The notes beneath the pieces were generated by a model. The model did no database searches. It saw only the letters and a program-made list of their open reading frames with translations, and was not told the origin of the DNA. From Neckera pumila (taxonomy: Eukaryota > Streptophyta > Bryopsida > Hypnales > Neckeraceae), in the NCBI GenBank assembly GCA_963969595.1, contig OZ018411.1:8000501-8064500 (forward strand): a stretch of 64,000 nt of DNA, in the 5' to 3' direction. Position numbers and translations under genes: made by a program. This document shows, piece after piece, positions 1 to 64,000 of the stretch (position 1 is its first letter; each line of letters starts with the position of its first letter).

Positions 1-67
1 CATCAATAATGCCAATGATAACATGCTTGTTTTTGGGTCATAACATTTCGATATTTAATTAAGACAG

Positions 68-119
68 AATGATCCTTTCCAACACAAAATTAGGCATTTT
101 TGCACTTGGCCAAGTGCAA
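68..119 (-). repeat. Left terminal inverted repeat of the giant element
   Basis: Read on the minus strand, this block aligns with 22539-22608: CCAAGTGCAA, then AATGCCTAATTTTGTGTT, then GGAAAGGATCATT. Bases 1-67 show weaker continuing similarity (ATGAC, an A-rich run, then GCATGTTATCA), so the repeat probably runs off the window edge. Bases 120-613 have no gene and form the 3' flank of the minus-strand frame. Confidence 0.6.
100..119. promoter_or_regulatory. Perfect 20-bp palindrome in the left inverted repeat
   Basis: TTGCACTTGGCCAAGTGCAA is its own reverse complement. Its half-site CCAAGTGCAA occurs twice more, in direct orientation, in the right repeat. Position inside a terminal repeat and palindromic shape suggest a protein-binding site, for example for the element's transposase. 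The role is inferred. Confidence 0.45.
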
Positions 120-613
120 TGATCGTATGCAAAACTATTCACAAAAAATGTGTTAACAAAAGCTTGAGTACCCCACAGATTTTTTAAAAATCCTTTTTTT
201 AATTTCATCATGCAATACTATCACTTCAAATGCAAGCTGTCTGTAAGGATGCAATTTCAGTTCTTCCAAGAGACACACAAGTCCAACACATTTTATTTCT
301 TCCTATCAATCATTTGTTTTGGTCTCATGTATTAATCTTTTTGCTTCGTACATTGCAATTACATTAGTGTTATAATATTTAAATGCGGATACCATGCGTA
401 CAGCAATTTTCATAAAATGTTTTTAAGATATTTATTTATAAATCCAGAATGACAATGAAGGTTTAGCAATTACCTTCACATTTATAAATTATGTGCTCAC
501 ATCAATCAAATACTATATAGTCATTCGAACATCTTCATAGACTTTCAAAACTAACACACAAGGTCTATACTCTCACATACTTTATTCTACCATCACATGT
601 ATTATTATGTTGC

Positions 614-3600
614 TTATAACGGCCTTGCTTCATCTGATGCCTCCAACATTTGTGCAGATGATTGTTCAAAGTCTTCTCCTTCTTCTATACCAATTGCCTC
701 CGCTTGATCGTGTGCATTTAGTCCATCAATTGGACTCAATGGAGGCAGAGAGGTATACTGCAACGCCGTATCCACCATAGCGCTTGCAACAGGCGTTGTC
801 ACTCCCGCTGATAAAGTTGGCGAAAGACAAGGTCCTTCCAAGATGGAAGTAATCCGGTGATAAATGTAATGTGGTCCTTCACCTGTCCGAGTAAATCGAA
901 CGTTGTCCCTATTACGATAACATCCTTCACCATCAGGGACAAAGCTCATTTCATCCAATTGGCTGAATGCAGAAAATGCTGACATGGACTCCGTTTGTGC
1001 TGTTGTATCGGCACTTTCTCCTACGCCCCCTTGAACTTCTTCTGGTTCCACGTTGTCCACCTCATCAACTGCTTCTGCAACAACAAAATCCAGGTCTTGT
1101 TCCACTTCCATTAACTCTGCTTGGTCCCCACGGGCGTCACTGACTGCATCAGTGTCACTAGAACCTAAACTTCAGCCAGCACTTGGTAATCTGTCAGATT
1201 GTATCCGCTCAGCATCACTCTCATCTTCATTTGTCGATGAGGCTCCCGAATCAATTGCTACAGCTTTTCCCTTTCGCCTTACTCGTCTAGTCACTTGAAA
1301 TCTGTCTTCTTCATTGGAGGAGTCCCTGGATGACCGTGGTAGTCTTTCAACTCTACCACGTGGCACAGCTCCATCTGTTTCAGAAACACCGGGACCAGGC
1401 AAGTTCTCTTCTGTAGTCAACACTTGTGAGGGTCTGCATTCAGCGGCCATATTCACACTGTTCACCATCACCAACTTCTCCCCATACATCGATTGCAATT
1501 TGTCATACACAAATTGTGTTTTGACGGACACTTCTTCCATAATGATGACATCATGGCCCACATATCCTGTCTCTAAAATCCCTGGAATTGCCATTGTTAT
1601 GCCTAATGTTACCAACCCCCAATTTCATGGCAAATACATTTGTACCAATCTTTTCAACTCCACTGGTGTCCTCTCGAACTTGTCTTGCATTCGAGGCATC
1701 ACTTCTGCACCCCAAGAGTCTTGAAATATAACATGTAAGTCGTCCGTACTGTTCGGTAGGTTTTCCATGAACCCACTCTCCTTTGGATAATTCATAATGA
1801 TGACAATGCCACCAATGGGTTGTACACCGCGCCGTCGTTGCTCTCCATGACGCAAATCATGCACGTATGAGGACACTGTCTCTGCTTGAAATATCCAAGA
1901 ACCTTGTAGCACGTGGCAACCCTTTGGCAACGCCATCCTTGACTCCATCGCTTCGTCAAAGGATACGCCTGGCGGAAACAAAAACACGGCATTCCAATGG
2001 AAAATGCAAGACATCCAGTTCTTCAATTGTTGCACAACCTTGCTGTAATCCTCGTTTGACCATGGGATGTCCTCTCCTTGTGAACCTCCACGTCTACAAT
2101 CAAAAATCCATAAACATGGTTTGCCAAGTTCAATGTACTCGTCCTCAAAGAACCCTCCTCTACATCTCACGTGAAATAAAGCTTCACGCTCTTCGTGTTG
2201 CACTTCAGAGATTGCAACTTGCCAATTCCAACGAGCATTTGATACATCCTCAACGTCTCGACCGTATCCCGCATAGCCTTTGCGACCCGCTCGGATATCC
2301 ACAAAGTGTTGTCTAACGAAAGCTGGGACTACATTCTCTAAACTGCTGAGCATTTGAACTGTCGTCACTGCAGGAAAACTCCACGAGGTCTTCGTGTCAT
2401 TATCTAATGTTCTCCCCATCAAAATGAACTACCTTCCTTCCAAATCTCCATACTTGCTTGCATCGATGGAGAAGAAATCATCCATGGATGATGGATTTTC
2501 ATCCCCTGCTTCCACTATGAGAAATCGAATTTGATTTCTGATTGCATCTTTCCGCTGTAAAGTGTCCACTGCATATGCCACTGTACCTTTAGAGGGGTTT
2601 ACAGAAGCAGCATCATTGAAATAGTATCGTTGCAAAGCTCGCTTTCCGTTCACCACATCCTTTGCAGCCATCTTCTGGACCACATGTACATAGTTTTTCG
2701 TAGAAATGCTATTCAAGGGCCTCCACCAGGTCTTCTCCATTCTCTTCCGCTTTGGATTCCCATCCACTGTGACATCAAGATTCCGATCTCTAGCCATCTT
2801 CTTCCATTTATCTTCAGCCTTCTTGCTGAAAAATAATTTTCCTTCCTCATATTCTTTGCATACCTGCACAATGGCCTTATAGGACTCTTCATCTTCATGC
2901 CAAGCATGGTGTGTATAATCCACCATCTTCCTTGACAGCTCCCCCAACAATACATGCTTTGATAAGTTCTGACTCAAATGTAACGCACTCGCTGCCATTG
3001 TCAACGCTTTTGCTCTGTGTGCATCATCAGCTCGAGTAGCAACACTTGGTCTTCCACACGCTTTCCATATATCGCGCAGTTTGATGAGATTCTCATAATG
3101 TGTGGTGAAGAACTTCCGGTCAAACTCCTTTGCATTAATTTTCACCAACGCTTCTATATAGAATTGAGGATTGTTGTAAACCACAAACTTCGCTTTCCGT
3201 TTTACAAACTGCGCATGATACTCTTCATTGGATAAGTGCCCCTCTTCCTTTTCTCGTTGAGCTCGTTTACAAGCACCAACAACATGTTGGCCATCTACTG
3301 GTTCCCATACAATATTGCTCTCCAACCACCTTCTCTGTAATGTGCTGCTCGAGAGGGATGGATTCGCTTGGCAATGTCTTAAATACACGGCTTCAAATTC
3401 ATGTGCAGTACCTTCTTGGCTGAACGGCACCTCTACCACCTCTGTCTCGCCCTCGTCGTTATTACTGTCATAGCGATATGCAATGGGACGAAGGGTTATT
3501 GCACTGACTCCATCAGCTTCAGATCCCCTGAGGCGCTTGTACATTTCATTTACACGCCAATCCATTAGCACCCTGTGGTTTGTCTCTGCGTTAGCCACAT

Positions 3601-5029
3601 CACAGATGCTAGCGATCCTTGCATCAAAAATCAAACTTTGCCCCCATATATATCCTGCTCTGTACTCGGTCTCAGTAGGAAAAACCACAGGTGCTTTCGT
3701 AATATTCTTCGGCAACACTCTTCTAGGCTCTTGTTCCGGTTCACCTTCAGAGGAATCATCCTCAATAATAGCATTTTCGCCATCATTTCCTTGTGGAGGG
3801 CGGTTTTGCAAGGCTGCTCTTCGACGACGAATCTGTGCTGTTGTTCGTTTCCTGACGCTTTGCTCTTCTACAGCATCCGTTGCACAAGTGCGCCGCCCTG
3901 GTTGGTCTCTGGACATGTCTGGCACTGCAGAATCATGTTGCAATTCATCTCCACCACGTGCTCTACCTGCACCACGTCCTCTACCAGCACCACGTCCTCC
4001 ACCAACATCCCCTCTCCTAACAACACCATGTCTTGCACGATCGGCAACCCTTCCAGCATCCACGTTGGCCACTACAACATGTGACCTGTATACTCTATCA
4101 CTTGAGCCAACTCTTGGTTGCCTTGATCTTGATCCTGATCCTACTTCCGTGACTGTGGTTGGAGCTCCTTCTTCTCCTTCACTAGGTAACTCAGGAAAAA
4201 CCGTGGGTTCATTTGATACAGGATTCAGAGTTCCCTCACCCCCTGACTGCAAAAATTCTTCAGTTACTTCCATCTCCACTGATGGTGGCCTTACTGCTGC
4301 GCTCCCTGGCAGTTGTACCTCTTCATTATCACCTGTAGGTTGAACAACAACATTGGTTTCCGCAGATTGGAGACGTTGACGCTGTGCCCTTGGTGTACCA
4401 GAAAGTACCCCTTCATCTGCATGGATTCCTAATCCCTCTTGAACAGCAGCTCGCTTTCGATTCCGTTCATCCAAAGGAACCCAATTTGGATTCACTGGCG
4501 TAGCAAGATTCCGATACACTTCATTGAAGTCTTCTGGATCTCTTGGTGCAGGCCGCTCTTGGACACCACTTGGGTTCATCCTTTCTAATTCTTCACGGCT
4601 TAGAATCTCCCGGTATCGATGACGCAATGCTTGCACTTGTTCAGTGGTCATCTCCATGAATCTCTGAACCGCTCCCTCTCGTTTAATCTGGAATTCATGA
4701 GGCACTTTCTTCCAATCTTTTGCCACACTCTTCAAGCTACGCATGGGAGTAAGAACTAAGAGAAGTTGTTGCGGAACTGGAGCCATCATCAACATCTTCT
4801 TCAATTTATACTTCTCAAGTGTTGTTTCTGTTGTGGTCACCGAAACAATCAGTCCTCCATCAGCGGTGCCCGTGAGGCCTTCGATGACTCCATGTGAAGA
4901 CGCCAATGCAGACTCATAATGCCCCTGCCCAATTGGAAAATCTGTGATCCACAAAGAAGACTTGTCATTGTTGTCTGCTACGATCCACCATCCGTGCTCC
5001 AACCACTTTGAATGAATCTTCGGTGCCAT
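614..5029 (-). pseudogene. Large RGG-linker protein with methyltransferase-like region; three in-frame stops
   Basis: A single reading frame of 1,472 codons from ATG at 5029 to TAA at 614. It is interrupted by TAG at codon 867 (2429-2431), TGA at codon 1135 (1625-1627) and TGA at codon 1286 (1172-1174), with no frameshift. I chose the MAPKIHSKW start because the frame upstream follows a possible splice acceptor (TTTTCAG). Order: a globular N-terminus, a disordered acidic/Ser-rich part, an RGG-like Gly/Arg run near codons 340-360, and a Lys/Arg-rich helical region to codon 866. Codons 870-1285 resemble a permuted DNA methyltransferase fold: LWIFDCRRGG sits where DPPY would be, and TPVELKRLVQMY then WGLVTLGITMAIPG where motif I would be. 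The last part is acidic and low in complexity. The catalytic residues appear lost. I do not recognise the family by name; the methyltransferase reading is a hypothesis. It is divergent from the gene at 19069 and is probably the second gene of the same transposon. Confidence 0.6.
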
Positions 5030-5071
5030 GATGCCCTGAAAATGAAAGTTCAATAATACTTTAGTATGCAC

Positions 5072-8000
5072 TGACGTTCTAAGAAGTTTTAAAATAAATT
5101 AGAAGAAATTAAATATTGGAATTTCTATTGTACCAAATCTGAAAGACACACTATTTTTGTTGTGAGTTCTGAAAAACTCATGCAATAAAACAAATGAATA
5201 TTCTTTCCATGGTACTAAATGTAAATAAAGAGAGGACCACGCTTACCAATGAAAAAAACACTCTATTCCAACAACAGTCCTATTGTTCAAATCAAATGAA
5301 AGTGTTTTCGAATAATGTCCTCGTTCTATGCATGACAATGAATATCACAATTGTTCTTACAAACGCACTACACTTTTAGTCCAAAAAACCTCAATATAAT
5401 TGGCATGTGAAAATCTTATTTATCTCTTCTCAGTACAACAGTACATGTATAATTTTATCATAACCTTTATATGCTGTTCTTTGGTCTATCAAATAAAGTA
5501 AAATCAGTTCCACACTCCAAAGTAAAAGTGAACTTATAAAAATCCATCACTGTACTTTTTAGTTCCTGAACTCCAAGTTCGAAATTCATTTGAACTTATT
5601 TAAATGTTCTCTTTTACATGTTCTATACAGTTCACTGTAACAATGTGTTTGAGTTTACTAAAACTACATAAAAATTGTAATGTCTAATTGCTTTCAATGT
5701 ATCCTTTGCTCATACTGGCTTGACAAACTGTTGACGTACATAATGGACATCACATGGGAACTTCTTCCATAAATTTCTAAACAAAAACAAACAACTTGAA
5801 TGCAACTTGATTGCAAGTAGAATATACATAATATATTGGTATACAATGCTGCAGCAGGCCAGCAGCGAAACAAATTGAAGAACCATTCACACAATAACAA
5901 CGGCCATGAAAGAAAACCAAAAAAAATTTAAGGAAAGCCAAAAAAAATAGTTCCTCAAATTCTAGATTTCATTAACTTACGCTTCAGGACCTTAGAAATA
6001 TATGGTAGTTGAAATGGAATCCTTTTTGAACTACTTATAGACAAAGTCTTCATAGTTGGTATACTAGATACCTTCTAACTGCTTTTGAATATCTACTCAT
6101 ACAGACTTTGTAATAGAGAATTCCCCCTTTGTACATTCTAGGATACACATATCCATTCCAACTTCAACATTTTATTTAATTTCTCCTTTAAAAACATTGA
6201 ACATTCAAACCTTGTTAACATTTTTTTTAATGTATTCTGAATACATAGTACCTGAAGTCAATTGTTTCCATGAAACAATCATAAATTTCACTTCCATAGG
6301 AGATTGGTGCTTAGCTTTGTTCTGAAATAGAACCTCCAAAATACATACATATCGCTAAAAAAAATTTTGAATGATTCCTGAAGTTCCCTTCATCTCGGTT
6401 TTTCATGGGGGGTTCTAGAATTTTTTTAAAGATGTCACAAAACTTTTGCTTCAAAATACTATAATTTTCACTTTTGGCATTTCTTTGGAACGAACATAAT
6501 TACGGCTCTCAAAAAGAATTTATCTATAATTAAATTATATGAGACAACAAGGAATGGATCAATACATCTCCCCTTGCCTGCTACTTCAAAATTATTCATC
6601 AAATGTATTTTTGCATAAGATTATGAAGTCTAAATTTTACAAATTCATAAATTCTAGAGCCTCAGTTCGTTTACTATCAATTCCAATAAGCAACCAAAAT
6701 TGGACATTACAGTACTGAAGGCAACGAACTTAAACCTTGAAAAGTCCCCCATAAATTGAATGCATTCAATGGATTTAACATTTTGTATTTTTTAGTTATA
6801 AGTTTCATAGTAATTTTGACTACATCTTTATCCATAAGATGTAGTGGATTTATGAAATTCTTCATAGGTAATCATGAAACAGTTTGTTTTGGCATAAATT
6901 CATATCTTCTGCAAATAGTGCTACATTTGCAAAGAAGAAATAACAAGCTTCAAAGAATGAGAATGACACTGCCATGAGTAAATCCTGACTAACATTAATG
7001 AAATATTTTTATTTTTAAAAAAAGGGGGAAAAAGTACCTAATGCAAATATGCTTGTTGCTCTTGAATCTACAGGGAAGTATATAACATGTGTGATTGTCC
7101 TGCTTCCAATGTCAATTGTTGCGTTTTGCGACCTCTGATTTTCTGGAGATATCTGGTAAAGCAACATGCACTATCAATAACTCCACCATTCTTTCTCTTC
7201 TAGAACATAGGCTTCAAAATCAGAGGTCTCAAATTCTCCTAAATACTGAATTACATTCATAGAACATAAGAACCTTCAATTTGCAAAAAATTCAAGAAGA
7301 ATTATAAGAATATTGATACGACTCCAAGGTTGCACTACTGAGAACAAAGTGAAAATAAAATGGCAAGCATCATAAAAGAGAGAAACAATTTACAATATCA
7401 AAGTCGATACACTAGCCTTCAGGGAATCCTTTGGAGCACTTGTCATGTGGTTAAGTAAGTGTGAATTTCAATTTTTAAGTAATAGAAAATAAATAATTGA
7501 AAACTATGTGCTTGGTAAAATTAGTTTTCATTTTCAATTTATTGTCGCCTTTCAATGAAACCACTTAATCTGCCAATCCAATATAATTCACTTGAGTAAC
7601 AAATGACAACTTCCTCCTATTGTCCTCATTTAAAGCTATTGACCATATTGTATCCATTTTGAATATAGAAGACAAGTAAAACAAACTCAATTGTCACTTG
7701 AGAACTTTACAAAAAATGATTTTCTGTGGAAGATTTTAAAGTCCTAGTTCCACAAGCTCACAATTTTAACATTCCCAATTTAGTTTCTTTTATTTCAATT
7801 GTTCTTACAATAAAAAAATGAATTTTTTTTTAATAAATCATTAATTTTGTAATGCATTTTGAAAAACCAACTACCCAAAATTAACTATACGAATGTCTAC
7901 TGCAGTCGCACTATTCTATTTCAAAAAAATTAAAATATCCTAGTGTACCAACCACATTTAAACACGGGGGTGGATTCACGATACTATTGGAAATAATTTA

Positions 8001-11000
8001 AGGGAACTGTATTGTTAATGTATGAGTAAAAGGATGATTATGATTGTTGATACCTTGTGATTACCATAAATAAGAATGTATCAAATAGAGAAGTAAAAAT
8101 GGAGGTTGTCTAAAGCACAGTACAAAAGATAATTGAACAATGATACTTTCATGAATTCTTAATTCCTATACAACAATTTAGCCAATATCCAATGCTTTAA
8201 TTTATTTCATTTTTGTGGACCAATAAAAAAGATTTCAAAAAGATTTTTTTCGGGCAACCTTCATATCTTCTTTCCATAGTATAATAATAAAAATAAATAA
8301 ATCATAAAGTGCACTTGTACAACTTCTCGGAAAAAATATGTTTATATAATGAAATTTTGTAGATACAACAAGTTGATAAAATTGTTTTGTGCTTTACATT
8401 TTTGTTTTCACATTTTAGGTTGTGTCAAATTGTATTTAATTCTCATCATGTTCTTACTTGTATATAACTATGTGCTCCCAAAAAAATATCAAATCTCCTT
8501 CTCCTTGAAATATTTTTATTTTACAATGTGTGCAATCAAAGTTTTAGAAATGCCTCCATTTGATTATTACACTAATCTTCCACTACATAAAAAGTTCAAG
8601 TTGCATATACAACTAGTATATTCAAATATTGGCACCTTGCAATATTAATGAAATATGTAGACAATGTGATGCTTCCGTTTGACGTTAATAAGTAGACTAT
8701 ATATCCTATTCTTGACAGAGTTGCCACGTCCAATTATACAATGATGATTTCTGTCATTATTTTTTTTTCCACATGCACATGTATGAACCCCTAAATGCCC
8801 AAGGTTTTATTTGAGTTCTAAAATTTTGTTCTAATTTACAGAAAAACAACCAGTTCAAAAGTCGACTCACATTTTTTATAAATTAAAGCATCCTAATTCT
8901 AAAAAACAGACGTATTAGAGAATACATGAGAGTAAGAAACACAACAATGTCACCTTCCATCACAAGATGAAAACACTAGAACTTGAGGATATTCGCAATG
9001 CAAAAATGAATTATAGTCTTCCATTCCTCTTTTTATTTGTCAATACCTAATTCATACCCCAATTAATGTATGTCTTCTCACTATTTGGTTCATACGATTT
9101 TTGAATTAAATGTATATTGTGATTTTTTGGATACAAGAATAGTTAAAGGGGAGTCTTGCTTGTAAGAGTCATCAACACTACATGAAGTGAATATTGCAAT
9201 GCACACCTTCGCCAAAAAAATTTAATAGAATAATCATATCAATCTTCTATGAAATCACATGTTCCATACAGGCACTGGACTTCAATAATAATTTTTCAAA
9301 AAACAAAACCATTCGAAATATCAAATTTTTTACTTTTTTTTTAAAACATTACAGTATTGTTATCACAAAACAAAGGTGCTTTCATTATATTTGGGTAAAA
9401 ATAAAAGATTCCCAAATAAAACAATAGTTCACGATTAGTTAAATTTGATTTTTAAAATCCATTTTTTGTTCCTGTGTTTAGAAATATGAAATTTCTACAA
9501 TGGCTATGTCCTTGAATGACATCTGTCTTGGAAAACATAAGAAGAATATGCTATTCTGACAAAAACTTAACCAAATCTATAATTAACTTGTTAACATAGA
9601 ATAAAAATCTAAATATCAATGAACCAAATTAGAATTTTTGGTTTTCGGTTTTAGAACATTTTGAATGACAAAAGACTTAATTACAAGTTTGAATCCCCTT
9701 ATACTGAAATTGCAATTCCTAATGTTTACTGATGAAAAAATAGGCTTCACTGCTCTGGATCAAAACTTAGACTTTTACAAAAATCATAATCCAAGAATAA
9801 TACCTGATGCAAATGTTATAGGTGCTATTAGCTTGCAAACTACCACATTGCATGCATGATGGTAATGCTCCCGCTCTATGTAGTTGAGGTCCTTCACATG
9901 TACTCCTCAGAGGAAACCTACCATATCCAAAAAAATATCAACATCTTCAATTGTGCTTCATTCTTGAAGACTTGTGACTGTCTTAAACTTTATTTCACTT
10001 TGTAGTGACGTGTCCAGTAGGTTTAGGAAATTTACAGAATCTTAATTTCTGGAAGTGACTCAAATGAAAAATATTCCTTTCTAATTATCACTGACCATAG
10101 GTAATTCCTACAAAACAAAGAGATCGCTCAAGTGTTAAAAAATTGAGTGATAGCATAACACAAATGCAATTTAGTAATAAAACAAATCAAAGTAGTAGGT
10201 CAAACATAAGACTACTTAAACTATCTGACCTTGTACTTTTCAAATGACTTAAACATCAAGAAAAGCATCTTTTTAAACAAATTACATGGTCGGTCATGTT
10301 CGAACGAGTATACTTAAAAACCTTACGAACAAACTTAAATTAAATTTTCAAACACTTCATGAAATAATTTTTTTCATTCATATACAATAGAAGTATCAGG
10401 AATTGTTTGTTTGTGAAAGATTCCTAGTAATTATTTTTTAGCATTTATAATGGTTGTTTGTGAATGTCTACATTAATTCTACTAGTATGACATTGCAAGT
10501 GACAATGTTTCATAATCATTTTCATTAACAAACGATTATAGTGAATAATAACTAAATTCAATGAGTTTAAATGAGGAACTCGATTTTGGAGTGTGGCCTT
10601 GAAATGCTTGGCCTTGATTCACTAATACATGTGAAGGACACATACCTAACTTTCACTTGTTATCTACCAATTTCTATAGATTTCTACTCAGTATCCACCT
10701 ATTTGACAATTTAAGTGGTCTAGGGAATTGTTTATTTGGAAAATCATAGAAATTACATAGTGCATCTAAAATTTTTTTATTTTTTATACTCATCATTTTA
10801 ACTTGTCAATAGTGCAAAAATATTAATGGCAAGAAAAATTGCATGCAACTATGAATTGCTTATTATTGACATTCCCAGCTCCATGGGTGCAACTCTCAGT
10901 CTCCCTAAACCCTCAAGGAATAAAGAATCACAGTTAGAAAATGCCCAATTTGATTGGCCATAGTGTGAGTAATATAATTTAGATGAAATCAAATATAATT

Positions 11001-11100
11001 GGCCACATTCCCATATGACCTTCTCAAAAACTGCTAAAGACTAAATACATGAGGCCTAATTACAGTTTCTTGGTCCTTCCAGGGCTAGCACAATTTTAGC
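5072..11100. other. AT-rich interior of the giant element, no supported gene
   Basis: About 6 kb upstream of the minus-strand frame. Open frames here are short (under about 100 codons), AT-driven and look like no protein. There are homopolymer A and T runs and one short TTAA-element remnant near 8791. It may include a 5' untranslated exon and promoter of the 5029->614 frame, since an AG acceptor sits just before its ATG, but no promoter can be named. Confidence 0.5.
8789..8812. mobile_element. Remnant end of a TTAA-type miniature element
   Basis: Reads AACCCCTAAATGCCCAAGG, matching the left end of the complete 639-bp element at 40907. No matching second end is seen nearby, so only a solo terminus remains. 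Confidence 0.4.
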
Positions 11101-11177
11101 CCTTCCTCATAAAGCAGGGCTTGCAACCCTAATTCAGATTGCACACCTGCAGTAACGATAGATTCTCTAAATCTGAT

Positions 11178-11597
11178 TTAAAGATTTAAGGGAGTGAAAG
11201 TACAAGAAGACGCAACACTCGCGAAAGCTGGAAAAACGTAGTTGAAGATAGTATCTTGACAAGAATTCGGGTTCCTACTTGCACAGTTATCAAACTTGAA
11301 AGAAAAGGAAAAAAATTGGGCAATTACAACCATGAATATCCTGTACAAAGGTCTGAAACAAAAAAAAAAAAGGCTGAAGTAATTTCCGTTTCCAAATTTA
11401 TGACCTGATGGAGACCTGTGCTTCATCCACTGTCTCTGTAGCCAAAACCCGCAGTACACTTGAAGAAACGGAACCTTCTCAGCTCCGGCAGGAGAAATTC
11501 CAGAAACTGATGGATATCTGTTGTGACCGTAAAAAAATTTTGGACTCTTCCACCGAATTTGGTTGAACAGCAGCCTACGAGCAACTTCCGTTTCCAA
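11178..11597 (-). other. Unassigned 139-codon open frame
   Basis: Starts METEVARRLLFNQIRW with a basic, amphipathic N-terminus like an organelle-targeting peptide. It reads as protein-like for about 70 codons (to GHKFGNGNYF) before turning into a Phe-rich tail that could be intron. I recognise no family and see no adjoining exons with confidence. It lies in the GC-richer island (11.1-14.1 kb) between the two genes of the giant element, so it might be captured host sequence or part of a nested insertion. Confidence 0.15.
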
Positions 11598-11730
11598 ATT
11601 CTTCTACAAGAATTTCAGCCACCACAATTTAGGCCTCAATACATGAATGCCTTCCAGTTTCTCTCAAAGTGAAATACAAATATCAACATTACAGCGCTCA
11701 ATCACTGAAGCTCAGTGACAAACCTTAGAA

Positions 11731-11881
11731 TTCACAGATCACTGTTGCTCACAGAATTTGAAGACATGAAGCTTGATCAGCTCCTCTCTTACAGAATCAA
11801 AGCTCCTCTCTTACAGCTCAGCTCCTCTCTGATCAGCTTTGATCAGCTTTGATCAGAATTTGAGCAACAGTGATCTGTGAA
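11731..11881. repeat. 20-bp perfect inverted repeat around short tandem copies
   Basis: TTCACAGATCACTGTTGCTC at 11731-11750 is the exact reverse complement of 11862-11881. Between and just beyond them, AGCTCCTCTCTTACAG-like units recur (about 11779, 11801, 11820, 11890), together with TTTGATCAGC copies. It looks like a fold-back or rearranged minisatellite. No function is evident. Confidence 0.55.
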
Positions 11882-12983
11882 ATCATCTCTTCAGCTCCTC
11901 TCTTACAGAATCCAGTCCGAGGGCCCAGAAAAATGAGTCGGCAATAATCCTCAGCATCACACGCACTCCCCGATCCAACTCTCAATTCTCTCGGAATTAC
12001 TTGCAGCTCGCTCTGAAAATTAGGGTTTCTGGGAAAACTAGCAAAGCAGGAACAGAAGAGACCAAAACAGAGTAGACACGGAGGTTTCAATTCTGGACTT
12101 TTCTTTCCCAGGCTGCGGGAGGAGCCCAATGTGATAGTATTGTGGTCCTCTCTTATTCAAAAGGCCCAAACACCTTCAAGCGAAGAGAATGTTCAAGCTA
12201 ATTCAGGGCAAGTACTCTCAACAATTGCACTCACAGAAATGAGTCACAAGATTCATGCGTAAGATTGAATATAGCAACACTTCTTCCCAAGGCGGCAACT
12301 GGACTACCAAAAATAACAAGCACGAAAAGACAACGAAAAAACGTAAACCCTAACTGCTAGTGAGTGGAAGTTGCCGAACCTGAAGTCAACCTTGCCAATG
12401 TCATTTACGAGCAACCAGCGGCAACACGAATTCCTGGTGCACCCTCTCCTGCCCTGCCCTGTCCTGCGCATGAGAACATCAAGTCACACCCTGCCCTGTC
12501 CTGCGCACGCGAAGATCAAGTTACACCCGCCATTAACAGCGGCCATCTTGCAAGACTAAGAGAGGCCGACAGAAAGACGGACACACAGATTCTTCAATTC
12601 CGTCAAGTGAAGAACTCGCACAAGCACCTGGTGAGCTTGAATTCCTCCCAACACTCCCGTGCTCTCAATCATCACATTGTCCTTGCACTACTGATTTCAT
12701 TTTGCAAGTCAAGGAGGAAGCAGCGGCAGCTGCAGAGGAGAAAAGCGGCAGAGAAGAACAGCGATGGAAGAGAGGAGCGGCGCAAGGGAGGCGCACCGGA
12801 AGAGAGGAGCGGCGGAAGAGACGACAGCTCGAACTGAGGTGAATTCTCCACCCCACCCCAACTTTTCTTGCCAACACGTGGTGAAGATCACCGAGAAACA
12901 CGCCGCAACGTCTTTTTCGGGAAGGTGTAGCACATTGTACCTGTTCGTAGGGAAAACCAGCGTTCCTCTTCTCACTGGAACTT

Positions 12984-13055
12984 GCCAGTGAACAGTATTT
13001 GTGGTCAGACCCCCCGCACATGGGGAGGGTCTGACTGCAAACACTGTTCACTGGC
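12984..13055. repeat. Imperfect 30-bp fold-back hairpin
   Basis: Left arm GCCAGTGAACAGTATTTGTG then GTCAGACC pairs with GGTCTGAC then TGCAAACACTGTTCACTGGC on the right. About three mismatches separate the arms, and the loop is short and GC-rich (around GCACATGGG). It could be a small fold-back transposon or a transcribed hairpin. No flanking duplication was recognised. Confidence 0.5.
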
Positions 13056-13298
13056 ACGCAAAACATCTTGTGACGGGAGGCTTTGCAACGAAGGACACTT
13101 TCTTTCAGCCGGGTCACTCATTTCGAAACCCGAACTACGAAAATGAACTAACTAAGATGGCCGTTGGCAAAACGAAACAAGTAACCAACTATCGCATTGA
13201 CGAGAGGTATGGAGACTCGGTGCAGTCCTTGTATGCAGGTATGAAACTAGAAGCTCATAAAATGAACTTGCCAAATCTCTCCTCCTTCTGGACACAGA

Positions 13299-13430
13299 AT
13301 TGAGGCTCTCCCACCACAGGCACCGACGTGAATTGAGGCTCTCCCACCGTAGGCACTGACGTGAGTTGAGGCTCTCCCACTGCAGGCACCGACGTGAATT
13401 GAGGCTCTCCCACCGCAGGCACCGTCGTCA
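13299..13430 (-). repeat. 33-bp minisatellite, four units, encoding an 11-residue repeat
   Basis: Four tandem units of 33 bp begin at 13299, 13332, 13365 and 13398, each close to ATTGAGGCTCTCCCACC plus A/G-CAGGCACCGACGTGA. The unit is a multiple of three and the minus strand stays open through all four, giving TSVPAVGEPQF-type repeats within a 65-codon frame (13255-13452). The frame may be part of a damaged protein that continues from 13511-13768. Confidence 0.7.
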
Positions 13431-13510
13431 CAGTTGCTGTTAACGTCTCCACTGAAAGTGGAGTTCCAATTTCGATTTCCGTCGAAACCCTAGGTCGTTC
13501 AAACTGTCAA

Positions 13511-13768
13511 TCACCCGGGGTTATTGGACCTAACGTCCTGTTGTCGCATGTTTGTTGCACTGCAGATTTGCCTGAGGAACCAAACATTGAGACCGTGCTT
13601 GCCCTGAGGGTTCCCTGGGGTTGAACTGTTCAAACTGGACTGTTTGGGAGGATCTCCGAAAGCTGCCCATGACTTCTGTTTGTTGAAAGAGTTCGAGGAG
13701 AGGCCTTCCTGGAGTTCCCGTATTGTTCCACTCTGCGGCTCTGACCCTTGTAAGTACACACCACGCAA
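13511..13768 (-). pseudogene. Possible retroelement ORF1 fragment
   Basis: 85 codons with protein-like composition, including NKQKSWAAFGDPPKQSSL and GKHGLNVWFLRQ. The SWAxxFGxP-like phrase and the polar, Pro/Ser-rich context recall the start of plant LINE ORF1 (DUF4283-type) proteins, but the match is weak. It ends at a TGA. One frame over, open sequence (QFERPRVSTEIEIGTPLSV) leads into the 11-residue repeat, so a frameshift may separate two parts of one old gene. No reverse transcriptase is seen nearby. Confidence 0.25.
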
Positions 13769-14615
13769 CTTTGTTTGAGAACTAGAAGCAGATCGTCCTG
13801 CTAGACGCTTCTACGCATGTCCCTACGAGTATTGCAGTTCAACCTAAAAACTAAATTGCTGCCGAGAAAAACAAGGTAGCGCAGCAAGAAATTGCTTGTG
13901 GGCATCTCCAAATGCTCTGAAACTCCACAACGTTCACTGTACCGATTTGCACTACTGCTCTGCTAAGTCGAACGGACAGGGAGACTTCAATTGAAGAGGA
14001 CGCTGGAATCCACGGTAAGTAGAAACCCTAGAACGAAGCCTGCAAGATGTAGCAGGATTGACTAAGTGTAGGATTTACGACAATTCAGTTTCCACTTGTT
14101 TCGCTAATGAAGAGAATCCTTGTTTAGTTTTTTTTGCCTTTTTTTTAAAATTTGTTTGTTTGTTTGTTTGTTAAGGTAAGTACACCTAAAGTGCAAGCTT
14201 CCTAAAATCAGGCTGTAGATACTGTTGTATAAAATATACTCCCTCTATTCATATGACTGTTTGATTGCTTTTGGCTCCATTTTTCCTCAGCACATTAGGA
14301 ATTTGTAGTTTATTCACATGGTGTCCATAAAATGCATCCTCAAAGAATCTAGAATCCCCTTATGACTACGAATGGGACCCTACAAATTTTATTTAAATAT
14401 AAAAAAGAAAACCGTACTAAATTTTGCTAGATTGTTTAATTATGTAAATTATGGTCAATTACCTTTGATTGAAAACTTCCGGATAGTGTGTCCCGCAACC
14501 GCATCCTCTGTACTGCCGGAGAGCCTTGTAGAAAAAGTGCTACACGGGTTTAATTATGTGGCATTCAAACTTACAATGTATAGGTTTTTGAAATTTTGGA
14601 GTTAATTTTTGAATG

Positions 14616-15548
14616 AACCTTTATAGGTCAGAGACTATGTTTTCACCAAAGATACTCGAAAACTGCCGTTTCTAGTACAAGTATCATATTTAAAGAAAAA
14701 AACATCTTTGGAGACATGTAATCATAGGGTTCTGTAGTCAACTTGTTAGAAAATATGTAGAAAAAAATTCGAAGTTTTCCACCATGTACGTTGCAATGTA
14801 TGAGCATTTGAATTTAGAAAAACCCTTGTTCTGGCCCTGCAAAAAATCGAGCAACAACACTTCACAAGGTCATATTTAAATGAAAAAATGTCCAATATCG
14901 TGGTTACTCTCTAGATTCAATTATTAAAACAATGTAGCTACATGGTCAAAAAAATTCACGTCATTTGTAATTGTAGAACATGTATGGAAGAAATAGGTTG
15001 TAGAAAAAAGTAGAGAGTGATTCAAAATACCAAATTCTTAAGAATTTAATTATGAAATTGGAAAATGTCAATCCCAGAGGTTGTAATGTAGCAGTAAAGA
15101 ATATACATCCTAGGCTTTAATTTTTTTTTCCAAAAATATTGGAAATTGAGTTAAATAAAGGACTGTGAAGTTCATTTTAGAATAGGGAATTCGTGACATC
15201 CTGCAAACTAGAGTACCTCATAATTTTCATTTCATAAATTAGAATGGAATAATTCGAAGCTGTATATGTATATATAAAGCTAGAGAATGAATTTCAAATT
15301 TGAATTTTTTTTTAAAAATGATTTGTTCCGAATTTATTTGAGTTGCCCGCTGACCATTGAAAGAGACATATCAGCCAATAACTTTTGAAGCATGCAGTAA
15401 AAAGTTTTGAAAATTTGTGGGCCTACAAGCTATTCCATGGGCACATATTGTTTGAAATTTCTAAAGATTGTGAATAAGATTTCCATTTGTACTGAGTTGA
15501 CCAAAATCGCTATGTTGTCAAGGAACGCCGTTTGGTCCTTCAGGGGTT
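14616..15548 (+). mobile_element. TTAA-family miniature element, diverged copy
   Basis: Homologous along its length, same orientation, to the complete element at 58451-59373. Shared phrases include GACTATG, AAAACTGCC(A/G)TTTCTA, GACACATGTAA-like and CTTTAGGGG-like ends; here the left end has decayed to AACCTTTATAGG and the right end is TTCAGGGGTTAA. It has no coding capacity. It is nested inside the giant element, so it inserted later than that element. Confidence 0.6.
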
Positions 15549-16679
15549 AATGAATTACAAAATTAATTTTAATTTTGTTTTGACTGTGGCGACAACATAG
15601 GGCATAATAGTTATAAATTTAAGACTTAAAAGGCATTTTATTTTGTAGACTTAATACAACTACATTAGATTTCTACCTTAAACTATACATTTATAAAATG
15701 TGCAATTCATTATTTTCATTATTATATGTCCATATTTAATTTACTTTCTTTTTATCTTCATAGATGGAAAAAAGTTTTACACAAATTTTTAATAAATTTT
15801 CTTTGTGAAAATCATATTAAATAGAAATAATTCATAGGGATTCATCCAGACATTTCGTAAAGACATCAAGTGTGACATGCAATTACATGATTGTCCTTTT
15901 TTAATATTAGATTTTTCTAGCTATTATAATATCCTACACAGAGTTGGTTTGATTTCAATACGAAGTTGTAATTAAACCAAACAATTTTTTAATTTGTGAA
16001 TCTGCTATTTCTTATGTCAATTTAATCTGAATGTTTTAAATGCTTGTTTTCCAAATTTTGCTTCTTAAAATTAATTCAAGCCCCTTTAAAGATCTGTATT
16101 GATGGAAATGAAAGCTAATATTTTTAAAAAGTATATAATTGAAAATTAATATGTTTCAATGGAAACAGAAGTCTTGTAGAGTAATTTCGTTTTCACGGTT
16201 TATGAGTCCGAATTTTCAGAATTATTAATTATTTGATGCCAGAATTCTATGTATGTTATGTATCAATAACATTCTTGATTGAAAATGTATACATGTACAA
16301 GCTTAAATTTTCCCTGTCAGTAGTAAATGAATATGGGAAACTAATCCGTAAAGTTCATTCCATTGATAAAGTTTTATGAGAGGGACATAAGATCATGTTT
16401 GCAGAGAATTCATTAATTATTTTTACCGTTCGGTCATTGCATTGAACAAGTATGGGGCATTGTTTTGGATGTTGCATTTTATATAAAAAGCATATTAAAC
16501 AACATTATATTCATTATAGGGAAGATTGCTCTTCATTTATGAAGAGCAATATGTTCAAAGATATTGAAGAGCATTATATTCATATTATGTAATTATGATT
16601 TTTTAGAGCATTAATGAAGTACGTGGGGGATATTTCATAAGAGTACTCTAAAATAATATTGTATGCAATATCTAAAGTC

Positions 16680-17262
16680 AATCCCTAAAGTCAGTGATTG
16701 TCCCTAGAAGAGACGTAATGGATTTTGGGCAGGTTCCATTAAGCTCAAATTTTGATGAAACTTTCTGAAACGTCCATAATATAGAAAAACTCATTAGCTT
16801 CCTGGGAAAACAATTTTACTTTATCACTGTCTGGCAGCAAAAGTTATGCTACAATAACCTCAAAATTTAAGATATCGACAGCAAACAAAATCCAAAGAAA
16901 ATTGAGATAATTTTTTTCATAGTTATTTTATAATAGATTATATTTTTGTTTAAATGTGAAGCTTTGATTCATTCCATGTGGATTATTTAGTGAATTGAAA
17001 TTAATAGAGTATAATGTTTTGCGGGCAATTACAACATTTTCTTGAAAGGAAATTTTTTTTTCACTTGAAATGCTAATATCTTTTAATCCATGCGGTAAAT
17101 CATCACAGAGTTTGTACCACATAATTAGAGAAAAACGTGATGGAAGTTCTTACAATTAGTTTCTTGAAGATGAACACTTTCTTGATTTTTTGGATGAATG
17201 CAACAAAAGTAGCAATTTAGATTTATTTTCAACCAAAAAAATGGCCTTGGGACTTTAGATGT
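16680..17262 (+). mobile_element. TTAA-family miniature element, internally deleted
   Basis: Begins TCCCTAAAGTCAGTGATTGTCCC, continues with GGATTTTGGGCAGGT, and ends with AAAAATGGCCTTGGGACTTTAG. This is the same order as the 871-bp copy at 45017-45887, but it is about 290 bp shorter. Both ends have drifted and no clean TTAA pair remains. It is also nested inside the giant element. Confidence 0.5.
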
Positions 17263-19068
17263 TCACTCCCGTAGGACGCATTGCTACATTACTTTCTTAT
17301 GTAAGATTGACATACTCCAATTCCATTTAGTCTCCCTTGTATCTTATACCTATATATTCTGTAGAAGATGAAAATTATTATTTTTTCCTAATTTTTTAAA
17401 TTCATCACATCAGCATGAATTTGTGAAATTCAAAACTCCGTACTATGAAGAATTTAAAATAACAAGGTAAGAGCGGACGTTGAAAACCTTATTGGCTTTT
17501 TCAGAGAAGGTCAATCCTTTGAAAGAATTTTCAATCGATTTTCATAAAATTGGCATGTAAATCCATTTGTGGCATTAGTTACAGTTTGTTGAAGTAGTAA
17601 CTAGGTGGTTTGTGAAAGCGTTTGCATTGAAAATTTTCAATTCTTCTACATCGAGAGAACATAATTTAACTTATATGTTAAAAATCATTTATAGAGCACG
17701 ATCAATGTTATAGCAGACTACCTCCATAAAGAAGCATGTTTTGAATGTAATGTATACTTGCTAAGAAATGAAATACCATTTCATTTGCTTTGAAGTTCAT
17801 TTTTTTAAGATATTGTGTACTTTATGATATGGGGTCAAAAAGAAAAAGGAATTGGATGAGTTGTTTTTATTGTTCTTCAAACCTTGGTAAATCCTAAAGT
17901 TTCATTATCACCGTGATTGAAGGGGCGTGGTTAATTATTGTGGAAACCATCCGTATAATCGTTTCTCATTTAGAATCCTTGAATTTGCAATATACCCTCG
18001 AGGAACAAAATGATTTGTACATCTGTTCATGCTATGTTCGTTAGTGTGTTGATGTTTTTCTATTTTCAGAAGGAAAAAAAAATGCATTAGCTTTTTTTGA
18101 ATGTTATTCTTATTTCTAGTGTTGCTAGGTTACAGAACTAACGCCACTCGAAACCATTGATAGAGTTCTTCGGCCCCTAAAAAATTAAAAATAAATAATG
18201 AAATTGTAGTAAAGTTTGAAATAATTTGACATGTCAATTTGGAGAGGCCCTCCAGAAGGCTATCATTGAAAGTATTACTATTCCCATGAAAAGACTGGAT
18301 TCATTTCATTTGAAGTAGTGATGAAAAAAATGTTGGACAATCTTGTTTTGAGGTCAATTGAAGTATTTTATTTAAAAAGATTTACATGTATGATTCATTT
18401 TTTAATGCAATGTTCACTAGTTCTCAAGAAGAAGATAGATTGCAATGGATTTAGTGAGGTTACTAGTACAGAGTTAGCATTGGGATATGTAATATCAAAT
18501 TCCATCTTTCAACTATAAATGGTGTAGTAGTTAGTTGAATCTAAAGAACAAATACATACATTGTAGAGAAAATCAGCATTCGGAAGGGCATTTCGAAATT
18601 GACATGCCAAGTTATTTCAACCTTGGACTGTCGCCTAGGAGAAATAGCCTACATGAGTAGTCAGAAATTAAAGTAGTCCTCCACGTGAACGGTGTTTGTG
18701 TTTTGTGAATTTCAAGAAAGAGAACTTTAAGTTCAGTTTTGTAACTGGGCTTCATGTTTTGGAAGTTGTAGTTGCAACATGCAATTATTGTTGGAATTGA
18801 ACTGACTAATATAGTTGCAGAAGTTTCATGGAGCAAAGCAAGGGAATAAGAACACAACAGTGGTGGACAATTTTATAATGTTAATATAGATACATTTAGA
18901 TTAGTCAAGCTTCTGGAATTTCATCACTGTTTTGAGGAAAGTGAAGGAAATTTTGTTTAATAATTACAGTTTGAATGGATTACAACGTGGACAATGTTTA
19001 AGAGACATATTTAAATTATGTAATTCTGTACAAAATAGGTGACAGTTTTGCATTTGTGACGCTAGAAA
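17263..19068. other. AT-rich 5' flank of the plus-strand element gene
   Basis: No supported gene. Just before the ATG at 19069, TTGTGACGCTAG precedes AAAATGGCAGCC. This AG resembles a splice acceptor and parallels the AG before the ATG of the divergent gene, so both genes may have an untranslated first exon within the 14-kb middle. An ATATTTAAATTATG stretch near 19,010 is AT-rich, but I cannot call it a TATA box. Confidence 0.35.
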
Positions 19069-22000
19069 ATGGCAGCCGAAGCATTTGGAAGTCCAGTGGC
19101 ATTCAATGCCGTAGGCACAACAATTGTTGCAACCGAGCGAAGGAGCGTTGGGGACAGATTGGCACGCGTGGTACGGGGAAGACTTTTCCAAGAAGAAGAT
19201 CGTGTACCTCTTGGTGGAGTACCACAAGGTACTAATGGTATGGTTCAACTTCTTGGGGACAACGGTCGTGTTGTGGGAGTTGGCGTGGTGGACATGAGTG
19301 TTACATGCGGTGATGAACTTCACCAAGAAAAACTACGTCCTTTTGAAATTGCGGTTCGTGTTACACATGCTATACACGGTGCAGAATGGGTTGGTGAGTT
19401 GGTAGGGGAGACTATGGGAGATTGTGTAGATAAGATTATACGATGGCGTCGTACTTCAGTTCGTTCTGCACTTCCCTCAGAAGTGAGAACAACGACAAGA
19501 ACTTCAAGGGAGGGGCATAATTTCTGTTTTCCTCCTGTCTTAGCACCCGAGTTTGATTTTCATGACGTGGAAGACAGTTCGAGCACTTCTGAGTTCACAC
19601 CACCAAGTCAAAGTACAAGAAGCACAGCTGAAGGAAGTTCTCCTGTAACGCAAGGCTCCAAAGCCAACAATGCTGATTTCACAAGAGAAGAAGGAGAACC
19701 TCAGCGTACGCCCAGGAGGAGGTATTCAATGACAAATCGAAGGGTGAGGGAGAGAAATCCAAGGGAGAGGGGAGAATCAACTAATCAGAAAGTTACTCTA
19801 GAAAGTGTTTTGCGTGCAAAGGAGAGAGGAGCATGTAAACACAATTGTTTGTGTGATGTAGATGCAAAATATGTTTTGGATCAACGATATATGGCATGGG
19901 GGCAGAAATACGAAGTGCGGGCTACTTGGATAATGCAAATGCTGAATGCCTTCTACACTCGCACGGAGGGTCCGAGAAGAGACAAATACGTGACAAAATT
20001 AGATGGCAGAGTCGTGTGCAATGCATGCTATGCTGAGGCGTTGGGTTATTCTCAAAGGCGTTTGAAGCAATTGAAGACAGCACATGCTGTATACGGCAGA
20101 GTGGCAGCCGTTCATGGAAACACGTGTCATCGGAGGGAAAGTGCAAAAATGTCTGCAACTAGGGAAAGCCTCAACGTTTTTGTGAACGAAGCAGGGTGTC
20201 AGCAACCTCATCGATCGGTTCGCCGGAAAATGGACAATGCAGTGTTACCATTGATTCTGTTGCCAATGAATACGACCAAGTTGGATGTTTTTCGGTATGT
20301 AAATGAAGAAGTGAAGAAACTGGTGGACGGGTCAGAGTTGTCAATGACCTCGTTTCGTCGCCTTTGGCGGAAGGAATTTCCACATGTGCAAATCCCACCT
20401 TTTTCCAGATTCTCAAAGTGTTATCATTGTTGGGAGTACAAGTGTGGGATGGAGTTCATGACAAGTGCAATAGCAAAGGTGAAGATAAAAGAGTTGTACA
20501 TGCTGCACATTCGATATCAAATGGAGGAGAGGCGAGATTATTGGTTGTTTAAGAGGTCCGCAATGATCACCCCGGATTTTTTCATGTGCTTGATTGTGGA
20601 CGGTATGGATCAAAATACGACCATGATACCAAAGATGAGGCAGACTGTGAAGAACATCGAATCTCGATTTGTGAAGACTCATTTGTGTGGTGTACTTGTA
20701 CATGGTGTCGGCTTATATGCAGACGTGTGGATAGATGCTCACCACAAGCATGATAGCAATCAAGTTGTAACGTCGGTGATGAACGTCATATGTGACGTGA
20801 AGCGAAGGAAGGGGTCATTGCCACCAACGTTGAGGATTCAAGCGGATAACACCACAAGGGAGAACAAGAACGCTTACATGTTTGCCATGTGTGCTGCACT
20901 AGTTGGACTTGGTTTCTTCAAAGAAGTGCATCTTTGTTTTTTGATAGTGGGCCACACACATGAGGACATTGATCAAAGATTCAGTGTGATTTCAAACATA
21001 TTGAAGAAGAGAGACATAGACACTTTGACAGAGATGTTGCAACTTGTGGAGAAGGGACGTCATACACAGAGGCTTTTGTAAGTGCTCGGAAGCTTGAGCA
21101 CGTTCGCGATTGGAAGGCATTTATTACACCTCATTTGCTACGAGGAGGGGAATCACTTACAGGCATTACTTTTCCACACCATATGAGGTTTTACGTGGAA
21201 AATGGGTTGGTCCGCGTACAACACAAGCATTTTTGCACAGATGAATGGGGCCCAGCGAGAGGACATTTGTGTCTAAATTCACTACCAAGCGTAGTAGAGA
21301 AACCAGACCTTGCGGAGTTGTTTGCAGCTGATCAGAGGGAATTGAAAGCATTGGACGAATTCATTGCATACAAGAAGAAGATGATAGAGAGAGGTTACAA
21401 TCCAATTAGGAACATGGAAGTGGTGGACGAAATAGAAGAATTCAAGGAGTACTTGGAGGAATTTCCACAACGAAATAGAGAAGGTGCCCGTGATTTACCA
21501 TTTTGGCCCAGCGATGTCTTGAACCAGAACAGGGACGATGGAAATGTTCCTGACTTGGAAGGAGGTACAAATTCAAGTGCAGTTGCTGATGAAGATGGAA
21601 ATAGAACGGAGAGTGCAACCGTTGACAGGATTATGGCAACCATGCCAAATCCTGAGAGGAGGGGATATTTCGGACCCCGCAGAGATAGACCTGTACAAGC
21701 AACATCACGGAGAGTGACTGGAGGGAGGATTCGAGGCAGAAAGAATGAAGTTATACCAGAGCTCAGACAAGATGCTGGGGAAGATCCATTTCCTCCATTC
21801 AATCCAGAGAATGACGTTGTTGTAGGGCAGTACGTAGCCCTAATCGTAGAACTAGCGGAAGTGAGAGGAGGAGTACCCTTTTTTTTAGGGAAGGTGCTAG
21901 AATTCGGTCAGGGGACGTGGGCCTCAAAGATGAAGGTCCTCTGGTATTGGCCTACTATGAGACCTGGAACACATGATGAAGCAGGTAGTAACCGAGTGAG

Positions 22001-22271
22001 ATACACAAACTGTATGGAGTCAATGTGGGAACCGTCTGGTGAGATGTTGGGCTGGACCGAGAAGGAAGCCGCTATATATTCGTGGACGGATGTCCCTCAT
22101 CGGGGGAGAAGTGGTCATGTTATAGGTTCCAACATTACAATATATGGCGTGGATACAGAGGAGACAGTGATCATTCCACTAGAGGCTAAAGCACATCTTT
22201 TGGAATACATGGCAATGCAGATGGAAAACCTAGATGACGAACATTTGCAGAATGATTTGAATATGTATTAG
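19069..22271 (+). pseudogene. DUF7869-type putative transposase with BAH-like tail; one frameshift
   Basis: ATG at 19069. The frame runs to a TAA at 21079-21081, but shifting frame near 21,055-21,062 (VEKG into TSYTEAFVSARKLEHVRDW) restores an open frame to TAG at 22,271, about 1,066 residues in all. Order: an N-terminal domain; a basic/Ser-rich linker; a Cys-rich segment (CKHNCLC, residues about 260-266); FSKCYHCWEYKC; then the conserved core. Core motifs are LIVDGMDQ (D511), QADNTTRENKN (D593) and GHTHEDIDQRF (E632, D633, D635, with H629 and H631). This order and spacing look like a DDE/RNase H-type triad. The C-terminus (about 21,811-22,085; GQYVAL, FFLGKVLEF, WYWP) resembles a BAH/Tudor-like reader. 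The core motifs are typical of DUF7869 proteins found in many eukaryotes; their role as transposases is inferred here. It is probably the main recombinase of the giant element. Confidence 0.65.
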
Positions 22272-22479
22272 TGAAATATGATATTCTACAGTGCTCTTTG
22301 ATCTGATAATTGTAGGCATTTAGAAGTATTTGAGTGTGAAGCGCAGAATAATATGTCTTGAAAGTAGTGTGGAGTGAAAAGTGTGAAAGGTTTTCATGAA
22401 ATAATTATAAACAATGGAGTGTTTGACTACTTTTTTCCAAGCAATTTCTACTACTAAGAGCAAATGATGTTTCCAATAA

Positions 22480-22501
22480 CCCCCCCCCCCCCCCCCCCCC
22501 C
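22480..22501. repeat. 22-nt C homopolymer
   Basis: Twenty-two consecutive C residues between the stop of the plus-strand element gene and the right inverted repeat. Long C runs are unstable and error-prone in sequencing, so the exact length is uncertain. Confidence 0.9.
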
Positions 22502-22538
22502 TCAACATTTGAGATTGCCCATTTTAGATGCCGTACTA

Positions 22539-22608
22539 GCCAAGTGCAATGTCGCACCCCCCAAGTGCAAGAATGTCTAATTTGGTGTTTTCCATGGAAA
22601 GATCATTT
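22539..22608 (+). repeat. Right terminal inverted repeat of the giant element
   Basis: Contains two direct copies of CCAAGTGCAA (22540-22549 and 22561-22570), then AATGTCTAATTTGGTGTT and GGAAAGATCATT. It is the inverted counterpart of 68-119. It lies shortly downstream of the plus-strand gene and a 22-nt C run. The duplicated CCAAGTGCAA is a candidate recombinase-binding motif. Confidence 0.6.
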
Positions 22609-22644
22609 TTTGCAACATCGAGGTGATTTTTTGTTCATGACAGC

Positions 22645-22816
22645 AAAACATGATGATGACCAAGTCCTCTTTATTAATGGCAATAAGGCATCTTGATATT
22701 TGAAAATTTGGTCTAAAACTTATTCAAACATCAAAACATGATGATAATCAAGTTTTCTTTATTAATGGCAGCAAGGCATCTTCATATTTGAAAATTTTGT
22801 CTAAAACTTGTAAGAA
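22645..22816. repeat. Direct duplication, about 88-bp unit, beyond the right inverted repeat
   Basis: AAAACATGATGATGACCAAG starts one unit at 22645 and AAAACATGATGATAATCAAG starts the next at 22733. Both continue with CTTTATTAATGGCA, AAGGCATCTT, ATATTTGAAAATTT and GTCTAAAACTT. The left inverted repeat has a weakly similar phrase (AAGCATGTTATCA) at bases 14-30, so this duplication may still be inside the element's right end. Confidence 0.7.
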
Positions 22817-23088
22817 AATGAATTTCATACACAATCCTGATCTTCAATTGTTGCTCAATTTGCCTAATACTGTAGAACTTTTTAAAGTGAACTTTTCTAA
22901 GACAATGACCTCTTTAAAGTGACGAAAGTATTGATTGCTCAATCCCACATTAGTCTCAACCTAAATATATACATCAAAGAATTTCCTTGAGATTTGAGAG
23001 CATGGGGACTTGAGCCTAGTCGTGAGGCTATTAGGGGAAGTAACCCATTCCCGATCAATGATCCATTTCCAATCACTTTAGGAATTAC

Positions 23089-23180
23089 CACTATTAGAAA
23101 ATTGGGCCCGATCTGTTGTTTTGGTCGCGTTCATTATCAACAGACCAAAACAACAGATCGGGCCCGGTTTTCTACTAGTG
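23089..23180. mobile_element. Complete 92-bp miniature CACTA fold-back element
   Basis: Begins CACTATTAGAAAATTGGGCC and ends GGGCCCGGTTTTCTACTAGTG. The flanks carry a 3-bp duplication TAC (23086-23088 and 23181-23183), the length typical of CACTA/EnSpm elements. The 32-nt arms (23095-23126 and 23143-23174) pair almost perfectly around a 16-nt loop. There is no coding capacity; it would depend on a CACTA transposase elsewhere. Confidence 0.8.
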
Positions 23181-23439
23181 TACAGATATGTAAGAGGACG
23201 GTTTCTTCGGTGGAAAATTTTCTCATGTGCAATAGTGTTTGGATCCTTCCTAAAGTTTTCAGATATTTTGGTATCAAAATGAAGTTGCTATATTTAGTGA
23301 ACTCCAGATTTTGTAATTCCTTAAGTGATCAAGAGTGGGTTGCCTCCCCTTCTTTACAAAAGTTATACTACGACTTGAGGTAGAACGTCCCATTATAGAC
23401 AAAAGATCTATTTTGGTCATCTATAAAATGACCCATTAA

Positions 23440-24341
23440 CCCTTTCGTGACCGTGGTTGATTTGGGTGGCGAGTCATTTTTTCAATATATACTTTTAAAA
23501 AGTTATTTTGGGATGAGCTTTGAGCCAAGATAAATATAATCGGACCATAGAAATTGAGGCTACAAGGCCTTGGCAATGTATTGCCACAAGAATGAAGGGG
23601 ATCGAAGCTTTCATTTAGACATGAGAAAGGCTCAAAGATTGAATTGAGAACTGAATCTACTACAATTAAGCAAAAAGTGTCTCTAAAGTAGGTGGCTCTA
23701 AATTCTCACACTCTAAAACACTCCACTCCTCAAATATACATTGTTTGTACATGTTGGTTTTCCATCTTCACAAGAATGTACAAAAAATGTATATTTCATG
23801 ATTTTTAAACCTCTGCCGTTTCAACTTCAGAAATTCATAACTAATTCCATAAAGTTCCAAAAAAATATGAAATAGCTTGGATTAGATGCCAATTCTAATT
23901 GTTATTCAAGAAATTTTAATGAAATATAATTCAAAATTTTTTACCTCCCCCAAACTCAATTTCAACTCTTAGATGGGTAGTTTTTGGGCCTCCTACTCGG
24001 CCTCCTACCTTAGCTAATCCATGTATATCCTTGGATTTCATGGATTAAACGGTGGTGTGCTTGCTAAGCAACATTGTTGCCTTCATGGCTCATGTATTTT
24101 GATAAAAATTTGCCTAGATTGAAGCTTATTTGTACATTTCCTTGGCCAGCACATATTCATTTAAACTAGCATAGCTCACACATTATTGCATGCCCTGCCA
24201 AACAATTTGGTTTAAAGTGAGCATCTAAAGATGCTCTAACTCCATTCTTCTTTGGTTTTTTACAAACTAGGTGTATTTTGACCTACAACAAGCATAGAGT
24301 CTATAAATCAAGCAAAATATGGTCGACCAGTCACTAAAGGG
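23440..24341. mobile_element. 902-bp TTAA-bounded miniature element, second family
   Basis: Flanked by TTAA at 23436-23439 and 24342-24345. The ends are CCCTTTCGTGACCG on the left and, inverted, CCCTTTAGTGACTGGTCGACC on the right, giving an imperfect inverted repeat of about 14 bp. The interior does not match the CCCCTAAA family and has no long open frame. TTAA targets with a CCC start suggest the piggyBac superfamily. Confidence 0.6.
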
Positions 24342-24345
24342 TTAA

Positions 24346-26244
24346 GATAGAGCCACCTATAACCGATTGAATAAAGAATTCCAACATGATATGGAGTAGT
24401 GAAGGCAAAACAAATATTTTTTAGAGGTACATCAATAGACATGACAAGGATTACAAAAAATTTGGTAATTTTATCACTTGAACTAAAATTACTATAAATT
24501 TTGAAAGGCAAAAAGTGCGCCAGACCTATAGCGAATGTCTAGACTCTTCTAATTCTGATCATTCAATAACTTTTTTCCTAATCATTATTTCCTACTTTCT
24601 TTCTCACAACTTGGGACATGGGCCATGTATTTATTAGTTCCAAACTTTAAAAGGAAAAAGACCCACTTCTAAGCTTAGTCAAAAATACGTGCACCTATAG
24701 GTTGGAAATGGGTCATTGGTTGGGAATGGGTGGCTCTACCTTATAAGGTTTGGACCACCATCAAGGTTTTAGGTGACGGTAATGGAGTGATTAGTGATTG
24801 CAATAGGAAACTTCTACCTTTTGAGTGCAAATTCATTGTTTGAGGGGACTTTTTTTGGCCTTCATAATGTGGCTACATGTTAGAAAACAAGTGATTGCTT
24901 TAAATGAGTAAGACAACCATTATGGATACAATATTCATAACTTTGTCAGAAAAATAAAATTTCACTTTTTCTTGTTGATTCTCACACTTACCTTTATGTA
25001 GGGAGAAAAAAATTAAAAATATGAGCAATGGCTTGACAGCAAACTCTTAAAGTAAACTACCCCATTCTAGGCCAAATGAGAGTAAGCCCATTGTAGGCAA
25101 ATTTATATTAGTGGTATACATTTTAAAACGTACACCAATGATATAATTTTGCCCACAATGAGCTTGCTCCCGTTGGACCTAGATGGGATAGTTTACCTTA
25201 ATTCTGCCTATGAGAGTTGTTCAACATGAGAAGGGGGGTTACTTGGTGGCCAAGGAAGTTTGACTCCTTATTGCCTTGTGTTTTACCCTTGCATAAAACA
25301 CTAGAATTTTTTTTTTTGCCACCCATGATAAAATTTGCATATTCTGAATTCATACTTAAAATCTGAGGCCCCAAATTAATTAGGAGAGGTAACGAAATGC
25401 AAAAAATACGAGGCACAAAAATTGGGCAAGTTTTACAGTTATCCTTGAATGGGGCAATAAGGGGGTCAATCCTCCCTGGCCGGTATCTAGCTTGGTGAAA
25501 ATGACATGTGTAAAATATAGGGCCAGTGCATTGAATGTAGGGCCTGTACAGCCCATGGATGGTGGCTGCGTGTGAAATTCAACTAATAAGTTATACCGGT
25601 CGCACGGTCATATCCCATCTTGACTAGCGGGCAGGGGCCCGGTACAATGAATCAGCGGAGTCTACTCAAAACTGCTGCATGATGATGACACCACTGTTTG
25701 ACGCCAAATGGTGACGCACTCCTCTGACGTCAAGCAGGGATTTGGGTCAGGAATTTCAATAGCAGTACTGTAGTTGCTTGGTTGGCATATTATAATTGTC
25801 CGATTTGTTGTTACCCGTAATCCCGAAACTTCTTCACTGTGCAAGATTTGAAGATTTGTTGAACGATTTGACAATGAACTATTCTGAAGGTATGGCCATG
25901 CTTGGACTTTGTCAAGAGGGAGCAGTTTTACCCAAGATTGCAAATTGGAAACACCCAAAACAGTCAATGTAAGCAATTCAGCATAGTTGGAGGCACATTT
26001 TTAAAAATAAAAATAAATAAAAAAATAAAAAATAAAAAATAAAAAAATATATATATATATATTTATATTTAGGTGGTATATAGCAATTGAAAATCAGGAA
26101 TTTAAAAAATATTAATAGATTCTTTTGGACATGATATGTAAATTCTTTGGATTTTAGAAGTGGCAGCTCCCTAGACCACTAAAACTGTTGCAAAGGTGGA
26201 CCTGAAACTAAAATCTGAAAAAATCAGTAGTGAAATAATTCTAG
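24346..26244. other. Intergenic AT-rich stretch, no supported gene
   Basis: A GC-richer patch around 25,440-25,980 includes a 104-codon minus-strand frame (25662-25976), but its sequence matches nothing I know and has no partner exons. The rest is AT-rich, ending with an A-rich/(AT)n tract at about 25,999-26,070. Confidence 0.4.
25999..26070. repeat. A-rich and (AT)n simple repeat
   Basis: Runs of AAAAATAAAAA followed by alternating AT. It could be a decayed poly-A-like tail or simple-sequence drift. Confidence 0.7.
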
Positions 26245-26248
26245 TTAA

Positions 26249-26915
26249 CCCCTAAAGGCCTATTGTCTATGCGGGGGACAAATGGGATTTTGAGCAGGTA
26301 CCTACAGGCTGAAATTTTGTTGTGAATTTCCGAAACTTTTTGGAAGATAGAAAAATTGCTAAGCTTTGTGGGAATATAATTTTTTTTCAATCGGTGCCTG
26401 GGAAAAAATTATGCCCAAATTAGCTCAAAACAGGGGACCGGGGGCAGCAAAAAGAAATTTGCAATTTTTGTTTTTTATTTTATTTTATTCTTCTTATAGA
26501 TTATATTTTTGTCTATTTGGAAAGCTTTGATTCATTTCATTTGGATTTTTTATGAGAAAGTTATGGACAATCTTGTTTTTTGGGCACTTAGAGCATCTTC
26601 CTGAAAAAGACACCTTGTAGGATTCATTTCTGAATGCAATTTTTATACTTTTTCAAAAAAAAAAGTTCAACAAGGTTTAGTATTTTTGCTAGAACAATCT
26701 CAACATTGGGATTACTATTTATATAGTTCTATATAAAAGATGTTAATATTTTAGATTTTCCCTCTATCTCGTACTTACTTCTATTTAACAATTTTTTTAG
26801 TAATGAAAATTAAGTTTAATTGGATGTTTTTTTCCCTAGATTCTCAACTCAGTTTTCTACTATAAAGATTGAAAGCTCAAAACTCTGTAGTGCAAAAAAT
26901 TTAAGTTAATATTTA
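26249..26915 (+). mobile_element. TTAA-family miniature element, right end lost
   Basis: TTAA at 26245-26248 followed by CCCCTAAAGGCC. The interior aligns with the copy at 44095, sharing GGTACCTACAGG, AAGCTTTGTGG, GGAAAGCTTTGATTCATTTC, GAGAAAGTTATGGACAATCT and the later CAAAACTCTGTAGTGCAAA. Similarity stops near 26,915, where AT repeats begin, so the right third is missing. Confidence 0.55.
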
Positions 26916-27290
26916 TATATATATTCAAAATGCACATTCAAAATGCACATTCAAAATTGCACCTTGTCTAGAATTGCCATCATCACTCTGTGTACATCTC
27001 CAAAATTAATATGTACATATGTTGAAGAAACAGTTTTAGAACATCTACCCAAAAAAACTTTGATCTTGCTTCATAAGTTTTGCATTCAATATCCAAATGT
27101 TGTATTCCTTGGTGTGTTATAACCTCCTTTTTCTTGCCAAAAAGAATATATGAAAATTTGAAGTGTCTAATAATAACTAGGTGCAATAGCAAAAAAAGGT
27201 AGTATCCACTTTAGTTTCAAGAATTTCAAAAAATGCCTCTATTCATCACCTTCCTCTACCATCCATTGAAGGCATGAATATGCCCCTTAA

Positions 27291-28193
27291 CCCTAATAGT
27301 CCCCTCGGGGGACATTTGGGATTTTGAGCAGGCTTGTGTGACCTGAAATTTTGACCTGATTTTTTGAATTTTTTTTTGAAGATAGGGAATCACATAAGCT
27401 TTGTAAAAATATAATTTCTTTTCAATCAGTGCATGGGAGCAAAAGTTATGCCACCCGAAGTCAAAAAAGCACTTCGCCGGGCAAAAAAAAAAACTTTAAA
27501 AAACTGATTTTTTCTTTTCTTTTTTTTTCTCAAAGATCATGTTTTGGTCTACATTTGAAGCTTTGATTCATTCTATTTGGACTCAGAACGAGAAAGTTAT
27601 GGACAATCTTGTTTTTTGGGCAATCTAAGCATCTTAAAACACAACAATTTATAGAAATCATTTTTGAATGCAATTTTCAATTTTTTCCAATTTTTTTTTT
27701 GGAAGAGTTTAAGTTTTTTTGCAAGAACAATCCCACTGTTGGGATTATGGTGTATTAATTCCACCTAAGAGCTATTAACAATTTAGTATTTTTTTCAGTT
27801 TTGGACCTACTTCTACCTAACAATTTTTTTATATGTGAAAGTCAAGTTTTGACATTCTGAAAATTTTTCCCCGACTCTCAACTCAAATGTTCAACATAAA
27901 AAAAATTAACTTTATGGTGTGTAGTGCATAAGAAAATCCACAAATGTCCGTCAAAGTCATCTAAAATTGCAGGCTACAGTTCAAAAAAACTTCTTTTTCC
28001 AACTTCAGATGCTAATATCTTCCAATCCGTGTGGTCAAACTTCATGAAATTTTTACCACATGATCTAAGACAAATGGCTGAAGTACAGGATCCAAGATTA
28101 GATTTGAAAAAAAAAGTTTTTTGGGAGTGATTGCAGCAGAAATGACAGTTTTCAGTGGTTTTGGAGCTAGAAAATGCCTTGGGGACTTAGGGG
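27291..28193 (+). mobile_element. TTAA-family miniature element, complete (903 bp)
   Basis: TTAA at 27287-27290 and 28194-28197. The left end is CCCTAATAGTCCCC and the right end GCCTTGGGGACTTAGGGG. It shares the interior words GGGATTTTGAGCAGG, GAAGCTTTGATTCATTC, GAGAAAGTTATGGACAATCT and GCTAATATCTTCCAATC with the copies at 44095 and 45017. A 68-codon frame inside is not conserved in the other copies and is ignored. Confidence 0.65.
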
Positions 28194-28197
28194 TTAA

Positions 28198-31100
28198 AAC
28201 AATTGCTTGGGAACTTCTTAAGAAAATAACTTAGTAGATTTCATTTTTGAATGCAATTTTCACAATTAAAAAAAAAATTACTTATTAGGATTCGTAGTTT
28301 GAAAGAAGTTGTTATCTTGTTTGTAGAATGTCATTTGTGAAATGCCATTTGTTTGGAAGTTGCTCACTACCAATCATCTACTAATCTTTACGTTATGGCG
28401 TAACTATTGATGTCATCAAGCTGCTATACTCTCTATTCCAACTACTTTTTGTGATAGACTAAATTCTTATTTGAATTTAATATGGGATGATTTCAAAATA
28501 CACTTATATTGTTGTGCAATCATCCTATGCTTATTCGTCAAATATACGAGGTACCATATTTTTTTAACTGTAAGACCAACAAATGTGAAATTTATAACAA
28601 AGATGGTTAACTTCTCTTTCATTATAAAATTTTTTATGATTTAAAAAAAATTAACTATTTAAAATCAATTTTGCTTATTAGTCACATCTTTTTAATTTAT
28701 TTTTGAAATATAGACTTGTTTAACCTTAGAACAACCAGACTCATAGTAGATGTGGAGTGTGGTCCAAAAAATGGATTAGTTTTGGAGAACTATATTTATT
28801 AATTGATCCATTGGATGCAAGAAGTAACTATAGGATCTTGAGTCTTAGCATGCAAATACTTGGATTATGTAGAATGAAAAATAAAGTGGAATTATAGAAA
28901 ATTATTGTTCATGTGAAGATTATGAGGTTTGACTAAGAAACTACAACATTGACCTTCACAAGCAGATGATCATTTTGTAAGAAATCACCGACATGCACAA
29001 TCATCATGCAATTGCTTGGAAAAATACAAGAAAAAATGTTATGCACAAAATGTGGTCAGATGTATGGGACCACAACAAATTTATTGATGATAATGGAGGG
29101 AATTTAGTAATGTGGAGCTTGCAATGAGCATACTTTTGGAAAAAAAGAAATGAACTTTCATTTTTCAATGACCAAACCAGATCAAGATAATGCCCGATCA
29201 AGAATATATTTGTGCTTTAGCTGTGTGCCTGCAATGCCAGATATCAACAACAATACTAAGAAAATATCATGATATGAAAAACACGTTGACGTTGCGATGA
29301 ATGGTAGTATCATCATGCGCATTCTCCTTCACATTCAAGTCTCCACATGCCTATGGCAAACTAGGCTAACATTACTCAATAGAAGAAAAGCTTGTTGCAT
29401 TCAACACAATTTAGGTGACATTTTTTGTTTCTTGTAACAAATGCATTAAATTCAATGCAAAATTTGCATTAAATTTAACATGTTTTGTTATAAGAAACAG
29501 AAAACATCACCTAAATTGTGTTGAATGCAACAAGCTTTTCTTCTAGTATTGACCGTTTCAATGTGTGCTCCTATAGAATGATCTATGTTTCCTTCTTGCA
29601 ATTTCTAAATCACATGCCCACATTTTTTTAATTAACAAAAATTACAACCACCTTGCCACCTGCCACTTTCTAATTTTCTACCCAAATAAACTTACTTTAG
29701 GACTACCTTCACCTTGGGCACTTTCAAATTTCTATCAAAACCATACATATTTCATTGCTTACATTTTTTACTTCTAATGTCACTCTTACAAATGTTGTCA
29801 CTTTCAATAGTGAAGAATGCCAAATTTATGTTGCAATTTGTGGAAAATGGAAGAATGAAATTTCTGAATCTTCCGGCCCCTATGGCTCTCCAACTTTGTT
29901 CAGCGTTCACATTTTGGACGTTAGAGTGCTTGGAAGTTAATTGTCTCAATTTTGTAAAACACTTTATCAATGTTGTTTTATTTTGAATGTGTAAATTTTT
30001 TTTGGCAATGTTCAAAAGCTAAAACCATTTTGTCTCTATAGATGTCAACTCTGATTCAATGAAATTGATTGTTTGGTATCTACAATGCAAATACAAACCA
30101 AAATTAAAATAGTTTTAGAGATTGATACTATGGTTTTATTTTTTTGGATGCCATTATTTTTATCAAATTTAGCAAAAATATTTTTTATCTATGCTTTATG
30201 TCTTATGAACAACTGATTTTTATACTTTGAATTAAATCTTTTTTAATTTTGATTATTTTGGCCTTATTCTTTAATTTGTAAAAATCCTTCAAAAATTATT
30301 GCTTATTATTTTCTATTAATAGAATCTTAGAAAAATTAAAATATGATTATTTTCATTGAATTGATGATATATGTAATTAAATTACAAGTTTGAATTAAAT
30401 TTTAAAAGTTATATATTTATCAAGTTAATATGCCTACAAACCTTTAATCGCCATCATCAAAACTATATAAATGCAATTTGTAGCAATTTTAATTCTCAAC
30501 ATCCTTTTGCCTTGCCTTTTGCAAATCCTTTGTAACTATTGTAATTTGAAAATATATTTGCCTTAGAAATATGAAACAATATAGGCAAATAATGTCATTA
30601 TCATTCAAGAATGAACTTAATATAGAAGACTACGTTTGTCTATTTGAGATCACAACCTATATGTAAATTTTTTGATTTTTTCATAATTCTAGAATTTTAT
30701 TTAATAATAGAATTTTAGTTTAAATCAATAATTTGTACTCTTAAAAATTATGAATTTTATAAGACCAATACTATTAAATTATAAGACCAATAGTTTTTGT
30801 AATACATGCATGAAAATGAAAAATTTGAATTTTTATAATACATTTTAAAATTCCAACAATAATATTTGCTTACTTCCAATAAATTCAAGTATGTTGTATT
30901 ACTCAAATTTGTTTTCGAGATTAAAACTTCTTTGTAGATGTACTTGGAGAACCATTCATTTGAACTATGAAGATACCATATTAAAATCCATATCATTTGC
31001 AAATTTAATTTCTTCAAAATTCACAATTGCATTGGATTATAAACTAGTATAATAAAAAAATGATTCAAATTTCTTTTATAAATTAACAATTAAAAAAAAG

Positions 31101-31544
31101 GTATACCTATAATGTTTTTTCTTATTACTATGTATGTAGATTGAATTTGAGAATTCAAGCATTTTTCAACTTAATTTTTTATGTATGGCAAAACTATCAT
31201 TGTTGAAAATGTCTAAATTCATTGATCATTTACTAAACTTTTAAATTTGATATTATTAATGATTTTAAAGTAATAAAATTTCAAAAATGTAGAATGTGTC
31301 TACCTTAAGAATTTAAATTTTGAATTTGGTTGCAGAATTATAGATTTCTTTATAGCCTCTTAACCTTCGAAATAACCATCTTGATTATAAGAATTCATCA
31401 TTTAAAATTTAACACATAATTGATTTTTGTTTTGTCAAAATTTAAAATCCTATAATTATATTTCTAATTAGGTGGTGTCAATAAAAGACAATGAATTTCA
31501 CATATTTTGAATGAGTTGAAATAAAAATATTTGTTTAAAGCCAA
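28198..31544. other. AT-rich intergenic stretch, no supported gene
   Basis: Very AT-rich, with only short chance frames. It contains one fold-back repeat (29381-29544). From about 30,200 on, the base composition merges into that of the Lys/Asn-rich gene at 31,545. Confidence 0.5.
29381..29544. mobile_element. Fold-back element with about 62-bp arms
   Basis: The left arm starts AGAAGAAAAGCTTGTTGCAT and continues CAACACAATTTAGGTGA. The right arm is its reverse complement, ending at TTCT (29544), with about four mismatches over 62 bp. The middle, about 40 nt rich in ATTAAATTTAA-like sequence, can itself partly pair. The flanks share CAATA / TATTG, so the pairing extends slightly. It is likely a miniature fold-back transposon. 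Confidence 0.65.
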
Positions 31545-34500
31545 TTATCTTTCTTCCATCATTTCTCCAAAGAGATCAATTTTTGCATGTGTACTTTTGT
31601 CCTTAAAATTTAATACAAATGGAAAAAATTTCAACATACACACCACTTCTTTTGAATGTGTCATTGTATTTCCATTAAATTCTTCTTTTGAGCTCCCTAT
31701 TTTCCTTTCACATTGAGAGTTCTTAATTTCTTCAACCAAACTTTGGTTTTTGATGGTCATACATTCTTGTGATAATTTAAAATTTAGAGATGTATACATT
31801 ATTTCAATGAAATCAAAAACATCAATTTCTTTAGGCTTATCTACATAAGCTTTTTCAAAAGGTAGAACCTTTATTTGGTTTTCAGTTATATCATCCAAAA
31901 TAGAAAAAAGAATAGTTGCAATTTCATCTAATTTTGTAGGCTTGAAATTTTGACTTACATTGAATGTTTTGATAACAAAATATTCCTTGTTTTGAATTAT
32001 TTTTTGACAATCTAGTAAATTTACAAGTAGTTTTAATGAAGTAGAAATATTCACTAATTTGTATATTTCAAAATTTTGCTTAGTATGTTGAATTTCAACG
32101 TAACTACATATTTTTGGTGCTTCTAACTGGTTTTTGACTAATTCCATATGGATGAAGGCAATTGCATTTCTTAGAACAATCTTGGTATTGCACCTTAACT
32201 TCTTACTTATTTCTTTTTCATCAATTGCATATAGACTAATTTTCAAATTTATCTTTGAAATATTGTTTGATTTATGAAGTTTCTTCTTGTTTATATTTTT
32301 TTTAAATAGTTTCAAAAACTAATGATCTTGAGTAATGTTGTTCCTAATTGAGAGATTTCCAAATTTACCCAAAATGCTACAAGGTAGTGATATTGGATTA
32401 TTTTTGATACTTTCACTAATATTTGAATAATCTAATGGGAAGATACATGCTTGAAGATATTTATGGTTATGTATTGTGGTATTGTAGTCACCAATATTTC
32501 TTTGATTTTCTTTTTTCTTTGAAATACTTTTACAATTGTTACTTAAAAAAAATTCATCACAAAAATTGTGATAATCAATGTCTTCAAACATGTTTTCATT
32601 TGCACGTAAGTAATTTGCAAATGACATATTAGAATCATACTCATTGGAGCCATTTTCAACACATTCACATTTGAATGTTTGTTTATCAATAGATAAATTT
32701 TCATTGATCTTATCATATTGTACTAATTGCAAAGGTGAACTTATTCCATAAGTATCGATACAATTATCTTTGTAAGTACATATAGATGACCTCATTTCAT
32801 TGGAATTGACATCTTTGTCTTTATTGGTACATAAAAATATAGATTGGGATAAACAATCATCCTTGTTATCAACAAATTGCCACTTTGAAGCAACATCAAA
32901 TTGATAATAATTACAAGTTATTTTGCCAATATTCATTTTGTTGTCAGAATCTTGAATGAGAGTATTGTGATCTAAAATACATGCACTTTTAATGAGATCT
33001 TCATTTTTATTAAACTCATTGCAAACAATACCATCATTAATTTCAAGTGCTTGATTGTCTTTGAAACTACCTTGCAAATCTTCATTTAAATTTTCAATCA
33101 AATTACCATTTTTTGTACTATAAACTTTTTCTTCCCCTACATCTACATTATTCCTACAGTAAGAATTACAATTGCAGCCTTCATTTAGATTTAACGAGAA
33201 ATTTATATTATTCTCATTGTTTTGATGCTCCATTGTGTTTGAAGAATTGTCATTCCAATCTATGTAGAAACTACAAGGATTTGAGCCCTTGCAAAATGGT
33301 GGAAGATCATGTGTATCAGTTTCAACTTCCAAAAGCCTTACTTCGGAATTCAACTTTGTCATACATTGAACAATAATTTGAACTTGTTCAAAGTTTTCTT
33401 TTATAGATTTTGGACTAGTGTTTGTTTGAGAGTCAACAACATCACCAAGTTGCATGATGGGATATGTTTGGGTCATACGTTGTACATTTTTTTGTCTTGT
33501 CTTATTTTGCAATGAAAAATGTAATGTTGGGTGTTCTAATAATTCTCCAAAAGATTCATGAATGGGTACCAATGCAATATTTTGAGAGGTACAATTTATA
33601 GATTTGAGTTCCAAATCATTAATTTGACTAATTTCTAGAGCATTGACATTGAAATCTTTTTTACTACAAACATTTGTTAAACTATTGTAATTGTCAAAGT
33701 GAACTTTATCTTGCAATACTTCTTGGAGTTTAACATTTGGTGCATCAAATTCTTTGGTATTTTTATCTGGAAAGTAATAATTTTTGCATTTCTCTAAATC
33801 AATTTTATTTTGGGATACTTCTTCATTTCCTTCTATATGATGAGTTTTTCCAACTAGATCATTTTTAAACCTCTTAACAATACAATCTAAAATTTCAACT
33901 GTACTTTGTGATGTTTTTTGGATATGATGCAAAGATGGCACAATTTCATCATTCATAACTTTTTTAGTATTGATTGTATTATTGTAAAAGATTGATATAG
34001 GAGGAATAGAATTTGGAAGATACTCCTTGTTTTGTACATTGAGTAATTTTTTGGAACAAGAATCTTGATAAAAACTTGAATTGATTTCTTGCACTTCACT
34101 TATAGATATTAAAGTTGAAGTTGTTGAATGTAAATCTATTTTAGACTCTAAATCCGTTTTTCTATTTTCTACATTAATTTGAGTAGAAGATGGTTCCAAC
34201 AATCCATTTTGAATCCTTTTTTGAAGATAGTTTGACCCAAAGTCTTTATAGCAAAAATTCTTCATTTCTTCATCTTTATAAAAGTCATCTAAATTTGTAT
34301 CTCCAAATTCTTTTTTCTCTTTTTCTGGTGCCATGTAACATTCAACTTGTAGGATTTGTCTTGCACTATTGTTTTTTGAATTTTTTTTATAAATATCTTC
34401 TAAATCTTTAGATTCTTGTAAATATTTGTCAAAAAAGGGTATTGTAGGTGAATTTTTGTTTGGTATTTTTTCTATACCATGAGCATGCTTGTGTTTGGTA

Positions 34501-34886
34501 TTAATAAATGGATTACTCTCCTTGCTTTCATTTAAAGTCTCATATCCATAATGTATTTTTGTATTTGTGTCTTGTAAATATGACTCCATAATTTTTTTAG
34601 CACGGATTTTCATATCACTTGAATTGTATTTAGCATGAAGTAAAGGATTGAAGGACTTTTTAGAACTTCTGTGAGTTGTTTGTTTGTGATGTTTATTGTT
34701 TTTTTTGAACTTTGGTGGTTCAAACTTTTCATAATTATTGTCTTGGGTCAAAATTTCTTTTGCTTTTTTGTATGAAAATAAGCTATTAGATTTAGAAATT
34801 TCATCACTATTGATCTGTGTAGTATCTATTTGCATGGTATATTGTTTGGGTGCTTCAATAAATTGTGACTTCTTTTTATTTGACTT
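31545..34886 (-). pseudogene. C-terminal two-thirds of a long Lys/Asn-rich protein; one in-frame TAG
   Basis: The frame is open from about 34,886 down to a stop at 31,545, broken only by TAG at 32319-32321, after which it continues in the same frame (F-L-K-L-F-K-K). It gives about 1,110 codons, very rich in Lys, Asn, Ile and Ser. The upper part is polar and probably disordered. The last 250 codons are more ordered, with hydrophobic helices such as AIAFIHMELV and LKLLVNLL. Cysteines are scattered (GCNCNSYC, CECV) without a zinc-finger spacing I recognise. No known domain is visible. An open frame this long in such AT-rich DNA is unlikely by chance, so it was or is a gene, possibly with introns I cannot place. 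It continues from the segments at 34,826-36,860. Confidence 0.5.
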
Positions 34887-35292
34887 TCAATCTTTGATAC
34901 AACAAAACTTTTCTCTTCATCTAGTAACATATTCAATCCATCATCACTTCTCTCTCTCTGTGCATGTTTTATATTTTCTTCATTTCTTTGCCTTGTAATT
35001 TCTATATTAAATGAACTATTATCATAGAATCTTCTTTGGAGGTTGGTTGGAACATGAATATAAGATATCTTTGTTTGTATTTTCATTTCACTAGATTCAA
35101 TTCTAGAATGTTTTTCTTGTTTATTTTGGAATTCTAATTCTTTTAAAGAACCTTTATTTTTTATTTTCTTAGGCAAATGAAATGGTTTTAGAACATCAGT
35201 CATATTCTTTTGAAAATATTCTTTATTTAGTTTTCTTCCATTTTGAATACTACTTTGAAATGGTCTAGTTATGTTTGAAAATTTTCCTAGTG
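34826..35292 (-). pseudogene. Middle segment of the Lys/Asn-rich gene in another frame
   Basis: The frame is open from about 35,292 to a stop at 34,826. It overlaps the end of the upstream segment by about 28 nt and the start of the downstream segment by about 60 nt. The sequence (TRPFQSSIQNGRK, KPFHLPKKIKNKGSLKELEF) has the same Lys/Asn style. The flanking segments are both in one frame and this one is in another, so two compensating frame changes or two introns are needed. A CACTAG just before the open part could be a splice acceptor, but no matching donor is convincing. Confidence 0.45.
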
Positions 35293-36860
35293 AAGTTTAA
35301 AAGTATATTTTTTAAGTATATTGAAGAAATATGAGTATTTTTATTCTTTATATTATTAGATTTTATAATTTTTATCATAGTATTTAAATAATTTATATCT
35401 TGAAAACTATGGCAATCATGTGCAATGTCATTTTCCTCAATATTATGAATTGTTGTAATTATGTGATTGTTACCAGAATCTCTTTTATTCATATTATTTT
35501 CAAAGTTATGTAATTGCCTTTTAAAACCAACACGCTCTATATATTGATTTACATTTTTATATTTGACAATCTCATCATATTCACCTAGTTGATTTTGAGC
35601 TGAATTTTGACTTGTATTTACTTCATTAATTTGAATCAATTGATTTGGATCTACATTTTGTCCTGTTTGACCTGACTTTAAATTTTCCACTATTTGGTTT
35701 GAATCTTTCTTTTGAACTTGTTGACTTGAATTTATATTTTGAAATATTTGGTTTGACTCTACATTTTGGTCTATTTGGTTAAAATTTGCATCTTGAAATA
35801 ATTGACATTCATCTAATTCTTGAAAAGGCTGATTTGATTTTGGACTTTGAACCATAAATACTTTATCTTTTTGCATTGCTTCACTATAGTCTATATTTTG
35901 AGTTTGTAATATTTTTTCTTTTGGAACTTCTTGGTATATTGACATTGGCACTTGATATGTATTATAGTTTGAAGCATTGAATTCTATAAATTCATTAGAA
36001 ATTCCATCAAGATTATCTATTTTCTCTTTTGCAACAACTTTTGGTATCTTACTTCCTCTTTCTTCTGGACTTTTTTCAATCTTCTTTCGCTTTCCTATTT
36101 TCATTGTATTTCTATTTTGACTTCTCAAAACAGTAAGTGCATTTTGATTGAGGTTTTGCAACTTTTTAAAATCTCTTTCATTTTCTTCAAAATCATTTTT
36201 ATTTATATTTGAAATGATTTTTGAGTTATTTTGAAACCTTTCATTTAATTTACAAGAGTCAAGTATGACATTTTTATTAGAATGCAATAATTCAATCAAA
36301 ACAACTTTTTCTTTTTTACAAATTTGCTTATTTGGAATAACACTCTTTGGGGGGGAATTTTTGCTTGTTGTTTTGAACAATGCATCACCTTTTAAATTTG
36401 AAGCATTGTTTATATTCCTTGGAACAAACATTTCATTTATATTTAAATTTTTTTCATTTATACGGGTCAAATTTCTTTTTACCAACAAACTAGCTTTTTC
36501 TATATTTTTACCAAATAGAATTGTAGATGACCTAGTAGGAAATGTATTAATTTTGTCTTTACTTGTAGTCTTTGTATCAAAACCAAAACATATGCTGCTT
36601 GTATTTTTCTTCAATGATTTTGGAAAATATATTTTATTAGGTTCACCATCAATGAAGTTGCATTTAGATTCATCAACTTGATTCTTTGAAGGACTTGATT
36701 TTAAAATTCCTAGAACATTAGCAAATAATCTCCTTTCAGATTTATTTGTTGAAATACTTTTGTTTAATTTTCCATTTGTAAGAATTACTCCATCCATTTT
36801 CTTGTTCTTGATTCTTTTATGCATACTTCTACCCTTGTTTTTTGCAAGATTCCATAACAT
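35265..36860 (-). CDS. N-terminal segment of the Lys/Asn-rich unknown protein
   Basis: 531 codons from ATG at 36860 to TAG at 35265. It starts MLWNLAKNKGRSMHKRIKNKK, basic and without a signal peptide. Later it has a Lys/Arg cluster (KIGKRKKIEKSPEERGSKIPK) that could be a nuclear-localisation signal, followed by a degenerate Asn-Gln repeat. The last 30 codons differ in style and may be intron read-through before the next segment. I do not recognise the protein. It is very AT-biased compared with the TMEM97-like and SixA-like genes of this window, and it is the first of three consecutive segments reading leftward. Confidence 0.5.
   Translation of the reverse strand: MLWNLAKNKGRSMHKRIKNKKMDGVILTNGKLNKSISTNKSERRLFANVLGILKSSPSKNQVDESKCNFIDGEPNKIYFPKSLKKNTSSICFGFDTKTTSKDKINTFPTRSSTILFGKNIEKASLLVKRNLTRINEKNLNINEMFVPRNINNASNLKGDALFKTTSKNSPPKSVIPNKQICKKEKVVLIELLHSNKNVILDSCKLNERFQNNSKIISNINKNDFEENERDFKKLQNLNQNALTVLRSQNRNTMKIGKRKKIEKSPEERGSKIPKVVAKEKIDNLDGISNEFIEFNASNYNTYQVPMSIYQEVPKEKILQTQNIDYSEAMQKDKVFMVQSPKSNQPFQELDECQLFQDANFNQIDQNVESNQIFQNINSSQQVQKKDSNQIVENLKSGQTGQNVDPNQLIQINEVNTSQNSAQNQLGEYDEIVKYKNVNQYIERVGFKRQLHNFENNMNKRDSGNNHIITTIHNIEENDIAHDCHSFQDINYLNTMIKIIKSNNIKNKNTHISSIYLKNILLNFTRKIFKHN
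35610..35850 (-). repeat. Degenerate roughly 10-residue Asn-Gln repeat within the coding segment
   Basis: Minus-strand translation shows NQIDQNVES, NQIFQNINSS, QQVQKKDS, NQIVENLKSG, QTGQNVDP and NQLIQINEV: about six imperfect units of 8-10 residues, visible in DNA as recurring TTTGG(T/A)TTGA(A/C)T and TTTTGA. This suggests expansion by tandem duplication inside an exon. Confidence 0.6.
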
Positions 36861-39800
36861 TACTAAGAAAATAAAGGAATTTTCAAAGTATTTGTCTATC
36901 TAAAGAATAATTTGTAGTTATAAGATTCAAATTGAGGAAGTAGAGACCAACAAGCTACACTAAAAGCATCCAAGATATCCTATGAATCAATATTTTATAT
37001 AAATGCATTTGTGAAAGTTGTTACTCTCTATCTCTAAAAGTTTAAAGTTCATAGGATATTTAAATTTCATAGGCCATTTACTAAAATAGATTTCAAAATG
37101 ATTTGTTGTTACTAATTTTGATTCAAAACAATCCCTTGAGCATTTTCAATACCTACATGATATAGACTCAAATTTTCTATGATTTTTGTGGAACCTTGTT
37201 AATTTCAATGTTGTGAACACTTCTAGATTTGATTCATTCTTCAAGAAAAAATTTAGAATATTAAAATACAACATATAAAAAATGGAACTATTAGAAAGAA
37301 TCCAAATTATTTTCAATTTTTTTGTGATGGACTTATAATTGAAAGTCTTTGTGTGGGTTAATTCCATATTGATTTAATATGTATGAATTATATCAAATAT
37401 TGGTTTACATCTAGAGGAATTCACTTCATAAGTTTTTGGAAAAATATGAAAAATTAGGGTTTATTTATAACTTCAACTCAACTACTCTCTATGCTTCCAT
37501 TAGCAATTTGAATTAAGGTTTTAACATTAGATTAGGTTCTAGAGGCTTTGCCAATGATGTTTTTTAACACTAAATCATATAAATACTGCAAAACTGACTT
37601 TTGAGAACAAATGAACATCCCGTTGTTGATTAATTTTTGTGCTCCTTCATCAATGAACATTGTTAACGGATGTTTTTGGCATGATGCAAGACGAGATGCC
37701 TATAGTGCACAAAGATCCCTTGATTTGTTGCATGACTCAATTTACCTATATGGCAAGGACTTATGGATTATATGTGGATTTTAAAGCCTTATTTTTATGT
37801 CAAGAGGACAAACGCATTGTATGTGGCATCTAGGAGTTGGGTCCAAATTTTTTGAACCAAACAATTCCATGTAAGTACAAAATTAGCGTCCGGATCATAG
37901 AAAAAGCAAATTATACAAATTTTCAATATAAATTCTTTAGGCCCTATGGACGGCCCGTCAATTATTTTAAATACTTTTATTTTTTATTTTTTTATTTTGA
38001 AATGGAACTAGCAACTAGGCTTGAATAAAAAGTGATCTTCTTATTCCCTAAGTTCTTTGAAGTTTATATTTTAGATGATGAATAAGGTGCTATTGGGCAA
38101 TGTTCATCCTAAAAAAAAGTTTATTGACCAAAGTGATATTGAGAACTTAAAAAGACAACCTTCTTTTATGATCAATGAATTGAAAATGGCATAATTAGCC
38201 ATGCATTGCCATTTATTGTGCATTGTCAATTATTATACATGACCTTGAGTTCAATTTGTGATTTTAATAGTCATTAGAATTTCTTCTTATCACAAAAAGA
38301 CTCAAGCCTACACAATAAGTGATTTTATCCAATATTGTCTAAAAGCCCTTGCTCTTTGTAGAGTTGTTTGAACCCATTTTCAAATAATGGTGTTGGATAT
38401 TTTGACCTTGTGAACTTTTTGAATGTCCTACATAAGAAAAAGTCAGATTCACGGATTACCATATATAGTGTATTTTGGCAACTTTTGCTCCTATTTCTAT
38501 CTTTGAATTTTATCCAGAAAACAATAATCATTTTTGAACTTGTGGATATGGGTTTTATCAATTCTAGTCTTTACTTCAATTAGAAAATTAGAAAATGCTT
38601 TATTGAATTTGAATTTTTCACCTACAAGCATGGAGTGTTGATATTTAAAATTTTAAAATAACAATGTAAAATTCAATTTCCATCTCAAATCTCAATGTGG
38701 GCATTAGACAACTATATTTTACTAATTTTGTTTTATTCTAACTGTTAATTAATTTCTATTTAGATCAATGGAATGAATATTATAAAAATTTAAGACAAAA
38801 CTAAGAAAATAGTAGAGCCTCAAAATCTTTAAAATTGTTGTCATATGTAAAGAAGTCCTAGTTTGTAAATTTATTCATTTAATCTATCTATTCAATGAAA
38901 TGAAAATTATGAAGGTTCAAGACATTGAAGACAAAATAAAGTCAATCAAGCATTTAAGACATTAAAAAATTTCATCAATTTTTTTTTTTAAGAAAATACA
39001 AATACAATTTAAAAAAATAAAACATTGGAAATTAATTTACTCACAAAATCATAAGAAAAATTTAGCAAATCCATTTCAAAAAATGGGTTTCTTAGGGGCT
39101 ATAAAATAAAAAAATAAAAAATCCAAAGATGTTGTGGGGGTCTAGCTAGGTTGATTGTTGGAAAAGATATGGATATGTACATGTATATATACATACAAGC
39201 GTGCATATATGGTTGTTGACAAGTATGTAGATTATTCTACATCAACTGTTAACAATATAAATTGATATTAATATTTGAATTCTTGAATTTTGAAAAATAA
39301 ATAAAAGTCACTTTAGGTTTCAATTTTATTCATTAAAGGTTTGACACATTGAATATGCCCAACATTCTTACCATTGGAGATAAAATTTGATCTATTTTTT
39401 TATTGCAAAAGTTCGTAAAAGTTGTCTAAAAAAAATTGTTCATTAAATTTTTTATTTTTTATTTTTTATTTTATTTTTATTTTTAATGTGGTAAAAAAAT
39501 TTTGAATTTGAATATGAATAAATATAGACCTCAAAAAATTCTTCATCAACTCTTTTGTTATATTTATTAAAAAATGCTATTGTAGATGGAAAAGTTTGTT
39601 GTATATAATAGGCCAAGCAAATGGTTTCATGCACTAATTGTGGCTCATTTATGTGGCTTCATTATGATGGCTTTGGATGTGTCTATCTACATCTAGTGTA
39701 TCCTCTATTTCTCAATAATGAAATATATAAAGGAACATCTATTGTACATTTGGAACTAAAGATTCATTGGAATCTCCTATAGTATCTCCTTGCAAACTTT

Positions 39801-40902
39801 GATGCATGTTAAAACCAAATATCCAAATGCGTGTGCCTACTTATAAATTTTTTTTGATACAAAAAAATAAAGGAACCTTTATTGCAAGGAAAAAACAGGG
39901 AACAAGTGCCAAGCCACAAGCGACTTAGATTGGCAAGTGAAACCAACAAGTAAACACAATAATAAACAACAATCAGAAGTGCCGACAAGGCAGGGCGGGG
40001 ATCCAGAGTGTTGGCTAGAAGGTTGGGAGGGGGGAAGCTATTGATAATTCACTACTCTAACACCCGATCATCAATTTTTGAAAAAAAATTGTAAAATCTA
40101 AGATGATTGTTTTTAAATGTAGAAAAATGTGTATAGAATTTTGTAACCACACTTAATTTAATCCCTTTCTAAAACCAAATTCCTACAGACTTTTTGCCTA
40201 AAATGTATTGCCTCTATTGAGAAGAGCCTACAATTATCTTTGGGCACCTACTGTCAATACTTTGAATATTTATAGTTTATTCATACAGTGTCTAAAAATG
40301 CCTAGCCTTCAAATAGATTCTAAAAAATGCTCTTTGTATCTTAAGAAAAGTTTCAAAAATAAATGACCAGCTCAACAAAAATTAAACGAAAAAGTGTTGA
40401 TTTTTTTTGTTAATTTGGACAAGTTGATTTGGGTACTTGTGAACAAAAAAGTGTTGATTTTTTTGTTGATTTGGTCACATTTAAAAAAATATTAAGACTT
40501 TTAAAAAAAAAAATTAAAACAATTAATGATCATTCAAAAATTGCCACGTGACACCCGCCATGTAGGCAATCTAAAATTGCCATGTTGCAACCCAACTGCC
40601 ACATGGCAATTCAATTGCCGCACAAAGAACTGCCATGTAGCAAGTGTCACCACCAAGGTTTGGTCCTTGGACCTCATGGTTGAGGCTCAGGGACCTTATC
40701 AATGCACCACAATCAACTACATATGACTATGGTGTATGTAAAATTTTATTTATATCTCCTAAGCTTCAAACTTCGAATTGAAGTCTGGGCCCTGTAGTTT
40801 GATCGTATTTTGCCTGGGGGTTCGGAGCTCTGGTGGGGCTGCTCCCTTCCGGTGGGTGGCTCCTGGCCTGCTAGCTTTCGTTCTTTAGTTTGTAGCTTCT
40901 AT
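36861..40902. other. AT-rich intergenic stretch, no supported gene
   Basis: The first 300 bases would be the promoter side of the Lys/Asn-rich gene. The rest holds chance frames of 60-78 codons, homopolymer runs and, at 40,540-40,640, a cluster of TTGCCA(C/T)(A/G)T(G/A) words in alternating orientation (for example CAATTGCC, CTGCCACATGG). No transposon ends were recognised before 40,903. Confidence 0.45.
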
Positions 40903-40906
40903 TTAA

Positions 40907-41545
40907 CCCCTAAATGCCCAAGGCACCAAAATCTGGTGTTTGCAAAACTTTGAAGTTAAATAAAAAACCTGATCAAGTTGCTACTTTTAGTAGTTTATAT
41001 TTCTAAAAAGTTCTTCTTGAAGTCTAGTTTTAGCACCAAAAATCCGATCTTGAAAATAAATGATAGTGATTTTTCTATGCAAGATTTTGTGCAAGGGTAC
41101 CCATTGCAATCTTGACTTCCTGTAGTGTTGAGAGCTTTTGAAAATGAGCCTCAAATACACTAGATCTTGGAGAAAAAATCACATTCAAAATTCATTTAAA
41201 AAAATTGTAGAGTAGATTTTAAGAAGCTATAAATTGATTAGGGTTATACAAGTTAGGCCCTTTAACCTCATATTTTGTTGGTCACCAACTTTTTAGATTT
41301 GATTTGTGTAAAGAACATTGAAAGATTTTTGCAGTTTTAGCATCCTCATGGTCAAACATTATAATCTTTCACTCCATAAGTGATAAAGTTGTGTTTTCTT
41401 TTTTTATGAGATCTCTAATATGCCTAGTTTGAATTTGTACGGTTATAATTTAAAAAAAATTGATACAACTTATCAAAATGTTGGCATTTTGTTTAATTTA
41501 GAGCAAATTCCAGGAAGCCCAAAACAGGCCTTCGGCATTTAGGGG
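40907..41545 (+). mobile_element. TTAA-family miniature element, complete (639 bp)
   Basis: TTAA at 40903-40906 and 41546-41549. Ends CCCCTAAATGCCCAAGG and, inverted, CCCCTAAATGCCGAAGG, a near-perfect 17-bp inverted repeat. The interior differs from the 0.9-kb copies, so this is a separate subfamily. Solo ends of the same subfamily are at 8789 and 49655. No coding capacity. Confidence 0.7.
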
Positions 41546-42240
41546 TTAAAAAAGAAAATAGTCTTGAAAAGTTAAATAATTCCATTGGGATTTTGGCCTT
41601 AGGTTTGATGTACATTTTCCCCTTGCAATGGATTGTGTCCGTTTCTTTCAAATTTTTTAATTTTTAATTTATTTATATAGTTACTTCATGTTTTTTCCAT
41701 TACTTTGAAAAATCAGCAGATTTCAGGGTCGATTTTGACATTGAAAATGGACTTTTTTCATAACAGATCAAGCCAGATTTTACATGCAAAACCCGTCTGA
41801 GATTTGGATCCTCCAATCAAAAGTTATGGACAAAAACCAGAGAGGTTGTAAAATGTCAAAGAAAATGTTCATTTCTACCTCTTTCTGATTTTTGTTCATA
41901 AGTTTTGCTTGGAGGCTTAAAGTCTCAAACGGATTTTTGGAGGTGAAAGCTGGTTTGATTTTCCAACTTTTTTATGTTAAAACTTTTTTGAAAAATGTCC
42001 GTTATCTAGGCCAAAATTTTCCCTGGAGTCTGCTGACTTTAGAAGACACCAAATTGTGAGTAGTTATTTGGAAAGAAAACTTACATTGTTTATGATTATT
42101 GATTAAGATTCCATAAAATTCTAAAAGATTCCAAGAGATTTCAAAATATTTCAAAATATTTCAAAAGAATCAACAAACTTTTGTTGACTTGGTCGTTTGC
42201 ACTATCCAAATCAACAAAAATAATTTGACCATTTTGTTAA

Positions 42241-43171
42241 CCCCTAAAGGACCAAATCCCATTTCTTGGCAACATAGCAATTTTGGGTAGCTCACTACAA
42301 ATGGAAATTTTAGTTTTTTTCTTTGGAATTTTCACACAAGATGTGCCCAAGGAGTAGCTTCAAGGCCAACAATTTTCATAACTTTTCACTTTATGGGTAA
42401 AAAGTTATTGCATGATAAGTAATTTTCCGCATTTGGCAGGCAGTCCGGGCGGCTGAAAAAAATTCTTTAAAACACACTTTTTTGAAAAAATAAAACTTGA
42501 AATTGGTTTTATAGATTTATATATACTTGGAAAGCTATGAATCATTCCATTTGGATTAACAAGTCAAAAGTTATGAGGAGTTTTCATTTGATGGTAGTTA
42601 TGGAATTTCACTCTAAAATAAACTTTGAAGTCCTTTATCTTACTCAATTTTCAATATTTTTGAATAAAAAAAAAAACATTGGGTGTATATTGTTTACTAC
42701 AACATTACAAGTACTACGATTGGCATTTTTCAATTTCATAATTAAATTCTTGACAATTTAGTATTTTGAGTCATTCTCTACCTCTTCCTACTTACTATTT
42801 TTTTCCTATATGTTGTACAATTCTAATTGATCTGAAAATTTTCAAGCATGTAGCCAACTTGCCTTGAAGAATGAATCCAAAGAATAACCACCATTTTGGA
42901 CATTTTTCATACAAATGTGACCTTGTGAAGGGCAGCTGCCCGGATTTTTGCAGTGATTAAAAAAGGATTTTTGTCAATTCAAACGCTATTATCTTGCAAT
43001 CTACATGGTGAAAAATTCTGAAATTTTTTCCACATCTTCTTAAATCGGTTTACTACAAGATCCTACAATTATATGTGTTCAAAAACGTTTTTTTTCTAAA
43101 ATTTGGTACTTGTATTAGAAATGGCAATTTTGGAGCAATTTTGGTGAAAATATAGTCAAAAACCTTACGGG
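42241..43171 (-). mobile_element. TTAA-family miniature element, complete (931 bp)
   Basis: TTAA at 42237-42240 and 43172-43175. It is the reverse orientation of the 58451 copy: CCCCTAAAGGACCAAATCCC here corresponds to the inverted right end there, and AAATGGCAATTTTGGAGCA to its inverted left part. Ends are CCCCTAAAGG and CCTTACGGG. Confidence 0.65.
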
Positions 43172-43262
43172 TTAATTTGGGCAAAATCAACAAAAAAATT
43201 GTGAAAACAAATGTTACAATACCCATGTTAACAAAAAATTGTTGATCATTTGTTGATTTGTT

Positions 43263-43281
43263 CACTAATTTTCTACTAGTG
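43263..43281. mobile_element. Possible CACTA-type terminus
   Basis: CACTAATTTTCTACTAGTG ends with the same TTTTCTACTAGTG as the mini-CACTA at 23180. No matching left end with a 3-bp duplication was found, so only a terminus can be claimed. The sequence just before it is rich in (G/A)TTGAT and AACAA motifs like those near 40,370-40,480 and 42,160-42,230, which might be subterminal repeats. Confidence 0.3.
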
Positions 43282-44094
43282 GTTTTGCATCTTTTAGTAA
43301 GATGTACATACTTGGGTTCAAAACTAGCACATCAAAAATCAAATCCAAAGTACATACTATGAAATAATAAGGCACCTTGCATTATATATCATGGTCACAT
43401 TGTAAACATAAATGCTTTATAACATCTAATTTTGTCACCAAATTCTTAAAAGAATAATTATGTTCAATTCAATTCAATGCATTGTAGAAGCATCATAATG
43501 TAAAGTAGTAAAAGAAAAAAATTATAGAAAAACCTAAAATTGAAGAAGTAATGGCGTTTATAAAAAAAAACTTTACATTAGGCTGCCCCTTCAAAAAAAT
43601 TTGCCAAATTCCAAAATTGCACCACATGACATCTCACAAATGTTGTAGGAAAATTTCAAGAAATGAAAATTGTAGATGGAAAATGAATCAATTCATGGAA
43701 ATTCCCAAATTGCATGCAATTTATATTTATATATTTGAAATGAAAAATGCCATTCATTAAAAGTATTGTCCTGCAAAAAGACAAGAAAGTAATCACATTG
43801 CAATTGATAGAAGGTCCTAAAACCACAATGTGGCTTTTGAAAACTTTAGGCATTAATAATACAAACAATGCTCAATTGCTTATTTTGACACAATTAATTT
43901 AAATCCATAAATATTTATATGTGTAGAATGTCAAGAACTTAGTAAAAGACAACCTACTTTTACTATTCATTATAGTATCATTTGAAAATTTTCAATTTAA
44001 GCTATATGATCCCTAACATTGAATCTTACACCAATAGTTTACAAAGATTTCACAACCTAAATTAATGACATCCACTTTTCTTGATCTAGATTAA

Positions 44095-45012
44095 CCCCTA
44101 AAAGCCCATTGATCCTTAGGAGGACAAATGGGATTTTGGGTAGGTACCTACAGGTTGAGTTTTTGTTGTGATTTTTCAAAACTTTTTTGAAGATAGAAAA
44201 ACTGCTAAGCTTTGTGGCTATATAATTTTTTTTTCAATCAGTGCCCGGGAAAAAAAGTTATGCCCAAATATGCTCAAAATAGGGGACGGGGGTGGGGTAT
44301 AATAAAAAATTTGCAACTTTTTCTTTTCCTTCTTTTTCTCATAAATCATATTTTTGTCTATGTAAAATGCTTTGATTCATTTCATTTGGATTTTTTATGA
44401 GAAAGTTGTGGACAATCTTGTTTCTTGGGCACTTAAAGCATCTTCCTAAAAAATATAACCTATAAGGAGTAGAATTCATTTTTGAATGTAATTTTAACAA
44501 TTTTTCAAAAAAAAAGTTTCACAAGGTTTAATTTTCTTGCTTAAACAATTTCACCATTGGGATTAGTGCTTTTAAATTCCATATAAAAGATATTAATATT
44601 TTAGATTTTCCTTCTATCTCATACCTACTTTTACTTAACCATTTTTTTAGTGATGAAAACTAAGTTGTTTTGGATTTTTTTTTTCTCCTAGAATCTCAAC
44701 TCAATTTTCTACTACAAAGATTTAAAGCTCAAAACTTTGTAATGCAAATATTTAAATTAAAAATGTTCAAGGTCATAAAATCCAGTCCCACAATGTGCCG
44801 AAAAACTTGTTTTCTTCACTTTAAACACAGATATCTTGCAATCTATGCGGTCAAAAATTCTGAAATCTTTTCCACACATTCACATACTAGTTAGGTGGAA
44901 GATCCTATGGTTAGATGTGCAAAAAAAACATTTTTCAATCATTTTACTCTTTGCTATAAAAATGGCAGATCTGGATATTTGGGGGGAGAAAAAGGGCCTT
45001 GGGCCTTTAGGA
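44095..45012 (+). mobile_element. TTAA-family miniature element, left copy of a tandem pair (918 bp)
   Basis: TTAA at 44091-44094 and 45013-45016. Left end CCCCTAAAAGCCC, right end GGGCCTTTAGGAA. The interior matches the 26249 copy. Its right TTAA is also the left TTAA of the next element. Confidence 0.65.
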
Positions 45013-45016
45013 ATTA

Positions 45017-45887
45017 ACCTCCAAAGTCCCATTGTCCCCTCAAGGGACAAATCAAATTTTGGGTAGGAACCTGTGACCTCAATTTTTGGTGAAACTTTTT
45101 GAAACTTTTCCATAAGATAGAAAAATTAATTAGCTTTGTGGTAATATAATTTTTATTTCAATTGGTGACGAGGAGCAAAAGTTATACCACAAAAAGCCTC
45201 AAACTGAACTCGGCGGGTAGCACAACAAAATTTGCAAAACGTCATAATTAAAATTTAATTTATTTTTTCTCTGAAAATTTATATTTTTGTCTACATGTGA
45301 AGCTTTGATTCATTTTATTTGGAATAATAATGAGAAAGTTATAGACAATCTTGTTTTTTGGGCAATTTAAGCATTTTTTGAAAAAACACACTTGTAGAAT
45401 TCATTTCTAAATGCAATTTTCACAATTTTTCACAATTTTTTTTGAAAATTTTGTGTTTGCTTGCTAAAACAATCTCACCATTGGAATTGTTGTGTTTCAA
45501 TCCCATCTAAGAGCTATTAATGATTTAGTTTTTTTTTCAATCTTGGACCTATTTCTACTCAACAATTTTTTAAATAATGAAAATCAAGTGTGTTTTTTTT
45601 GAAATTTTTTTTAGACTTTCAACTCACATCTTCAACATAAAAAATTTAAATCCAAAGTCTATACTACAAACAATTTCCACAAATGGTAGTCGAAGTCATT
45701 TGAAATTGCAGGATAATGTTCAAAAAAACTTTCTTTTTCAACTTTGAATGCTAATATCTTCCAATTTATGAGGTCAAACTTCATGAAAACTTGACCTTCA
45801 TTTCTTTTTGTGTTCTTGGATGAACACAACAAAAATGGCAATTTTGAGTGATTTTTGACCAAAAAAATGGCCTTGGGCACTTAGGGG
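45017..45887 (+). mobile_element. TTAA-family miniature element, right copy of a tandem pair (871 bp)
   Basis: TTAA at 45013-45016 (shared) and 45888-45891. Left end CCTCCAAAGTCCC, right end GGCCTTGGGCACTTAGGGG. Most like the 27291 copy and the deleted 16680 copy. Same orientation as its neighbour. Confidence 0.65.
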
Positions 45888-45891
45888 TTAA

Positions 45892-46876
45892 AGTAGGAGC
45901 ACCCAAAATCACCACCTTCCATTTGCCGCCACTTATAGCATCGTCTGAAAGGAACAAAAATAGGGTTGAAACAGTGCTACTACGTCACCCAATAATGCCT
46001 CAAGTTTTAAAGCGCAACCAAAGGAAGTTGATGTGTTTCTTGATGCATGCAACCAATTGGACTTGAAGCATTTCATGCTTCATGGCTATTCATTTCAAGG
46101 GAGTATGGTGACATGTGTAGGTACCCTATGCTTTCAACTTCAATATGTAGAATATCAATGGAGCATTGGAAAATTATGAAACAAATTGGGTAAGATTATC
46201 CTTTTGAAGTCTATACTCGAGATACCAATCTAGTAAAAAAATTCTCTCATTTGCACTTGAAGATGAGAGCACAAGAAAATTGGCGCTTGTGGTGCTCCTA
46301 CCTCATGTGCCTCATGCACGCCTGAAGCAGCCCTTTTTTTAGGGTTTTTGAAAAAGTGCCAAAATGGCGATCACTTAAAATTTGGTGAAGCATTTTATTT
46401 CTTCGTACATCCATTTTTTGTACCATAAAACACTTTTCAATCAAATTCATACACTTTTTCATCCAAATTTGACAATTTAATTCATATTTTAAATTGGATT
46501 GAAACTTTTTTGGCAAAAAAATATTCCTTTTTTTTGGCGAAAAAAAGATTTCACTATGAAATGGTGCTTTCTGGCTCCATTTCGCCCAAAAAAAAAGGGC
46601 TGGCCTGAAGCAACACTGCAAAATTTCAAAACCGAATTCAAGCGTCAACGGCTTCAAAGTCTTGATGAATCTGCGGCAAACCATGTGCCAGAGGCGGCCA
46701 GTCTGATAAGCCACAGGCTTGCGCCATTGCTGCCTTGTGGATGTGGAGCGTGGACGGAGAGGTCCTGCCTGCTTTCTGGAGTCTGAAAGATTCCGATGTT
46801 CTGCGATTTTTCCGTGATTTTTGAGGGATTTCAGTATTCTGTGATTTTTGTGTGATTTTCTGTGAGATTTTCTGGG
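45892..46876. other. Intergenic stretch upstream of the TMEM97-like gene
   Basis: The first 700 bases are AT-rich with no supported gene. From about 46,560 the sequence becomes GC-richer and would hold the promoter and 5' leader. Several GTGATTTT/GAGATTTT units recur at 46,803-46,873 just before the ATG. No TATA box can be named. Confidence 0.45.
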
Positions 46877-48406
46877 ATGGGCGAGGATCGGCGATCTGTG
46901 CCTTTGAGCAGGAGACCGGTGGATCTGTTCCTGGTGTCGTTTCTGCTCATGAATATTCCCGTGGTGTTGTTGTTCGAGTCCCAGGTGCTTGTGCCTGCCA
47001 AATTCGTCCCAAAGCCACTGCGCGACTTGACGCGCTCGTATGTGGAGTATTCAGGGGATTACTTGGTGGACGACCGGCCACCCTTCTTTAAGGGGCTGGT
47101 GTTCGAGGAGGTTCTGTTTCAGTTGCCGCTGCTCATTCTTAATTCCTACGCTTTTATTGCTGGTAAGGATTTCTTCTTGCATTGTTCGGGTATTGCATTT
47201 GGCTTTTGGGGAGCTTTAGGGTTTAGAGGAAATGGCAGATTCAATGTGATAAAGCCAGGAGAGAGCGACAGAGGGGAAACTGCATTGCTGCAGCTATAAT
47301 GTCGTGCGCCATTTTGTGCTTTGAGGATATTGAAGTCTCTGTCGTTAACAGCGAATCTTCATTTAGATTTCTGCGAAGTGGGAATGTTTAGACAGTAGTA
47401 GGGACTAGGGAGACTAGTAGGTTGACGAACCTTAGGGTAATTATAAAATAGATCAGTATGATCCACTCCCGTAGAGAAGCATATTTCGTGAAATTTTTAT
47501 TCAACCCTAAGCGGCATGGCCATAGCCATGAGAGCTTCAGAACATTCTCTCTGTTGTACTCGCAAGATGTTATGAATTTTTTCTAAATTAGCTAGTTAGT
47601 TCGTACTATAAGAGGACCCGGGAAAGCCAGCATACTGTGGGTTTCCTCCTCTATGCCTGATGCTTTGAAAGACTCCCTGATCATGAAGACTCCATCCAGA
47701 CCTTCATAAATCACGTACCATGCAGAGTGAAGTGATTAAGGTTGGAATGGGTGTGCAGGCTGTCCCATTTAGGGTCTAATAAAGAGCATGCAAAAATTTG
47801 TTCCCCAGAGCTATCTCATTGGTTTTTGTTTTTTTATAAATATACTAGGTTCTCTATACCCTGGATAGGATTTTGTTTCCTTCGATATTGTGTAGAACGC
47901 CTGGGACCTCTGCACCACTCCTGTCCCGATTAACTCACTAAGAGAGCATGTGTAATGGTCACAGGTAAGGATTGGGGCCGCATCACCGGCATAATTTACG
48001 CATCTCATGTTGCAACAACTATGGTACATACACCCTCCCTATTGACAAGAGCTTGTGAAATGTGAATTCACTTCTCTGTTTGGCTCGTTTCGTACTTCGT
48101 TACATTTTTCTGTTTTGGTTTTCCCAGCAGGTTGGTAGTGAGAGGACCGTTTAACTCGTGACATGATTTGTGGACAATTTAATGTGCATCGCATTACTGT
48201 GAAGATGTTGTCTTACCACATTGTTTTCTATGCAGTTTCCCCTCTTCGCAGACATTCTAGCAAAGAAAGTTCCAACTCAAAATTTGCTGATTGGGATATA
48301 TATTCCGTATCTCATTGTCCCTCTCATCATTCTTGCACGCCTGGTAACAACACCACATCCGTTCACGGAGGCAGTTTCCTTTAAGAAGGCTAAGAAAGGA
48401 GATTGA
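46877..48406 (+). CDS. TMEM97/sigma-2-receptor-like EXPERA-domain membrane protein
   Basis: Three exons: 46877-47162, 47965-48023 and 48236-48406 (286+59+171 nt), giving 171 residues. Introns are GT-AG: the first is G|GTAAGG to CACAG|GT, the second ATG|GTACAT to TGCAG|TT. The protein has four predicted membrane helices: DLFLVSFLLMNIPVVLLF; GLVFEEVLFQLPLLILNSYAF; ITGIIYASHVATTM with FPLFADIL; and LIGIYIPYLIVPLIILARL. The acidic pair E34 and E77/E78, the FQLP motif and HVATTM match the TMEM97 family, ER/lysosome proteins linked to sterol handling. The C-terminus FKKAKKGD is lysine-rich, consistent with ER retention. Length fits the family (about 170). An exon-1 frame running on into the first intron would be misleading: exon 2 supplies GKDWGRITG, which is family-like, whereas the intron read-through gives GKDFFLHC. 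Confidence 0.88.
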
Positions 48407-51289
48407 CAAGCACAGTTGCTGTTTGTTGTTTATGACAGTTATGCAATAGGGTGTTGTTGCAAATATTACAACGGTTGTACTACCAGTGTTACGAAAATGC
48501 CATTCTATTTAGAAACAGAGTCTTCACGACTCCACTTTAACCTGCTAAGCACTTTGTCTTAACATAGCTTCATGAATCCTTCACATAGTCGCTGCCGCTG
48601 AAAGGGAAAGAGCCGATAATCAATCAGGAAAGTTCCTGAAGTTCAATATGGAAAAGCAGTACTTCTCAGATCCTCATATTCAAGCATAAGTGAAGCAAAG
48701 TGAAGCGCAAGTCTCATGTAAGATCAACCTCGAAGAAACAAAAGCCTTGCCAATCAAATTTGTGTCCTGCTGTAACTCGAGAGTGCCTTACTTCTGTGGA
48801 GAAGCTGGTAACTCTCGGCATTGTGTAGTTCAAGGATATCCAACATTTTCTTTCATTTGAACTTTTCTAATATAGTATTTCTTCAATTTGCTAGAATTGG
48901 GTTTAAAACTCATTATTGGGTTTAAAACTCAATAATACTTCCAAATTTGGATAAAAAATTGTACGGATAACATTAGACCATCTATTTGGATGAGAACTTG
49001 TCAATGGGTTCAATTGTTTTCTTAATATAATAGAATAGAATAGAATATTCAATAATGTAGGTGGGATGTCATTTATGTACATGTATGTAAAGATAAATTA
49101 AATATTGATTTGTCATCTATTCTAATGATTGCATGCTCACTCTCTTCACTATTAGTACCCCTTTGAATTCTTCATAGTTGCTTTCATGGGTCACTTTTAT
49201 GTTGCTTATTATCACCTACTCATTGAAATTTTCAACCATTAACATTGATGGTATTTTGCATCTTAATGTTGAAATTCCAAAGCCCATTGAATCATTTTCT
49301 ATTTTTTCCATGTCAAGCAACATTGTTTAGTATTTAGGGCAATCTTTAAGCTCTATATATATCATAAATCTTTGATATTCATTAGACTTATCCATTGAAG
49401 CCTATCTAAAGTAGTAAGGGACAAACTAAGGGTAGAATCCAAAAAACAACCAAAAAGGACTATGAATTTTGTTGTGGTAGTGAAAATTGGAATATCAAAC
49501 TCTCTTTCCATTCTTAGTCCACATTTCTACACTTATTCCACATTTAATTTAATTCTTGACTTTTGGTGCTAAAAATAGAGTTTAAAGAATATTCTTTGAA
49601 AAAGAAAATACTAAAATTAATAATTTGATAAGATTTTATTTCACCTCTAATTTTTGTCAACACCAAAATGTGGTGCCTTGGACATTTAGGGGTTAACATA
49701 TTTTCCATCAAGCTTCAACATCGTATTGCACTGGTGGCTGGAAGCGGTACCTGCTTACAGAGTTTTTCAATGGGGAATTCAGGCCTGAGGAAAGAGAAAT
49801 AGAATGGGTTGAAAAAGAACGAGACTGATCTTTTGAGGGAAGTCCCAAAAGCTTAAGAACTGAAAGAGCAGGAGGACTAGGCTAGGCCTCTTGAAATAAA
49901 TTTCCAGTAAATCTAATCCATTTTAATTTGGAGCCGAATCTAATCCTTTATAATTTGGAGACTATGAAATTAATTACGAGTTTTAGTAGCTGAAAATGTG
50001 GATCCACAGGAGTGCTCTATAAGCATCCGCACCTTGAAATATTCACCGTCAGTGCATCACCGAATCCAATACCGCCCCATGTAGAAGATTTGCCTGAGGA
50101 AAACTCTTAGAGTAGGACAGCTTCTGCACACTGTGGGATCCCTTTAGAGAGCTGTATGTGCAATAGTCTTCGTCAGGAGCAGAAGCCATCACCTGTGCTT
50201 CGATCATTTCACGAAGTCCCTTCAGTTACATCAACTGGTACATGCAGTGGTTTGGATGCAGTTCAAGATTGAAAAAATCGCTAGTTCTTATCCAGGAAAG
50301 GACGATTTCATCTGGAGATTTGAAACAAATTTTGGCTTGGATACTTCCGTAAGGCATTACCTCATTTGCAACTACTGTATACATCATAACTAAGAACATC
50401 TCCAATACAACTTCTCTCCTAAAATATCCCTCGCCATTCCATCAGAAAGCAGCAAGTTTGTAGCATAGGCATCATTGATATAATGCATCACTCTCGGCAT
50501 GCTTGAGGACACCAGAGCATGTGCAAGTTGCCATCATAGTGAAGCAAAAGTTGGTGTTCAATGGATACCCAGAGGATGAATAACTTTGGTTCCATAATCA
50601 AGAAGAATGAAGAGTGCACTGGGACATGAACAAAGATAGCAAGTGCTAACCTCAGTGCCTACCTTTGGAGGTAGACTCTGACGCAAGCCAAAATCGGAAT
50701 GGATCCCCAGTCTTCATAAACATTGCTGCCCAAATATTGCTTCTACATTGGATTTCAGTAGCATCTTCTAGTACATAGCATCCTTGTTCTGAATGTTTGA
50801 AAGTCCGAAGGGACCCTCCTCCGGAATTCAGATCCTCCACAGATCCAGTGCGTGCAATGAGAGTAGAACTGATGGTTATTTCAGACACTTCCAAACAACC
50901 ACCATATACCGCTTAGTACACCTTTGTAGAATTGAGCATCCGGATTATTCAACATTCGTTCTCAAAGCAGACATCAGACAGTAATATGCACACATGTCTA
51001 GTTTCAATACACTTGAGGGGTGTGCCAGTATGTCCAGTGGAGTTATGATTGATTTCCTCTAGGCCTGTGGAAATTTCACTGCTTGCAGGTTGTGCATACT
51101 GCTTATGTTTCCATGATGTTTCGGCTCTCCTGTTCCACCCAACTTGGCTGGAATTTCCAACCATTTTGGGTAAACTTGGCTGGAACAGAACACCATTTCC
51201 ACAAGCGCAAAACTTCATTCCGCTGGGTCGGATACATACTATCAGTCTTTGAATTAGGATAGAAACACAGTTAATTTAATACTCAAGCA
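48407..51289. other. Between the two host genes: 3' flank and unassigned sequence
   Basis: The 3' untranslated region of the TMEM97-like gene is followed by AT-rich DNA (48,850-49,700) with a solo TTAA-element end. From 49,700 to 51,290 the base composition is closer to that of genes, but frames are short and I see no splice-consistent protein. It may be an RNA gene or an old pseudogene. Confidence 0.35.
49655..49692. mobile_element. Solo right end of the 639-bp TTAA subfamily
   Basis: CACCAAAATGTGGTGCCTTGG then ACATTTAGGGG, followed by TTAA (49693-49696). This is the inverted first 40 bases of the element at 40907. No partner end was found upstream. Confidence 0.45.
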
Positions 51290-51722
51290 TAAAACTAAAG
51301 CAATCACTAATTTTGAATTTATCAGTGAATTGGGTTACAAGACTTAATTAGCCACTAGTGTGCCCTGTGCCGTTGCCACAGTCAAAAGAAAAGAAAAAGT
51401 AATTTTCTAATTTTTTGATTCATTTAAAACTTCTAAATTCAATAACTTCCACACCGTACGTCGAGGGCTTGGCTGCCAGAGGACGCACGGTCGAGGAGAC
51501 CTCAACGTAACAAACAGAACAAACAAACAAACAAACAGCCAAACCTAAGGTACGGATTGCACAAGAGTTTCAAGCAACAATGTCACATTTACTCCTTTGA
51601 TTTGGGAGATAAAAATAGTACTTAGATTCATACTAAAACATAGAATTGCTTGTGTGAACTAAAAGCACTCACTACAACTACATTTATCAAAGTTTTGGGT
51701 TACCTGACTTAATTAGTCGTTG
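51290..51722. repeat. Imperfect direct repeat, about 60 bp, flanking a retroposon-like unit
   Basis: CTAAAGCAATCACTAATTTT...GGGTTACAAGACTTAATTAG (51293-51351) recurs as CTAAAAGCACTCACTACAAC...GGGTTACCTGACTTAATTAG (51659-51717). The retroposon-like sequence at 51354-51537 lies between them. Confidence 0.45.
51354..51537 (+). mobile_element. Possible SINE-like retroposon with (CAAA)n tail
   Basis: Shares with 56028-56397 the order ACTAGTGTG(A)CCCTGTG(C/T)CGTTG, AAAGTAATTTTCTAATTTTT, AAATTCAATAACTT, GGGGACGCACGGTC-like and a tail of (CAAA)n. A common 5' phrase and a simple-repeat 3' tail are what a SINE or truncated LINE would show. I cannot identify a tRNA-derived head. Confidence 0.35.
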
Positions 51723-51834
51723 CCCAGGAGGAGCTTCAAACAAACAATGTCACAGCTACGCTCCAAGCAGTATTGCTTGCTTCCATATTGTCATCTTGCG
51801 CATGGGCTATGGACAATCTCACGAAGCCCAATAG

Positions 51835-52233
51835 CCACGTCATATTATACACCATCACCAGCAGCGGGGCTCAGCCAACTGGACCGGTGATGACAAGTCG
51901 GCCAACGCCTACGGGATGCCGACCTCAGGATATTTCCATTATGCAGCGCCAAATGCCTGGAACAGAAACTCCTCGTTTCCAGGTGGCCATCACCAACACA
52001 TGCATAGACCACAAATGCTCCATTCAAAAAATCATGGCCTTCAATTCTGTGGACAGTTCAGTACTGCTTACCTCATCAACCCAAATGTGTTCAGACGAGT
52101 GAACAATGGACCCACCTGCGTTGTCAATAATCTTTTGCCCATGAGCTCCAGCCAAAGCCTCACTTTCCACTACGACACCGAGTTCATGGAGCTCATACAC
52201 TTAGCGTCGGCCGAACCAGTTTGTCATCAGTAA
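51835..52233 (+). pseudogene. Unassigned protein-like open frame (possible exon)
   Basis: Open from just after a TAG at 51832 to TAA at 52233. The translation includes HHHQQRGSANWTGDDKSANA, YGMPTSGYFHYAAPNAWNRN and FPGGHHQHMHRPQMLHSKNH, with a His/Asn/Gly-rich composition typical of a plant regulatory protein's disordered part. No family is recognised and no upstream exon is clear. An overlapping frame (51773-52102) is less protein-like. It may be a gene fragment. Confidence 0.25.
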
Positions 52234-52760
52234 TTAGGCAATACCGGATTCACTAATGACGTGCCTCAAAAGGTACAAGATTCAAAACAGAGCGTGATCC
52301 TGCAGATGCCACCTTAGTCTAGATGCAACAGGGTCAGGGTGAGGAATAAAGATAAGCTCACTGTATGTCATGATCCTGTGAAACAGAGCAGACTGTGACG
52401 GTCACTTGATATTATGTTTATCATATCTCATACTCTGAAATAAAAACTTGTTTCAGAGAAAGAAAAGAAAAGCGGATACTTAATGAATATTGACAAAATC
52501 TTCTGTTTTAAGGGATTGAGTCTGTTAAGGTGTACACATAGGTTGGTACTCTCAAAACATGTAGTTCAACGAGTTGACAACGAGGGAGACGAATTGTCTC
52601 CCACCACCATACTGCTCAATATTGAACAAGTCGTGATTACGAGCTCAGCTAAATTTAACACTCGTGTCTCGGTTGGCAACAAACTTATCCTTCTACAACA
52701 AAACTCGCCAGTGATCCGACTGCCATGCTAACCGAGGATAAAAGGATGTGAAAGTGCTAA
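52234..52760. other. 3' flank shared with the convergent SixA-like gene
   Basis: Short frames only. An 82-codon plus-strand frame (52483-52731) overlaps what is probably the 3' untranslated region of the minus-strand phosphatase gene. I cannot support it as a gene. Confidence 0.4.
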
Positions 52761-54913
52761 CTATGCTACCTCGTATCCAACATCAGACGTTGAATCTGGC
52801 TTCATAATACCTACTAGTCTCCAGCCTCCCATTCCAGCTTTCTCAAATGCCTGATGATCAAGAGCATAAATACGTAAGCATGAGAAAAAGCGGGCACAAA
52901 CTATCATGAATAGACGTCCAAAACCTTGTGCAATTCAATATAGAGCTAATCAATAGGTACATTAATAAGCTTCCAGTTGAAATGCATAGTTGAATGTCAT
53001 CGCCATATTCTAATGCGTGCAAAATGAAGTTCCTCAAATACTAAATAGCAACACTGAACTATGTCACTCTGGAGACCATCCCTCAACTCCAGGAACTGAG
53101 AATAAGATTCCAACCTTGAATCCTGAGAACAAAATCAACAAGTGCAGTATCTCTTTAGTGATCTCAGTTCCATTATCAACATCCTAAATTTCTTAAGCAT
53201 AGCCATTGCTTCAGATTCGTAGAGCAGTACAAAAAATGCTCACTTCTTTCCATGAACCACCAGGAGCTTCCAGAAGAGCGGCATTAGCAGTCTTCAACTC
53301 TACAGCAACGCCACAAAGCTGACTGGCAGCCTCTTCCCATCCTTTATTATGGCCCATACACCTGTGCAACCGTTGATGCGCACCTTTAGTAAGAAACATA
53401 CATCAAATTTATACACGAGCATCACTAGAGGAAGCTAACTAGGGTCATCATAACCACACTCAGTCATTGGTACATTCCAGACGACATATCCAGAGTAACA
53501 CCTACATGATTGTAGTTACATCCTCTCGAGTAAATTTCAGTACATTCTCCTGAATATGCTGGGCCGTGTGTCCATCCATGGCCGCCACAGAGTAGAAGCT
53601 GCCAAGGAACCGAACCTCTGCATCTGTCAAGTCACCGTAATGTGCTTGCATTATTTCTAATGTCTCCCGTGTCCTCTGCGAATCACTGCATCCCAAACCA
53701 CTTGTTATCATCCTTGGTAGGACGCAGTAAGCCTCCCCGGTCCCATCCTGCTCAATTTATGAAACCAGACTCCAAAATTCAAGAGACAATTTAACAAATA
53801 GTAACAAAAACAAACCTGCACAGGATGATTTCAGGCATCCAGCTATGCTTTTCCAATTTGCTTGCAATGTTGGCCGCTGCTAAACGGCCCTTCTTGCTCA
53901 GTGGCCTGTTGTGATCTGAAATTCGTAGAGAGAAGAACATAAACTTACTAAACCCCCAGAGATATTCTAGAAAACATAGCAGTACTAACCCCTACGTCCT
54001 TAAACTTAGTCCACTTATGGTCGAAGCTAAGTGGTCGATTATGGTTACTTCCAAACCATACTTCTATTGTCAAAAAATGGTGGATTTTTTTCTTTCTATT
54101 CAAATGTTCGGTTGCCTTCCTTGAAGTGTCCTATATGATTTATTTCAACTCCTTGACGTGTCCTGTTTTCCAGGACACCACGAGGGGTGGATAACCCATA
54201 ATTAAGCTAGTACATGCTCTACGACTGAAACTATTAGTCATTGAAGTGACTCCCAAGATTTGTACAATCTTAAATGCTGCACGCAAATGAAAGCATACAA
54301 AGCTCACATGTAAAGGGAAGGAATTCAAGAGGCAACTAAACTAGGATTCGAAAGCTAGCCCCAACCTAAACAGTGGACCATATTGGTAGGAGTATTGCTG
54401 GGCTATCAAATTATCTACAAAATCTCACTACTCTAATCATACATTCGCACTATCCAGTATCCACTTAACCTAAATTCAATTTTCTGTCAACTTCAGGAGG
54501 AAATCAATGGGGAGAATATTGAATGACTTAAGCCGTGTTCAAATTTCACCTTTCAATGAGCGGTCAGCCCATGAGCTCTTGGCATGACGGAGCAAGATCA
54601 AGCGTCGTTTGTTTGTCTCCTTTGGCTGCCGGCTCCCGACGGATTTCTCAGTAGTGGTGTACGCGTTCCGGAGCTGAACGCGAGGATTGCTGCTCGTACC
54701 TTGAACATGACCTTCGTCCAATGCTGCGGGCTTCATCTTTCCCTGCCTTTCCAAAAACTGCATCAACTGTGACTGCAGCCCTAATTTCCTTTTCCAATCA
54801 ATCTCCCTCGCACCTCGCCTTCTCCAAGCTGTGGTCGTACTGACGATACTCGGGGCAATTGTCACTCCCTCCAATACCAAAACTTGGGCTCCATTCAATG
54901 CCCGTGTTGCCAT
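52761..54913 (-). CDS. SixA-like phosphohistidine phosphatase (histidine phosphatase superfamily)
   Basis: Five minus-strand exons: 54550-54913, 53816-53915, 53506-53685, 53244-53361 and 52761-52850 (852 nt), giving 283 residues. All joins are GT-AG and keep frame. ATG at 54913 is the first in a long open exon. Residues 1-100 form a basic, Ser/Thr-rich leader without family similarity, compatible with a plastid or mitochondrial transit peptide. The catalytic core starts at RLILLRHAKSSW, with R109 and H110, where the family's RHG becomes RHA as in SixA relatives. It continues with DHNRPLSKKG (122-131), CSDSQRTRET (R159), the DG at 192-193 and MCMGHNKGWEE (H219). The C-terminus is FEKAGMGGWRLVGIMKP. 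This family removes phosphate from histidine or small molecules; the substrate here is unknown. The structure is complete, with no stops or shifts. Confidence 0.85.
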
Positions 54914-56027
54914 TTCCTAAAAAACAAGATCGAATTCAAATTCCGAACGAAGCCTGTGTTCAACTGAGGGAAAATCGTGTGCGCTATTCCATCACAAAAG
55001 TTGCCGTCTCAGAATTTTCCTCATCGTGATTCTCCAACTGAAGCTGCAGCAACGAGAAGACGAAGACCTAATTGCAAGCTTCCAATTCAAGACCTAATTT
55101 CATATTCGAAAAAAACTAAATTCGAAATGTTCATCCCAGCTATGACGATAACCTCTCCTTCGACGATCAATATGCTTTACGATAAGACAAAATATTTCTA
55201 CATCGCTTTGAAGATCTCAAGGTTACAACCTCGTGCTCCATGCAAAGGATGTGTGGAATCATGCTTCGAGAGGGAGAATTGGCTGGGGCGTCCTCTTCAA
55301 GGACAGAAAATTTGAACTTTAGTTCTGTTCTCCCTTCGAGGTCCTGAAGGTCTACGGACTGACACCTAAAACCGCCACGTTTCTTATTATTAGACTGGCA
55401 AAAATTTATGCTTTCTGTTTGGCAAATGAAAGGAGATTAAAGAATGCATCATTTTTTACTTTTTCTTGACACAAGTGTGTTGAATAACACATTGCGAGGT
55501 TTCATCTAGTAGAAAGGCTACTTTCATGCCATATAAACACAACATATCAGTATCAACTATACCACAACCTTTCACCTTATTTATGTCATCAATTAAACAA
55601 TAATTTTAGGCATCTGAGACTTCGGAAGGTCCCTACATTGAAACATGAGTTAAGTAGTCAATATGGAGTTCAAATAAACCATTTTGACACTTATTTTCTG
55701 AATTTTTTTAAAGGCATGGAATGTTCCATCTTTTTTAAGGATACCAAAATTGATATTATTTTCACTACATCCTAGAAAAAAAAATCATGTTTTCTTAAGC
55801 ATAAAATAAAGGACTTTGGAATTGCTTTAAAAGGTGAAAAAAATTGAAAACATGCCTTTTGTAGAATAGATCTACAAACGGAGCTTTGATTCATTCAATG
55901 TGGATGAGAAATGTGAAAAATATAAGGATTTTTGTTTGTAGTGAGCTATAGAACCTCACTAAAAAATAACTAATGATGTCTATTATTTAATTTTGATAAT
56001 TTTGAAAAAAAATGTAAATTTAGTTTA
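54914..56027. other. 5' flank of the SixA-like gene, then AT-rich intergenic
   Basis: Bases 54,914-55,320 are GC-richer and probably contain the promoter and 5' leader of the phosphatase gene. A 112-codon plus-strand frame at 54977-55315 has no recognisable features and may be chance. From 55,440 the DNA is AT-rich. A phrase near 55,880 (GGAGCTTTGATTCATTCAAT) is the internal word of the TTAA family, suggesting an old fragment. Confidence 0.4.
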
Positions 56028-56064
56028 GACTAGTGTGACCCTGTGTCGTTGACCCAATTTTCAT

Positions 56065-56136
56065 CTACTCCCGGTTCCACTCCTGGTTCTACTTCCAATT
56101 CTACTCCCAGTTCTACTCCCGGTTCCACTCCCAGTA
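56065..56136. repeat. 12-bp minisatellite, six units
   Basis: Units CTACTCCCGGTT, CCACTCCTGGTT, CTACTTCCAATT, CTACTCCCAGTT, CTACTCCCGGTT and CCACTCCCAGTA start at 56065 and follow each other without spacing. Each unit contains a GGTTCnAnTCC-like phrase when read across the junction. Confidence 0.8.
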
Positions 56137-56330
56137 GCAAGAACGCCACCAAAATCAAAGTAAAAGTAATTTTCTAATTTTTTAATCAATAAATACTTTG
56201 AAATTCAATAACTTTTGCACCACCGCTCCAAACGCCACGAAACCAAGCCGGTGCACCCCTCCTCGGCGAGAGCTTTCCGACGGTACCAAGCACGCAGCCA
56301 GGGGACGCACGGTCAGGAAGTTGTCCACGC

Positions 56331-56397
56331 TACAAACAAAACAAAACAAAACAAAACAAACAAACAAACAAACAAACAAACAAACAAACAAACAAAC
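56331..56397. repeat. (AAAAC)n then (CAAA)n microsatellite
   Basis: About four AAAAC units followed by about eleven CAAA units, ending at ACTCATTT. It forms the 3' tail of the retroposon-like unit. Confidence 0.85.
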
Positions 56398-58446
56398 TCA
56401 TTTAAAGTGTTGATTACTTGCAATAACATTATCACCATTGAGATTGACATATTCCAATTCCATAATGAAAACAATTAGTTGTTTACATTCTCATTTTGTC
56501 TCAAATCTGGGTCATTGCAAGAAACATTTGTTCCTTTGACCTTGGATGAGTAGTTTTTTGTTCATAACTTTTGCGTCTTCTGTCCATTTTCTATGAAATA
56601 TGAACTAAAGGTACATGTGGTAGTTCCAGACATTGAATAATTTTTTAGAATTTTTAGAATTATTTTACTACTTTAAAATTGCCCCCAATTGGATGTCTAC
56701 CTTGACCATTTTGGGAGGTTTTAGTACTATTTTCGACCCCAAAATGCAAATTTGAAAGTTGGAATTCAAGGAGTTTTATTAAAATCAAACAAGAGGTTTT
56801 CTAAAAATAATATTTTTTCCACCTTCTACATGTGTTCAAAGTGCACTACCTTTGCGCATATACTGAGAATACAATTTATTTTTTCAAAAATGAAAATGGT
56901 TGAAAAAAAGCATCCTCAAGTTAGGAAAAATGATTTTTGGAGGGGGATTTTTTGAATCCTTTTACCATTTTCTAAAAATAAAATCCCAAAGTGTCTAATT
57001 TCTTGCATTTTTCAACACTCTTTGACCGTGCATAACTTTTAGTAATAAATTTTTCTAGATCTAAAATTTTTGCACACATTGCTTTTTTGAAGGTTTATAA
57101 ATTATCTTTATTTTATTTTATTTTTAAAAAATTTATTCCAAAAGTCACACCAATCAAGTACTATGGCCATTTTGAGCCAAAAATTGGCAAGTGTTTTTGC
57201 AACTACCTACCTTTTCCTACTAAATGATTTCTTAAAGAATAAAAATAATTTTTTAGAAGAAAGAGGCCAGTGGAAGTGTCCTATGGATTCTCAATTCAAT
57301 CTTACAATATAACACCAAAAAACTCAATTTTCTATAGATTAAGTCAAGAGAATTAGACGTCTACTAATATAATTTGAGAGCTTGCAAAAAATATGTTTCT
57401 TTTCATTATTTCAAATGTTACAACCTTGCAATCTATAGGGTCCATGCTTTTGAAAAAAAATTTACACATTCTTCTACTTGTGTGAGGCAAGATCGTGCAT
57501 TAAAATATAAATTTTTCTCATTTTTGCTCTTTGCACTAGAAATAATGTGGTGATAAACGTTTAGGGGTTATAACTATTTTTTCAAATGATTCTTTAAGGT
57601 TTTGAAAAGCAACATGTTTCTTTGGGAGGGCCAATTTCAAATTTGGTAGGATAAAAGGGTGTTTTGTTTATACAAAATTACATTCATAGGAGGATTTTAA
57701 TTTAGAAAATGTATTCAATTAGTATAATTAATGTATACATATTATAATTTAAACATGTTGCATTGTACGTGAGTAAAGAAGTTTTAGAAAGAAATGTCTC
57801 TAACTTGCTTGATCTTATGTACAAGTTTGGTATGTAGTTCATACAAAAATTATACAATTTCACTACGATTTTCATCCAAAAATAATATTCTATATGTTTC
57901 CACACAAAACATGTAAAAAAATACTCTTATTGCTGCTTACCAAATTTGAGATGGAGACTCATACCCAAATTAAACGAACAAATCAAAATCTTTCTAAATT
58001 CAAATTGAAATTCCATATCCATCTTTAAAAAAAAGTGGTAATATTTTTAGATGTTTGTGTATCTAATAAGTATGGTATTTGAGACTTGAATGTTTTCTAA
58101 ATGCAAGACACATTTGCACAAACTCTCTAAGGTTTTTATATACTTGAAATATTTCTATAATTGAGGAAGAAGACTTTTTGCTAATCAAATATTTTGCGCA
58201 TGATGAAAATCTCTCATTATGAATAAATTAAATTCTTTCAAATCAAATTTGAAACTATTTGAATATACTCAACCTTTATTATTTAATAATCAACTTGTAA
58301 TGAAGCTAAAAAGTTTATAAGATTTTTTGATGAGAAGCTCGGAAATTTGTTTTTAGGATATTTTTCTTTTGTTTAAAAAGTGAAATTCAAATATATATAT
58401 ATATATATATATATAATCATCTATAACATATATATTCCATTCTTCC
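56398..58446. other. AT-rich stretch with an eroded TTAA-family copy
   Basis: Bases 57,400-57,568 (ACCTTGCAATCTATAGGGTCC, GCTCTTTGCACTAGAAAT, then CGTTTAGGGGTTATAA) match the right end of the 44095-type element. No left end is found. Otherwise there are only short frames. An (AT)n run lies at 58390-58415. Confidence 0.45.
58390..58415. repeat. (AT)n microsatellite
   Basis: About thirteen alternating AT dinucleotides. Confidence 0.9.
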
Positions 58447-58450
58447 TTAA

Positions 58451-59373
58451 CCCCTAAAGTTTCACGACTATGTAATCACCAAAAACGATCCAAAACTGCC
58501 ATTTCTAATACAACTACCAAATTTTTGGAAAAAAACAATTTCTGACACATGTAACCGTAGGATCTTGTAGTATGATATTTTGAAAACATATGGGAAAAAT
58601 TTCAGAAAATTCCACCATGTGGATCATAAGATATAAGCATTCAAAGTCTTGAAAACCATTTTTTCAATCCTGCGAAAAACCGGGCAGCTGCACTTTGCAA
58701 GCTCACTTTTCAATGAAAAATGCCGATAAAGGTGGTGCTTCTTTAAATTCAGTTTCCTAAACAAGTTGTCTATATGCATGAAAAATTTCACATCATTTGG
58801 AATTGTACAACATATAGGAAAAAAATAGCAAGTAGAAAGAAGTAGAAAATGACTCAAAATACTAAATTGTTAAAAATTTAATCATGGAATTTAAAAATGC
58901 CAATTCCAACGGTTGTAATGTTGTAATAATCAATCTACATCCTAGGATTTTATTTTTTTCCCAAAATATTGAAAATTGAGTTAAATAAACGACTTTAAAG
59001 TTTTTTTTAGAGTAGAGAATCCATAACTGCCCGCAAACCAAAAACCCTCATAACTTTTGACTCATTGATTGAAATGGAGTGACTCAAAGCTTTTTAAGTA
59101 TATATAAATGTAGAGAACCAATTTAAAAAAAAAAATTCCGGAAAAAATGATTTTTTTTTATCTGCCCAAACTGCCCGGTTACAAAAAAAAGTAACATATT
59201 AGGTCACAACTTTTGACTTGTATTTTGAAATGTCATGAAACTTGGTACACATGAAGATATTCCTTGCCCCCACCTTCTATTAAAATTTCAGCCTCAAATA
59301 TGGATATCTCTAGTCACACATACCTGCCCAAAATTTCTATACGGCCAAAAAACGCATGTTGGTCCTTTAGGGG
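58451..59373 (+). mobile_element. TTAA-family miniature element, complete type copy (923 bp)
   Basis: TTAA at 58447-58450 and 59374-59377. Ends CCCCTAAAG and CTTTAGGGG are perfect inverted repeats of 9 bp next to TTAA. Homologous copies are at 14616-15548 (same strand), 42241-43171 (opposite strand) and 63470 to the window end. No transposase; nonautonomous. Confidence 0.75.
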
Positions 59374-59807
59374 TTAAGATTAAAAAATTTATATCCACTT
59401 TCACTATGAAATTCAACTACATGCCCTTATCAAAGTATTATTCCTAAAGTTGTGCTTAAAAAGTGCTATAGCAAGAAAAATGTGACATTAGAATATATAA
59501 TTGTTTCTTTCTCTTGAGTATAAAATTTACTTTAGATAGTGTTGGTATTTGGACAAGATGTTGTAACTGTCTACAAAAATAATCTTTCACATATTTTACC
59601 CCACTAATAATTATGCCATGGATCAAGGCTCCATTAATATCTACAAATCTATCCTACATGTATAAAAAGGATGTTGATGGATGACAAAAAGTAGATGACA
59701 ATCAATGGATGAATGTAGCCAAGTTTATGATGTTCTTAGAATCCTCATGGCTAAACTCTTTTTCCGTCACAACTCTGTATGCATTAGAGGAGACCTAAGC
59801 CTCCGAC

Positions 59808-60095
59808 ATGGTTGTCATATCGGACAGAATTTTACTGTTCACGAACGAATCAGACGAATCTGCGGTGACTGGCTGCAAACTTTGGAGGCCAATAACTTTT
59901 GGAAAAATTGTCCAAATTGGGCATGTGATATGTTTTTCGGCATCTACAAAAAATTGTAGATGCCGAAAAATATATCACATGCCCAATTTGGACAATTTTT
60001 CCAAAAGTTATTGGCCTCCAAAGTTTGCAGCCAATCACCGCAGATTCGTCCGATTTGTGCGTGAACAGTAAAATTCTGTCCGATATGACAACCGT
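59808..60095. repeat. Near-perfect long hairpin, 142-nt arms, 4-nt loop
   Basis: The left arm (59808-59949) begins GGTTGTCATATCGGACAGAA and ends GGCATCTACAA. The loop is AAAA (59950-59953), and the right arm (59954-60095) is its reverse complement. I count only a handful of mismatches, for example within ACGAACGAATCAGACG against ACGCACAAATCGGACG. Weaker pairing extends to about 59,800 and 60,103. A transcript of either strand would fold into a long double-stranded stem. It contains no gene; open frames across it are mirror images. Confidence 0.85.
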
Positions 60096-60103
60096 GGCCT
60101 CCG

Positions 60104-60560
60104 GAAGATTGTTTTAGGGCTATTTCCAATGCTGGGAACAACGCATTGTTGTCAGAAAGAAAGAAAGAAAAAAAATAAAAATAAAAATTACTAAATGTTA
60201 AAAGAACACTAAAAGAAATTAAAAAAATCTGACATGGCAATTACTTGGCCACGTTAGCTTGGCCATTTGGCAGCGTCCCAGCATTCCTGCAAAGTTCCCA
60301 CAATCCGGGAACTCACAATCTCTTAGAGGCCCGGATCTCCTCTAATGATTCTAATCAATCGTTTAACTTATTCTTTGGGGGGCTTTATATTGCGTACATA
60401 GGGAAAGTATGAAGGGTCTTCAATCAAATTGGGAGTAAGTTAGGGTCTCCAATTGACACTAGTGCAAAACCATCTCTCCTATTTATATTAGACTTGGTGA
60501 AATTTTGACTCCTTGGATTGTTTTTTTGCCTTTTTTTTTATTTATTTATTTTCTATTTGA
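60104..60560. other. Intergenic, no supported gene
   Basis: A (GAAA)n-like purine run at 60,156-60,180 and GC-richer patches at 60,240-60,345. No element ends were recognised. Confidence 0.4.
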
Positions 60561-61110
60561 GCTTGTTAAAATCTGTTTATTTTTCAATGCTTGGATTGCA
60601 AAAACCAGGGTCCATGGGTGTAGATTATATGCTACAACCATCTCACTGTTAGGATTGACATATTTCAATGCCATTTAGAACTATTAACAATTTAATTTTC
60701 CCTTCCATCTTGTACTCACTTCAGCTTAAAAAAATCTTTGAATAATGAAATTTTGTTATATTTTGATTAAAAAGAAAATCTTAGATTTTCAACTCAATTC
60801 TCCACTATAATGATATAAACCTCAAAACTTTGTAGTACAAAAAATCTTAAGTTAAGGAGATTCAAAGTCTAAAAACTTAAGAAAGCAAGGTGCAAGCAAA
60901 TCTTTTCTTATCACTTTGAACACTAATATCTTACAATCTACATTATCAAAGTAACTATCTGGATTTTTTTTTCCATACATTCTCATACAAGTTGAATGCA
61001 AGATCATTGGATTGAATACTGGTATGCAGAAAGAGTAGGGTCTGTTTTTCCCTTTCGTAGCTCTTTATACTAGAAATGGCAATTTTGGAGTGTTTTTTGA
61101 TGAAACATTG
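60560..61110 (+). mobile_element. Truncated TTAA-family fragment
   Basis: Internal similarity to the 44095 copy: CTATTAACAATTTAATTTTCCCTTC, CTCAACTC...CTACTATAA-like, AAACTTTGTAGTACAAAA, ACTAATATCTTACAATCTACA and CTAGAAATGGCAATTTTGGAG. Both terminal repeats are missing. Confidence 0.4.
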
Positions 61111-63465
61111 ATAGCCATAAACTGAGGTAAATTGAGGTAAGTAAGTTAGGAGTACAATAAAGATATAAACCAAAAACATGGGAAAACTCAAAAAAGGATT
61201 TGGGAGTTCAAGAAATGCTACCCATGGCTAGGTCTGAAGTCTGGACAAGTTCCAAGGTGCGGTAGCAAAGCGGCGCAACTCGAACATAATTCTTCCAAGT
61301 ACCACCTTTCCACTTGCAATTCTGTTTGTGATGGAGAATCAGCCAATTTCTTGGACTTTGGTAAAGAAATCCAAATCACCGACCTTCAAGCGCTACCAGT
61401 GCCAAGATGCAAATTAAATTGGTCCTAGCAAATAAATTTTAATTATTCCCGAGTAAAGGATCGAAAAAACTATCCAACTGCAATCCCATGTATACATATC
61501 TTGTACTGTACAGTACAGCACCTTTAGCAACAAGACAGAATGGAGGTCTGTCCCCGATCTGGACCACCTCCCGGAACACCTACCTACAGCAGGGAAATTA
61601 AAAGGCAGAGGATTCTCTAGCTCATCTGATCTGGTTGTGGAAGAGGAAACACCGGCGACCTCGATCTAAGTACTGAATCGAAGATCCAATACGGTTTTCC
61701 GACTTCGGTCGTCGACAGAGATTCGTGTCTAATCCCAAAGACAACAGATCGAATCATAGAAACAAACGTAAAGAAAGTTGAATTCCGACCCGGATTAATT
61801 AATTACCAGCTAGCGCGCTCCATGATAAGAAGACGTCTTGTGTTAGAAGATGAAGTACTGCATGTATGTTGACTAAGAAGCTAGGAGATTGTATGTATGT
61901 AGCGAGGAATTTCTCTCTAGATAGGTATATATGTATATATGAGTTGCAGCAGTATACAAGCGCGCTGGCCTGGCTCGATCGTTGACTAGCTAGCTCTGAT
62001 TCGCGTGCAGGCGAGGCGGTGATGAGATTCTAAGCTTAGTTGAGAATGTTTTAAGGAACTTGAAGAAATCCTGGCAGGGCCACTTGTGGCTGGCTGTCTT
62101 GTATGTCGCCCTTGCAATGAAATTCCGTTTCGTTTGTTTCAAAAAAAAAAAAGATCAAATCCTGGCAGCTGGATAAGACAACATTTTCGAAAAGAGCAAT
62201 CCACTGTCTTGTATATATAATATAGTGCAGCCAGTGACTGTCTCTGCATAAAAATTTCCTACTTGCAGTAAATTGCTTGGGAAGGGCGTGTCCCGACTGT
62301 CACTTGAGGGCCGTAATGACTTCGAAAAACTGCCCATGTTCTGAACGGTTCAAGGTTTGAAAAAAATTAATTAATTAAAATCATCACGAGAGTGATTGTG
62401 ATCGAATTCGTGACTGTACGTAGCACAGATCAGAGGCTGGGCAGCTAGTACGTACGTCTCGTCAGACTGTAACCATGCCACTGTCGATCAGGAAAATGCC
62501 AGTATCACAGTAAGTTTTTGCGGCATTAGCCGGGTCTAATCTTTCATACCCCACTAGACCCCACTTTAGCCCCTTCGTACACGGAGTTGGAAAAATCTCA
62601 GATTTTCTTGTTAACGAAACATTAGTCCCCCAAAAATGTTCACCTTGGCCGGACTAACGGGTAAAGTGGGGTCTAATCTTTGAAAGATTAGACTTTGTTT
62701 AGGCCCCATGCCAACTTTAGACCCTAGGGCTAAAGCCTCGAAAACTTCCTATGTATGCCGCAGCGTGGTAATTACCTGACGGTCATAATTAAAAAACGTA
62801 ATCAGCTGGCAATAATGTGGAGTTACATAAGTAACTAGTAGTACCAAAGTATAAATCTTGAGCTCCGACAGTCATGCCTGGAGAGTTGAGACAAGTAAAC
62901 TGACGGAGCATATTACTCGTATCATGTGGTGATTATATCTTCTAATTCCGTATTGGTCCAGCAGGCGCTGCTCATCTGGATTTACTTTTTCATTGTTCAC
63001 TGAATCACTGGGCCGACTTTCTCGATCTTTGAGGATTGCTTTGATTTGCTTGAGGCTCCCAATTGTGGTGAATTTTGCATAACACTCTGCAGTTGTTATT
63101 TCGTTACGTTAAGTTAGCAACACTGGATCCAAAATGCAACAGCGAGCTGGCGATTTCCAACGGATTTTCATTGAATTGTGTTCCAATTTCTTTCAGCAAA
63201 AAGGGGAAGAATTACTGTGAAGACTTACAGTACCTTACTAAAAAGCTCCATGTCGGGCACATACCAGCAGTTCAATTCAGGTTGGCCGGACACCTAAATC
63301 GTCACTTTCTCTACTGAGAACAGTTTCTATGATTGGTGAAATTTTTATATTTCCTTGAAAAATGATAGATGCAGATTTCAATGCACCAAATAATGTGCAG
63401 CAAAGAATGAATTGTTTGAATTCATACGCAAAAGTTATGAAGGGTAAAATATTTTGGTAGATGTT
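61111..63465. other. GC-richer intergenic region, no supported gene
   Basis: Bases 61,200-62,480 contain plant-like low-complexity words (CTAGCTAGC, TATGTATGTA, GTACGTACG) but no long or splice-consistent frame. An imperfect inverted repeat lies at 62,535-62,692. An 80-codon frame at 63075-63317 matches nothing I know. Confidence 0.4.
62535..62692. repeat. Imperfect inverted repeat, possible small MITE
   Basis: TCTAATCTTTCA (62535-62546) is the exact reverse complement of TGAAAGATTAGA (62681-62692), and ACCCCACTTTA pairs with TAAAGTGGGGT inside it. GGCTAAAG/CTTTAGCC-like words lie just outside. No target duplication was identified. Confidence 0.4.
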
Positions 63466-63469
63466 TTAA

Positions 63470-64000
63470 TCCCTAAAGTTTCATGACTATGTAATCACCA
63501 AAAACGCTCCAAAACTGCCATTCTAATACAACTACCAAATTTTTGGAAAAAACATTTTTTTGACACATGTAACCGTAGGATATTGTAGTATGATATTTTG
63601 AAAACATGTGGGAAAATTTTCAGAAAATTCCACCGTGTGGATTATAAGATATAAGCATTCAAAGTCTTGAAAACCATTTTTTCAATCCTACGGAAAACCA
63701 GGCAGCTGCACTTTGCAAGCTCACTTTTCAATGAAAAAATGCCGATGAAGGTGGTGCTTCTTTGAATTCAGTTTTCTAAACAAATTGTCTAAATGCTTGA
63801 AAATTTTAATATCATTTGGTATTGTACAACATACAGGAAAAAAATAGTAAGTAGAAAGAAGTAGAAAATGGTTCAAAATACTAAATTGTTAAAAATTTCA
63901 TTATGGAATTTAAAAATGCCAATTCCAACGGTTGTAATGTTGTAATAATCAATCTACATCCTAGGATTTTATTTTTTTCCCAAAATATTGAAAATTGAGA
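63470..64000 (+). mobile_element. TTAA-family miniature element, cut by the window end
   Basis: TTAA at 63466-63469, then TCCCTAAAG, followed by sequence nearly identical to the 58451 copy (GACTATGTAATCACCAAAAA, AGGCAGCTGCACTTTGCAAG). Identity with that copy looks higher than between other pairs, suggesting recent activity of this subfamily. Confidence 0.7.

Follow-up and report, generated by a model that had tools for sequence, protein, structure and literature searches.

Two long, gene-like frames, both of about 46% GC, read outwards from an AT-rich middle (~30% GC with a GC-richer centre) in the 64,000-nt stretch of DNA analysed here (the window), as a sequence-only reading had noticed. 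Beyond the stop codons of both genes lie matching 29-nt terminal repeats, identical at 26 of 29 positions, which were the sole outstanding inverted match in a sensitive comparison of the two flanks. That reading had drawn a giant transposon from 1 to 22820; the giant element is present, but because the terminal repeats stand at 81–109 and 22561–22589, its true limits are 81–22589 (~22.5 kb). The genes and ends of this copy are as follows.

77–80, no strand: left copy of the target site duplication, TTCC, from junction reading
81–109, plus: left terminal inverted repeat, starting AACAC, placed by flank comparison and by recurrence of the edge in the genome
5029–614, minus: left gene, one frame of ~1,470 codons beginning MAPKIH... 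at 5029, stop at 614–616, with three in-frame stops
19069–22271, plus: DUF7869 gene, putative transposase, in two open pieces (19069–21081 and 21135–22271)
20593–20973, plus: candidate catalytic motifs (D, D, E/D) IVDGMDQ (20593), IQADN (20836) and GHTHEDID (20950)
20662–21060, plus: match to Pfam DUF7869 (PF25273), E 8.4e-46, 156.4 bits against a cut-off of 26
22561–22589, minus: right terminal inverted repeat, placed by flank comparison and by recurrence of the edge in the genome
22590–22593, no strand: right copy of the target site duplication, TTCC, from junction reading

Both genes are broken in this copy, the left one by its three in-frame stops and the DUF7869 gene by a frame break between 21081 and 21135. 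An Rfam search of the window returned nothing at gathering score. An 88-bp tandem duplication (22640–22815) lies directly outside the right end.

From the window alone, the inverted-repeat match was modest (E ~1e-5); the repeats are beyond chance because the same edges recur across the genome. We searched the 339.5-Mb assembly (18 contigs) with window 1–3000 and window 19800–22700, scoring 40 of 143 candidates for the first and 40 of 172 for the second; the copy numbers given here are therefore lower bounds. Among the 39 other listed matches of the left query, 34 started at query position 79–88; one of the other five started at 68, and three of the remaining four had a separate piece from 79–81. 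All 39 other listed matches of the right query ended at window position 22582–22600. Each edge recurs at about 40 of the places scored, and 34 of the 40 listed left ends (the window's included) were paired with a same-strand right end ~19.9–25.2 kb away; for four of these lengths the left match was truncated, and the length of the window copy was read from the limits of the queries. An interior query of 4.5 kb (6000–10500) was colinear at 16 places, window included, that cover at least 4.3 kb, and 18 of 20 fetched right-hand loci aligned to the window from the first element base to the right end, L021 and L028 failing to align along the whole stretch. In these alignments L011 lacked ~375 bp relative to the window copy; L016 carried a ~240-bp insertion in the DUF7869 gene (~4377–4614 in element orientation). 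Terminal inverted repeats thus stand at sharp ends common to dispersed copies, the hallmark of class II elements of the terminal-inverted-repeat (TIR) type.

Both junctions were sought in 21 copies and were readable in 20. Sixteen of these 20 carried an exact 4-bp target duplication, compared with 0.89 exact 4-bp pairs on average, and never more than 6, when right flanks were shuffled among copies (5,000 trials); no duplications of length 5 to 8 were found in the same 20 copies, and the 16 duplicated words all differed from one another. Copies 9, 12, 17 and 18 lacked an exact duplication, the right end of copy 17 being damaged or misregistered. Within a comparison set consisting of the window and the fetched loci, the joined flanks (minus one duplication) were matched across the junction by other stretches in 6 of the 20 copies. 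Clean empty sites were seen for copy 7 (against L028, 89%) and copy 10 (against window 24343–24745, 89%), with weaker cases for copies 6, 16 and 17, and the weakest for copy 20, which was matched against its own right-hand locus, L027. A fixed-length target duplication and related empty sites are the signature of a TIR transposon, and window 81–22589 is one copy of a very large DNA transposon that moves as a unit.

The two genes travel together. A genome search with a 702-aa left-gene query scored 63 of 267 candidates and gave 73 rows, 10 of which were dropped as second pieces of listed loci, leaving 63 left-gene loci of 59–100% identity. At 55 of them an outward-reading DUF7869 match, drawn from the best 91 of 150 scored, lay within 35 kb (10.2–30.5 kb apart). 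Adding right ends from the search with window 19800–22700 raised the paired loci to 58 of 63 and lowered those without a partner from eight to five. Diverged left-gene loci (≤75% identity) were paired with DUF7869 in 20 of 21 cases. Random placement produced 0.33 pairs on average and never more than 3; one same-strand neighbour was seen. The earlier proposal of a two-gene giant transposon was borne out by many copies with divergent gene order, the same terminal repeats and a fixed 4-bp duplication, and neither of the outcomes that it had named as contrary was found: the genes co-occur, and the repeats do not belong to small, unrelated elements.

Selection seems to have maintained both genes during the spread of the family, as judged from the identity of the DUF7869 gene relative to the interior and from codon-position rates. 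Identity to the window copy averaged 93.9% in the DUF7869 gene versus 85.1% in the interior at 16.7–18.9 kb (18 copies, with L021 and L028 left out). Substitutions per codon position 1/2/3 were 0.039/0.032/0.069 in the DUF7869 gene and 0.076/0.076/0.150 in the left gene (eight copies). Open copies of the left gene have frames of 1,488–1,540 aa and no stop in the matched part. A single change of C-to-T type would account for 25 of the 37 in-frame stops counted in the eight copies of the left gene; L007, whose reading frame indels have shifted, contributes 16 of the 37. Between the two most similar DUF7869 genes, identity reaches 98.5%. The genome thus holds dozens of near-complete copies of a 20–25-kb element that spread together with an apparently selected accessory gene.

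Analyses of the right-hand gene point to a transposase. Among the transposase proteins scanned, no Pfam family other than PF25273 exceeded its cut-off, and residues D505, D508, D587, E626 and D627 (P0001 numbering) were invariant wherever a row of the 24-row alignment A1 has a letter (17, 17, 16, 16 and 16 rows, respectively). Eight of the 24 relatives are single frames of 1,053–1,066 aa; open copies among the 20 loci measured 1,044 and 1,076 aa from stop to stop. The predicted fold, which in a DDE/D transposase should be RNase H-like, was weak and of low confidence, a Foldseek search with that model gave no significant match, and no relatives in viral contigs were confirmed. On the strength of its co-occurrence with the left gene and its conserved D, D, E/D, the DUF7869 protein is very probably the transposase of the element. 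This suggests a function for a Pfam family previously without one, and would place among the transposases a protein group that is abundant in the genome (794 first-look candidates, of which 150 were scored and all 150 exceeded the cut-off). None of the 63 left-gene loci lay within 35 kb of the 59 lowest-ranking of the 150 scored DUF7869 matches, so DUF7869 seems to be a wider family in which some members are accompanied by the left gene, with the caveat that more diverged left genes could have escaped the search; the 59 unpaired matches may belong to other transposon families. The idea that inclusion in a TIR-bounded unit would explain DUF7869 is qualified in this respect, the family being wider than this element.

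The left protein is harder to place. No family was found for it at cut-off in Pfam or NCBIfam, PHROGs gave weak, uninformative matches and no relevant named PHROG, and a comparison with PDB sequences gave no significant match; a structure model was of unusable quality. A protein-collection query aimed at the conserved core identified three homologs (P0025–P0027, 46–47% identity); the first 880 codons as query, with search words from the first 500 residues, found none. Two motifs, VDGQH and DCRR, were noted in the protein. The first is VDGQH in the window and P0025 and IDGQH in P0026 and P0027, a segment that we take to resemble the ParB/DGQHR signature. Downstream of it, P0025 and P0026 have a stretch, ERSPTEL...VLDxSST, that is reminiscent of methyltransferase motifs X and I in the beta-class order. 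The catalytic motif of N4/N6 methyltransferases is D/N/S-PP-Y/W; the presumed position of this motif holds DCRR in P0025, P0026, P0027 and the window (the four rows of alignment A2 that reach it) and DCRH in copy L006, and we take the later part of the protein to recall a beta-class DNA methyltransferase with a degenerate catalytic motif. A profile comparison of parts of the left protein with Escherichia coli YhdJ and six phage beta-class methyltransferases was not significant (E 0.33; shallow profiles, seven sequences against four). The earlier label, methyltransferase-like, is thus plausible by motifs and unconfirmed by the family, PDB-sequence and profile comparisons.

The strongest support for a ParB-like/methyltransferase reading comes from outside, because of a published accessory gene: the giant DNA transposon Sola1-1_Ec32 of the brown alga Ectocarpus (21.5 kb) carries, on the strand opposite its transposase, a gene for a 1,104-aa ParB-like and DNA methyltransferase protein (PMC12477816). 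The arrangement is therefore not unprecedented, and the assertion that no described transposon class shows it did not hold. From the motifs and this parallel, it is plausible that the left protein is ParB-like/methyltransferase-like. We give appreciable but lesser weight to the alternative that it is unrelated to either, such as a further subunit of the transposase, a chromatin factor or an anti-silencing factor. The family searches, the PDB sequences and the non-significant comparison with seven beta-class methyltransferases are all consistent with that alternative; against it stand the motif likeness, (V/I)DGQH followed in P0025 and P0026 by ERSPTEL...VLDxSST, and the ParB–methyltransferase gene at the same position in the similar Ectocarpus element.

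In its size, its layout and its 4-bp duplication the element behaves as a giant transposon of the Sola1 type would, and it may be one. The Sola superfamily (Sola1–3), reportedly defined by Bao et al. 2009, makes 4-bp target duplications and has a transposase of D-D-D type; the element shares the duplication, a criterion of the superfamily, and differs in carrying a second gene. It is possible, if not what we favour, that the same mobile unit lies outside Sola, with DUF7869 elements forming a separate transposase superfamily that shares the 4-bp duplication by chance. The Sola likeness was drawn here from size, layout and duplication, DUF7869 is a large group in this genome, and we found no mention of it in openly licensed PubMed Central papers, an absence that is weak in a literature thus limited. 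The description of Sola1-1_Ec32 argues the other way, with its near-equal size and the same opposed layout of transposase and accessory gene (PMC12477816).

It is very improbable that the roles are swapped, the left protein being the transposase and DUF7869 the accessory. Co-occurrence at 55 of 63 left-gene loci, with both functions read from sequence, leaves room for such an exchange, but the invariant acidic motifs belong to DUF7869, and the 59 lowest-ranking scored DUF7869 matches with none of the 63 left-gene loci within 35 kb are expected if the transposase family is wider than the accessory. Segmental duplications, or two unrelated small elements flanking the block by chance, are scarcely credible: the inverted repeat is short within the window alone, but the shared ends, the colinear interior, the copy-specific 4-bp duplications, the gene pairing and the related empty sites led us to reject both.

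With high confidence, we read 81–22589 as a decayed copy of a giant transposon mobile as a unit, with DUF7869 as its DDE/D transposase, the left gene as an accessory, and transcription directed outwards. The DUF7869 protein would recognise the 29-bp inverted ends, excise the element and join it to new DNA with a 4-bp stagger that would leave the 4-bp duplications, presumably by cut-and-paste. The left gene would be an accessory maintained by selection beside the DUF7869 gene; its most likely product is a DNA-binding protein of the ParB-like/DNA-methyltransferase type, as in algal giant transposons, and this protein may act on the DNA of the element itself. Transcription of both genes probably runs outwards from the GC-richer centre, via long AT-rich leaders or introns, across an interior with the following features.

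5030–11600, no strand: AT-rich left interior, colinear and conserved among copies, with skew; probably an intron or 5' region of the left gene
11700–14000, no strand: GC-richer, CpG-richer, fast-evolving centre, near which the GC skew flips sign; probable bidirectional promoter
12983–13056, no strand: central imperfect palindrome with 36-nt arms, 86% complementary, and a 2-nt gap
14100–19000, no strand: AT-rich right interior, colinear among copies
14633–15550, no strand: dispersed repeat inside the element, through which L012, L013, L015, L020 and L026 align

The dispersed repeat is probably an old nested insertion; because five copies align through it, the element may have moved after its insertion, or the repeat may be element-derived. 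Members of this ~0.9-kb repeat family occur in the window at 14633–15550, 42237–43175, 58447–59377 and 63466–63999.

The central palindrome (DNA fold z −7.8) recurs with the element. All 38 candidates of a search with window 12970–13070 were scored and their matches grouped into 38 loci, of which 31 lie inside listed elements at a place similar to that in the window copy, some of the element intervals having been set by hand from one end or from the genes. The palindrome is present in 23 of the 34 two-ended elements, mostly 7–10 kb from the DUF7869-side end (6.1–11.3 kb overall), and two stand side by side at 12 of the 38 loci. It retains 80–96% identity in copies whose surrounding centre aligns at 67–78%, and aligns at 74–86% in more distant copies. 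It may belong to a promoter, give rise to a hairpin or be bound by the left protein. Taken with the ParB-like reading, the conserved palindrome yields a specific idea of how very large transposons might join distant ends or mark themselves. This would be a giant-transposon lineage with its own partition-like or self-marking system, in which the palindrome, present once or twice in each element between the genes, serves as the nucleation site of a ParB-like left protein, and the degenerate methyltransferase part (DCRR) serves as a reader or coat of element DNA, not a writer, controlling expression or holding the distant ends of the 22-kb element together for transposition. We regard this as an unlikely, speculative extension of the sequence patterns.

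Outside the element, the window holds a second dispersed repeat family with internal repeated similarity (26240–28057, 44085–45796) and foldback palindromic repeats, perhaps small MITE-like elements (59807–60096, 29380–29545, 25047–25201, 23089–23180). Four long AT-rich frames on the minus strand at 31545–36860 (256, 838, 125 and 531 aa) are perhaps one large host gene, and the three of them that were scanned matched no Pfam family at cut-off. An exon-like frame at 46862–47296 encodes an EXPERA domain (PF05241, E 4e-6).

Among described systems, the closest is Sola1-1_Ec32, which the element resembles in its near-equal size and in a second gene on the strand opposing the transposase (PMC12477816). 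According to the same paper, most of its giant families have nested insertions that became fixed among the copies; the present element seems to carry one such insertion. The accessory frame, unlike that of Sola1-1_Ec32, is longer (~1,470 codons in the window copy) and its would-be methyltransferase signature is degenerate, and the host is presumably a land plant as opposed to a brown alga. Sola1 is among the longest curated DDE/D families in bivalves, with a mean of 5,445 bp (PMC10294476); the present element is about four times longer. KDZ and giant EnSpm elements are likewise large DNA transposons, some with accessory genes (PMC12477816), from which the element differs in that only PF25273 exceeded the Pfam cut-off in the transposase proteins scanned here. 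A search of openly licensed PubMed Central papers found none on a giant transposon in a moss genome, a weak absence. For ParB–methyltransferase proteins of green and red algal transposons, PMC12477816 cites Iyer 2011 and Petroll 2025. Its authors suggest that proteins of this kind might bind the transposon that encodes them and modify it epigenetically; the left protein would be a putative member of this group, proposed to bind or mark the DNA of its own element. The present element adds to these systems a very probable role of DUF7869 as transposase, a central palindrome conserved among copies and, perhaps, a land-plant example.
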